A stretch of DNA of 64,000 nucleotides from Hydractinia symbiolongicarpus (taxonomy: Eukaryota > Cnidaria > Hydrozoa > Anthoathecata > Hydractiniidae). Under the pieces are notes generated by a model, which worked only from the letters and a program-made list of their open reading frames with translations, did no database searches and had not been told where the DNA came from. The translations under genes were made by a program, and so were the position numbers. This document shows, one piece after another, positions 1 through 64,000 of the stretch (the stretch's first letter is position 1; every line of letters begins with the position of its first letter). The stretch is from the NCBI RefSeq assembly GCF_029227915.1, contig NC_079889.1, positions 9,052,001-9,116,000 of the forward strand, given 5' to 3'.

Positions 1-843
1 ACTTCGAATCATTGGCATAAAACAATATCGAATACAGTCCAATATAACTGGATCGGAAGTAAAAAGCGTGTCTGAGTCAGCTAAATCCCGGAAAAAATGC
101 CGCCACCACCCAATACGATCCCGTTGTAACATGGCCCAAAATGACTCAATTCTCTGGTTCTGTGGCGATGTTGTTATACTGAAAGATTCCTCAGCGTTTG
201 CGCCTGAGAGTGATCTCAAGTAAACGTGAACGGGCTCGATGAGTGCATGTTCAGTTCCATCATCTGCTTTAATTGTCAAAGGAAGTCCTTTCAAATTTAA
301 AACGGCATCTAAATAGTATCCAGCGATAACTTCAGGCAGTTTATTAGTGGTCCCTACTTTAAGCCAAATTATTTTGCGTGAAAAGCCGTCAATACATCCA
401 TGAATGCTAAAACCATACGGCTTAAGCTTATCGTGGCCATCAATGTGCCAGACATAATTTGGGCCTCGAGCTCGGTATGCTCTTCGACGAAGGCGCCGTC
501 TCTTTCTCCTATTTACTCCCTGTGGATCAAAATACCTTATTGCTAGCCTAACATCATCTCGTCTGCAGATTATGTCTTTTGACGTTAAACATCTATGAAT
601 GCGACGATAGCCCAGCTCAGCTCCACTACCATCCAGTTGCTCCTTCACAGCCTGCATCACATCTGTGTGTTGATTTCTAATACTTGCCAAGGGCCTTTTT
701 CTCATACCATAAAGACGAAACCATCTTTTTAATGTCGATAAACTAATTTTATAGTTATGATGTATACGAAGGAATTCTAGTATCTCCAGGTATGTCAGTC
801 CTTGATTGAAATAAACCTTAATAGCATCCTTCACGCTTTCCAT
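1..843 (-). CDS. Integrase-core (rve/DDE) domain protein, 3' end beyond window
   Basis: An uninterrupted reading frame starts at the ATG complementary to 841-843 and stays open for 281 codons to the window edge, so the C-terminus is missing. The N-terminal ~60 residues look helix-turn-helix-like (YLEILEFLRIHHNYKIS, then TLKRWFRLYG). An Arg-rich linker follows, then an integrase-type core. The candidate DDE residues are the Asp in WHIDGHDK, the Asp pair in KADDGTEH and the Glu in NQRIESFW. Proteins of this type, single-frame and rve-like, are common in cnidarian and fish genomes and are generally considered transposon-derived. No terminal repeats could be linked to it here. The intact frame suggests a young element or a domesticated gene; the sequence does not decide which. 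The exact subfamily is inferred from memory. Confidence 0.7.
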   Translation of the reverse strand, partial: MESVKDAIKVYFNQGLTYLEILEFLRIHHNYKISLSTLKRWFRLYGMRKRPLASIRNQHTDVMQAVKEQLDGSGAELGYRRIHRCLTSKDIICRRDDVRLAIRYFDPQGVNRRKRRRLRRRAYRARGPNYVWHIDGHDKLKPYGFSIHGCIDGFSRKIIWLKVGTTNKLPEVIAGYYLDAVLNLKGLPLTIKADDGTEHALIEPVHVYLRSLSGANAEESFSITTSPQNQRIESFWAMLQRDRIGWWRHFFRDLADSDTLFTSDPVILDCIRYCFMPMIRS

Positions 844-914
844 GACGGTGTAGTGAATAAGGAGATACTAGACAACTGATTAATAACGCCAAAAGTGAGT
901 TAGAAAATTAAAAA

Positions 915-1155
915 AAATGCAAAAGTGAAAAAAGAAAATTGCAGAAGTAAAAAAAAAAATTGCAGAAGGGAAAAAATTTTTTGCAGAAGTGAAAAAAAAA
1001 ATTGCAGAAGTGAGAAAAAAAATTACAGAAGTGAAAAAAAAAATTGCAGAAGTGAAAAAAAAATTACAGAAGTGAAAAAAAAAATTGCAGAAATGAAAAA
1101 AAAATTGCAGAAGTGAAAAAAAAGTTAACAGAAGTAAAAAAATACTTTACAGAAG
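915..1155. repeat. ~20-bp A-rich minisatellite (GCAGAAGTGAAAAAAAAATT type)
   Basis: About eleven imperfect copies of a ~19-21 bp unit lie just upstream of the integrase start. Copy-to-copy variation is mostly in the length of the A run. The Lys/Glu-rich frame through it is a product of the repeat and is not considered a gene. Confidence 0.85.
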
Positions 1156-1984
1156 TGTGACCCCTCAGAGCCATCGTACCTGATATATAAAAATTCAAAA
1201 TTTATACTTTTTTTAATTAACTAGATTTTTAAAATTACATACAAGGCAAAAGTTAAATATATATATTAGTTAAAAACATTAAATTTCACTACTGGAATTT
1301 TCTGAATTTTTACAGGTGGCTTTTTTGTAGAAATCATGGCAATCGTCTAAAGAAAGACATATTATTCCAATTGGTCCAGCTAGGTGTGAACCTGTATAAC
1401 AGAATGTCACAATTTTCAAGGTCAAAGGTTCGTGCTGCTTAAAACACATAACAACAACTTTGTTTAATTAGAAATTCTATTAAAATTAATATAAGCCAAC
1501 TAAAGTAACTAAATTAGAACAGAACCAAATATAAAGCTAATATTTTTAAATAAAAAATACCATATTACACGAAAATAATTTCGAGATCTTCTTTTTAATC
1601 TAGAAATAAAACGAAGAGATGCAGTGTTCTTTTCTTATTTCTAACAAATCAACAAAATTCCATACAAGCGATATTTTAAATAGGTCAAGCTAAAAATTTC
1701 ATATAAATTAGTAAATTTGAAGTTGAATTTTGGTTTCGATAAGGGGTAAGAGATCTGAATATGAGAATGGTTATTCTAGAAACCCTCGTGCGCTACTTGG
1801 TGGAACGCTTTTTTTGTCCGGAGATATTGAAGAAATTTATGGCTGTTAAATTTCATTCTCACTTATCAAACGTAATATCATTGATGTACTTGGTAGTAAA
1901 AAAAATAAAAAAACAAGAACAAACTTTCAGACTTTCGAGCTGTCCCGTTGTTGCTGATAAAATTCGCATACCGCCTAGTGAAAA
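1156..1984. other. Intergenic, no gene seen
   Basis: AT-rich sequence with only short chance frames. The 90-codon frame at 1761-2033 runs into the MITE-like sequence that follows and has no recognisable domain. Confidence 0.5.
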
Positions 1985-2845
1985 TATTGGCCATTACTCG
2001 AAACTATTCCTAAAATTTACGAAATCCTTATAATCAGAAAAATATAATAAATTTCGTTGTGATTATCGTTAAAACTTGCAAGTCATAAAAAAACTTTATT
2101 TCATCAAGGCAAATGGTTTCGTAAAGTTTAGGCACGTGATTAACCCGATTTTCCGGTGTTTACAGATTTTATTTTTCACTCGGATTATGTTGAAAAGCGG
2201 AAAATATATTACATAACGTTTCTATCAGAAACTTTAAACAGAATGCCAACACACGTTCTAGAACTTAAGTAATTGAATTATAAGCAGATAGTTGTATTTT
2301 GGACAAATTTCTGATTCAAATTTGTCACAGAAACGTGCTGATATAAACAAAAAAATTATAGTTTCCACTTTATTTCATCGATAACGTACTATAGTATAGT
2401 ATAGTATAGTATAGTATAGTATAGTATAGTATAGTATAGTATAGTGTAGTATAGTATAGTATAGTATAGTATAATATAGTATAATATAGTATAGCATAGT
2501 ATAGTATAGTATAGTATATTATAGTATAGTATAGTATAGTATAGTATAGTATAGTATAGTATAGTATAGTATAGTATAGTATAGTATAGTATAGTATAGT
2601 ATAGTATAGTATAGTATAGTATAGTATAGTATAGTATAGTATAGTATAGTATAGTATAGTATAGTATAGTATAGTATAGTATAGTATAGTATAGTATAGT
2701 ATAGTATAGTATAGTATAGTATAGTATAGTATAGTATAGTATAGTATAGTATAGTATAGTATAGTATAGTATAGTATAGTATAGTATAGTATAGTATAGT
2801 ATGTCAAGTTTTATTCCATTCAAAGTAGTTCGAATTTGTCAGCGA
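1985..2845 (+). mobile_element. Degenerate piggyBac-type MITE copy (copy F) split by a TATAG array
   Basis: The stretch from TATTGGCCATTACTCGAAAC to the microsatellite follows, in order, the internal sequence of the intact MITE at 12,573-13,314. Shared blocks include the ATCCTTATAAT segment, the segment around a cold-start CACGTGA, and GACGTACTATAA. Matching sequence resumes on the far side of the array (TGTCAAGTTTTATTCCATT against TGCCAAGTTTGATTCAATT). Neither terminal CCCTATTCGG motif is preserved, so the limits are approximate. Confidence 0.65.
2388..2803. repeat. (TATAG)n pentanucleotide microsatellite, ~80 units
   Basis: About 410 bp of nearly pure 5-bp repeat with a few variants (TGTAG, TAATA, TAGCA) near the left end and in the first third. 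Long Tyr/Ile/Leu frames on the minus strand are artefacts of the repeat. The array starts exactly at the ACTATA of a MITE copy. Confidence 0.97.
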
Positions 2846-3319
2846 CCTACGCGATATTCGCCCATTTTTTTATTATGATAGGTTATAATACCTGAATGCA
2901 ATTCGAATGCAATTGATTGCTGGACGGTATGTGTGAAAAAAGTTTTTAACAAAAAATATTTTTCATTTTTACAACTTAGAAGTTTGTTAATTTTTAGGAA
3001 GGCGACTACTCAATTTATTATAAAGTGCTTTTCTTAAAAAACAAAAAATGTAGTTAAAGATAAATTGAATAGCCAATAGATGACTTGTAGTCCTGCACAT
3101 AATTTTAAAATGGCTTATGTCAAATTTTTTTTACACAAACAATTCATTTATGTGCTTATCTTCTTTGTAGATTCTTAAACTTGTGTCCTATAACTGAACA
3201 TGTGGTCGTATTCAAACCTGCATTTGGATTAGAAAAAAAAAATCATTTTCGGTTTCATTGTTTTGGGCATCATTTCTTATTCTAGTTTTATGTGCTAGGA
3301 AAATGTGCACATTCCAATG

Positions 3320-3387
3320 TTATCATGGATAATTGCCGGACGGACGGACGGACGGACGGACGGACGTCCGGCAATTATCCATGATAA
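3320..3387. repeat. Perfect 21-bp inverted repeat with a (CGGA)n loop
   Basis: The left arm is 3320-3340 and the right arm 3367-3387, perfectly complementary. The 26-nt spacer consists of CGGA tetranucleotide repeats, so the arms end in the same GGA that begins the loop. It looks like a hairpin-type mini-element, or a palindrome whose centre has expanded. Confidence 0.9.
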
Positions 3388-3771
3388 CCAAGTTGGTATT
3401 CTTCATGGTATTCGCTCTACTATTATATATACAGCCAAACTCTTCCTCGAATTTTCGATGATTTTTCATAACTGTTATTACAAGACCCCTGGAGTTAGCT
3501 ACAAATATATTTAAATTATTTTTAAACAGTAAATATTATACCCATTTCGGTAGATAATATGTGTTTAAAACAATGATTTGACAATATCGTGCATCGTTTG
3601 CTCGATGTTAGGCGAAAATTACACAAAGTTGCTTTGTGTGTGATACAGTTGTTACAAAATGATTTTAGACAACCTAACAACAGAACAAGCTGTCGCGATA
3701 AAAATTGGAATCAAAAGAAAATGTTGTTATTTACACTGTTGAAAAACAGTTGAGACGCTGTGATGTGTTAA

Positions 3772-4001
3772 AGGTGGATTTCCACCTAAAAACAAAACGG
3801 ATTGGAACGGAACAAGAAACGTACTTAAGTGATGCTATGATTTATCTTTGAGTTTGGATCGGGACGGAACGAAACAGAAAATCTTATTAACCAATCAGAT
3901 TCCAGAAATAACAATTGTCTGTTTCAACACCCGTTCCAATCCGTTTTTAAGTGGAAATCCGTTCCAACCCGTTCCAATCGGTTTTTAAGTGGAAATCCAC
4001 C
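3772..4001. mobile_element. TTAA-flanked MITE with AGGTGGATTTCCAC ends
   Basis: The sequence is bounded by TTAA at 3768-3771 and 4002-4005. Its ends are inverted copies of AGGTGGATTTCCACYTAAAAA, followed by GGATTGGAACGG. The right end carries the terminal motif twice (GTTTTTAAGTGGAAATCC repeated). About 230 bp, noncoding. TTAA target sites are typical of piggyBac-like transposition. Confidence 0.8.
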
Positions 4002-4329
4002 TTAAAATGAATCAAGGAACAAATAGGACACAGGAAAGTTACCGATCGTAATCCGAAAAAATCATAGTGATAAAATTTCAGACAATAATCTGAAAATGTT
4101 ATAAAAAAAGGAAAATTTACCCATCAAATGTGTCGAAATTTATACCTTACTAATGTTATTTACCTAGAGTGAAAAATAATAAACCGCAAAAGGGTTTTTC
4201 TATGAGATAGTTGTTTTAAACAAAGCGTTACCATCATACGGAAACACAAAACGTTTTTTGTCAGCATCAATACGATCGACATTGAATAAGAACGAGGTTT
4301 GGGTAAGAAATTCTTCCTCATTTGACAAT

Positions 4330-5330
4330 GTCCAGAATTGGAACCCTCATCTAAACAAGATCTAAGTTTCCTTCAATGTTATCAATCTGTATCTGTCTGT
4401 TTTAATCAAAAGGCCTATTGCTGTAATCACGAAGATCTTAACAGCAGATTACACATGCAAAAAAGAATCAGGTTATGGCTTTCTGATATTACAGCACTAA
4501 TTAATCTCTGTCTCAAATTTGCTACTTCACATGAAATTGGGGCCATATAATTGATGTTAACTGCAGCTCTTCTCCAGTACATCGAACGAGTTGCAATTCA
4601 TCATACAAATCCATTAGTAGTTCTGATTACGTTCAGAAAATATGTTGATGATGCTAAAATTCATTTTGCTAACGTTGAAACAAATTTTTACGCGTTCCTG
4701 GAATGTACAAAAGTCGAGAATACAACTAATTTCTAAGTATTACTATGATAAGAAAGAACTGAGCTTTCCTAACCTGACAATAACAAACGATGGTGAAGCA
4801 TACAAGCAAAGTATTTATAATAGATCTATCAGAAATGTACAAATAACCTGATGCGTGTGTTCAACCTAAAATCAAAGAGGGAGTGCTTAAAGGTTTTATC
4901 TCTCAAGCTTACTCGTTATGTTTGCCTCAAAACTTATCCACCGTGTTCAAGTTCCTTAAGAATATCTTGTTACGACTAGGACCACCTCCAAACAACAATT
5001 TTGAACATGCTAAAGAAAATAATGATGGCGAACAATATTCAAATGCTTCACTACCATGGATATCGGGGATAAGTAAAAAACACGAAATGCGTTCAGAAAA
5101 GTCATTGTTAAAACTACCTACAAATCAGGCAAATTGGCTGATATTCCTTGTCCAAGAAAAAAATCTATGCTACCTTTTTAATCAACACTTCGGGTGTCGT
5201 GTAAGAAGTATGTTGGTGAAGCTGGAGCAAATACAAAAACGCGAATAACACAATACTAAAAATCATTGTTAGATGATGTACGAGTGCCCAGCGTTAACCG
5301 AACATGATAACCAACCTGCAACGGTGTAAT
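4330..5330 (+). pseudogene. Decayed reverse transcriptase, possibly Penelope-like
   Basis: Three consecutive frames (4338-4550, 4551-4736, 4883-5248) together resemble the C-terminal half of a reverse transcriptase. TFRKYVDDAKIHF carries a YVDD catalytic box and is followed by a FLEC-type stretch. Further on, SLPWISGISKK resembles the segment that follows the RT in Penelope-like elements. Stops and frame changes separate the pieces, so no functional protein is encoded. LINE origin cannot be excluded: the YVDD box is clear, but the family is inferred from the order of motifs. Confidence 0.45.
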
Positions 5331-7140
5331 CGGTGATAAAACCAAAATAAGTTCGTGTGAAAGCAATATTATAGAAGGTGTGTCTAAAAAGCACTCACAA
5401 GTCGGAAAGAGCAAATGAAACTACGATCAACGTTCGCATTGAATAAGAACAGTGGGAAGCACGTCCAAGCAAACACATCGCACCTCCACCTTTAATTGAT
5501 CGGAAGACCTGATATCGACGTCAAAAAAGATTTTATTGATGTTGATATCAATAGCTGAATGGCGGCATTATTTCAACAAGTTGCAGCAAATTTCCATAAT
5601 TGCTAAGAAAAAAAAAATAGTACAGTTAAAGTTAAAAATTGATGGTTTTATGCATTGTAGATTTTTGGCACGTTGTCATGTTTTATGCGTCACGTAGAAA
5701 ACATTACAACGTTAATTCACTTATTTCTTAAATCTCTTTTAATTGGCTTGGCTTAATCACAATGGAATTTATGCTGCAAACAGAAAACTTTTTATGTTTG
5801 TGTTTTGTCGCTACCTTTTATTGAAAATCCTGCGGAAACGTCTAGATTTCTTGCATTTTAAAAATCTTTTGACACAAAAACCAAAACAAAATACAACACG
5901 TCAAAATATTCACTTTCTACTCGATATAACTCGCCAAAAAATCACCCGTCGGATTAAACACGATCAGATTCGCCACGTGACTGCCAAGAGCGGACCATTA
6001 CTTCCAATTATAAGATTTGGGGACGAGGTTGTTGAAAGACCTTGTAATTTAAACTCTTTTTCGTTTTATCGAGTTTTTTTTCCAAATGACGCATCACAAA
6101 GATAAGCATGCTAACAAAAAGAAAATAAGCTCAAAAGCTGAGGCTTTTATGTAAAATACAATCTTATCGAAACTGATATGGCTCATTCAATGACAACTTA
6201 TCGAGGAATTTCAACCGAACTGGAATATAGAATTATAAAAATATGGTCGGTAGCAGCAACTAGAGTACATCCAAGCGAACATTCTGTCGCCATTTCATCA
6301 TCTGAATAAAAAGAGCGCGTATATTGTAAGTGGTAGAGCGGGTATTATATTTCGTCACTTCTCAAAATTGCCAATTAGCCTCAACTAAACAATACACCCC
6401 ACCGACGGTAAGTTGCAAAAAGTCTATTTTTGCAACTTAAGACAAGTTAACAAACTCTAAGATTCGCTTGTTGCCTTCTGTAACAAGTTTGCGTTATGAC
6501 ACAAAGGTTTAAGAAAGGGATGAGTAGGGAACATTAGTCTTTAGAACTTTCAGGTAATTTCCACTAATAAGTCCAGGCTCACACACAAAAGCTTCGTTCC
6601 CTTTGCATTGCAATATTTCAAACAATGACAGAATTATACGTTTAAAAGGGGAAGCATAAAAACCATAGAAAATCCTGTAAATTATAAAATTACCTTTGAG
6701 GCATTGTCTTATTCTTTGCAGAAGAAGCCACCTTTTATATGTTTCTCTAAAGCTAAACATTCAATGACTGTTACTTGATTAGAATTACTATTTTTGGTAG
6801 TGACACGATAGTTATTAGTTGAGATTTTCCCCACCTAGTGCCTATGGTGATTCCATTGACAACAGAAGCTGTTAAGACGTAATTTCTTAAGATTGCTCCA
6901 TGTTTCAGAAGTTTTAAAAAGAGTCTGAGAAGGAGCTTGTGAACCACTCTAATTTATTCATACGTTATCAGCATTATATACTTCAAATGCAGTGAAAGAT
7001 AACATAGATGAATTCTATTCTTTGGTTGCCGCCCTTGTTGTTATTTCAATAGTAATCTATTGAAAATTAAAAAGTTAGTGTCAGCCTATGAAAGTGTTAG
7101 ACGTGTCAGAGAAGGGAGTGTTGTTCAGAACGGAATCGAC
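5331..7140. other. Intergenic, no recognisable gene
   Basis: A 120-codon plus-strand frame at 5743-6105 and an 83-codon minus-strand frame at 6509-6760 have no recognisable domain, signal peptide or repeat, and are not supported as genes. No RNA gene or array was seen. Confidence 0.45.
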
Positions 7141-7348
7141 ACAAACGGTTAGACGTGTTTACAGCTAGACGAAATCAAGTCAAGATTTCTTTTAACTTGT
7201 TTTTCAATTTAAGGTAAGAATATTATTTCTTTCAATGCTTTGCTTAGAAACAGTACTCTAAAAATAAAAGACGTCTGAAAAAATTATTATCATTCATTAA
7301 CTTGTTATTTCTAGACAACAACAACAACAACAGCAAACTTCATTCAAG

Positions 7349-7609
7349 ATGAAAGCAATTGTGCTAGCTCTACTAGTTATTATTTTGGCGTTAAATGACG
7401 GCATAGATGGTCAAGCAACATCATCGACAACAATGGAATCATCAACAGCATCAACAACACCAACAACACCAACAACAACAACAACAACAACAACTACAAC
7501 AACGATGAAAACAAACGGCACTGTAAATTCAGCATGGTCACCAGTTTCATCCAGATATCACGTCTTGTTCGCTTCAGCAGCAGCATATTTATTCTATCTT
7601 ACAATTTAA
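7349..7609 (+). CDS. Small secreted Thr-rich protein with GPI-type C-terminus
   Basis: 86 residues in one coding exon. A strong signal peptide (MKAIVLALLVIILALNDGIDG) leads into a Ser/Thr stretch including about eleven consecutive Thr, a potential N-glycosylation site (NGT), and a hydrophobic C-terminus ending at the stop, as in GPI-anchored mucin-like peptides. A noncoding exon probably precedes it: AAG/GTAAGA at 7213/7214 and CTAG before 7315 would define a ~100-nt 5'UTR intron, and CAACAACAA repeats lie just before the ATG. AATAAA at 7851-7856 is a plausible poly(A) signal. The stalk-plus-tail resembles the end of the pseudogene at 14.1-14.3 kb. Function unknown; a surface-coat role is only inferred. 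Confidence 0.65.
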   Translation: MKAIVLALLVIILALNDGIDGQATSSTTMESSTASTTPTTPTTTTTTTTTTTMKTNGTVNSAWSPVSSRYHVLFASAAAYLFYLTI

Positions 7610-8825
7610 TGAAAACTTTGCAATATGTTACTACACTGCACGAAATCCTCCATGCACGATAATATGTTTACTGAAAAATTTTGAATCAACAATAAGCAGT
7701 GTTTTGTTGTTGTTTTGATGAAAAAGTTATATTTTAATGCTAGACCGAGGATGGTTATTTTCAAACGAACCTTTACAGTTTTTTTGCACGATTTTTAGGG
7801 GATCTAATGATATGGTAAAATTTAAGAATTGTCTTTTACCTGTGATACAAAATAAATTCATTATACAAAAATATTGCTTTTCCCTGTTTTGAAACATGTT
7901 ATTCTAGAAATTAAAAATAAATATATTTGGTTTACTCATCTCCTTTTTTGTGAACTTTTTAAGAATTTTTAGATCTAAAACGTCTTCTTCATTGTATTTT
8001 GTATGAAGATGTAACCTTTTTGTAAATGCGTATGGAAAAAAAATATTGAACCATAATATTACTGCACTTCTTCATTTATCAACATGCAAAATAAAATGAA
8101 CATGCAACATGTTAAATTTATTTTGTTCAGACACTTGCATATAGCTTTTAATTAAATTTAAATCTCCATGATAAACATGTTTTGAGTAACCGCTATAATG
8201 GCAGCTTAGTTCATTATAATTCTCCAAGGCAGCAATTAATGTTAGTTGTAAATTAATTTGAAAATTACTACACATTAGTCTTGGTGAAGCATAAACAACC
8301 ATGAATCGGTGATGAAACAGATGTGTTTGAAATATTCTCTGATTTGTCAGGTCTGTTTTGATACTTGTTACGTTTTTCACCACAATTTTTAAAGCCATGT
8401 TTGTTTTCCTGAGGTTTCCTTCCGTACAGGTATTTTTTAGTTGGTGTTTAATAAGAATACTAATAACAAGGGGATTAAACCAAACTGATGCATTATGGTA
8501 GGTGTTATAAGGACTGCAAATCACACCCGGGAGAGGTCATGAAATAAATGAGAAATACACATTCATTTCAATTTTTGTTGGTCGATATGATTAAAAATGA
8601 AACTATGCACTGAGAAACGGTTCAAACGAACTAAAATTTTGCAAAGTAGTTCAGAAACAGGTTTTTGCATCTACAAACCTCCACATAATTAGTAAGACAA
8701 ACCACCCTCCCCCGTCTTCAGTGTTTTGGCTAGCTAGGCCCTTGGCATGACTGTTTTACAAGTTCTTATGTATTATAGCATTGACTGAAGAAGGGAGGAG
8801 GGACTTTTGTATAACTTAATCAATT

Positions 8826-9303
8826 TCGTAGAGGAAAAACTGGTTGTCTCACTTAATTATGTGGAGGAAAAACTGGTTGTCTCACTTAATTTTGTGGAGA
8901 AAAACTCGTTGTCTCACTTAATTTTGTAGAGGAAAAACTGGTTGTTTGTAGAGGAAAAACTGGTTGTCTCACTTAATTTTGTGGAGGAAAAACTGGTTGT
9001 CTCACTTAATTTTGTGGAGGAAAAGTTGGTTGTCTCACTTAATTTTGTGGAGAAAAAACTGGTTGTCTCACTTAATTTTGTGGAGGAAAAGTTGGTTGTC
9101 TCACTTAATTTTTGTGGAGGAAAACTGGTTGTCTCACTTAATTTTGTGGAGGAAAAGTTGGTTGTCTCACTTAATTTTGTGGAGGAAAACTGGTTGTCTC
9201 GCTTAATTTTGTGGAGGAAAAACTCGTTGTTTGTAGAGGAAAAACTGGTTGTCTCACTTAATTTTGTGAAGGAAAAACTGGTTGTCTGGCTTAATTTTGT
9301 GGG
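8826..9303. repeat. 33-bp minisatellite, ~15 units
   Basis: Tandem copies of a unit containing GGAAAAACTGGTTGTCTCAC and TTAATTTTGTG, with occasional deletions. The period is a multiple of three, so frames stay open on both strands; the predicted VEEKLVVSLNF and TKLSETTSFSS repeats are therefore not evidence of proteins. Confidence 0.95.
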
Positions 9304-9309
9304 AGGTTG

Positions 9310-11250
9310 AGCTAGCGTTAATTTCACTTCACTGCGCATGTTTGCACAAAAAATCGTATTCCTTCATGTTTGAAGTGCAGTTGTTACATGGAAACGTGCA
9401 TTTCGGTAGTCTAAAAAGACTAGAACGTTATAATACCCTGTCTACTTGGCCCATCACACAATAAATGTTGTAAAAAGAAACAGGTTTTTGTTTCTCCGCT
9501 GTATTTCTCCACTCTGCTACGGATAACCTACTCGATGTTCTTTCAATTTCTTTTATGACAGGTAAGAATAATACCTGAATTCCAATCAAATGTGTATAGT
9601 TAGTCCATAGAAAATCTACGGGAATTCACCGGTCGCAACAAAGTTAATAAAAATAAATCGTATTTGTTATTTGCAGCTTAAAGATTTCTTGCGTGGTTTT
9701 ACCGACCCCCTTCGACCAACAAAGAAGCAACCTGTACTATCTTTGTTTAAGGTTTGTGCTAATTTTACATGGCCTGAGTTTCCCATAGTGCATTGCGAAT
9801 TTGTAATTTTTAAAGTAGGGCATCGGTAAAAAGGTCTATTTATTTTGATTTTTTGCCACGGTGACATGATACTCGAAAAATTAAAAATTCAGACGATGGC
9901 GCTGGCCGAAAGGGTTTCGTAGATTCTTATCTCCCAAAAGTCGCCTTTCTTGCAAGTTACGCAAGTGGACCAAAATGGCCTTTTAATAACAGAAAAACAC
10001 GTTTAAAATATCTTTTTTTGTATTTTGCATGTTGTTAGAGGTTGGAAGAGATTTGAAAAAGGATGGAACAAAAAAAGTTGAGAACTCTGGTATAGGCACA
10101 GTTAAAGTAGTTGATAAGATGCTAAAAAACGGTTGTTATGAGTACTGCTACGGCCTTACCGTACAAAAGTACCCTATCTGAAACCGATATAATTAAAGAT
10201 GCTCTTCTCCGTCGCATGTAAAAAATAATTTTTCTATTATCAGTGATGTTTCCCTCTTTAATTCCGTAGTTAAGCGTATTTGAATTTAGTATTTTGAATT
10301 TGGTGCCTAATTTTTTTCTTATGAAAACCAACAATATGCCATTCCAGCAAAAAATTTTAAACTCATCAACTCATCAACCCAGTTAAGTTGTGCATTAGAT
10401 AAGAGTTCTGTTTTCTCCTATAATAACAACAGCAATAACAACATACTTGTCCAATTAACTTTTATAAGTGGAAAAAGAATGTTGTATCTGTGGAGTAACC
10501 AATCAAACAGGAGTTTCGTGAGACGCAGAGGCCTTGTTTCTAAAACCCGTTCTGCTCAAGTAGTGATATTCACCCACAATAGAATGAAATCTACCGAGCC
10601 AAGGGTTATCAGTCGGTGTTATTATAGCCAACTAGGTTACCCGTAATAAATCTGTTTTCGATTTATTTTGTCCGCCATTCTAAACTGATTATGTTATACC
10701 AGATTTTGTGGTATGTAGCCAAGTTAATGAGGCCAGGAGAAGAACGTATTTCTTCATAACTAAAGAAAACTAAATCGCGTGAATATAAGGGAAATTGTTA
10801 TTGATAGATAAATAGCACCTCCAACAATCAGATAATAATTAGTTAATAGAGCGACTGCGCCCTGTTTAAGGAGTCAATGTTAAAGTTGTGAACAAAAAAT
10901 ACCAAACGTTGGGCTGCACTAGAATATTGAATACACACGCCAGTCCAGTATAAATTTGAAATAAACATTAACCTGTGTAGACAACAGAGATAAGACGCGT
11001 GGGAACAAAACTAGTCAATTGAATGCACTCATAGAGATAAGCACTCGACTATGAAATGTTAAAGAGTAAGGTAAAGGCACCCCGAAACACTTCTCACTGG
11101 CCTACACGACTGAACTAAGCTGGAGGAACCTATGAGGATAAAAAAAGAAGTATTCGCTCAATTGTAAACTTATGAGTAACCATATTTTCGTATTAAATGC
11201 AAGAAATGAGCAAAAAGTCCAATTGAAAAAAACAGTGGGAAGTTTAGTAT
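9310..11250. other. Intergenic, nothing recognised
   Basis: AT-rich sequence with short frames only (for example 66 codons at 9667-9867, minus). No domain, RNA gene or tandem array was seen. Confidence 0.45.
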
Positions 11251-11255
11251 ATTAA

Positions 11256-11929
11256 TCCCATTCGGTCCAGGGGGGGGGGGGGGAGAATTCCGCCCCGCCC
11301 CCTTAACGGTTTTTCTTTTGTAACTTTATCTATGCCGCATGGCTATGATACTGAGATGCAACATTTATCTATTAGATGCATGCTAGCCAAATGTTTTGGT
11401 CCCCTACTTCTCACAGACTTAGAAAAAGGCTATTACTCAAAACTACCCCTAAAAATCTCTATAAAATCCTTATAGTTGAGAAAAATATAATAACTGTTGT
11501 TAAGAATATCCTTAGGACTTGAAACTTACAACATAGCTTTGTTTGATCAAGAAGAATTCTTCTGTCTTTTGTGGACAAGTGATTAATCCTGTTTCTCGAT
11601 TTTTTCGGATTTTACCTGAAAATCAGGACTTTCGGGTAATAAAAACTCGCACTAGAACTAAAATATATGTAAAAAACTGGAAAATATTTTATATTTCTGA
11701 AACTAAAGTAATTGAATTTTAAGTAGATAGCGGTGTTTTGGACAAATTTCAAGCTTTCAATGACGTCACAGAAAAAGTGCTAGCAAAAACTTATAGCTGC
11801 CATTTTGTTCTTTTTTTGAAGTACTATAAGTGTGCCAAGTTTAATTCAATCTACACAAGCCTCTGAAAAGTTATTGGCCACCCCCTACCCTCGGTCATAA
11901 TATGTTCGAAAACCCAGGACCAAATAGGG
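11256..11929 (+). mobile_element. piggyBac-type MITE, copy B
   Basis: It begins TCCCATTCGGTCC after TTAA (11,252-11,255) and ends GGACCAAATAGGG followed by TTGA, a degenerate target site. The interior is colinear with copy A at 12,573-13,314, including the G-run followed by a C-rich block at the left end and the GTACTATAAGTGTGCCAAGT block near the right end. Noncoding. Confidence 0.85.
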
Positions 11930-12037
11930 TTGAAACCTTTTTATAAAACAAAGGCATGTAAGTTGAAGTAAAATTTTTGACATTATTTATATTTCACTAC
12001 AGATAGTTATAACTTTCTAGACATATTCTTACATATT

Positions 12038-14290
12038 CGTAAGGCACTTTCATTACTTTCATATTTCACGTGTGATGCAGGATTGCTGACCGCAACCATT
12101 ACGTCTATGAACAATGCTGGAGTCTCATTTGATATGTATTTATTTATGGAATATTTTCATCTATCACGGTTAATTCTGGTGAAGAATATGAAGTAAAGCA
12201 AGATTTAGTAAAGTTGAATGTGAACATAAAGTAAGTGATGTGTATCTTCCTGTGTGTTAAGAGAATTCCCTAACAACATTCACTTCACTTTTTTCAATAT
12301 GTAATGCTTTATCAAATGCGGAAGAAGTTTGAACTTATTATTTTTATTTCGTAGTCAGCCTTTTATTTCACGTTTGACAACTTATAGTGTGTTTTCCACA
12401 ATGAATTATCTGTGAAATTACAAATATCTCCAAATATTAAAATAATTACTAGTTACACCTTTGCGTTGGTTAATCTTATCGCAATTTTATTATGTTGAGT
12501 AACTTTTCGCAACGATTTTGATTTTTCAAAACCAGTTAATTTCGTGATTGACAAGATTTCATTTAATTTTAACCCTATTCGGTCCGGGGGGGGGGGGGCG
12601 GATTCCGCCCCCCCCCTGACGGTTTTTTTTTAATAACTCCTGATTGCTTTGCTATATGGCTATGATACTTACTGAGTTTCAACATTTATCTATTAGACAC
12701 CTGCATGTAATTTTTTAGGTCCCATGCCTTTCAGAGGCTTTGATATTGGCCATTACTCGAAACTACCCCTAAAAATCTCTATGAAATCCTTATAATGGGG
12801 AAAATATAATAACTCCTGTTAGGATTATCCTTAGAACTTGAAACTTGCAACACAACTTTGTTTCATCAAGAAGAATCATTTGTAATAATTTGAACACGTG
12901 ACTAATCCGATTTCCCGATTTTGTCGGATTTCACCCGAAAATCGGAAAAAAACGGATTTTCGGGCAATTTTTGGCAATTTTTTATCCGATCCATGAAAAA
13001 ACCGAAAGATATGTTAAAAAACTTTTATTTAGCTTTCAGAAACTTCAAACAGAATGTAAAAAATCGCTCCAGAACAAAAGTAATTATATTTTAAGCAGAT
13101 AGTGGCATTTTTAACAATTTTCAAGCTTCTGATGACGTCACGGAAATTGTGCAGACGCAAGCAAAAGTTTATTGGCGCCATTTTGTTCCTTTTATGACGT
13201 ACTATAAGTGTGCCAAGTTTGATTCAATTTGAACAATCCTATGAAATGTTATTGAGTGCCCCCCCCCCCCCCCCCCGGCCATAGTATGTTCAAAAAAACC
13301 CGGACCGAATAGGGTTAATAGAATATCAAAGAAGTTTCTACCTACCCGAGTTTTTTGTTTACCTTCTGGCTTCTTAATAATCTGGCTTGCTATTTATCTC
13401 ATTTTCTCCTGTTTTTTGCAGCAAAAAAGGCAGGCAGAAATCTTAAAATATGTATCCAATATTGTAAACAATCTAGAGTTAAATAATTAGCAACATTGCA
13501 ATGCCAATTAACTTCCTGTAATATGTGTGCATCCTGTACTGATGAATAAGTCATAGCTTTTTGACCTTCTTAGAAACTGGCTTTTTGTGGCACTGGCACA
13601 GCCACTTGTGACGAAAATAACGGCAGAAAAGGGGATAAATTCAGGTGATAAAGCAGGGACGTCAAAGTACCAACAACGTATCAAATGAAAAATGGATTGA
13701 ATACGTTAGTAGATTTATTCTATTTGCGAGGGAATACAGATCTGAGGTGGGAAAACTGGAATTACTTGAGTTTGAAAAGATTAATGCAGGTGATGGGTAA
13801 GTCAGTTATTTATTGTACTTTTATAATGGTGAACATTTCGATATTTTCGCCATTTATGTTCCAAATTAGTAATGTATTAAAGATAAACTACTCTTTTTTG
13901 GTTAACTGAAGGTTGCAATTTTTTTAGTCGGAATAAAGTGAAAAGTAAGAAGCAAGGGCTTGAATTTAAGCTCATATTATATATTTATTTTTTTTTTAGT
14001 AAAGTTAATGACACAGTTATCTAATGGTACATGGACCAATATTCCTGAAGAAGTTTAAAAACCTAATTTAATATTTTGATTTGCGAAAATCGAATCATCT
14101 GTTACTTATGACCCCAGTATGGATGTTGACAATTCTGGGTTGACACTAGACCCCACCCCCAACACAACCTGTATCTACTCCAACAACACAGGCATCCAAT
14201 ACAACATCACCTGACAACTCAACATGGTCAATGCTTGCGTCGACAAATTGTATCTTCTTTGGTCTTGTTATAACCTATAAAATGGAGTAA
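12038..14290 (+). pseudogene. Broken paralogue of the secreted protein gene at 20,751-23,722
   Basis: The relics follow the exon order of the intact gene. 12,038-12,090 matches its intron 1 (CACTTTCATTACTTTCATAT). 12,105-12,231 matches the 3' half of exon 2, including the GTAAGTG donor. 13,574-13,797 matches exon 3, and 14,020-14,290 matches exon 4. Lesions: the first part of exon 2 is missing; one base is lost in the NWLF/CGTG segment of exon 3; there are stop codons in the GGWMNMPDGYP segment; and a frame change occurs near the C-run at 14,150. The end encodes a Thr/Pro stalk and hydrophobic tail (NSTWSMLASTNCIFFGLVI) that the intact gene lacks in this form. MITE copy A occupies intron 2. 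Confidence 0.8.
12573..13314 (+). mobile_element. piggyBac-type MITE, copy A (intact, 742 bp)
   Basis: TTAA duplications at 12,569-12,572 and 13,315-13,318 flank inverted ends CCCTATTCGGTCC and GGACCGAATAGGG. TTAA targets with CCY-type ends are the signature of piggyBac transposition. A G-run plus C-run lies near the left end and a long C-run near the right end. It has no coding capacity, so it would need a transposase in trans. Confidence 0.9.
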
Positions 14291-14812
14291 TAATCACAGA
14301 AATGCTTTGATCCGTTCGGAATATTAATATTGTAAAAGTACTAACCGTACAATAATACTTTTTCTCTTTGAATTAATTAAAATTTCTTTGTACGGAGATT
14401 TTACTTTATTGGTAAAGTACACAAATCCTAGTACTATGATTCATATCCGATTTTGCGTTATTCTTTTATATACGGCACATTTTTATTTTTCTCTCAGTGT
14501 CTACTACACAATTGTCTAGCGATCAAGTTATTTTTCATACCATATCAATTTGCCATCAATTAAATGAGGCCTTTTCTTCATAGCCATGCAAATAGTGGGC
14601 ATTTTGTGAACTTGCGTTTTGTTGTGGTCTTGTTGTGTGAGTTTTGCCAGGAAATTTATTAAAAGATTTTATATGGGCTATGTCTATAGACCACTGTAGA
14701 ATTTGTATAGTACTGTATAAAATTTACACTGTACAGTCAATTGTCATAGTCATATGTCAATGTACATTATTTCTTTTACAGGCGCGTAATCAATCTTATC
14801 TAGAAAAATTAA

Positions 14813-14912
14813 CATGTTACTGTGGAAAGTTTATCATTTCTTGAACATGATAGTTTAGTAGGCCTACTAAACTATTATGTTCAAGAAATGATAAACTTTC
14901 CACAGTAACATG
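14813..14912. repeat. 100-bp near-perfect palindrome
   Basis: The arms 14,813-14,862 and 14,863-14,912 are complementary over 50 bp with a single mismatch (CATGATAG against CATAATAG when reversed) and no spacer; the centre is TAGGCCTA. No flanking duplication is obvious. Confidence 0.92.
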
Positions 14913-14919
14913 AACACTG

Positions 14920-16925
14920 AACAGACAAACCGAAATAATATCTTCAATAAAAATTAACATATACATTGTCTTGATTTATATCAAAGTCCAGGACGAGTTA
15001 TGACTATCCGTAATTGCAATGGCGTCTCTACAGCCGGTGAAAAATTAAGGTTTAGAGTTTTCTATCTGATCTTCACTTTTTAATAAAATTTTCAGGATAA
15101 TGTTTTCTTATCTATATCTTTCAGTTTTTACAATAAAATAGGGATTTTAAAAAAATTTGCCCAAAAGCAAGCTGAACGCATCCTAAACTTCAAATTGAAC
15201 CTGTAGGCTTGTTGCGAAATCGGTCAAGAGGTAGTAATGATATCCTTTTAGACCAGCAGGCGTAATCAAAAATATTGGAAAGATTAATAGTTTAGATCAT
15301 TTACATACAAACGAGAACTACTATTCATTCATAAAAACCTGATTGCAATATTTACGGAAATACTGTTGTTGTTTTTTTTTTCAATTGTTAGGCATTTTTG
15401 GATGTTTTTTTTTTTTACTTATTCAGTTTTTGAGCATCGATAGTACATGAAGAGGTAAATCGATATTACTCTTCCAATGTTGTTTGGAAATTTTGAGGAT
15501 GGTTGTTATGATAGGGGCTGTTCTAAACAATAATAAAAGAAAAAAATTAACTAATGGACAAATTAAAATTTTTTTTCAAAAGTCTATCTTTTTTTCTTAG
15601 GAGGGAATTGTGAAAGGCGGACTCGGCGGGAATTAGCTGCGAAATATATTTTTGATCTTTCACGTAAAACGAAAAACATGTGGCGAATATAAAATACTGA
15701 ATTCAAACACTCTTTTAGGTATTAAAAACCAGACAGTTATTTTAAATTCTTTCAAGTTATGAGATTTCCTGAGAATTAACACCGAATATTGTAATTGGTT
15801 AAAAGTTTTTTTTTTTTGAAGAAATATTATTATATGCTAGATATGATAGCAACCAAGAAGAAATATCTTCATCACGTGCGGTGTATGATATCTGGAAGGG
15901 CATGGTGATCGAGTCCTACTACATAGACAGTACCAGTAGAAGTCATTAATGCTTTTCAATTCGGAACATCCCGCACATTGCCCTCGCGGTCACGCCTTAA
16001 CTGTTTTGGGGAAATTTTCTAAATAATAGCGATCAACGAGTCACCAACATTCCTAGAACCCTGTAAGCATGGATACTATCCTTGTCAACTTTGTTTTCGA
16101 CGCTTTTTCGTCTTATTGTCAACATCTTGTTTATATTGTTTATATTGCGGGAGATCTGTTTCAGAGGTATTCATTATCTATCAATTCAAAGGACCCTTAA
16201 CCAAAGCTAAGAGCCCTTTGGAAGACTTTTTTCTGAGAATGCCAAAGCAATCTGTTTGAACTGGGAGCTTGCGAGATGTGGAGTAATTGCCATGTCACAA
16301 TGAAACCTTTGTTAATATATTCCAGTTTAAGAAATGGAGAAAAACTTGGGCTAGCACTCTTCAAATTGTTTAGGAAAGACACTATTGCATTCTAGAAAAT
16401 AGCTTCATAATATTTCTGACAAAAACAGTTTTCAAACGCAAACTCTTTTCCTTACTAATCAATTTCTTTTAACGCTATATACCAAGAAAGCGCAGTATAA
16501 ATAGGAAAAACAGCATTTATATTTGTGTAACACGGCAAACCAAATGTCAACAAGGAACATTCATTCAACAACCCGCAAAAAGCGGTTGCGTATTTCTCAA
16601 AAAAATGCTCAAAGCAGAGTTTTTTACAAGATGACATAAAATGATGAAGTGTTTAGCTAAAAAAGGACAGAATTTTGTAAAGGGTTGAAGAAGTTAGAAT
16701 GACTAATGTTTTCTTCTTGTCCTTAGGGACCCTGCGTTGATTCAGATATGATGTAATATTTATGATTTTATTTATGTTTTTTAATGTTTACGTGAACAAC
16801 CCGACAAGTTATCTTGTTTTTGTCTATTTCCTGTTAAAGAAAGTAAAGAATAATTTTTGTCTCTGCGCTCAAAAAAAATGCTAAACTTGCACGAAAAACC
16901 ACAAACAACAAATGCAATATAAATT
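14920..16925. other. Intergenic, nothing recognised
   Basis: No gene, array or element end could be supported. Short minus-strand frames of about 60 codons near 16.2-16.6 kb have no domain. Confidence 0.4.
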
Positions 16926-16929
16926 TACC

Positions 16930-17168
16930 AAATTTTTTGGACCGTTTGAGTGTCCATGACATGCAGAAGGTTTCTACTTGATGAAACAAAGTTGTATTGT
17001 CAGTTTCAAGTTTTCAGGATAATCCTAACAAGAGTTATTACGTTTTTCCTATTATAAGGATTTCATAGAGATTTTTTGGGGTAGTCAACATTTACCTTAG
17101 ACACCTCGTCTAAGATAAGTATTGAAACTCAGTAAGTATTATAGCTATATAACATGGACCTAATATGG
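16930..17168 (-). mobile_element. piggyBac-type MITE fragment (copy E)
   Basis: Reverse-oriented match to the left half of copy A: GATGAAACAAAGTTGTATTG, then CCTATTATAAGGATTTCATA, then TTGAAACTCAGTAAGT. It ends GGACCTAATATGG before TTAA (17,169-17,172). The G/C-run block is deleted. Confidence 0.7.
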
Positions 17169-17174
17169 TTAAAT

Positions 17175-18780
17175 CTTAAATCTTCAATGACTACGTAACT
17201 TCCTTTTTGTCAAGACAAGATATAACTCTGTCATCTTCTTCTCATCAAACACAAATTGTACTGGTGAAAAAGTACGTTATTTTTCGGGAGCTTGGCCAGA
17301 ATTACTTTCGAAATAGTTTTTCGAGAAACAGACTGTTTAAAACTATACCCATACAATTACTTTTTGTCTGTTCCACCCCATAATTAGATGTGCATGTCTA
17401 AATGCTACGAACAAATTCAATTATGGTACTAAAGATGTCGAGTTGGCTATGACTCAATGCAGTAAGGAAACTATTTGTTTTCTCTAAATTCAATGTTGAA
17501 CTGATAGGTTTAATCAAACCGTTGCTTCAAGCCGAAATGCACGTTGGGGAGTTAAAAAACTAACAAAGGACTGTCGGAATGACGCCGCCAAATCAGCACT
17601 TTCTGAACCGAAGTTGAACTGAAAATTTACAAGCATGCTGTGGTGATAAATCTAACAAGAAACCCTGGGGGCTCTAAGAATTTTCGCTCGCTACTAAAAT
17701 ATTTGATGACAAGCTGCTAATTTGTTGTGTTATCATGCCAAACATTCGAAGAGGTTTGGTGCATGAAGCTCTGAAGATAAAGCACACAAGTGACATTATA
17801 TCTTACAACAAACGCAAAAAAAACGAAACGTGTCATAATAAACTCACATTTTAAAAGAAATTGCTAACAAAAAATACAGCCTATCATTTATGGTTGAAAG
17901 TCTTGCGATTGAAACGTTTATGGTCTTAAACGGCATTTAGTTGACAAAAAATCAAAATTTTGATGAGACCATCATTTTCAGCATTAGCCAAATTCATAGG
18001 CCGGAGGAATGGGCGCTAATGTTTTGCTTGTGGGGAAAAAAATCCATAATGGGGGGTTTGTTGGGCTTCTAAAGTGAAGCAAATGGAGTTAAACACAAAA
18101 CGTCCAGCTTTATATTATGTTATAACGTTATTATAAACATTTAGCTGCATAAACATTATGTACCACCATTGTGCCTTAAAATATCAAACAAAAAATATAC
18201 TGTAGAACGGCCTGTTGACACAAATTTTTAACAAAACGCAACGCATGGACACCTTTAGCCGTGTCCAACTCTGAAATTAGCCGTACTAAAATCTTAAATT
18301 GTGTTTTACTTATAAAAGAGACCTGAGTACAAAGCTGCAACCGGTCTCTTAATCATAACCCATATCGCTATGGCAACAACTAATACTCACATTGCGCTTT
18401 TTTGAAAAAGACGAACAACAGTCGACAACGGCCCGTTTAAACGGCCCTTCAACTATATATGGCTGCACATGTCTTAAAATTGACCTCTTCTCACTCGAGT
18501 AGGTGTTGTAGCAAGACATACATACGCAAAATATACATACGCATCATGAATCAAAACGATCCTTTGAATTTGTTTCAGTTGCACGACAATGAGAACGGTA
18601 AGTTAAAAAAAGAAAATTGTTCTTACTAACTGATGAGAATACATAAACAAAGGTATGGCCCACTATCACGAGGAGTTATTGATTAGTCCGTGCTAGGACG
18701 GGGCCCAAAACTCCAATGACGGTAGAAATCAACTGATGATCTTATTATTCAGTTAGTTTTTTAAAAAAAGAACGAAACAC
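17175..18780. other. Intergenic
   Basis: No gene recognised. A single degenerate unit of the 19.2-20.0 kb satellite lies near 17,930-18,000 (GACAAAAAATCAAAATTTTG). Confidence 0.4.
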
Positions 18781-18987
18781 AAATTGCCAATATCAACAGT
18801 TATATATTGGTAGATAACCAGAGCAAACTACAACAACATGTTCGCTTAAACAAACTTAGACTTAACCAATTTGATTGTTCAATGTATGATGGGGAAAGCC
18901 AGAGGGAATAACACACTGATTTTCACACATAACACACTGATTTTTACACACACACACACAACTGATTATCTCATTACTCAGTTAGTT

Positions 18988-19018
<31 letters not shown>

Positions 19019-19178
19019 GAATGAAACACAAATTGCCGATATCAACACTTATATATTGGTAGATAACCAGAGCAAACTACAACAACGTGTTCGCTCGAAC
19101 AAACTGAAATTAAACCAATTTGATTGTTCAATGTACGATAGGGAAAGCTAGAGGGAATAACACACTGATTTTCACACA
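18781..19178. repeat. Direct duplication of a ~150-bp segment
   Basis: 18,781-18,930 and 19,029-19,178 are near-identical (TTATATATTGGTAGATAACC and TTGATTGTTCAATGTA in both). The gap between them holds a CA microsatellite and a T/A homopolymer tract at about 18,984-19,019. Confidence 0.88.
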
Positions 19179-19194
19179 TTGCTTTTTTTAATAA

Positions 19195-20015
19195 CTGCGC
19201 CAATTTTTGTCGAAAATAAAGTAGTTTTAACTTTTGGACAAATTTTGGCCTGAAATGACATTTAGGTGACAAAAAATCACATTTTTCTATCATCATCATT
19301 TTCAGCATACTTTATTTGTTAACTGTGTCAAATTTGGCCGAAAATGAAGTGGTTTTAATTTTTGGACCAATTTTGGCGTAAAATGGAATTTAGGTGACAA
19401 AAATCAAAATTTTGATGTCATCATTATGTTCAGCATACTTTTTTTGTTAACTTTGCCAATTTTTGTTAAAAATAAAGTAGTTTTAATTTTTGGACCAATT
19501 TTGGCCTAAAATGACATTTAAGGTGGCAAAAAGTCAAAATGTTGATCTCACCACTATGTTCAGCATACTTTATTTGTTTACTGTGCCAAATTTTGTTGAA
19601 AATAAAGTAGTTTTAATTTTTGGATCAATTTTGGCCTAAAATGACATTTAAGGAGGCAAAAACCAAAATTTGGATGTCATCATCATGTTCAGCATACTTT
19701 TTTTGTTAACTGTGCCAAATTTTGTCAAAAATAAAGTATTTTTAATTTTTGGACCAATTTTGGCCTAAAATGACATTTAGGTAACAAGAAATCAAAATTT
19801 TGATGTCACCATCATGTTCAGCATACGTTAACTGTGTCAAATTTTGTTGAAAATAAAGTAGTTTTAATTATTTGACCAATTTTGGCCTAAAATGACATTT
19901 AGGTGACAAAAATCAAAATTATGATGTCACCATTATGTTCAGCATTCTTTTTTTGTTAACTGTGCCAAATTTTGTCAAAAACAAATACCAATTTTTGCCT
20001 GAAACGTCATTTAGA
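19195..20015. repeat. Imperfect ~125-130-bp satellite, 6-7 units
   Basis: The block GTTCAGCATACTTT recurs near 19,303, 19,431, 19,561, 19,690, 19,820 and 19,942. Each occurrence is followed by an AAATAAAGTAGTTTTAA block and TTTTGGCCTAAAATGACATT. Units are diverged and the last one is incomplete. Confidence 0.9.
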
Positions 20016-20750
20016 TGATTTTTCAGTACTTAGGGAGCTTGGGTACGAAGTTTAAATCTGTGACGTTGCAATTGACCATTTGGGACAGGGTTAGTTAGTT
20101 AGTTAATCAGTTATCTATCCTCCTCTCAGAGGAACGTGAAATCCCAGGGTCGATTTTTTCTCAAAAAATGGTCCGAAAGAAAAAAACGACGGTTTTAAAG
20201 AATTTCCAACGCCTTCGGACGCGGAAATTCAATTAGATAAAAAGCATTATATAAATCTCAAGTTTTCGTAAAGTTTAAGAACACTTCGGCAACTACACCA
20301 ACGTAAAAACAACAACAACAACAATAACAACAGAAACAACAATTAAATTCTGATGTAATTAAGCTTATTAAGTTTTTTTTAACCAATTCAGAGATCCAGA
20401 TAAATCTATAAAAATGTATTATGCTTCATAATGATCTATTGTCACAATAAAAGAGAGACTTTATGCTATACTTCTAGTTGTTGAGTAAAAAATAAACGAG
20501 AAAATAATGCAATTAGAAGGACAGTCTGGTAATATAATTTCGAGAAGCTGAACGTAAAGATAAAACACGCAGAAGAAAAGCTTCACCTTTTAGCTTAAAG
20601 TTATAAATAACAGTTTTGTTATTGTTTTATAAGTTCAAAAAATAAATATCAATTCTAAGCAAAAGTTTTAGGTATTAAAAAGATCATTAAGCAAAAACAT
20701 TTAGTTCAACTAAAAACACATTATCTGGCAAAGAAGCGAAATCGACCAAG

Positions 20751-23722
20751 ATGAAAGGAGATGTGTTAGTTTTACTGCTCACTGCTTTGTTGTTTGGACA
20801 AAACGAAGCTGCTGGAGAAAATAAGTCAATAACAACTGGAGATTTTGAAATTGAAGTCCTTGGTCAATCTGGTAAAATCAACCTGAAACAGGTTTCTACA
20901 GGTAAAAGAATTTTACAAGTGAGTCCAGATAGCTTGGAGGAATACGAAAATGCTGCTGACACGACAGTAGTAAGTAATACACTTTCATTACTTTCATATT
21001 TCACATGTGGTGATGCATCATTGCTGTATGAAGTATTGTTAAGCTGGGGAGATAAACATGTTTTTTTTATGCACACATGTATATTATCCTTTATTGTAGG
21101 TTAGCCAGCATATCTTTAACGAATTTTCAAAGCAAGTCTTCACCTTTTCTCCACCCTCAAATGGTATGGTATATAACGCAAGTGCTAAAATATTGAAATT
21201 TACCACAACTTTTCTTCAAAATACCAAAGTTTCCTTTGATATGTATGTATTTATGGAAAATAAAACCATCACGGTTGATTCTGGTGAAGAATACGAAGTG
21301 AAGGAAGGTTCAGCAAAGTTTAATGTGAATATAAAGTAAGTGATTTTTTTCTTTTATTCGTCTGCTAAGGTCCCCCAACAGCTTGTCTTTCGTGCCATAG
21401 TTAACGCTTTTTAATTCATATTTTAATTTCGTACTTTCTCAATTGTGAGCAACTAAGTGCCCAGCACGGTGAAACTAAGTTTGATTCAATTTGAACAATC
21501 CTATGAAAAGTTATTGAGGGGGGGCGGAATTCGCCCCATCCCCCCGGTCATAGTATGTTCGAAAAACCCCGGACCGAATAGGGTTAACATGAAATAATGA
21601 AATTTATTTAGAAGGGGGGTTATTACTATAATTATATTGCAATTATAATTTCGATTACATAACCCCCCAGTTCGTAAATAAATAGACAGGAAGTATTATA
21701 ATATAGATAGTCAGTAGCCCGTGGACAAATTCACGAGTTCGCCCGTCTTTTATATATTGAATTTCGTGTGTCCATAGCACGACTTTTTTCTGCACACAGA
21801 CAAAATGCGGGTATTAATACAGAGATGTAGATTGCTTCCATTTTACTGAAAACAACCAAAAGCTTAACTCATCACACCTAGTCGCTTTTTTTTTCTAGCA
21901 ACTGGCTTTTCTGTGGTACTGGACAACAGACTTGTAATGGAACGAATGGAAATTATTTAGACTTTTCCATTGAAGTAAAGGGAATGAAAGCAGATGATAA
22001 AGCTATGAAAGCCAACATACAGACAGGAAAGAAAGGGAATAGTATCGGGAAAAACCCGATAACTTATCAAATGGGAGATGGATTTATTACATTATCACCA
22101 TTGGTAGGTTTAAAATATTTATAACATTTTGATACGTTCTATAATTATATTACAACTTAGTGTCGCATTGTGCAGAAACTGATATTTTTTAATATGGACT
22201 TTTTACATAAATTGTCTGCTGTCTAATCTTTTGACATTGGAACTGTTGTACTATTAGACCAAAGAAAAATATTAGCATAACTATTTTCTTGCTGACCTCA
22301 GCATTTTTTGTGCCGTCAGCAGCAATTTTAAAATACCATTCTTTATCACAATCATACTCGGGAATTTTCTGGAAAAGATTTTGATTGTCTGTTAGTGATA
22401 CAAACGGTTTATAACGCATCTTCCAACTATTGGCCCAAAGAAGTAATAAGTACTGGTAAAATAGGATATACTTCACTTACCAACCATATGGTTGGAGTTT
22501 TTCTCGCACTGTGATTGGCACAAAATATATGCTATATTTTTGTTTACTACTGGGAAACGAGTGCAATTTGTACTAATTTTTCAATTCTACTGATATTTTT
22601 TCTCTGACTGACTGAGCGTGCAGAAAGCTGATATTTTTTTCCGAATTAGGTAAACTCGCTGAGTGAAATTATTGTTTTCTTGAGAAACGAGAACTTGTTG
22701 GTAATTTTCCCCTCATAAAAGATAAAAATTATTTTTACGAAACAAATTAACAATCAATCATAAATATTCACTGTTCAACTATCCTTTTCTTTCAACATAA
22801 AAAAGTGCGCTCTCCACCGTAGAGTTTTTAAGTTTAACTGTGACTTTATGTTAGTGAGGTTATAGCGCGTTGAAGAAGTTTAGGTGTTTAATTCGATTAT
22901 TTAACTTCACTTCCACTAATTTGTATTGAATTAACATGAGTATATTACTAGTACATCAAATTACAGTGATTTATGCTCGGTTTATATGATAAACAAGTTA
23001 TCGCACTTGTTCTCGAAATACATCGTCATATTTTTTTCATTTTTTTGTTTTTTTTTTCGCGATAACTACTACATTTTAGATCAGCATTCGAAAGGCAAAT
23101 TAAAAACATAAATACTTTGTAAAATCATTAGATCAGAATTTATAGCATTTTCCATTTTAAACAGTTTAATATGGTGGTTTTGAGCAATGTCTAATTAGGT
23201 CGTAACGACGTTAACAGATGGAATAAAATTTTTATGGACCTCTCCATAAAATTCCACTCCATCTGCTAATCCTAAAAATATTAGCTAACAATGTAGCACG
23301 TAATTCAGAAGATTTAAATTTTGAATTTACTGCGGGTATTTTGTGCTTTTCCACCTCCCCACCTATACCAAAGAGTTAAACAGTAAACTATGTTTACTGT
23401 TTAACTCTTTGGTATAGGTGGGTTGATCTGGGAGATCTGGTGTTTGACATATTCTCACGCTGTTTTCCTTTTTCTTTAGTATAAATTTGGTGGTTGGATG
23501 AATATGCCTGATGGATATCCAAAATTCGTTCAAAGAAATTCAAAAACCTACTTCGTGGTTAGGTTTAGAAAATTTTTAACATCCGTTAGTTATGATCCCA
23601 TCATCCAGCTTGCGTATTCTGAGAAGATACCTGTAAGCTCAGCCTTGTCAATAACTGGGTCAGCATACGCTATCTTCTTTGGAGTTGCTATAATGTTTGT
23701 CTGTAACATTAAAATGTTGTAA
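20751..23722 (+). CDS. Secreted or GPI/TM-anchored protein, four exons, unknown family
   Basis: Proposed exons: 20,751-20,969, 21,100-21,335, 21,899-22,103 and 23,480-23,722, all with GT-AG borders and matching phases, giving 300 residues. It opens with a signal peptide (MKGDVLVLLLTALLFG, then QNEAAG) and ends in a hydrophobic segment after SSALSITGS that could be a GPI signal or a membrane helix. Several NxS/T sites and a C-x5-C pair (CGTGQQTC) point to the extracellular side. The halves echo each other: DFEIEVLG with STGK in exon 1, DFSIEVKG with QTGK in exon 3, suggesting internal duplication. A broken paralogue lies at 12.0-14.3 kb. Intron 2 holds a MITE end and intron 3 a 31-bp hairpin. 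The family was not recognised and the function is unknown. Confidence 0.75.
21476..21583 (+). mobile_element. piggyBac-type MITE right-end fragment (copy D)
   Basis: Only the last ~108 bp of the MITE are present, ending GGACCGAATAGGG before TTAA (21,584-21,587). It lies in intron 2 of the secreted protein gene. The left part is absent. Confidence 0.85.
23215..23271. repeat. ~23-bp imperfect hairpin
   Basis: AGATGGAATAAAATTTTTATGG-type left arm and TCCATAAAATTCCACTCCATCT-type right arm are complementary with a few mismatches around a short spacer. It lies in intron 3 of the secreted protein gene. Confidence 0.65.
23358..23422. repeat. Perfect 31-bp inverted repeat, 3-nt loop
   Basis: The arms 23,358-23,388 and 23,392-23,422 are exactly complementary around a TAT loop. 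It sits ~57 bp before the acceptor of exon 4, so a transcript hairpin could influence that splice. Confidence 0.93.
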
Positions 23723-24759
23723 GAAACGAGTGGTATGTTAAATGGTTGAAATTGTCATACCAACGCAAGTTATAATTAACCTTAAAGAAAGTTTTTTGAT
23801 ATTCTGAAGAATAATTCGCAAAATTCGCAAATATTTTTCCCGCAAAATTTCTTTCCTTATGGTAAGTTTTTTCGGCAAATTATTAAATTAAGCACGCCTT
23901 TTTCCTTCTGTAGGATGTAATTATACAATTCTTGGATTGATTTTTCAATACAGCACTTTATAATTAACAACCTGTAGTTTTGCTAACCGTCAGTATTTTT
24001 TAAGCGGGCAATAAGGGCTTTTAGGCGTTCTGATTGGCTAAGCGCTTTTGAAGACGGGCGGATTTTTTGCTGTATTGCCCGTTGTCAAAAGAAATGGTAG
24101 CTTAAAATGTAAACAAGCACGAAAAAAAATATTTAAGAAGCATTGGAAATGATTATATATCTAACTCCTACAATACATTTATGGATGAAAACATTTTCAT
24201 AGGATAGAAACAAAACAATGTCAAGTTTAACAGTTAAAATAACCAGATTCAGCAACATTCCGTCTGGATGCTTCTTCAACATGGCTAGTTAACTAGCTAT
24301 ATTGTCTATAAAAATCGATGATCTGATATCCAGTTTTATCAAAAATAGTAAATACAGGACGACGAAATCATTACAAATACGTCTCCTCTCATTTTCAGAT
24401 TCGTTCCTTTAGCTTTGTGGTTACCAAGTCAATATAAAACTCGTTGAAGCCCATGTTTTTCTTGGCTAGCTTGCTAGTTAAAAAAATTACTTCAATATTC
24501 GTTGTAACTATATTTTAGCTGCGCATTCAACTTTACACATTATTCTGTACCTGTCCAACATCGTAATGTTTTGTTTACAAAGTTTTATTCTATAGGGACT
24601 TTAGAATTCTAAATAGCTAGAATGTTTGTTTTTAGACAGGACTGTTTCGAATTTTGACCTCGAGTGTTAACAAAAATAGTGCTAGTGAATGATATTATTA
24701 TAAGGACACCAAACTAAATTCTTATTTTTTATTTTTATCTAACTTAGACGGTTAACAAA

Positions 24760-24870
24760 TACAATAATAACCGATTACTAAGTCATCGCACCGGCCTCGC
24801 AAGCTCGGTCGGCACTTACACTTCGGGCGATATTTCGCGGTACAGCCTGGGGGAATCGGTTATTGTTGTA
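24760..24870. mobile_element. Short MITE with TACAATAATAACCGATT ends
   Basis: 17-bp inverted ends with one mismatch (24,760-24,776 and 24,854-24,870) enclose a locally GC-rich ~77-bp core unlike the surrounding sequence. Any target duplication is uncertain. Confidence 0.6.
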
Positions 24871-24887
24871 TTAGTACCTCACCTTAA

Positions 24888-25186
24888 GTGGGATTTTCAC
24901 GAAGCGAATTGAACAGCGAATTCCACGGCGAATTTGATGGCGAATTTACTTTTTAATTTTTACGACAAAATAAATTAGGCGCCAAAGTCATTGTTTACAT
25001 TAGCTAACCGCGTTCTGATTGGTCAAAAACTAGCAGCGAAACCTTTAGCCGCGAAAAAGTAGGAACTGTTTCTACTTTTCAGCGAAGCGAATATTTCGAT
25101 GCAAAATCAAAATAAACAAAACTGTGCATGCTCAGATATAATTCGCCGTCGAATTCGCCGTTCAATTCGCTTCGTGAAAATCCCCC
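24888..25186. mobile_element. TTAA-flanked MITE with GATTTTCACGAAGCGAATT ends
   Basis: The outer ~50 bp on each side are inverted copies built of GCGAATT motifs. TTAA (24,884-24,887) precedes it and TTTA (25,187-25,190) follows. It is noncoding and about 300 bp. Confidence 0.8.
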
Positions 25187-25317
25187 TTTAGGTTTGTTGA
25201 AGAAAAAAATGTAGTGTCCAGTAGCTGGAGTAGGGTGAGAGGGGTGTTTTTGTGTGAATGAATTGCTCACTAGCATATCTTTCATTTGAATTTTAAACTT
25301 AACGTAAATAATGCCAA

Positions 25318-25701
25318 CAAAAGGCATCAACGATTGATTGATTTACGACAAATTCTTAATTTTAACAAAAGGCATCAACGATTGATTGATTTACGACAAA
25401 TTCTTAATTTTAACAAAAGGCATCAACGATTGATTGATTTACGACAAATTCTTAATTTTAACAAAAGGCATCAACGATTGATTGATTTACGACAAATTTT
25501 TAATTTTAACAAAAGGCATCAACAATTGATTGATTTACGACAAATTCTTAATTTTAACAAAAGGCATCAACGATTGATTGATTTACGACAAATTCTTAAT
25601 TTTAACAAAAGGCATCAACGATTGATTGATTTACGACAAATTCTTAATTTTAACAAAAGGCATCAACGATTGATTGATTTACGACAAATTCTTAATTTTA
25701 T
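25318..25701. repeat. 48-bp minisatellite, 8 units
   Basis: Eight almost identical 48-bp units contain AAAGGCATCAACGATTGATT and TTACGACAAATTCTTAATTT. The period is a multiple of three, so a 16-residue repeat frame stays open, but no start context, splice site or signal supports a gene. Confidence 0.95.
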
Positions 25702-26544
25702 GATAAAAACATAAGCGGTTTCATCCTTAATCTCTTTTTCACTTGTAAAAAATCATTTCGTACAGATTAAATTAAATTAAATTTTTAAAAAAAGCTCCTA
25801 CGATGTGCTATAAATTCAAGCATTATATCGCTAATGATTATATGTGAAATAATTAAATTTATTTATGATTAATGTTTGTTTACCTTAACTTTTCCAGTTT
25901 TATTGTTTTAACGTCTCAACTTTAACAATTAACTCATTTAACATTACCATCATATTTGGGGCACATGTTACTATCATTGTTATTTTTATGTGTTCTTGCT
26001 CTTCCACTTTATCGTGGTGTAACACCTTCTAAGTTTGAGACATCCGCGATGCTTTTCTTGTGAGATTCCTCTCTCCAATCTTAGCATTGAGTTTCAATGG
26101 CCGGTGTCGCGGAAATTAAGTACTCCCCTAAATAAATAAGTACTTCCGGGAGTATAAATTTCCTAGGAAATAAGCACGCTTAAGACATGAAATAGAAATT
26201 GAGGGAATTAATTTTCGCTTATTTGCGGGTTTTCTTTGCCAAGATTTGAACCAGCGAAGTATATTATTTCGAAAAGTTCTTGAAAATTCTTCACAAACCC
26301 CTAGGAAAATAAAAGAAACTCGTCCCCAATAGGTCAAAACCAGGAAAATTAGCTCACGCAAAATGCAATTTTTCTGATTTTATTTTTTGACCGCGAAAAT
26401 GGATTCCCCCTCTTAAGTCAGATTTTGTCAGACTTTTAGACCCCCCCTCCCCTATGAAGGCTGCCATCATATGTGAAAGTACCAGGGTAAACTGAGCCTT
26501 GAAGTATAGTTTTGACAATAATTATGAATTGTTATGAAAGCTAT

Positions 26545-26795
26545 CACGTGATGTAAAAATATTTCGAAATTTTTTTGATGACGTCACGATTTGGGGAATT
26601 TTTGGTACTGGGAGAACAATTCGCGATAACTTTTGATTGGATGAACCGATTCGCATGAAATTTTGCACAAAGGATCTTTGTTATGAAAGGTAACACGTGA
26701 TGTAAAAAAAATTCGAAATTTTTTTGATGACGTCACGATTTGGGGAATTTTTGATACTGGGAGAACAATTTGCGATAACTTTTGATCGAATATAA
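26545..26795. repeat. Two direct copies of a ~95-bp segment inside the Ginger element
   Basis: TTTTTTTGATGACGTCACGA followed by TTTGGGGAATTTTTG and GGGAGAACAATT occurs twice, about 150 bp apart, beyond the 3' end of the transposase gene. Confidence 0.88.
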
Positions 26796-27572
26796 GCCGT
26801 CATTATTAATTTCTAGCGAAATTTTCGACTTTTCAGTCGTCTTGTTTTTTTTTTTGCCATAAACTTGTTTGTGACGAAAGTATTTAATTGATGGCAAAAT
26901 CATTATGGGAAATGAAAGAATGAAAAAAGAGAAAAATGTTTTCTGTGAAGAATGATTAGTGTTATCCGACATCACAAAAACTCAACATAATAAAGATAAA
27001 GAATAAAAGAAAAACGAAATAAAAACTACTTTAATGCATAATAATTGTTAAAATTTCGCAGTGTAAAAATCAAACAAGTTGCGAAAAAAAATCAAAACTA
27101 AAGTCAGATAAAAAAGGGAAATTTACAATCAAATCTTACTCTTTTTCAATTGTTGCTCTTTAGCTCAAAAAGGGGTGTTTTTCGGTATCTAAAAGCGTAA
27201 GTAAATTTTGGCGTTTTAGCCTTCATTTCAATCAAAAAATGGTAAGTTAAGGTAAGTAAAAAACATATAAAATAATACAACAAATCTAGCGAATGAAACG
27301 TACCGTAATTTATATATGATTAGCCTTATCGTTTAAAATAGAAAAACGAAATAGAAATTATTTTTTGTTTTGTTAATCAATTCGAAAATGTGTAGTTCCT
27401 GTTCTCAAAGACTTGCAATAAACCAAAACCAAATAAAAGTCTCTCTAGCTATAGCACTATAAAACTATAAAATTTTAAAAGGTAATGAAGAAAAGAAAAA
27501 ATTCAATCAAGAAAAATAATCAACAAATATAAAAAATTATCAAAGATAAAACTAATGTCATTCAAAAGTAAA

Positions 27573-30057
27573 TCAAATTTCGGACACCTTAGGGAAGGGT
27601 CTCAGTTTTTGTTCTTCCAGACATGATATCAAATGTGCTCGCATTCTATCAACAACAAATACAGCGTCAGAGGGTGACTTTCCGTCCAGAAGTTCAGCTG
27701 CAAACGCTATCGCGAAAAGGCCACAATTATAGGCATCAGGTTGCTTTTGTACTTCAACGAAAGAAATAATCTCTTTTCCAGTGAAGTAATTTTTGTATAA
27801 GGATTTGATTGATTTTTTCGAGGAGCGCGTTAGAAATTGATTCAAGCTGTCGCAAACTTGAACGCGACCATTAGAGCAAAAACTGAGGATCCAGTGATTG
27901 CGACCATCATGAAGTAGTTGGATGTGCTCTTGGTTAACGGCTTCATATGGCTCAACATCTTTCTTTTGGGAATTCAGGACTGTCTGGAACGTCAGAGGGG
28001 TTCCGATTTCTTGACAAATCAGCTTTTGAGCCGCATCCATTAGGTTGTCGTTCAACCAACTATCTTTAGAGATCAAGATATCCTTATCTTTTTGTTTCAA
28101 GATATAGAGACGGTTACTTAGCCACTCGTTTGATTCGGTTTCGGGTAACTGGCTTGTTTTGGGAAACGATTATCTCCAAAAGACACGATCAATTAGAAAC
28201 CAGCTGTGCTTTTGCTTCTCAAGAATCAACCAAGCCGATTTCCAATTTTTGTGTGAGATTGCTTTACAGACATCATCGATCGTGCCACTTCCTGAACCAA
28301 AATGTCGAGAAAGTTTGATTACACTCACTTTCACTTTGTTTCCATAGAATGGTAGCTTTTCCAGAAAATCACTGTAGAAATTCAGGTAGACGGATGGCAA
28401 GAGGCTACTTCTTCTTGGTTGGATGATTGTTCGAAATCTGGAACAAGTATTTGCAATGGATTTGAAAGCACCAAAATCATGTTTAATTGAATATTCTAAA
28501 ATCAAGACGACGATATCAGTGGGAAGAAGATCAAAATAATTTTTCTGTTTTTTACGTGAACTGAGATTGGTGTGGGTTGTTTCAGCTTCTGGTTCACCTC
28601 CGAACGATTTACCTTCGTCTCCAGACTCTTGCGGTTTACCTTCGTCTCCAAACTCTTGCGGTCCACCTTCGTGCGGTTCACCCTCGTCTCCAGACTCTTG
28701 CGGTTCACCTTCGTCTCCAGACTCTTGCGGTTGACCTTCGTCTCCAGACTCTTGCGGTTTACTGGTATCTTTAAACTCTTGCGGTTCACTTGCATAAAAA
28801 GGTTTTACGAGGGAAACATTATACTTTTTTTTCAATGTAACCCCTTTTGCATTACTGAGTTCACATAAGCCTCTTTTTGATATCGATGTTAGAGTGTATG
28901 GACCAACCCATTTGAATTTGAATTTCCCACCCTTTCGATCTTGTCGTTTCAGATCTTGAAGGAGTACTTGTGAGCCAATGGGTATGGTTGATTCAGGCTG
29001 ACTGTGGCGTCTATTGTAATCTCTTTGTTGCTTCTTCTGGGCCTTTTCGATGTTTTCCCCTGCAATACAGTGTGATACTTCTCGTAGCTTCAAGCTCGAA
29101 TTTAGGATATCTTTGAATGACTCAATGTCGAAAGGATCATCACATTTGCCAAGTTCTGCAGGTTCCTTGATCAAGTCGTACTTTACGTCAATGGGTAAAG
29201 TAGGGTGTCGATTATACAGTAAAAAGAAAGGCGAAAATTTTGTCGAAAAGTGAATACTTGCGCGGTGTGCAAAAAGAATGGATTTTCTTCCAAGACTTTA
29301 ATTAACGTATCTTTAATAGTCCGATTCTGCCGTTCGCACAATCCATTGGCCTGAGGGTGGTAAGCTGAGGTCACCCATTGGTCTGTCCCTGTCAGTTTAA
29401 GCAAGGCATCAGATACTTGGTTCACAAATTGTCTCCCTTGGTCGTTAATTTGTGTCTTAAAACAGCCATGACGACAGATCATTTCGTACAAAAATCTTGC
29501 TACAGTTGGGGCAGTTTTGTCTTGAACAGGTTTGGCTTCTGACCATTTTGAAAAATAGTCAATCAATACAATCAAGTGTTTGTAGCCATTCATTTCGGGT
29601 AGATTGCATATATCCACCCCAACTTGTTGCATAACATTTGAATCGACATGGATACTTTGAAGTTCAGGTGAGATCTTCTTGACTATTTTCCCTTGTTTTT
29701 GGCATTTTTGACAAGTTCGAATATAGTTTTTAACATCATCGACCATACCATGCCAATAAAATCTCTCGGATACTTTTTGGTAGGTCGAGTCGCGTCCTCT
29801 ATGACCACTCATTGCCACTGACTCGACAGTTTCATTGATGCCCTCGTGTATGTCGTGAATGATGGCGTTCTTTCTTTGATTTTCAAAAATAACTCTTCTG
29901 GTCCCTTTAAACGTCAGATGACCATCAACAATTGAAAAGTTTTTACTCGATTTCCTAAAGTTACTTTTGTCTCCTTTTTTTTTATATGAGCAGGGTACTG
30001 CCCATTTCTAATATAATTCTCAATATCTTGCAATTTCACATGCTTATTCGTCGACAT
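27573..30057 (-). pseudogene. Ginger transposase: integrase, GPY/F, F-box-like, Ulp1-like protease; broken
   Basis: The start is taken at the ATG complementary to 30,055-30,057 (MSTNKHVKLQDIENYIRNG). In order come an H2C2 zinc finger (SGHRG, later CQKCQK), an rve core with DDE candidates in GVDICN, INDQGRQF and GLCERQN, a GPY/F motif (KWVGPYTL), an acidic ESGDEG repeat, an F-box-like stretch (YFDLLPTDIVVLILEY), and a C48/Ulp1-like domain with WLND, NHWIL, VCDSLN and NCGLFA supplying the expected His, Asp and Cys. Three lesions: frame changes near 29,950 and 29,255, and one in-frame TAA at 28,170-28,172 between the F-box-like and protease parts. The frame reopens directly after that stop. Full length would be near 828 codons. 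No intron that would remove the lesions is evident. Confidence 0.85.
28575..28785 (-). repeat. In-frame 27-33-bp repeat in the transposase (ESGDEG units)
   Basis: About seven units of a Pro-Gln-Glu-Ser-Gly-Asp-Glu-Gly type repeat make an acidic linker between the GPY/F and F-box-like segments. Other-frame repeats on both strands are shadows of it. Confidence 0.85.
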
Positions 30058-30344
30058 GTTGATTAAAATTAAGAAGCTTGAATAACATAAACATTCGAAT
30101 TTTTTCATACACATGCAATGGAGAGTCTTCTTCTGGGAGTGCTTTTTTCCTAGGAAAAAAGTACTCCGTAGCTTTAATCGGGGGAGTACTTATTTCCTAG
30201 AGGGAGTACTTTTTTCCCAGGAGAAAAGTACTCCGGGAGTATTTATTTCCGGGAAATAAGTACTCCGGGAGTACTTTTTTTAAGGGAGTACTTATTTTCT
30301 GCTACACCGGTACAGACAAAGGAGGTTATATAAAAAACACTATC

Positions 30345-31014
30345 CAGACACCCCCTCTTAATAACTTGGTCCAAATTGAATCAAACTTAGCACACTTATA
30401 GTACGTTACAAAAAGAACAAAATGGCAGCAATATATTTTTGCTTGCGTCAGCACATTTTCTGTGACGTCATCAAAAGCTTGAAAATTGTCCAAAATGGCA
30501 CTATCTGCTTAAAATTCAATTCCTTTAGTTTTAGAGCGAATTTTTACATTCTGTTTAAAGTTTCTGGAAGTTAAATAAAATTTATTTAACATATTTTCTG
30601 GTTTTTACACAGATCACATTAAAAACTGCAAAAAATTGCACGGAAATACAGTTTTTTCCGATTTTCGGGTAAATTCCGAAAAAATCAGGAATTCGGATTA
30701 ATAACGTGTCCAAAATTTGCAAAATGATTATTCTTAATGAAACTAAGTTGTGTTGTAAGTTTCAAGTTCTAACCATAATCCTAACGAGAGTTATTATATT
30801 TTCCCCATTATAAGGATTTCATAGAAATTTTTAGGGGTAGTTTTGTGTAATAGCCAATATCAAAGCCTCTGAACGGTATGGCACCTAAACATTTGGCATG
30901 CAGGTGTCTAATAGATAAATATTGAAATTCAGTAAGTTTCATAGCCATGCAACGTAGCATTAACAAGTTATTAAAAAAACCGTTGGGGGGGGGGGAGGAT
31001 TGGACCGAATAGGG
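30345..31014 (-). mobile_element. piggyBac-type MITE, copy C, one end truncated
   Basis: Reverse-oriented relative to copy A. It ends GGACCGAATAGGG before TTAA (31,015-31,018) and begins abruptly ~38 bp after the Ginger element, lacking ~60 bp of the other terminus. It contains the GTACG...CACACTTATAG block of the family in reverse. Confidence 0.82.
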
Positions 31015-31134
31015 TTAATATGCACCAGCTTGATAAGAATCCACCCTAGCTCTTTTTCTTACATATCATCTGTGTAACCTTTTTTCTTGGCTCTTCACCT
31101 CTTTCTTCGCTTTTCATCTTCGTAAGTTGATTTC

Positions 31135-31490
31135 CTATTTAAACCAACAATGCACAAATCGTCCTTTTCTGCCATAAGTTCTAAAATTCCTTCTTTTAAA
31201 TCTAAATGACCTAAAACTTGCAGCCATCCATTTTTTATCATTGCAAATAATGGCAGTAGAGTGTTTGTCTACTTCATTGCTTTTGCAGTCGGCAAAAGTG
31301 ACTTTTGATACACGAGAACAAATAATGCTGTTGAGCGCCTTGCTAGCATTTAGCGTTTTTTCATGCATGCATTCCTCTAATAGATCATCAGACATTCGGT
31401 CCTTGCATATTGGTTGAAGTTTTCTATCTTCTATCACCATCAGACAGTACTTACAACAGACATGTCGCAAAATCATCTAAAACACTACTT
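31135..31490 (-). pseudogene. Transposase C-terminal fragment (possible)
   Basis: A 113-codon frame contains DRMSDDLLEECMHEKTLNAS followed by KALNSIICSRVSK. This recalls the LL..C.HG.TQN.NE..N..IW..CPK segment seen near the end of some Mutator-like transposases in animals. Key positions are altered and nothing upstream completes it. The ATG directly follows TGTTTTAG, so the frame could also be an exon. Assigned by resemblance only. Confidence 0.35.
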
Positions 31491-31499
31491 TTTTCATTG

Positions 31500-34400
31500 C
31501 ATACAGATTTCCAATGTTATAATAATCGAACGATAATATATATAAATCAATAGAACCTAGGGACTCCATTGCGCCTGATGATTTATCTGATTTATCTGAT
31601 TCGAGATTCTAAGTTTCATACTCAAGTATGTCTTTTTAACTTTTCCACATTTATATACAAAGGAATGTCTTGATTTGACTTTAATGTATTTACATGTGTA
31701 GATGTTACTACTACGTGTAGTAAAGCATGTCCTCTTTTTGTCATGAACCATGAATTGAAATACGCGTGCAATATAATATCATTAGAAAAATCAATTTTTA
31801 GAACTTTTTTTCAAAACCTTGTCGCTTTAATCAATTATCACAAATACTAACTTCACTAGCACAATCTGAACAGGCAAGTTCTCCGCATATATTTTTAAGC
31901 ATAGTAAAATGAACACAGACGTTGACAGTCAAAATCAAATGGCTTCAATGTATATAACTCGTGCAACTGCGCTTCCATAACTTTGAGATGCTCATAAATG
32001 TGACGCTGATACTTTAGGACTGCAATTCCCGGAGATATGGAATCTGGCTCAATAGTTTCATATACCATGATTTGTCTGCCATGGAGAGGTGAATCTCAAA
32101 GGAAATGTTCAAACGGTTACGCAAATTTGTTCCCCGCCATAACTATAAGTATATGCTATAAAGTATGCACAAGTTTTCTATGAGACTTTGACCTTGATTT
32201 GGCCCATTCCAGATAAAAGTGTCCGCTAACAAGGTGTCCGCTATATAGTGCGTCCCATACAGCTAGGCTGGACTGTAAAGCTTTCTACACTGTAGAATTG
32301 AAAATTAGTAAAAATACCATATACTTCGTGTAGATTATCAATCAAGATAAGAGAAAAAATCCAACAATATTATAAGCTTCTTTACTCCTATGCATTGTTT
32401 ATTTGCTAGATATCATGATTGGAAAGAAGGATAGAAAGTCTCTTCCTAAAAATCCGTAACTTTCAGTTCGATCAAAGCTTACCGTTAAGCAAACCAAGAC
32501 CTCTAAAATTAAATATTTAAGTTTTTATAAGTATAGTATTCTGGTATTGTTGTTATCACAAAGTATCCCAAGCCCAAATCGATGCTAGCTTTCGCAAAAT
32601 GTAAGTATTTTTGCTATATTTATATTTAACGTGAAAAATTTTTCTTACTCACACTGGAGCTACTTTATCTAAAGCCAGAATTTAATCCGTAAATTAAAGC
32701 CAATAAGGTTTATGGAGAGTAATTCTTAATCTTGTAATCATACGGTCCAACAAATTTTCAGAATGAAATTAAAGACTTCAAAACTAATTCAGCATTTTTC
32801 TATACTTCTTGAAAGAACCGTCCATTAGCCGTGTATGGAAATCTGCGTACAAAAAGAAGAAAAGTGTATCTCACATGCCCTTAAGAAAGTTGTTCACTTT
32901 GAGTTTAGAGAAGATACCACCAGAAAAACTTCGAAAATTTGTGTGTGTGTGTGTGTGTTAGTAGTGATAGGAAGAATAATGAGTAGCTGTTGTTGCGTAA
33001 AAATTGATAAAAGTTCCCAAAATTTATATCCAGGAGCACTTCTTTCTCTCCTATTGTAGTTGGTGTACATTGCTTCTTCTTTATCATCAAACTGCGAGTT
33101 GGTAAAGGTTTCTTCTTTATTTGCTTCGTAATGATTACTTTTATGTTTATGCCGATTATGTTTCCTGTGATGACATGTATCCAGCAACCACGTGATCGAT
33201 TTTGCCGGGTGTTTATGTTCGTGTGTATGGTGCAATTAATTGCAATGAATTGCAATGGCGGCTTTGTAGACGGAAAGAAATTGGGATGAGCTGGATATTT
33301 CAGCAAAATATTTAAACAGTTTTCGAAAAACTTTTCATTTTATCTTTTAGTATATCAGTATATCTTTTAGTTTTTACAATAAATAGCAAACTTAAAACAG
33401 GTGATTGCGCGTCTTTTAGGAAACTTGAACGTTTTATTAAAAACAAAACAATTAATCACAACGACAAAGGTACCCAGTGTTATTTCGGGAACGATGCTAT
33501 GAAATAAAAATAAAAATTTCGTAACAGATCCAGCCAGATGGCATACGTTTTGTGACGACTTCGAAGACTCAGTTCACAATAATGAACATTTCTCAGGTGT
33601 CAAAAAGATCAGCTACCCTCAATCTTTGGCTCCAGATGAACCAGTTTTTCCGATAAGAAAGAAAACACTAAGAAGTCACAAATTAAGTTTTTAAATCTTC
33701 GCAATTGAGCTCCGTTTTTTCCTTCGCTATTAAAGTTTTCTTGTGGTCTCTTCTTCTGAGTGCTTTGCAGAGGCTGGACAATTTTGCTGAGTGTTACGGT
33801 TATGTTAGCAGGTTCCATATCTCATAATCGGTGCGCCTGGGTCTCTAGAATAAAGGGGTCTTTGAGTGCCTTTACATTACAATTTCATTTTTTTATAGTA
33901 GAACTTTATCATTGTGTGCACATTTTATCGACTGTTTTACTTTTATTTAGATTAGCCCTTAGTTGCGCGTGTTTCACGTCTCAAGCACGGTTCCTCTGTC
34001 TTGTTTGAAGGTACATCCAACTTCTATAGCCCCAATTCCAGTAAAATAGAGAAGTTACTTATTATTACAACCGTTGACCGTAGCATCTGACAACTGCGAA
34101 AAAAGCTGGCATTTCTTCAGTTTCTGTATTTTCGTTCATTATGGCTAAAACTAAACGAGTACAGGAGGTGTTTGTTTAGTTAGTTTGACCGTCGACTCTT
34201 ATCAGGCGAGAATTATTTTTCTTAGTTCAAAATGAAATACGTGCTATGATAATAATATTTTTGATAATGATTACCTGCCTACCTCAAGTCGTCCCTGGAC
34301 GTAGAAATACTTTTTAGCTATATTTTAAAGTTTTTTAAGTGTTTTTATCATTAGTAAACAGCCAGACAGGTTAAAATGTCTTTAGTAAGTTTAGTACTAA

Positions 34401-36565
34401 TAAATTTTAAGTCAAACTCTGCCTGTTTACCAAAGTTATTACACTTTTCACTGTTTTTCTTCATTATCCCAGTACAAAGAGGTTACGCATGCTCCCGATT
34501 ATTTCTGGTTTAATTGCTCAGTGTGATAAAATAATTATGTATACTAGCCTACACACGGCATCGCACGTCGAATAAAAAAACACTGCAAGAATAAATGTCT
34601 TTGCAGCATTTTAGTTTTTTATTGCATTTTCTATGAAATCATTTTCCGCAGACATATATCAAGCAGTGGACATCTGTAGACTGCAGTGGTCATGATTAAG
34701 CGTGTTCGGGTCCATTTCGTGAATCAGGGATGCAATAACTTAAGTACAAGGGGAATATTGACTTGACAGTTGTTGTGGCGTGGTTTTAAACCAACCTAAA
34801 TGAATTAGCATAAAAAAATAGTCGTGTATACTTTCTGAGTTCCAGAATTTAGAAATTTTAGGGGAGGACGATAAAAATTTGTAAGGAAAATAATGGATTT
34901 GACCAAATAACATTTTCAATTTTAAGAATTCTGTTTTTCTTAAAAAACACTTAAATGAACTTGTTTGAAAATTATTATTTCACACGTAGAATGAATTTTC
35001 ATCAATTTGCATCACAGAAAACGCATGTAGAAATTTAGAATGATGTATTTAAATGTGTACTTTATACTTATTCAACAATTTTTTTAATGTAATTTAGCCA
35101 TTGTTTAAAAATACAGCTTATTTGCAATGAAATTTCAGGATATTTAAGGATCAACGTTAAATAGCTTACTGAAATTTATTATATAAATAGTTACTCGTTT
35201 TGGATTTTCATTTCTTATTATAATTTATTAGCTTTGACAAATTGACTACGAGGTTCCATTAATTCATTTGATCTTTTAAAAAATATCAGAAAAAAAAAAA
35301 TCTGGAAAAATCTCAGAATTACATATAATATATAAGTGAATATTAACTTTAACATTCTTTATTTTAACCCTCCTACATAAATGCCAACAATTGATTGATG
35401 CAATCTTCATGTCTTCATTAGGGTTCAAACTCTTTTCTCTCTACTCCCACAAATTATTTTCTACTCTCACAACTTGTTAGAAAGCTTTAAGCCCTGAACA
35501 GAAATTAAAGTTGAAAAATAAAAATAAAAATGGAACGCTTACAAGTTTTAAAAATGATTAGACAAGTGCCAATAAACGTGCTCTGCGGTTTCGTTCCAAA
35601 TAAACATAAGGTTGACATGTTCGCTCTAGGAAATAATAAAGCAATTGATGAATAATGAAGCAAGGTATTTTTGCCTGTATTCTTAGATGAAACGAAAATA
35701 CATAATCACGTTACATTTTTTTTGCTTTTTCACTTGAAAATTTTCAATGCAAGTTTTTCATAACGTGTACAAAAAATTGAAATATATTTTACATTGTTTC
35801 GTGTTATTTAATATGCCTAGTATTGTTGTAATGGAATGGGTTAAAATTTAGAATTAAAAAAAAACTGCTTATTTATGATGTTCAATGTTAGCATTATGCA
35901 AAATTCTGCTTCACATATGTATACATGTTTTTTTGAATCCAAACAAAAAATGTGTGCAAATTTAACAGTTAAGATCACACATTTTCGTTCCATAATTTTA
36001 ATATTTTGATATTTCACGACAAGCTTCATGTTTCTCTCAGCATAATCACAAGAAATGTGTGAAAGCATCAAACACATCCAGAAAAAGTTTATTATTGATT
36101 AGCGAATTAATGTTTGGCAAATAAATGTGAAAGGTTGGAATTTTATCACCAGTTAAATTCCACCTGACAAAAAGAGCAGATGTAAAATTAAAATATATAT
36201 TTTCACAGAATAAATGCACTGTTAAAAAATGTATTGGAGCAATTGAAGGAGAGTGGAGAAAGTGCGCATAGATATTTTAAAGGAATGCCATGATTGATTT
36301 GTGTAGTTAAATGACGTCACTGCGAGACTGTTCTTTCCTCTTCTTTTCAGACTTCTTAAATTCAGATACATTTTTTAATAAAATTAATTGATGCAACATA
36401 CCTTGCTCATCTCAACAGGCGTTAAGGGGGGGGATCCAAAAATTAACTATCGCGATAGAATAATTACTCATTATTGCAGTGTAGATAGAAAAGCTTGTTT
36501 TTATACAAGATAGTAATATAATTTCATTTTTTCCGTTCTTTTTTAGTTAACTATATTTTATTTAT
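31500..36565. other. Long gene-poor stretch
   Basis: No gene could be supported. A ~60-codon minus-strand frame at 31,885-32,090 (GIAVLKYQRHIYEHLKVMEA) lacks a start and neighbours. A (GT)n microsatellite lies at about 32,940-32,958. The rest is AT-rich with chance frames. Confidence 0.45.
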
Positions 36566-36843
36566 TTTATTTTTTCAGGCGACAAAGTATTTTTTTAAAT
36601 GGTAAACAGATTCAAATAAATAAATTAACATTTTTGAACACATTGTAAAACATCCATCTGTTTTGATCCTTGGCATATTGTATTGATTGGTCGTAAATAA
36701 AATTAAGGAAAAATCATCGGTTAGTATTTCTGCAATGCTTTGAATTGCGTATAAAATTATCTGTAAGGGAACACGGTAAAAATAATTTGCAGTAATTACT
36801 GTGGTGATTGTCAATTTAATCATTTGGCAAATCAATTATCAAG

Positions 36844-37740
36844 ATGAAACTTTGGATTATTTCGCTGATAACATATATTATACCGTTGACATTACATTGC
36901 ATTGGAATTGTGCTGCTTTTAACAAAAAGTTCCAATGTTAGTGGAAGTCAGACGATATTCATGATCAATCTTAGTGTATCAGAAATATCGTTATCCATTA
37001 CTGGCGCACTGGCAATTGGCTTTTACGAGCTGTATGGAGGGGGACACTTCGCTTATCAACTTTTTACAATTGGTTTTTTATCGTCAGCATTTACTTATTA
37101 TCCTATCATGTATATTTTGACGCTGGACCGTCTAGCTGAAGTTTATCTAAACCTTCGTTATCAGTTTTACTGGTCGGCCAAAAAAACAAAGGTTTCCATG
37201 ATTTTAGTTTGGTTGATAAGCGCGACTATGTTTTTCTCATTTCTCGTATATATACGAGCCGACCAAACAAATGGATGTGCCAACCTTGTAGATGTAGCCT
37301 ATGAATACGTCTATCCACTTGCAAATTTTCTTTATATCATTATAGCACTCCTTACCTATATTTACATCATCAGAAAGATACGACAGAAAAGAAAGATTCA
37401 AGCTAGTATTTCGATTTCCATTGCGAGTGGAGCAGAAAAAGTATCTGCACCAAATAGCACTAATAATTCGCGAACTTCAACACAGAGAAAAAAACCCAGA
37501 AGCTTCCACTTGTTGCTGCCGTCTTTGTTAATACTTACTTTTGTTTTCTTCATCGCTATTCCAGATCTAGTGGCATTTCTAGCATATTTAAGCATCATAA
37601 ATCACTCGTTTTCTTTGACAGTAACAATCAACGCAATGTACTCCATTGGTTTGGCATCAGACGCGTTAATTTACGTGCTATTGTCGACCTCGTGTAAAAA
37701 TTATCTTCGGAGGAAATATAGAAAGCTCTTTACTCGATGA
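36844..37740 (+). CDS. Rhodopsin-class (class A) orphan GPCR, intronless
   Basis: 298 residues with seven hydrophobic spans at about 5-27, 37-60, 70-93, 117-137, 152-176, 224-247 and 256-282. Family landmarks: NLSVSEI in TM2; LDRL (residues 94-97) in place of DRY at the end of TM3; Trp123 in TM4; Pro158 in TM5; a Pro in the TM6 segment FFIAIPDL; and SDALIYV in place of NPxxY in TM7, followed by a basic tail with a Cys that could be palmitoylated. The usual Cys at the top of TM3 is missing (GGGHFAYQLF), so the standard loop disulphide is not expected. An acceptor-like TTTTTTCAG before 36,580 suggests a noncoding upstream exon. AATAAA occurs at 37,881. Ligand unknown; probably couples to G proteins at the cell surface. 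Confidence 0.85.
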   Translation: MKLWIISLITYIIPLTLHCIGIVLLLTKSSNVSGSQTIFMINLSVSEISLSITGALAIGFYELYGGGHFAYQLFTIGFLSSAFTYYPIMYILTLDRLAEVYLNLRYQFYWSAKKTKVSMILVWLISATMFFSFLVYIRADQTNGCANLVDVAYEYVYPLANFLYIIIALLTYIYIIRKIRQKRKIQASISISIASGAEKVSAPNSTNNSRTSTQRKKPRSFHLLLPSLLILTFVFFIAIPDLVAFLAYLSIINHSFSLTVTINAMYSIGLASDALIYVLLSTSCKNYLRRKYRKLFTR

Positions 37741-37744
37741 AAAT

Positions 37745-38560
37745 TTTCTCATTATTGTGCTTGTGAAAGAGCTATGGTTAATGAAATTTTCAATAACATA
37801 ATTAAACAACAACCAATTAGTTTATTAGTTGATTAAGAATTTCATGCGTAAAAATATTGGACGAAATTAAAGCTAGACAGAATAAACAAAAAGCAAAATG
37901 AATGACTGTTTTGTGTATCGTTTTTTTTTTAATTGCTGGAAAAAAAGATATTTTAAGTCCAGAAACAATTCATTGATGCGGCTATTAAACATTATCTACC
38001 TTCTCTCCCTAATTAGTAGTTATAGTCAAACAAATATATTTTCATATTACATATGGTAAGTAAATCTATTATTTTAGGCCCGTGAAAAAATCCACTTAGC
38101 CTAAAAAACAATAAAAACTAAAAAAAAATCAGTTGATCAAGATAATGCATAGGATCCTGTACTTTCAACCAACGATTAGGGAGATATAAGGTTATGAAAA
38201 TTTGGTGACGTCTCTAAAGACAACCCAATGCACACAAATCACTTTTTTTTAAATTATTTAGCTGTTGGCTCTGTTGTGTAGAGCTTGAAATGCTGATCAA
38301 GAAAATGTACAGGATTATGAACTTTTACGGACGGTTGAAGAGATATTGAGGTTTAAAGTTAACAAATTTGAAACGTAAGAAATTTTAAATATCGTTATAA
38401 ATGGTTGTGAAAAGAGAAACTCTTGGACCTATCAGAGTTCTGTAACGATGACTGTGAACTACCTTTTAGAGTCATATACTGTTTTAGTAACGACAATGAA
38501 AAGCTAAAGACCTAAAGCATTACCCATCATGCACCCCTAAAAAGAACAAAGCTAACATGT
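37745..38560. other. Intergenic with weak repeats
   Basis: No gene recognised. Two diverged copies of a TGATCAAGAWAATGYAYAGGAT segment at about 38,133 and 38,295 suggest an old repeat. Confidence 0.4.
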
Positions 38561-38599
38561 CCACCAGCGCCATGGATAAAAGGTCAGCTGTAACTGTAC

Positions 38600-39450
38600 A
38601 GAGAGAACCTTTGAAGGCTCGAGCTCTGATAATTGGTTCTTGTCAACGGGGAAAATATTAATGAAAAAAGAAATAAAAGCGAACGTTTCAATGACCACTT
38701 TGTTACAACTACCACACAGCTAATAGGTCTTCAAGGTGAAAACTTCGATCTAGAATTAAACGAAAATGATGAACAATCAAACTTTTGTCCACAAAAATTT
38801 ACCTATTATGAAGTATTATTAAACAAACTAAATTATTACGTAATGACTGTCCACCGGCCCAGTATACCAAAAAAAATCATAAAAGCACCAGCAGACCATA
38901 TTGCTTCACAAATGATCCACATAATCAACACGTGCGTAAAACAAGAACTATACTCCGAAGCTTGGAAAACTGCAAGCGTACATCCTATTCTTAAAGTAGA
39001 TTATCCTTTGAAACCTTCGGACTTTCGTAAAATTCCCATCTTACCGACGTTATCAAAATTTACGAACGGGATTTATTGACTCAATTGACGAAGTTTATTT
39101 AAGAAAAAGCTTTATATGAAACCACACAATCAGGTTTCCGCAAGGGACATTTATGTACTACATTATTATTAAAATTTAAAGATGACATAGTTAAAGCGAG
39201 CAATGCATAAAGGTGAAATCACTTTGGCAAAAGCAGCGGGCTATTCCAGTGCTTCTGATACCGTCAATTATCCAAAACTTCTTAAATTATTAAAAAGTCC
39301 AACGATTTTTTAATCTATCCAACGAATTTCTTCGTATCATTCACAGTTACCCTACTGAACGCACACAGTACGTCCAAATTGATGATATAAAATCAACGCC
39401 CAAGTCATTCTTCTTTGAAGTACCACAAGGCAGTATTAGTCCAGGAGCTC
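38600..39450 (+). pseudogene. Decayed LINE-type reverse transcriptase
   Basis: Frames in shifting phase encode AWKTASVHPILK, then FRKIPILPTLSK, SGFRKGH, LKFKDDI and VPQGSI, the usual order of RT fingers and palm motifs in non-LTR retrotransposons. Stops and frameshifts interrupt the frame (after TNGIY, after SNA, and around the AFD region). The frame ends at the border of the following inverted-repeat element. The catalytic FADD region is absent. Confidence 0.65.
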
Positions 39451-42104
39451 ATAACAGAACTTTAGGTCCCATTTTCTACAAAAGGTTTGACCCTCCAAAT
39501 AGGTTGGTAGTATCACGGACAATAAAAATCACATGGTCAGCTGACCCAATTTGGAGGCGTTTAGGTCCCAGGACCCTAAAATTACCCTAATTCAAGACTC
39601 TTATTTGGTCCCATAATTCTCAAAGCTTAAAAGTTGGTAATGTGTATCATTATATGAGAGAATCTGAAAAATGATAAAGCTTACCAGAAAATTGGCTCTT
39701 AAGACTGGGTCAGACCCCCCTTTAAAAACCATATTTAAGACTTTAAATTGTCCCGATAAACTACAAGCTCCAAATTTTGCACAAACATTCTCTAACATAG
39801 TGGAATGTCATTGGTCATAAAGCTGACCAAAAATTTGGGTCTCTTGGACTAATCAGACCGCGTCTTGCCCCATATCCCCATTTTAAACAGCGTTTGAGTG
39901 TGAAAAAAAACCAGTGTCTACAAAGCCTAAGCTCAATATTTGTATTCTATACTAACTATGTAATACATAAAGGGTCAAGCTTACCAAAAAATGCGGTCCT
40001 ATCAGCAGGTCAGACAAAAATCAAACCAAAAATTATGGTCTCTTGATCAGGTTAGACAAAAGTTAGCGATATCAAATAAAAAAAGAAATGTTCTGATAGC
40101 ATCTAATAAAATATAAATATGCACAATAGGTTATAGCAGCATGATTGGTGTTGTTCTACATCAACATCTAAAGATGAGAAATGTCATTCAGTCAAAAGAT
40201 CTAGTTTAAAAACTAAAATACAACTTTAAAAAAACTTTCAAAAGTTACTTAATTCTAGAATATATGGCATTGAATCCTATTCTGTAATCGTCATATCACA
40301 CCAAAAAAATTCTAACCTTAAATTATCATTACACACCTTCGTCGCTAGTTTCGTCATCATTGTCTGAATCGTCAACACTTGACAGTTCATAAAACCCTTC
40401 AAAATCTTAAGGAGAATGAAATACTTTTAATATTTGCAGTAGCGGCGGCAGTAGTAGTAGTAGAAATAAAGCATTGCCTGTGAGTAATAATGAAGAAACT
40501 AAATGACTAGATTTTAAAACTTGATATCCAAAATTTTACCCTTTATTTCTCTGGAGAATCCATTACGATTTTCATTACCGGTGATATCGACCGCTTTTGG
40601 AGACATTTCACCTTCGTACGACTTAATGATATAGCTTTCATCATTCAGCAGCCAACCCATGTTTTCAAGAAGGTGATTTAGAGGTTGGACGTTATTGATG
40701 ACATCCATCTATGCAACATACCTTGTGCAACACTCGTAAACAAGGTGGTAGAGAACTTCCATCAAACTTTTAAGCACAGGAAATTGCTTCATTTTCTCTT
40801 TTTGATTTATACTTTTCCAAAATCATTACCAACCTAGCTTTATCTACAGATGAGATATTCCTTTTTCTATACATGCTGCATACAAATTTTTCCAACGTTG
40901 CAAAAGCATCATCTGTGACATCAAGATTTATTCCCAGCTGTTTAAATACATCTTGCACACTTTCATCTTTAATTTTCTTTCTAATGGTAAGTAAAAACTT
41001 CTATTTACAAATTGGCTTCATCGTCAAAATCACAAAACAGATCAATCACACTTTTAGGCTCGTCTTCTTCTGGCTTCCACGCATCGTCGTCATCGTCTTC
41101 TTCGCCAGTAACTCGGTTATAAGAAATACATACATTTGAAACATCGTCGCTTTTGTTTATTTCTAAGTTTATTCCAATCTCGTTCACAGCGCCAGTTGTG
41201 CCAAGTGAGAGCGAGTCAAGAAATAACTTTTAAAACCAGCAAATTGTTTTTAAATTTTAGTTGATAAACTTTCGCGAATCGACAATTTAGAAAGTTTGTA
41301 TTGAATAAACTTTCGCGAATGGCCATTTTTGAAAGTTTTGCGAAATAAAGTTTCGCGAAATAGGTTAAAAAACGCGAAATTGGCGAAAGTTTCTCTCGCG
41401 AAAGTTTCTCCAAATAAAGTAATCTTACAGCCAGGTTTCGATCATATTCGTGTGAACAATGGAATAGTCTTACACAATTTTAAGTTTGTACATTATTAGG
41501 TCTAATTTGAGTCCCTGTTCAGATCTTTGTCTGACCTGCTGATAGGACCGCATTTTTGATAAGCTCGACCATTTATGTATTACATAGTTAGTATAGAACA
41601 CAAATATTGAGCTTGGACTTTGCAGATATTGGTTTTTTTTCACCCTCAAACGCTGTTTAAAATGGAGATATGGGGCGAGACGCGGTCTGATTAGGCCAAG
41701 AGACCAAAATGTTTGGTCAGCTTTATGACCAATGACATTCCACTATGCTAGAGAATGTTTGTGCAAAATTTGGAGTTTGCAGCTTATGGGGACGAATTAA
41801 GGTCCTAAGTATGGTCTTTGAGGGGGGTCTGACCCAGTCTTAAGACCCAATTTTTCGGTAAGCTTTATAATTTTTCAGATTCTCTCATATAATGACACAC
41901 ATTACCAACTTTTAAGCTTTGAGAATTATGGGACCAAAAAAGACTCTTGAATTAGGATAATTCTAGGGGCCTGGGACCTAAACACCCCCAAATTGGGTCA
42001 ACTGACTATGTGATTTTATTGTCCGTGATACTACCAACCTATTTGGAGGGTCAAACCTTTTGTAGAAAATGGAACCTAAAGTTCTGTTATGAGCTCCTGG
42101 ACTA
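39437..42104. mobile_element. DNA transposon relic with ~580-bp terminal inverted repeats
   Basis: 39,437-40,018 and 41,526-42,104 are inverted copies with moderate divergence. Both ends read TAGTCCAGGAGCTCATAACA into the element, and both contain CAAATAGGTTGGTAGTATCA-type blocks. The outermost TA may be a target duplication. The ~1.5-kb core carries exon-like minus-strand pieces. The superfamily is not determined. Confidence 0.8.
40334..41187 (-). pseudogene. Fragmentary multi-exon frame in the core of the inverted-repeat element
   Basis: Exon-like pieces on the minus strand: an acidic one at 41,005-41,187 (EEDDDDAWKPEEDEPKS); 40,770-40,958 (LEKFVCSMYRKRN, with SSVDKARLVMILEKYKS); 40,514-40,708 (HLLENMGWLLND and GEMSPKAVDI); and an acidic tail near 40,334-40,407. 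A frame change follows SKRE at about 40,790. The SSLPPC/HGW-like order recalls a recurrent ORF type found in animal DNA transposons, but no catalytic residues are present. Assignment is tentative. Confidence 0.35.
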
Positions 42105-43034
42105 TAACGATCAATTTTTTGGACATGTCAAATATGTGAAAACATTTAAAATATCTCTTTCTATAGCTTCGTTTGCAAATGAGACCTAAGCAAAATATCC
42201 ACCGAGACATATACTTACTCTAACCTGTTTGCAGGCTTTATTTTGTTCGTTTACAAACACAAATCTTTTTATATTCTTCACTCTCCACAAGAAAACTCCA
42301 ATTTATATTTTTTACTGACTGAAAAAGTTATATAAAGGTCACACCTATTTTTAAAGCATTTGACACAATGCATTTTTTTCAACTATGATACCCAAGGATT
42401 CAAACAAAAACAATTTTTTGCTATCACCAATTTCCTGCACACAAAGATAAATTTTGCTACATAATGGCCTCCAGTATTTGACAGTGTGGGCTGGCTAAAC
42501 AACGTTCCATATGCGCTTTGTTTGATCGCACTGTGATGTACGCATTATGATACAATCAATACAAACACAGTGACAAATGAGCTTATGTGTGTTCAGCAAA
42601 ATGCTTTAATAATTTTAATGACTGCTTGCAGGTGTTGTAGTAACAAAAGCGTTGTTTTTCGAGTAGCCACTTTATGAAGCAATACACTTGTTTCACAGTC
42701 AGTCAACAAGTAGTGTCTGTCTGAAACGTTTTGCTTTTTATAATAAAAAATTTTCCATTTGCACAGCTGCCGGGGCACATTCCAAGATTAAATAAGGGAG
42801 GGGGAGATAAAAAATGTCGTCCACCATGTTTGATGGACGAAGAATTTCACTTTAAATACGCCCCGAATCGTTATCGTTTGAAACACTGTCTTCACTGCTC
42901 AGTTAATACAGTTAAAGTAAAATCATGATAACATGTTAAAAACTAAACGTTTTTCCCGCAAAGATGAGTTACAAAAATTTCTTGTTTCTTATTGTTACAA
43001 AAATAATTCCCAGTATCATTGTTCTCTTTTTATC

Positions 43035-43874
43035 TTAACCGAAATGGCGTCGACGGAAAAAGGTTCTTCGTCGACGAAAAACAGTGCGTCGGCGGTAATA
43101 TCTTCTTCGATAGACAATACGTCGACGGTAATATCTTCTTCGATAGACAATACGTCGACGGTAATATCGTCTTCTTCGACGAGCAGATCTCCTGCGTCGG
43201 CGTCCGAACCAAGCAGCTGGATCTAAAATTACAGAAGTTTGCGTTAAATTGAAATTAAATTTAAAGAGCAAATATAAAAAGTAACATGAAAAAATATTAA
43301 CACGTACCAGATTTTCCTTTTTCCACAGCATCGTTGTTTTCAACAGCGCTGTCACTTATATCAACACTATCGTCATCATTTTCAGCTGGGTCTGATTCGT
43401 CTTCTTCTATTTCGCCTTCGTCTGGACAACACATAGTGTGATAAAAATCAAATTACATTTACGCAATCAGAACCTAACAAATAACCGACAAAACATGTAC
43501 ATACCATTATTTTCTCCAGGATCAGCACCTTCTTCTTCTATCTCATCTTCTTCTTCTTCGTCCTCTTCAGCAGGGATTTTATCTTCATTTGTTGCATCAT
43601 CCTTGTTTTTGTTTTCTGAGGGGTCTTCTAAATCGAATGCATCATCGCTAGAATCTTCCTCTTGAACTGTTGTTTTTTGTTCTAGAATGGAATGGTGATA
43701 ATTACTTTGCATTATTTCTTCTTAACTAAGAGTAAGGCATGGCTAAAAAACTTTGCGTCCTGTTCTGGGTAAACCAAAGTTCACGCAGAAAGCCACAAGG
43801 TCGAACAATAATATCTAACCTGCGAAGAGAACGGCGACGAAACCAAAAAGCAGCACTAAGTGAATCAACTTCAT
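43035..43874 (-). CDS. Secreted acidic/Arg-Tyr-repeat precursor, gene 1
   Basis: Coding exons on the minus strand: 43,820-43,874 (signal peptide MKLIHLVLLFGFVAVLFAG), 43,505-43,681 and 43,305- or 43,309-43,421 (very rich in Glu/Asp), and 43,035-43,222 (11-residue repeats RRRYYRRRIVY, ending HFG-stop). The last exon lies in the arginine frame only if the exon before it ends at GTAC/GTG (43,305), giving 178 residues. The better-matching donor CTG/GTACGT, four bases earlier, leads to an acidic frame (EEDITVDVLSI) that stops at 43,016, giving 183 residues. A C-terminal Gly could donate an amide. The acidic pro-part would mask a cationic peptide, as in arminins. Role in defence or matrix binding is inferred only. 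Confidence 0.75.
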
Positions 43875-44059
43875 CTAAAAGAGGAAAAAAAGTGTTAAAA
43901 CTGACAAGTGAAAGGGTTTCCTTAATGTGATAAGAAGGCGAAGCCAATTATCCAAGCCAGTTTGATGTTAGAATTCAACAACAAAATCTCACCAACCCTG
44001 CTTTTACTAAAGAACGCTACATTTGCTTGAAATCGCCCAATGCACAAAGTGCTACATAC

Positions 44060-44137
44060 CTTGTCTACTACTCTGATGTTACCAGTGTAGTATCTGCTTT
44101 TTGACTGATAAATACAAAATATGTCACCCTTTATATA
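44060..44137 (-). promoter_or_regulatory. TATA box and noncoding first exon of gene 1
   Basis: TATATAAA complementary to 44,130-44,137, followed by a leader ending CATCAGAGTAGTAG and ACAAG/GTATGT (donor after 44,060). The same leader motif and TATA spacing occur in genes 2 and 3. Confidence 0.7.
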
Positions 44138-44164
44138 CTGCTCTATCGAAATCAAAAGTAGTTA

Positions 44165-47100
44165 CAGATGTAATCTATTTTTTAACTACAATTATTAAAA
44201 CAGGGGGTATACTTTTTATCAAATTTATTCAAGCAAAACGATAATACACCTCCTGGTTTATTTTTAGAGAAAACTATTGAAATATTTGTGCCAATGTCTT
44301 TAAGTTGAAATGATGTAGCTATTAGTTATCTGTAGGCTTAATTTTGATAAATTGCTCAACCGCAGACTATGTGATGTTTTTCATTATTGGTATTCATTGC
44401 AAAAATGGTGGTGAAACAAATCGCTTTATCAGGACTTTTTGCTTCATCTGATGTCGGGTCATTTTTATTTTAACTTCATATATCCATAGTAGGAAGTAGT
44501 ATTAAATGAAACGCCAAATGAGAGTAAATGTAAGCTTGATTTATCCTTGCAGATATTCTCTATTGCTAATAATTTACCGCAACTAGAACCTATCATGATA
44601 GATGGGTACAATCAGTATATCCCTGTTAAATAACACGATAGCAGTTTTTAAAGTACAAAGTCAAGTGAACTCTATTTAAGAAAGGGAAAACTTTAACTGT
44701 AATGAGCATTTGCCAGAAACACAATTTCAAGCAAAACAGGCAGTACAATACATAGTATCATGCTACAGTGAATTATTCGCGAATATGTCAGTTTAATTGA
44801 CCGTAAATTAACCATTACTCAAAACTTTCTATCCAATTTTGGTCCAATTTTAATGGTCAAACATACTCACATATTGACATGTTATAGTAGTTATCGATTA
44901 CAATTATTAACATGCCTATATCAGGCTCATTGGCGTCAAAAATAATTAGTAGACCTTCCTTCACTTAGTTAGATAAGAGAGAACATCTGTGTATTTAGAG
45001 ATGTTTGCCATAACATTTACTGACACATCTCGAAAGAAATATTTAAATGCAGAGTAATGAATAAAGCACTTATTCCTTGCTCTGTTATAAGGGTTCAAAA
45101 AACACCATTTACATATTTTTTCTACGTTCGGGACATTAGTGCTGGTTTTGATTTTAGGAGTAATATTTTAACAAATAGACGAACCCACTACACTACGTGC
45201 GGCAAGGAAATACATAATGAAATGACAATGCTCATATACACCTAACATAAACCTGTCAACATTTTTTTTTTACAGTGGTTACACAAATTGTTTCTTGCTG
45301 ACTTACAAACTAAAGTCACATTTATTGAGAACATTGTCCTTTCTTTTTAATAAAGCATATTTTATGGGTCACACACCCACACACACACCTCTTAAAGTAT
45401 GGATGGTCTAGTACCAAGTTGATCATCAACCGGATTTCGTTAAGATTATGAGAAACGTTAAAAAAAAATAAAGTGAAAATTCTGTATGTGTTCAGTGGTT
45501 AAGTAAATTTTTAATTGCCTCTTTTTTTGCACAATTTTCATTTTCTAAAACATCATTAAATATTGGTTGCTAAAAACTTCCTTCACAACTTTCTTTCCCG
45601 TTATTAAATGCTTAATTAAAACTGATCTAATCGTTTCGTTATCTACCAGAGATAATTAAAAAGTCATTTCAGATAATGAAGAACATTTTGTGGTATGCCT
45701 GTAGATGTCAAAATAAAAAAGTGCTTGTTCATCGCATTCCACACGAAATGGAGATAACACTGGATAACGCAGTAAAAGTAATGCCTTGTCGCGTTATTGC
45801 GGTGCGAAAATGCGAGACCAATGGCTAGATGAAGTATTAAAAAATGGTCAATGTTGTCTGTCTGCGTCATTACTCCTTATCAGCAAAAGACTGCATGAAT
45901 CAATATATAAAGCAAGCGAATTATTAGCTTGGTTTGAATTTAAGTATTTGTGCATTATTTTACGTGAAAAAAAAAAGAATGATGACTCATCAACTTAAAA
46001 CTATTTTTTAAAATATTGTTATTTCCCAAAAAAATCTGCGCAATAATTAGTAGAAATTGGGTATATTCTGCACCAATTTGTAACTCCAATTTTTGTTTTA
46101 TTATTTATAAACCAACTATATCTGCGAGTGTTTTTTTGTTTATTCATTCAATATTCATTCAACATTTTGAAGAAGACTGAAAATACTGGTTCCTTGGTGT
46201 GCAGAAGAGATGAGTTTTATTTCTTTGTTGAGTTTTATTGTATGTTTTGAACAAAATATTGTTTTATCAAATAAAAAATATGCTATGCTTTGTACTTTCA
46301 AACTACACTGTACACTGATTAAATAAATACTCACTTTCTGTACTAAGCACAGATCAGGACATTGTTAAATGTAAGGTCGTTAAAAGACTGGGGAGAATTA
46401 AGATAAGTATCGTTATGAAACTCCATGTTTTTGTTAAAACCGTACATACCTATTAACTAGACTGCATTGTCTAATTAACGCTGTATCTTACAGATTTTCA
46501 AGTTGCTACAAGAATAACCTACACAAAAGGTTGTTGACTTATCATATTTGAATATAGCCAGATACTATTTCTCCCTCCTCTTCATTCCCTCATTTTTTTG
46601 GCATATGTTCAACACGCCACAAAAATATTGACTTTTTCCAGAAATTGGATAGAAAAATCTAATTAAGAATGACCAGTTCGCAAAACAAAATTTCTACCCA
46701 GGAAGTGCCTAACTCTATTAAAGGAGAAGCGAACTGCGCACGGCTTGGCAGCTGAATAAATGCTCACGATGACAGTGTTGATTTTAAAGACCAATCATAA
46801 GTCAATAATCTTATTTTTGATGTTTATTTGTTTGTTATTATAGTAGTTATCACAAAATGCGCAAGGGTATCGCCGTCTCCTGTCTTACGAAAAAGGCAAA
46901 AATCCCTGGGAACGAGGATGTTCAGTCAAGTGGTGTTTTGCTACGAATCTTAATGCAATTATTTTTATCATTAAGGGAAATAACATTTGACAAAGCAATA
47001 ACTTTCCAATTAGTTGATTTAATGTGTTTGTTATGATCCACTATAGAAATTCTACACATTCTGTTTTTATACATCTAAAAACTTCCGCTTTCTGCAAAAA

Positions 47101-49040
47101 CATCTTCGCCTTTTTTCATTTACTTAAAATAATGTTTTAACTCAAACTTTATATAGCTTATATAACTTCGTATAGCTCTAAATATGGTGATACTGATCAC
47201 TTTTTTGACATTGTTGCAATTTTCAGGTAAAGAAAGTGTTCAATTAAAGTGGCCAACTACAACAACCAAAACTCCCGTTTTAACGCTGCATTGAGAACAA
47301 TGGTGTAAAATCAGTACACACAGTTATTAGGTTTATGTACCAAAACAAAAATCTCGACTTTGATTGACAATAAATCCGGGGTTTTATCTTGCAAAATGTA
47401 TGTGAAATATGAAGGGACAGATTTAATTGGAGTAGCAAGCAAAGTGAACAACATTCATAGTGTTATTTGTTATGTTTTAAACAATGAGCTTCAAAGCACT
47501 GCAAATTTGGAAAATATATATGTTCAGAAGTTGGTCTATATTTAATCAGTTTTTCGCGTTTATAATACACAGGCTGTCAGACTCCATTTCTCACGTAAAG
47601 AATTAACACTAAAAAAATAGGTGTTGATTGCACTAATTTCATAAGTAGTGATTTACGTGAGATAAAAAAGATGCGATTACAAACTTTAATTTGTTTTGAC
47701 CGAAGAAAATAAGTTTTCGTGCCAATTGGCTTAACTATCAACAGCTATCATTTGTTATGTATGCAACGCAGAGATTTACAATCTGATCTGTTTATTACGA
47801 ATAGTCGTTATGGTAATTTAGATTCGCCTTCAAACACTTTTCAGGTAAATTACCTGTTTTGTAGCAATGACATCACAGTTGTAAAAATATCTAAGCAAAA
47901 CAAAAAAAACTATTTTATGGATCAATCATTTCGTGGATAGCGTTAATCCAAAATAAAAATATTGTGTTAATATTTTGCAAACATAAAATGATCGTCTACT
48001 CGCAATAAAATTAACACTTTTTACGAATTGAATAATTTCTCTCCACCAAATGCTGGACAATTGAGGTTAGCAAATGTATTTTACTGAGACATACTGTTAT
48101 TAATACATTATTACTCATTAGGTATCTTGATCGTTATACTATTCAGAATTGATTGTGTCTTACCTAAGTAATTAAAATTAAAGATTTAATGACTTCCTTA
48201 TGATTTGTGACTACCTCAGCAAGAAAATAATAAAAAATATCTTCATTCATTCCAAAACAGACAAGCCTGTTGCATATTTTTATTATATTCATCAATAATT
48301 TTAGTGTAGCATAAAACAAAGCCTAAAGTCCTGGATAGTGCATTTTATCCTAAGTAGTTTTCTTTGGTATGTTTTGCATTACGAAGGTTACTAGGGTTAT
48401 GACGGTTTTTCAATTTCTACAGTTTGCGGTCTCGATATATTCTCCATGTACAACAAGGCTAGTGATCAGTAGAACAATATGTTAAATGTCGGTTAACAAC
48501 TAGAGAATGGTAAGAAATGCAAATATTCAGTTAAACAGAACCTGTCTGTCATCACATGTTTTGTTGGAGTCACAATAAAGTCTCTTCTTTACGGAGTACA
48601 AACATTCCATCTGTGAACATTGGGGCAAAAACAAATTCTAAGTGCATTAACCCGAATGGAGAAAATCTGGCAATTTTTTATTTTAAAAAAAAAACACATT
48701 GAGATACCGAAATATTGACACACTCTTTTAATGTGACACTCAGCTTTTTGGGTGCATATAGGAAAAATCCTTTTCAATACGTTGGATCAAAATAAAAAAA
48801 TTTACAAGGTGCCAAAAGCTTTAGAAATAATGAATAGCCTCTTCAGTTGCTATTGGTACTGCTATCAACGAGGGTCCCGCGAAGGTGGTCCTAGCGCATT
48901 TAAATCTCTTATTTGAGCAACGAAAGTCCTGCAAGCACAGCAATCACTCAACTAGAGAACCGCCTAAGATTCAATCCTTGTCTTATGCTGCGAGCAATAA
49001 AACTGTAGTTCTGCACACACTTGATAAGCAAACTTTGTTG
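44165..49040. other. Gene-poor stretch
   Basis: No gene supported. Short frames (45,057, 45,786, 47,360, 47,719) have no domain, signal or repeat. A short CA-rich tract lies at about 45,370-45,388. Confidence 0.45.
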
Positions 49041-50931
49041 TGACGAAAAGATCTACAAACCCGTGGATTTTTTATGGACTGCTAACTATCCTTTATACTA
49101 ATTCTCGCGTTTTTGGCGATCAAAATAGTTTTATCGCAGATTGATTTGCTTTATACTATCTTTGATGCGTTCATAAGCAAGTTTATACTTTGTAAAGGGT
49201 ACACTTGCTAAAAAAATTAAAAAAACTGCTAGACCTGGATAATTCAGGAGTTACATTTTTATGCAAAATTCATTAATCACAATGGTGTAGCTTACAAGTG
49301 GCTGGTGCGCTTTTTCTAATCACGAGACTGTGCAAAATGAAATTGTGAAGTGGCACATAGCAAAGTCCCTTGCACAAGAAAAATACTTTCGAATAACGCT
49401 TTTCCTAATTTGATCTTTTTATTGTCAAATTTATACATAAAATTAGCTGTTAACCAAACAGAGTTGAAGGGGCTAGAATGGAATTTTACATAGAATGTTC
49501 TGATACTATATTTCCACAAAAATCGAACAAGACAAGCGATGGTATGGGACAACAATCGTAAACTGCAGTGATTATCACCAAAACTACACAACTGTTCACA
49601 GACAGGGGACAAAAGGGGACCTCGATATCGAAAAGTAGCGGTAATGAATATTCGTTGACGCAAAAACTTTCATTATTAGATGATAAAGAAAACCACATCA
49701 GTTCATGTATGCTTTGCATAATAGCTTAGACTGCAAGTATGAAGTGCTTGACGTCATACCATTCCTAAGTAAATGTAAATAACATATTTATTGACCAAGC
49801 AATTAAATATATGAATTACTGCATATTTTATTGACCACATTTTTCAGTGCCAAAAGAACATTCTAATGTTCAAAACAGTAACACAACAGTTAGTTCCTTG
49901 TCACGTAACCAGTTGTTGTGTTATTTTCCTCAAAACTGTACACTTCCGTTTATTTTCCGTTTACTTTTTCATACAGAGAGTGAAAAGTTATGCGTGACAC
50001 AGACATGAAACAAGCTAGTTCTGCTTACGGAGGACTATGTTGATTCATGCGACAAAATACGCGAAGGAATATGCTGTTTTTAAAAATCGAGAAGTTTGTA
50101 TCGTCAAAAATCCAACAGGAAAGAAATGTTGCTTGCAACTCAAATCTCTATAAAAATTGCTAGCAAAAATCGCACAAAAAGTATGACCAGTTTGAAACGC
50201 AAAAACAAAAGTTTAGGCCTAAAATTCATTAATTTTAATGTGAACACTAACGCAAGTCACGCAGTAGTTCCACAGGACTAATTTTTGAATCATATACTGT
50301 ACCGTAATATGTATGGTATTTTATAGCGTGTGACGTATGGTAGCATAGAATGGCTTAGTCGGAAGACATGTGAAGCTCAGTTTCGAATAACACAGAAATT
50401 TTCAAAGATAACTAACGAAAAAATCTGCAGTTTTTTAAATAACTTTTGAACTAGTAAAAGTTAAGTGTTTATATTTTATGTTTTTTGATGTATCTGTTCG
50501 CAATTTTTTACCAATCAAACATATTCCACAATATTAGAATATAACGACTATTTTGGCGTAGTACTGAATAAAAATTTTTGAAAAAAAAGGAATGAGTTAT
50601 TCTTGTTGATGTTGTCTTGTCGTTCCAGCAGAATTACAGAGCGCTTATAGCTTAATGATTGATATGTCGTTTGCGTATTTTAATTAGTTCTCCAACATCG
50701 TTGTCAAATGCTATCAGAAGATGGATGCTATTTGATTTTAAGCGAAAAGAGGAAGAGTTTTTATTTTATTTTAAAAGCCTTCCTGCAATAAAAATAATGA
50801 CAGTTTTTAAATATAGCTTAGGAAGTTAATTGTTTTGAAATAATGGAGGCTTTAGTGATTTAGAAGCATTTTATTTTTACCAATCATAATTTATGTGGGT
50901 TATTTAATCACTTTTAGTTTCGTACGAGTTG

Positions 50932-51009
50932 TATAAAAAGGGTAAAATGGCACGCACTAAACAGTTGGAAAGCAGAACACTACCCTGATAACAGCAGAGT
51001 AGTAGCAAG
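50932..51009 (+). promoter_or_regulatory. TATA box and noncoding first exon of gene 2
   Basis: TATAAAA at 50,932-50,938. The leader, expected from about 50,962, contains AACAGCAGAGTAGTAGCAAG and ends at GTAAGC (51,010). The next exon starts at the ATG, 51,167. Confidence 0.72.
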
Positions 51010-51166
51010 GTAAGCTTGAAATCACTTAGTGTGGTGTGCTGGCAGTGTCATATACTGACTTAGTGGGATATGTGAGAAATGAGCTATTATTACACATCAA
51101 TTAATTTATTTTTTTCTCTTTTAGTTTTTTAGCAATCTTTCCTCATTTAGTTATTTTGTTTTTTAG

Positions 51167-52355
51167 ATGAAGTTGATTCATTTGGTCCTGCTTTTTGGCT
51201 TCGTTGCCATTCTATTTGCTGGTTAGTTACTAATTTAGTGTTAACATAGCTATCACGAGTATTTTCGGTCCAACTTTGACAAAATACAAATTAATCTCAT
51301 CAATCTTTTTTAACAGAAGACAAAGCAACAATCCAAGATGAAGTCGCTGACAACGACGACTTTAAATTAGACCTTCCAACAGAGAAGAAAGCTGTTGAGC
51401 AGGATCTAGAAGAAGAGAATGTACCCGCTGAGGACAACGAAGAGGAGGATGAGGATGAGGATGGGGATGAGGAAGAGCCCGCTGATGAAGATGAAGACGA
51501 GGAAAATGAGGAAGAAAAAGATGAAACTGATGTCGCAGAACCAAGTGATGGTGTGTACCCTTTTTAGGACAATTATTCACATTTTGGATGTTTCTTGTGT
51601 AACATCTACCATTATTAGGTTACAGTCATGGCAAGGATGTATTAGGCAATTCATCCTATAATAACTCAAATCAACTAGCATTCATAGATGCCTCTAGTTT
51701 AGGTATCAGCTATGTTAAAATTAGGAAAAAATAAAAACTTTAAAAGAGTTTAAAAAAGTTAAAATATACAATAAGTGAAGCTTTTCGCCCACTAAGTACA
51801 TCATCAGACTATCAACAATTGTGAAAACAAATAATTAACTAAACACACTAACACTATTGATTCTCTGTAGTGAAAGAAGATGAAGAAGAAGTACCGGCTT
51901 TAACTGAAAACGGAGTTGCTGAAGCTGAAGACACTTCCACCGCAAAATTAGGTAAATTTTTACAAACGTTTTGCAGGTTTTACATTACTACTTGTGGCAC
52001 ATTTTTAGAATCAATTTCTACCTGATAAAATATTACATTATCTAACATTTTTTATTATTATTTAGATCCATTGAGGCGATATGTCGTTCGTAGACGATAT
52101 TACCGTCGCCGTCGATCTGTTCGTAGACGATATTACCGTCGACGTCGATCTGTCCGTATACGATTTTACCGTCGCCGTCGATCTGTACGTAGACGATTTT
52201 ACCGTCGCCGTCGATCTGTACGTAGACGATATTACCGTCGCCGTCGATCTGTCCGTATACGATTTTACCGTCGCCGTCGATTTGTCCGTAGACGGTCTTA
52301 CCGCCGCCGTCGCCGAATTGTCTATCGTAGACGATATTTACGAAAATTTGGTTAA
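51167..52355 (+). CDS. Secreted acidic/Arg-Tyr-repeat precursor, gene 2
   Basis: Four coding exons: 51,167-51,221, 51,317-51,550, 51,871-51,951 and 52,066-52,355, GT-AG throughout, all three introns in phase 1, 219 residues. Exon 1 is a signal peptide (MKLIHLVLLFGFVAILFAG). Exons 2-3 encode a pro-region dominated by Glu and Asp (NEEEDEDEDGDEEE). The last exon encodes repeats of RRRYYRRRRSV with RIRFY variants, about 54 Arg in 96 residues and no acidic residue after LDP, ending RKFG-stop. Basic cleavage sites are abundant and the final Gly suggests amidation. AATAAA follows at 52,436. This acid-then-base layout is that of cationic antimicrobial precursors; a polyanion-binding matrix peptide is an alternative. 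No named family was recognised. Confidence 0.85.
51690..51830 (-). other. Hammerhead-like degenerate core in intron of gene 2
   Basis: On the minus strand, CTGATGA (51,807-51,801) is followed by 14 nt and then GAAAA. Downstream is an A/T-rich run ending in T-rich sequence, as beside the complete hammerhead at 59.0-59.1 kb. The intervening stem pairs poorly and no cleavage-side strand was found, so this is at best a relic. The same is seen at 56,150-56,181 in the second tandem copy. Confidence 0.3.
52071..52350 (+). repeat. 33-bp coding repeat of gene 2
   Basis: About eight copies of a 33-nt unit (contains TACCGTCGCCGTCGATCTGT). The codon choice leaves a second plus-strand frame (VDDITVAVDL) and one antisense frame (QIDGDGKIVYG) open; these are treated as shadows. 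Confidence 0.92.
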
Positions 52356-53335
52356 AACCGCCATTCTTAAAAGAGCATATACCAATGTAGCTAAATATCA
52401 TGAATAATGTATAACTCTTCAAGACAACTGTTTTTAATAAATTTTCCCACGTCCCCGGCAAAAAAAACATCGGCTTGTAGAGAATATATTTGTAGTAAGA
52501 TAATCAGATTCATTCTTCAGTAACGTACAATCGCCCCTTCACAATTGCTATCCATCCCGACCAACGCACCGTCTGTAGTCAAAGTCAAAAAGCAAGTAAT
52601 AATACTCCCTCCCCTGTATTTCTAACTTTTTACTTTTGCCATCAGATATTTGTTTTGCGAAAAAAGACTAAGCAATTCCGACCGTGGAAAAATTCTTTAC
52701 CTATTTTATAAGCTGGAATTCATGAAATAGACAGCTAAGAGTAATTATTTATTGGATTGCCATATTTTCCCCAAAATCACTGTTGGACAGAACAATATTT
52801 TATCTACGATCATCTCTCTGGTCTCTGGACCTAAAAGAATGTTAATAGCTACTCATTTAAATTTAATGGTTCATAATGGCTCTAAATGCTTGTTTATAGA
52901 TTTTTGTTAAAAAAAACATACATAAAGTTCGGACAACACCAAAATCCGTTTTTATCCCAGATATTTGTCTAACTTGTAGACCATTACATTGGTTTTCGCT
53001 TTATTCCAGAGATATTGTGGAAGACATTTATTCAATTCTTGATTTTTGGGACATTCTTTGAGTTTTAATATTTTAAAAAAATATTTTTACTAATAATATG
53101 GGAAACCTATCTAAGATTACTAGAATATTCTTTCTACTAATTATAAAAATCTTATATAGTTCTCAAGAAATCCTGTTTTTTGTGGAGAATAGCGGAGTGC
53201 CTCTATCTAGCTAATGCAAAGCCTTCGAAACGAAAAGATCTGCAAACCCGTGGATTTTTTATGGACTGCTAACTATCCTTTATACTAATTCTCGCGTTTT
53301 TGGCGATCAAAATAGTTTTATCGCAGATTGATTTT

Positions 53336-53528
53336 ACTTAGTTTATAATACCAGAAAATTGTAAAATTTAAATGGAATAAATTTATGCAATCGTCATGCA
53401 ATTTACGAACATTTAAAACACAAAATAGTGTTATAGGCCATAGAGAAAAATAATAATTATATCTTTATGTGTAGCCGATATATGGCGATAAATAAAGGAC
53501 TTATCATTTGGTTGGTGTAATAACTTTT
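53336..53528. repeat. 193-bp segment present only in duplication copy 2
   Basis: In copy 1, CGCAGATTGATTT runs straight into GCTTTATACTATC. In copy 2 the segment is flanked by TTGATTT on both sides, compatible with an insertion with target duplication or with a deletion in copy 1 between short repeats. Confidence 0.75.
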
Positions 53529-55317
53529 GTTGATTTGCTTTATACTATCTTTGATGCGTTCATAAGCAAGTTTATACTTTGTAAAGGGTACACTTGCTAA
53601 AAAAATTAAAAAAACTGCTAGACCTGGATAATTCAGGAGTTAAATTTTTATGCAAAATTCATTAATTCACAAACGTGTAGCTTACAAGTGGCTGGTGCGC
53701 TTTTTCTAATCACGAGACTGTGCAAAATGAAATTGTGAAGTGGCACATAGCAAAGTCCCTTGCACAAGAAAAATACTTTCGAATAACGCTTTTCCTAATT
53801 TGATCTTTTTATTGTCAAATTTATACATAAATTAGCTGTTAACCAAACAGAGTTGAAGGGGCTAGAATGGAATTTTACATAGAATGTTCTGAAACTATAT
53901 TTCCACAAAAATCGAACAAGACAAGCGATGGTATGGGACAACAATCGTAAACTGCAGTGATTATCACCAAAACTACACAACTGTTCACAGACAGGGGACA
54001 AAAGGGGACCTCGATATCGAAAAGTAGCGGTAATGAATATTCGTTGACGCAAAAACTTTCATTATTAGATGATAAAAAAACCCACAACAGTTCATGTATG
54101 CTTTGCATAATAGCTTAGACTGCAAGTATGAAGTGCTTGACGTCATACCATTCCTAAGTAAATGCAAATAACATATTTATTGACCACGTAATTAAATATA
54201 TGAGTTACTGCATATTTTATTGACCACATTTTTCACTGCCAAAAGAACATTCTAATGTTCAAAACAGTAACACAGTTAGTTCCTTGTCACGTAACCAGTT
54301 GTTGTGTTATTTTCCTCAAAACTGTACACTTCCGTTTATTTTCCGTTTACTTTTTCATACAGAGAGTGAAAAGCTATGCGTGACACAGACATGAAACAAG
54401 CTAGTTCTGCTTACGGAGGACTATGTTGATTCATGCGACAAAATACGCGAAGGAATATGCTGTTTTTAAAAATCGAGAAGTTTGTATCGTCAAAAATCCA
54501 ACAGGAAAGAAATGTTGTTTGCAACTCAAATCTCTATAAAAATTGCTAGCAAAAATCGCACAAAAAGTATGACCAGTTTGAAACGCAAAAACAAAAGTTT
54601 AGCCCTAAAATTCATTAATTTTAATGTGAACACTAACGCCAGTCAAACGCAGTAGTTCCACAGGACTAATTTTTGAATCATATACTATACCGTAATATGT
54701 ATGCTATTTTATAGCGTGTGACATATGGTAGCATAGAATGGCTTAGTCGGAAGACATGTGAAGCTCAGTTTCGAATAACACAGAAATTTTCAAAGATAAC
54801 TAACGAAAAAATCTGCAGTTTTTTAAATAACTTTTGAACTAGTAAAAGTTAAGTGTTTATATTTTATGTTTTTTGATGTATCTGTTCGCAATTTTTTACC
54901 AAACAAACATATTCCACAATATTAGAATATAACGACTATTTTGGCGTAGTACTTGAATAAAAATTTTTGAAAAAAAAGGAATGAGTTATTCTCGTTGAGG
55001 TTGTCTTGTCGTTCGAGGAGAATTACAGAGCGCTTATAGCTTAATGATTGATATGTCGTTTGCGTATTTCAATTAGTTCTCCAACATCGTTGTCAAATGC
55101 TATCAGAAGATGGATTCTATTTGATTTTAAGCGAAAAGAGGAAGAGTTTTTATTTTATTTTAAAAGCCTTCCTGCAATAAAAATAACAGCTTTTAAATAT
55201 AGCTAGGGAAGTTAATTGTTTTGAAATAATGGATGCTTTAGTGATTTAGAAGCATTTTATTTTTACCAATCATAATTTATGTGGGTTATTTAATAACTTT
55301 TAGTTTCGTACGAGTTG

Positions 55318-55395
55318 TATAAAAAGGGTAAAATGGCACGCACTAAACAGTCGGAAAGCAGAACACTACCCTGATAACAGCAGAGTAGTAGCAAG
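55318..55395 (+). promoter_or_regulatory. TATA box and noncoding first exon of gene 3
   Basis: TATAAAA at 55,318-55,324. The same leader as in gene 2 ends at the GTAAGC donor (55,396). The next exon begins at the ATG, 55,556. Confidence 0.72.
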
Positions 55396-55555
55396 GTAAG
55401 CTTGAAATCACTTAGTGTGGTGTGCTGGCCAAGTGTCATATACTAACTTATAGTGGGATATGTGAGAAATAACTATTATTACACATCAATTAATTTATAA
55501 TTTTCTCTTTTAGTTTTTTAGCAATCTTTCTTCATTTAGTTACTTTGTTTTTTAG

Positions 55556-56729
55556 ATGAAGTTGATTCATTTGGTCCTGTTTTTTGGCTTCGTTGCCATT
55601 CTATTTGCTGGTTAGTTATTAATTTAGTGTTAACATAGCTATCACGAGTATTTTCGGTCCAACTTTGACAAAATGCAAATTAATCTCATTAATTTTTTTT
55701 AACAGAAGACAAAACAACAATCCAAGATGAAGTCGCTGACAACGACGACTTTAAATTAGACCTTCCAACAGAGAAGAAAGCTGTTGAGCAGGATCTAGAA
55801 GAAGAGAATGTACCCGCTGAGGACAACGAAGAGGAGGATGAGGATGGGGATGAGGAAGAGCCCGCTGATGAAGATGAAGACGAGGAAAATGAGGAAGAAA
55901 AAGATGAAACTGATGTCGCAGAACCAAGTGATGGTGTGTACCCTTTTCAGGACAATTTTCACATTTTGGATGTTTTTTGTGTAATATCTACCATTATTAG
56001 CTTACAGTCATGGCAAGGATGAATTAGGCAATTCATCCTATAATAACTCAAATCAACTAGCGTTCATAGATGCCTCTAGTTTAGGTATCAGCTATGTTAT
56101 AATTAGAAAAAAAAAAATTAAAAAATTTTAAGTTAAAATATACAATAAGTAAAGATTTTCGTCCAATAAGTACATCATCAGACTATCAACAATTGTGGAA
56201 ACAAATAATTAACTAAATCCACTAACATTATTGATTCTCTGTAGTGAAAGAAGATGAGGAAGAAGTACCGGCTTTAACTAAAAACGGAGTTGCTGAAGCT
56301 GAAGACACTTCCACCGCAAAATTAGGTAAATTTTTACAAACGTTTTGCAGGTTTTACATTACTACTTGTGGCACATTTTTAGAATCAATTTCTACCTGAT
56401 AAAATATTACATTATCTAACATTTTTTATTATTATTTAGATCCATTGAGGCGATATGTCGTTCGTAGACGATATTACCGTCGCCGTCGATCTGTTCGTAG
56501 ACGATATTACCGTCGACGTCGATCTGTCCGTATACGATTTTACCGTCGCCGTCGATCTGTACGTAGACGATTTTACCGTCGCCGTCGATCTGTACGTAGA
56601 CGATATTACCGTCGCCGTCGATCTGTCCGTATACGATTTTACCGTCGCCGTCGATTTGTCCGTAGACGGTCTTACCGCCGCCGTCGCCGATTTGTCTATC
56701 GTAGACGATATTTACGAAAATTTGGTTAA
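55556..56729 (+). CDS. Secreted acidic/Arg-Tyr-repeat precursor, gene 3
   Basis: Exons 55,556-55,610, 55,706-55,933, 56,245-56,325 and 56,440-56,729, 217 residues. It is the tandem twin of gene 2: same signal peptide, same splice phases and the same repeat order in the last exon. Differences are few: two residues fewer in the Glu/Asp run (one GAGGAT pair lost), Glu to Lys in LTKNG, and Ile to Phe in the RFVY segment of the last exon. It keeps the RKFG-stop end, TATA box, leader exon and AATAAA (56,810). Both copies are intact, so both are probably expressed; the function is inferred as for gene 2. Confidence 0.85.
56445..56724 (+). repeat. 33-bp coding repeat of gene 3
   Basis: Same array as in gene 2 with one visible substitution. 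The unit number is unchanged, so the array has not expanded or contracted since the duplication. Confidence 0.92.
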
Positions 56730-56980
56730 AACCGCCATTCTTAAAAGAGCATATACCAATGTAGCTAAATATCATGAATAATGTATAACTCTTCAAGACA
56801 ACTGTTTTTAATAAATTTTCCCACGTCCCCGGCAAAAAAAAACATCGGCTTGTAGAGAATATATTTGTAGTAAGATAATAAGATTCATTCTTCAGTAACG
56901 TACAATCGCCCCTTCACAATTGCTATCCATCCCGTCCAACGCACCGTCTGTAGTCAAAGTCAAAAAGCAAATAATAATAC

Positions 56981-57208
56981 CTAAAGGTAGGTTTCCATAC
57001 GAGTGCATTCTACGCAGTGCGATCTTCATTTTCTTTATTAAGAGGCAAGCATTTTTTTAACATGTTTGGAAACAAGTTGTTTGTTGCAAAATACATACAA
57101 TAATAGAAAACAGGGCGCCAGGAGATTTCAATACCAACTGTACCTAATGGAGAGTAAAGAACAAGTACCACTGGTTTAGTGCATTATTCCCTGGATTCTC
57201 TGGAATAG
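56981..57208. repeat. ~228-bp insertion in duplication copy 2
   Basis: Copy 1 reads AATAATAC directly into TCCCTCCCC. Copy 2 has a segment starting CTAAAGGTAGGTTTCCATAC and ending TCTCTGGAATAG. The start resembles the AGGTGGATTTCCA end of the MITE at 3,772, but no matching inverted end was found. Confidence 0.7.
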
Positions 57209-57834
57209 TCCCTCCCCTGTATTTCTAACTTTTTACTTTTGCCATCAGATATTTGCTTTGCGAAAAAAGACTAAGCAATTCCGACCGTGGAAAAATTCTT
57301 TACCTATTTTATAAGCTGGAATTCATGAAATAGACAGCTAAGAGAAATTATTTATTGGATTGCCACATTTTCCCCAATATCACTGTTGGACAGAACAATA
57401 TTTTATCTACGATTATCTCTCTGGTCTCTGGACCTAAAAGAATGTTAATAGCTACTCATTTAAATTTAATGGTTCATGATGGCTCTAAATGCTTGTTTAT
57501 AGATTTTTGTTAAAAAAAAAAATACATAAAGTTCGGACAACACCAAAATCCGTTTTTATCCCAGATATTTGTCTAACTTGTAGACCATTACATTGGTTTT
57601 CGCTTTATTCCAGAGATATTGTGGAAGACATTTATTCAATTCTTGATTTTTGGGACATTCTTTGAGTTTTAATATTTAAAAAAAATATTTTTGCTAATAA
57701 TATGGGAAACCTATCTAAGATTACTAGAATATTCTTTCTACTAAAAATAAAAATCTTATATTGTTCTCAAGAAATCCTGTTTTTGCGGAGAGTAGGGGAG
57801 TGCCTCTACCTAGCTAATGCAAAGCCTTCGAAAG

Positions 57835-58930
57835 ATTAATTACACCTTTTAGGGCCGCCATAAAAAATATGTTATGTTCACGTCTACAGACTGACTCGCT
57901 TGTGTAATAAAAACCCGAGTCGGCAATTCTCGAGCTCAACCGTTTGGAGTATGGTTTTGATATATATGAACAACATTTGCTAGCTATACGTATTGTACGT
58001 ATTTTTTCTGTTGTACATTAGCTATATGTATAAAAGTTTCTTAATGTTGGAGTTTTCTAAAAATTTGGTTTTTCTGAGCCTAGGGCTTCTTATAAACTGG
58101 TTTCTTATAAAAACAAACATGTACAAAAAATGAAGGTGACCGATTAATTAGACGATGCAAAGCGGATATAGCTACGATTAAATTAATTAAACGGTATTAA
58201 ACTTTTTTTAAGTTTGTTCATATATATTTGCTTAACTGCCTTAATTATATTGCAGTATTTTTTTCCCCATGTCTTTTCTGGTGCCTGCCTACTTGCCTGT
58301 AACTGCCATGCCTTGCCTAATCCTGCCTTGCTGACTCGTCTTCCTGTTTCCTTGCCTGCCTTTGCCGTGCCCTTTCCTTGCCATTGTTAACGCATTTGCC
58401 TTGGCAACCTCTCCACAATACTTTCTATATTGATAACTGATAAGGTATTTTAAATTATTTTTTTCGTACTTTTGTTCGCTGCTGTAAATACAAACTGTCA
58501 ACAAAGACAACTTACGACGCAAACTGTCAGCATCTACATTTAAAAATCATAAAATCACAAGACTAACTTTGGCTTTCTTTTCTTGATTATGTAGACTCTG
58601 ACGCTAAATTAGTTCATTCAGATCAGAAGATAACTCAACATGTTCTTAACAATGTTGAATACAGGTTGGGTTGTTAGGCAAAAATGGTAATGGTATAATA
58701 AAGTAGGTTTCCAGTTAGTCACATTTTTGCGAAGCAAAAAAAAAGCGCAGCAATTGGCTGCTCCCAGAACAGCTGGGGTTTATGGGGGCACTGTGAACCC
58801 CCATGGTGGTTGTGAGGCGCAGCCGCGAAAACTTTAGCTATTTTGAGCCTCTAAGCACTATAAACGGCCTAAATAATGTCCAAATTATCAGCTTTGTTAG
58901 AGACGTTTTTTTTACTCTTAAGTTTCGAAT
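57835..58930. other. Intergenic, with low-complexity and dispersed-repeat sequence
   Basis: A TGCC/CTTGCC-rich tract lies at about 58,283-58,385. A locally GC-rich repeat-like block at 58,735-58,845 contains TGGGGGCACTGTGAACCCCC, which can fold back. No gene seen. Confidence 0.45.
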
Positions 58931-59019
58931 AGACAGCAAAATAACAAACTATCTTGTGAAGGGTTGCCAAAAAACGTAGGAAAAATAAAAAAACAACGGT
59001 TTAAATTCATATATTTTAA

Positions 59020-59105
59020 GACTGTTTCGCCCAATATCAGGGCTCGTCAGCATGTCTAGGAAATGCCTAATAACGTAATATTAGCTATGCCAGACATGAA
59101 CAGTC
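59020..59105 (-). ncRNA. Hammerhead ribozyme (complete core and three stems)
   Basis: Reading the minus strand from 59,105: stem III strand GACUG (59,105-59,101); U (59,100) and the cleavage-site U (59,099); stem I CAUGUCU (59,098-59,092); a ~34-nt loop; AGACAUG (59,057-59,051), perfectly complementary; the invariant CUGACGA (59,050-59,044); stem II GCCC/GGGC around a 7-nt loop; GAAA (59,028-59,025); and CAGUC (59,024-59,020), which closes stem III. All conserved core positions of the family are present, with GUU as the cleavage triplet. The order (stem III open) is that of type III hammerheads. Such ribozymes occur in Penelope-like elements and retrozymes, so this is probably the end of such an element. 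Folding was done by eye. Confidence 0.82.
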
Positions 59106-59109
59106 TGCT

Positions 59110-62100
59110 ATATGCTAAAGTAGGCTGAAGTAGGGGAAGCAGGGAATTAAATAAAATAAATTGACATAACATAAAGAAAGACAAAAGAAATTTATGCGCA
59201 GTAAGCTTATTAAAAAAGGTGTTTTGTTTTTACTTTTTTGAATTGTTTTAACCATAATTACAAAAGTGGTTGGCTTTAAAATTATCATCACATTCTTCAT
59301 CAACACCTTGCAGACAAAACAGAATATGAAACTGAGCATAAGTATTTTTAGCATTAAATGATGTAAATACAGCTTCAACTTAGCACTTTGCACCACAGCT
59401 AGGAAAATAGGAATTTGTTTTTTGATGTTAAAGTATTTAGCGAAAGGTGGCAAAATTTCTGTGTTCAGAGTACTAACCATGCTACCGCAACTAGTCTACC
59501 AAAACAAATTAAACCAAGCCTGATAGTACAAGTAAAAACAGCTTCATTCCTCACAAGTTCTATTGTGTTATACCAGTTTAATTGTACAAAGAGGCGTTAT
59601 CATATGTAAAATGGAAAAAATAAATGAATTACTTTGACGCTTTTCTTAGCAAGAAAGTAAAACAGAATTCTTATTTTATATATACCTCAGCGTAAAGGAA
59701 AAGCCGTAATTATAGAATGTTGCAGCACATCAACCGGTGTATTGTCACCGACATGTAGCTAGGATATGTAGCTGTACAAACAAATTTCCAGTGACTTTAA
59801 TCCCAGGAAATAAGTAAATTGTCGAAACTAACTTCTGCATTATACAACATGTGGGGTGTAGTACGACAGAATAAAACAGATATACCCTTTGAACTAACAT
59901 AATTTAAGTTGAACATTCCGGTACTTTACAATTTCTTTGAACTGGTTAAAAAATTTGGGCTTAAACTAGTTTTATCAATTCCTATCTGACTTATTTTAAC
60001 CACGAAAATTGCTTTTAATGGTTTTTGCACTTGTATCTGTGTTAAAACAGATATGCTATAAAAAATGTCTTATCGGCATCCCCAAAAATGCCTAAATTAA
60101 AAAACTTAAGAACTACAATGGTGGGTCAATGTATATTGGGCTTTCTTTCATAAATCTCGTCTAAAACTATACCATATCAAGTTTTAAGCCATTGTTTCAA
60201 TTTTTGCACAAGTTATTGGACTCTTACCATTAGCAAAAAGTATGCCATACTACCCACATAAAATTTTGACTAATTGGTTAGGAATTATTAATTTTTTTTA
60301 AAAATTCAGACTTGTACTAATATCAAAATTCCTAAAATGATATATCCAAGTAGTAAGCTATTAACATCTGCAGGAAGTTATTATCAGTCTACGTGTGCTC
60401 TTCTGGGCCTATCTCATGAAAATTAAGAATTAAGTATAAAAGGATTTTTCATATGAAAATTACATGGTGCTTTTGTTAGCTTTTACAAGTGTTTAAGATA
60501 ACAGGAATAATAAAGCATTATCTTCTTACCATAAAGCAATTGCAGAACTGCCTAAGTTTTTGGTCAACAACAACAACTTTAAAAAATAACCCACTCTGCA
60601 TTGAAATTTCTAGCTGGTTTTCTAGCTAGCTACATATGTTCCAATATCTATAGCTACGCAACTCTAATTATATTTTTGACATAAAGACTTGATTTAATGT
60701 AATAACTTTACGTATCTTTCTTGCACATTTAAAAAATTATTGCATCTCATTGCAGCACACATGGCGTGAGTCACCATGCCTGGTTACTTATTAGTCTTGC
60801 ATACTTTAATTTGGTCCGAAAAGCCCTTGATTGCTTTTGTTTAGTCGGGAAAAAAACCACTTATTGATTTCGTTTGGTCCGAAACATTAATTACACGGCA
60901 TCGGTTTATGAAAGTTTTGATAAATTAAAAGAAAATACAGGCTGAATCGCACCTCGAATACCGTAAATATGGGTCAAACCAATCAATTTTCCGGAAAATT
61001 CTTCGGATGTCAGTCGCTTTTTGCCGTATTTATCAAATCAGTCACAGAAGAGGAAAGTCTGTAAAATAAAGCTCAACGGTCGCAGGGACTGCGGGATCAG
61101 AATACCCTATAATTTTTTACGATTCTTAGTAAAAATTATGTCAGTCGCGTGACGGCGCTGACGTACACTTAATCCGACCCTGTCTCCTTTCTTATGCTCT
61201 GTGGCTTTGACTAACACTAGTTAGTGAAAAACGCCATATTTTCTATTTTTCGGAAAGTCAATAAAAACATCTTCGGGATAAACGCAAGAACTTTGTGATA
61301 AAACATACGAAGATGATGTAACCTAGGTCAGGCAGTGTACCACACTGTGCTAAAATACAAATGTTTCACGTACTACAGTTTCTTCAAGAGAAGTTAATGA
61401 AGCAGGAAACGTGTGGTAATGTAATAAGCTCACCACCACCAGTCGTTTTATTTTCAAGTCCCGAAATAGTTTCAGACTTTTCTGTTGTAACAAATTCTCC
61501 CGCAAGTATAAACACTAAAGTATGCCTTATAAAAAACACGGGAGTTCCAAAAATAGTTCAAGCAGCGGCAGAAAAGAGAAGGATAAGGTTTGTTAAGGCG
61601 CATCCCCCCCATTTTGAACGCTAAAAATTCGCTCAAAGTTTTTTTTAAAAAAGTTTGTAAAAACATGTTTTTTGTCATTGGGACTATTCATTTTAGTAAA
61701 AGTGACCATGGTTCTCACCTTTCCACGCTTGGACTTCGTAAAGCTCTATCTACACTATGCAGATAGCCTTCAAAGTTAGGAATTAAAACACTAAATTTTG
61801 GGATTTTGCATTAGTAAACAAGTTTAAAAAGCGCCGCTTTTGTAAAAATAAGGTTGTTTATCCCAATACTAATCTCGCTTACATTGAGGACGTAATCGAA
61901 ACAAAATGCCTGAATTTGGATAAAATGTGACATTTTTATCACTACCCATGACAAAAAATGCCCAATAAATCTAGGAAATCACGTTTTAGGGCTAATCTCA
62001 GTTTGGAAATGATTCTTTTAATTTGTTCGGTATCTTTCCTCTACTTTTAAACAATAAAGGTAACCGAAAAAGTATGCAACATAGCCAGTTTTGTGTCAAG

Positions 62101-62660
62101 TCCCTTCAAAAACATCCCCTACTTCAGTGACACCATCAGACTTATGCAAAGCAAGTTACACGTTTCATCAATTTAAATCTAGTTGTGGATAGAATAAATA
62201 ATTCGAAAGGTTATTGAAAGACTTTTAAACGTGTAAAAAGCTCTGGTTTGGACGTGAAAATATAACTTTACAAGACCAAAAGTTTGTTATGAACTTGCCG
62301 CGAGTATTTTGCACGAGTTAAAAATGACGTGACACGCTGTTTATTGGCCAATCACTATTTGAAAACGGGAAGTAAACAAAAAATTTAAAATGGTATCTCT
62401 GGCTTCCTTTACCGCGGAAAAAACTGATATTCTATAAACAAACACGGATAATTTTAAGCGGTAACAAAATGTCTCATGCAAACGTAACACCAATTACAAT
62501 CGATGGCAGTAAAACATTTTTCTGTATTTATTGAAAAGGGATTAAAAACCCTGCAAATTTTGTTGGGAAATATTTCGGAACAAATGAAATGCAACTGATT
62601 AAATTCAGAAAAAATATAATTCGTATCATGAAAGACATGCACAAACAACTTTTACTGTAT
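59110..62660. other. Gene-poor stretch
   Basis: Frames at 59,115-59,480 (minus) and 61,361-61,624 (plus) have no recognisable domain. The first is rich in hydrophobic residues from AT-rich sequence. Nothing else seen. Confidence 0.45.
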
Positions 62661-62664
62661 CAAT

Positions 62665-62910
62665 TTATTAAAAAAAATGATGCATCCTATTATTACGCAG
62701 AAATTTAGTTAAAATCGTAATCAACTGAGTATGAGCAATTATCACCTTTGGAAAAAAAAGATGAAACTTTCCCTATTTATTATGCAAAAATTGAGTACAG
62801 GATCACAATCAACATAATATGAGGTATTGTGATATTCCAAAAAAAGGATGAAATCCTATTATTTCGCAGAAATTAAGTAAATTATCATAATCAATGTTTC
62901 AAACAAGATA
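62665..62910. repeat. Diverged tandem repeat, ~2-3 units of about 90-110 bp
   Basis: AAAAAATGATGCATCCTATT / AAAAAGATGAAACTTTCCCT / AAAAAGGATGAAATCCTATT recur, each followed by a TTAYKCAGAAATT-type segment and then TCRYAATCAA. Confidence 0.7.
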
Positions 62911-62914
62911 AATT

Positions 62915-64000
62915 TATACAGGAGGATTTTAGCAAGACATTGGAAGATTTTTTTATAAATGACTTAATGTGTATGGAAGTCGACAAAAAGCTTCTGAATG
63001 ATTATTGGAAGACTAGTATTTAGTCCCGTTGAAAAATCCACTATAGATACCGAATAAAAAAACAGCGAAATAGTGAGCGAAATTAACCATAAAATTGATT
63101 GTTCTTTTGTCAAAACGTTTTGTTGTTAATTCCATTCAAGCGGGAATAAATAAAACCCATATGTTTTTCATATAACAATAGACACGTGCTTAAGGGAATA
63201 ATAAAAATTAATTACGTGACTTTTGTGTAATAAAGTTTACATAATTACACAAAGGTTTTTAGGAGAACAATAAAATAAATTAACCGTGACTTTACAAAAG
63301 ACAGAACAAAAATAAATGTTTAGCAAAAGTGACATGTTACGGCGGCTGTTTCTTTCGAAAAAACAACACATCCACTTTGTCTGTTACAGACACACGGAAC
63401 TGGCGTATTATTATATAGATTTAATCAATAAGATAACAAGCCAGGTCAGAACACACATATGAAATTATCATTTGTTCAATCATGTCTGTTCAGGATTAGT
63501 TGATGTGATATAGCACAATAGGGTGTTTTCTAACCTGGCGGGCATTACCTTTTTAAAAAATACATAAAAAAATGTCTATAGTGGCAGGAAATGGCAAGGT
63601 CGTGTTCAAATGAGTAAAACTACAATATCATGACCAGTGACATTATACATACTTAAACTTTCAACATGTTTCTGGAGTAACTACACTTTCAGAATCATAT
63701 GCATACAAGCTACTATTCCTTCAACCATGGTTAGGGGAAATTTTCGAGTTTTTCATGAATTTTATATGCTGTAGTCTATCATGCTAGCTAGCTAGACATA
63801 AATATATAAAAAATTACTTTCATGGTGAATGCATAAAAAAAAGTTCCCAATTTGAGATGATCAGGGTTTCAGTTTCAATTAAATTGTTATTGGATTGAAA
63901 CAATTTGATTGAGTTTGGTTGATTACAGTGGCTTTTCTGAAACCTTGATCAATGAGCTATCATGTTGTCTAATTTTTATTCATTAGAATGAGACAAATCT
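62915..64000. other. Intergenic to window edge
   Basis: AT-rich sequence with no supported gene, array or element boundary. Confidence 0.4.

Follow-up and report, generated by a model that had tools for sequence, protein, structure and literature searches.

Arginine-rich repeat precursors with an arminin-like acid-then-base layout in Hydractinia symbiolongicarpus, putatively of host-defence type

The arminins of Hydra are described as precursors with a signal peptide, a conserved acidic N-terminal part, and a poorly conserved cationic C-terminal part (PMC4820302, available excerpt). Excerpts of a second report state that arminin paralogues are clustered in the genome, that the genes are confined to Hydra, and that even Hydractinia and Clytia lack homologues of the Hydra antimicrobial peptides (PMC10945409). 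A Hydra vulgaris arminin precursor is listed as 88 aa in the accessible part of a third (PMC11820242). For Trichoplax, the available portion of one account describes arminin-like putative antimicrobial precursors of ~150-250 aa with a signal peptide, a highly acidic N-terminal region, a basic C-terminal region, and a C-terminal Gly, together with aliphatic residues and DE cleavage motifs (PMC12013895).

Here, we analyzed a 64,000-nucleotide stretch of H. symbiolongicarpus DNA (the window) and related loci in the same genome. An arminin-like acid-then-base layout had been proposed from a sequence-only reading, and the precursors are indeed bipartite with a signal-peptide-like start. Pfam searches with two of them (g1 and g2) gave no match above the curated cut-off, with weak sub-cut-off matches such as PFF1_TM and Zip. 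As in Hydra arminins, the acidic N-terminal part is conserved (exons 1 and 2 between g1 and g2; the start of a further gene, g8, ETAVQDEIADND, resembles that of g2) and the cationic C-terminal part is variable, with repeat units differing among g1, g2, g4, and g8. In contrast to the 88 aa of the Hydra precursor, g1-g6 and g8 encode 138 to 223 aa and include members with Arg-triplet arrays, a feature that the Trichoplax excerpt does not mention; both comparisons are by description only.

Gene models and conservation in the window

The window contains three predicted four-exon genes: g1 on the minus strand (43874-43035; 177 aa), and g2 (51167-52355; 219 aa) and g3 (55556-56729; 217 aa) on the plus strand. 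In each, exon 1 is signal-peptide-like, exons 2 and 3 are acidic, and the last exon is rich in Arg. The g1 start is hydrophobic (MKLIHLVLLFGFVAVLFA) and signal-peptide-like by reading of the sequence alone. The nine coding introns without exception have GT-AG ends and interrupt the reading frame in phase 1; the splice borders and Glu/Asp-rich exons of the earlier reading thus stand.

44060..44138, minus: g1 TATA box (from 44138 downward) through 5'UTR exon end; predicted, compared with g2
43820..43874, minus: g1 exon 1, signal-peptide-like; gene model, conserved against g2
43505..43681, minus: g1 exon 2, acidic; gene model, compared with g2
43308..43421, minus: g1 exon 3, acidic; gene model, weakly conserved against g2
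43035..43222, minus: g1 exon 4, DPAAWFG-RRRRRSARRRR head, then RRRYYRRRIVY repeats, then HFG-stop; gene model
50931..51009, plus: g2 TATA box through 5'UTR exon end; predicted, compared with g1
51167..51221, plus: g2 exon 1, signal-peptide-like; gene model, compared with g1
51317..51550, plus: g2 exon 2, acidic; gene model, compared with g1
51871..51951, plus: g2 exon 3, acidic; gene model
52066..52355, plus: g2 exon 4, Arg-rich 11-residue repeats, KFG-stop end; gene model, repeat analysis
52436..52441, plus: g2 AATAAA, possible polyadenylation signal; consensus match only
55317..55395, plus: g3 TATA box through 5'UTR exon end; predicted, compared with g1/g2
55556..55610, plus: g3 exon 1, signal-peptide-like; gene model
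55706..55933, plus: g3 exon 2, acidic; gene model
56245..56325, plus: g3 exon 3, acidic; gene model
56440..56729, plus: g3 exon 4, Arg-rich 11-residue repeats, KFG-stop end; gene model, repeat analysis
56810..56815, plus: g3 AATAAA, possible polyadenylation signal; consensus match only
49440..53180, plus: tandem duplication, first copy, extent of listed blocks; block matching
53829..57784, plus: tandem duplication, second copy, extent of listed blocks; block matching

Two further tblastn matches, lying elsewhere in the window (E 0.4-0.5), were taken as chance, and Rfam gave no match at gathering score anywhere in the window.

The acidic exons carry net charges of -39 over 97 residues (g1), -45 over 105 (g2), and -41 over 103 (g3). 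In each precursor the polycation begins exactly at the exon border, and the last exon contributes +31, +54, and +54, respectively. Arg makes up over half of this domain, as had been noted for g2 and g3 (54 of 96 residues each), and does so in g1 as well (32 of 62). The predicted RRRYYRRRxxV-type repeats ending in Phe-Gly-stop were also found. They form tandem arrays with a period of 33 nt, comprising two RRRYYRRRIVY units and one RRRYYRRRTVF in g1, and RRRYYRRRRSV with close variants in g2/g3; the ends read RHFG, RKFG, and RKFG. Pairs of hydrophobic residues recur every 5 to 6 positions, and each basic domain of g1-g3 contains 23 to 36 dibasic sites.

Comparison of g1 with g2 against base-shuffled copies revealed conservation of exon 1 (z 15.3), exon 2 (7.2), exon 4 (17.4), and the segment from the TATA box to the 5'UTR donor (12.4; 59 of 78 aligned bases). 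Exon 3 reached only 2.0. Introns and 3' flank were not conserved (z -1.1 to 1.8), nor were the 100 bases upstream of the TATA box (z 0.1). Exon 1 holds 8 synonymous changes at 13 sites versus 1 non-synonymous change at 41 sites (Fisher p 1e-5); by this comparison, the signal exon is under constraint. Exon 4 of both g1 and g2 can be read through in several further frames. Between the two genes, its Arg frame shows 9 synonymous versus 2 non-synonymous single-change codons and the other two plus frames give 3:9 and 1:10; every frame has 9 more codons differing at several positions. A synonymous test within the arrays was not significant (0.18 for g2, 0.11 for g1).

Genes g2 and g3 form a 4.4-kb tandem copy whose matched blocks are 96-99% identical, with coding differences limited to 1 synonymous change, 4 non-synonymous changes, and one 2-residue gap. 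As they represent one tandem duplication, the window contains two lineages rather than three.

Relatives across the genome

The initial view of a family of three, with the 11-residue Arg/Tyr repeat as its hallmark, proved too narrow on both counts. The same 481-Mb genome also contains g4-g6 on another contig (C5) and g8 on the contig of the window, 0.4 Mb away, all with the four-exon phase-1 plan. Looser relatives, read as stretches of sequence, occur on a further five contigs (C1, C8, C10, C13, and C14). The pair g4 and g5 differ by ~8.5 changes at 84 synonymous sites and 14.5 at 330 non-synonymous sites. Among twenty 10-kb stretches nearby (L008-L027), the only tblastn matches at E 0.001 were in L008 (g5, g6), L010 (g4), and L012 (g7); L014 has two Arg-rich stretches that satisfied a composition filter but gave no match at that threshold.

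Because the genome search scores best candidates only (a g2 query left out g1, g5, and g6), family counts are lower bounds. Among the matches listed for the g2 last exon were g2, g3, and four at E 0.65-2.9. The same exon gave no match among PDB sequences up to E 1, and 95 pattern-matching stretches among viral contigs, 0 of them confirmed. Genome-search E values for g8 and the C8 locus were only 0.21 and 0.12, and their assignment rests on reading their sequence; the C8 locus and one on C2 are the least secure members. One match (L045) holds three stops, perhaps an intron, and two others (L043, L044) are incomplete, running beyond the stretch read.

Repeat units elsewhere are 6 residues long (RRRSYY, RRRS[VI][FY], RRRSFL), and some members have no array. 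Tyr pairs are present in g1-g6. In other members (L034, L038, and g8) Tyr is exchanged for F, V, I, or L; L038 has a 399-residue Arg-rich stretch with 2 Tyr and 38 Phe. The array of the C8 locus is very long, and the C2 locus has an acidic part followed by GGRKGY repeats. From these sequences, the 11-residue Arg/Tyr repeat represents a single variant, and the recurring features are the layout and a junction box, [DE]P-x(1-3)-[FW]-G-RRR, found at the acid-to-base switch in 11 of 15 loci read. The box is absent from g2 and g3 and altered in g8 and L038. Each box-bearing precursor read has a single copy, and the multi-copy Gly-basic peptide pattern was not observed.

What follows the box is either an Arg-triplet array or, in five relatives, a basic stretch. 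In the four of these five that were tested, on hand-chosen stretches, it was strongly amphipathic: the helical moment was 0.60-0.65 versus shuffle means of 0.19-0.24, with 0 to 5 of 2000 shuffles reaching it. Amphipathic helices are the usual form of antimicrobial peptides, according to the accessible part of one report (PMC12383608), and a cationic helix of this kind was found only in these looser relatives. At 100 degrees the g1 and g2 arrays were equalled by 302 and 126 of 500 shuffles, respectively, and an amphipathic-helix reading of them was rejected. AlphaFold2 rendered the three last exons as one helix from a shallow 3-sequence alignment, with disagreement among its five models (pTM 0.38; 43-79.5 pLDDT), and this prediction was given no weight.

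A terminal Gly is present at 7 of the 13 C-termini seen (g1, g2, g3, g8, L035, L042, and L045) and missing from g4, g5, g6, L034, L037, and L038. The amidation suggested earlier is thus possible for g1-g3, and for g8, but is not a family-wide property.

Candidate functions

We lean slightly towards reading these sequences as precursors of secreted cationic host-defence (antimicrobial-type) peptides of arminin-like design. Once the signal peptide is gone, the acidic half would neutralize its Arg-rich partner and keep it packed inside the secretory granule. Cleavage at the junction or close to it, the site of the box in 11 of 15 loci, would then part the two, and the freed chain, with Arg triplets alternating with hydrophobic or aromatic pairs, would bind to and perturb the anionic surfaces of microbes. 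A C-terminal amide may form from the terminal Gly of g1-g3 and g8. Across the family, the front would stay constant and the cargo vary.

This host-defence reading draws support from the exon plan and its constraint, the recurrence of that plan in g4-g6 and g8, the g4/g5 substitution counts, the helix-bearing relatives with the box, the layout shared with the Hydra and Trichoplax reports, and charge balance. In g1-g6 and g8 the acidic and basic parts come close to offsetting each other; whole-precursor net charges are -7 (g1), +10 (g2), +14 (g3), 0 (g4), -1 (g5), -1 (g6), and -2 (g8), and acid and base charges correlate with r 0.89 over five distinct genes. The correlation drops to 0.53 when two C1 loci are added, whose acid parts of -14 and -10 face bases of +50 and +17. 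This imbalance counts against the reading, as do the non-amphipathic g1/g2 arrays, the missing box in g2 and g3, and the 399-residue stretch of one relative, long for a defence peptide. Prohormone-type enzymes could also cut the many dibasic sites, reducing the chain to fragments.

A structural role is rather unlikely but the best of the alternatives: an acid-base polymer condensing in granules and hardening as cuticle, glue, mucus, or capsule material, with Arg and Tyr as stickers or cross-linkers. The near-neutral blocks, the very long C8 array, the GGRKGY repeats at C2, and the Tyr pairs of g1-g6 are all consistent with it. However, the relatives sharing the box carry amphipathic helices, and Tyr is exchangeable among members, which means that cross-linking through Tyr is not a property they share and is weakened as a common function.

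Cnidarian amidated neuropeptide precursors have a short hydrophobic stretch, Gly, then Arg-Arg, the last two being the usual amidation and cleavage signal. The box has the same arrangement, and a box such as D|PLWF-G|RRRR might be cleaved and amidated, releasing a short peptide of PLWF-amide type, the Arg array acting as a spacer. Despite the presence of the box in most loci read, we regard a regulatory peptide as improbable: there is one box per precursor, none in g2/g3 and an altered one in g8 and L038, and the long Arg domain behind it, not the box, is the bulk of the last exon.

Protamines are over half Arg, arranged in blocks, and the last domains of g1-g3 match that proportion; in g1-g6 and g8 each basic domain has between 0 and 4 Lys. 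We nonetheless regard as very doubtful a protamine-like secreted chain that chiefly binds extracellular DNA, lipopolysaccharide, or glycans, which would have no need of regularly spaced hydrophobic pairs. Unlike in protamines, the Arg domain here comes after a signal-peptide-like exon and acidic exons. That the loci are minisatellites open in an Arg frame by chance is barely credible: several exon 4 frames are open and the within-array tests are not significant, but exons and 5'UTR exon are conserved between g1 and g2 where introns are not, the signal exon is under constraint, and g4-g6 and g8 have the same four-exon phase-1 plan.

A wider proposal, somewhat less likely than not, is that 17 or more loci of this one genome (18 counting a looser one) form a modular superfamily. 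A secretory front of signal peptide, acidic neutralizer, and [DE]P-x(1-3)-[FW]-G-Arg-Arg-Arg release box would be joined to exchangeable polycations: some members would carry Arg-triplet arrays reaching ~400 residues, and others amphipathic helices of antimicrobial type. The superfamily would be a counterpart of Hydra arminins arisen outside Hydra, its cargo evolving via tandem-repeat expansion.

Reports that Hydra antimicrobial peptides are without homologues in Hydractinia and Clytia, as excerpted above (PMC10945409), raise the question of which peptides serve this role in other lineages. If the host-defence reading is true, this family would have the same acid-neutralized design as arminins but carry a highly regular cargo based on Arg, and the presence of array and helix members in one genome would make it testable whether an array kills, binds, or builds. 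The near-pure Arg/aromatic blocks may serve as natural models for cell-penetrating and condensing polymers.

Three genes of one design

We modelled three genes in the window (G000:C15:9052001-9116000; assembly of 480,894,487 bases in 76 contigs), with four coding exons apiece.

g1: 43874-43035, minus strand
g2: 51167-52355, plus strand
g3: 55556-56729, plus strand
Exon 1 of g1-g3: signal-peptide-like MKLIHLVLLFGFVA(V/I)LFA, with L9F in g3
Exons 2 and 3: acidic
Exon 4: basic; starts within the Asp codon of DP, which the intron splits

All nine coding introns were GT-AG and in phase 1. The features observed in the sequence-only reading were confirmed. Acid and base charges were -39/+31 (g1), -45/+54 (g2), and -41/+54 (g3). 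Neither Cys nor an N-glycosylation motif occurred in g1-g3, and no Pfam model scored above its cut-off for g1 or g2.

As g2 and g3 are copies of a single 4.4-kb tandem duplication (matched blocks 96-99% identical), they were counted once. The informative comparison was g1 with g2, scored as z against base-shuffled copies. Conservation was found in exon 1 (z 15.3), exon 2 (z 7.2), exon 4 (z 17.4), and the stretch from TATA to the 5'UTR donor (z 12.4), and was weak in exon 3 (z 2.0). No conservation over shuffled copies was found in the introns and 3' flank (z -1.1 to 1.8) or the 100 bases upstream of the TATA box (z 0.1). Exon 1 carried 8 changes at 13 synonymous sites and 1 at 41 non-synonymous sites. 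In the best ungapped match of exon 4, single-change codons were 9 synonymous to 2 non-synonymous in the Arg frame. The two remaining plus frames gave 3:9 and 1:10, and in each frame 9 codons differed at several positions.

Other features of the window:
~56980-57210: ~230 bases in the second tandem copy only, shifting copy spacing from 4374 to 4603; perhaps a small mobile insertion
36820-37740, plus: open frame without introns that matches rhodopsin-family receptors (7tm_1 at 40.1 bits against a cut-off of 30.5)
27573-30007, minus: retroelement-like; integrase zinc-binding and core domains adjoin an Ulp1-type protease (Peptidase_C48) frame, every Pfam match above cut-off
1-867, minus: integrase core domain rva_4 (E 6e-27), probably a mobile element
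7301-7609, plus: small mucin-like Thr-rich frame, hydrophobic at start and end; nothing above cut-off in Pfam
2370-2838, 8914-9363, 25274-25714: long tandem arrays with at least one open frame; no relation to the genes studied here as far as looked

A wider family in the genome

A whole-genome search with g2 led to g4, which has the same four-exon phase-1 plan; upstream of g4, at 12-14 kb, are g5 and g6. A search with g4 led to g8.

g4 (contig C5): MRFLQLLMLFGLVAVLLA, two acidic exons, then DPLWFGRRRRSYYRRRSYY
g8 (C15, ~0.4 Mb away from the window): MKLIHLVLVFGFVAVLFA, with ETAVQDEIADND at the start of the acid part (ATIQDEVADND in g2); then DAKPLRILLGRRRYPY, RRRSVF-type units, and the end SIG

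Looser relatives lie on C1 (four loci, two of them read, with an intronless ORF), C13 (two), C14, C10 (two), and C8. Including g1-g6 and g8, the genome holds at least 17 loci, 15 of which were read. The earlier interpretation is partly supported: the acid-then-base design stands, in a family larger than the three members then envisaged.

Several further stretches were observed. g6 (L008:8776-9882) is a near-identical copy of g5; TATAAAA, present for g4 and g5, was not found in its ~350 upstream bases, and its promoter may be absent. About 1 kb past the right edge of the window lies g7 (L012:1007-2024, C15), a decayed copy closest to g2/g3, whose acid part is interrupted by frame breaks and whose Arg part contains stops. 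A would-be 18th locus, left out of the counts (L039, C2:23931000-23932300), has an acidic stretch, GRRRRC, and long Tyr- and Gly-rich GGRKGY-type repeats reminiscent of adhesive proteins. Two near-identical Arg/Cys/Ser-rich repeat stretches (L014:4516 and L014:5906; RRCRRFPSESRR type) passed the composition filter but gave no tblastn match.

Among the loci read (g1-g6, g8, L034, L035, L037, L038, L042-L045), 11 of 15 carry the box [DE]P-x(1-3)-[FW]-G-RRR at the acid-to-base junction. It is altered in g8 (KPLRILLGRRR) and L038 (DPLFFGSRR), with none in g2 or g3. Comparisons of 21-residue heads, anchored by hand, used 500 shuffled heads each: g1 and g4 beat these in most cases (score reached by 0 to 2 of 500), with weaker results for g1/g8 (64), g1/g2 (37), and g4/g8 (6). 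Basic residues return every 5.5-6 residues, as 11-residue units (5+6) in the window and units of 6 on C5. F, V, I, or L takes the Tyr position in other array members, and basic domains hold 0 to 4 Lys each (g1-g6, g8).

Charge balance and candidate functions

Net charge of the entire precursor was -7 (g1), +10 (g2), +14 (g3), 0 (g4), -1 (g5), -1 (g6), and -2 (g8). Acid and base charges correlated across five distinct genes (r 0.89), falling to r 0.53 once two C1 loci were included. These values fit an acidic part neutralising a polycation until release.

Hydra arminins are described as having an acid-then-base layout, conserved front, and clustered genes (PMC4820302, PMC10945409), all of which recur here. 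Size, layout, and the terminal Gly seen at 7 of 13 C-termini resemble Trichoplax arminin-like precursors as described (PMC12013895). We do not claim arminin membership: the comparison draws on published descriptions, and the arrays lack the helix feature.

A structural polyelectrolyte would be an unlikely reading of these charged precursors, and a short amidated regulatory peptide a more doubtful one. We consider a polyanion binder improbable. A non-coding repeat draws on two results that count against the coding case (frames of exon 4 besides the Arg frame are also open, and within-array substitution tests gave only 0.18 for g2 and 0.11 for g1); set beside the g1/g2 comparisons and the shared four-exon plan, it is scarcely credible.

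The best explanation, which we favour by a modest degree, is that these genes encode arminin-like secreted cationic host-defence peptide precursors. Cleavage and amidation of the precursor, and activity of its product, are presumed: the acidic part would neutralise the polycation, and release would free the basic chain. In arrays, Arg blocks and hydrophobic pairs may bind anionic surfaces; strong helical moment was not found there, making their own action less certain. Five box-bearing relatives have a basic stretch instead of an array, with a helical moment of 0.60-0.65 versus shuffle means of 0.19-0.24 in the four tested; this links the family to membrane-active peptides.
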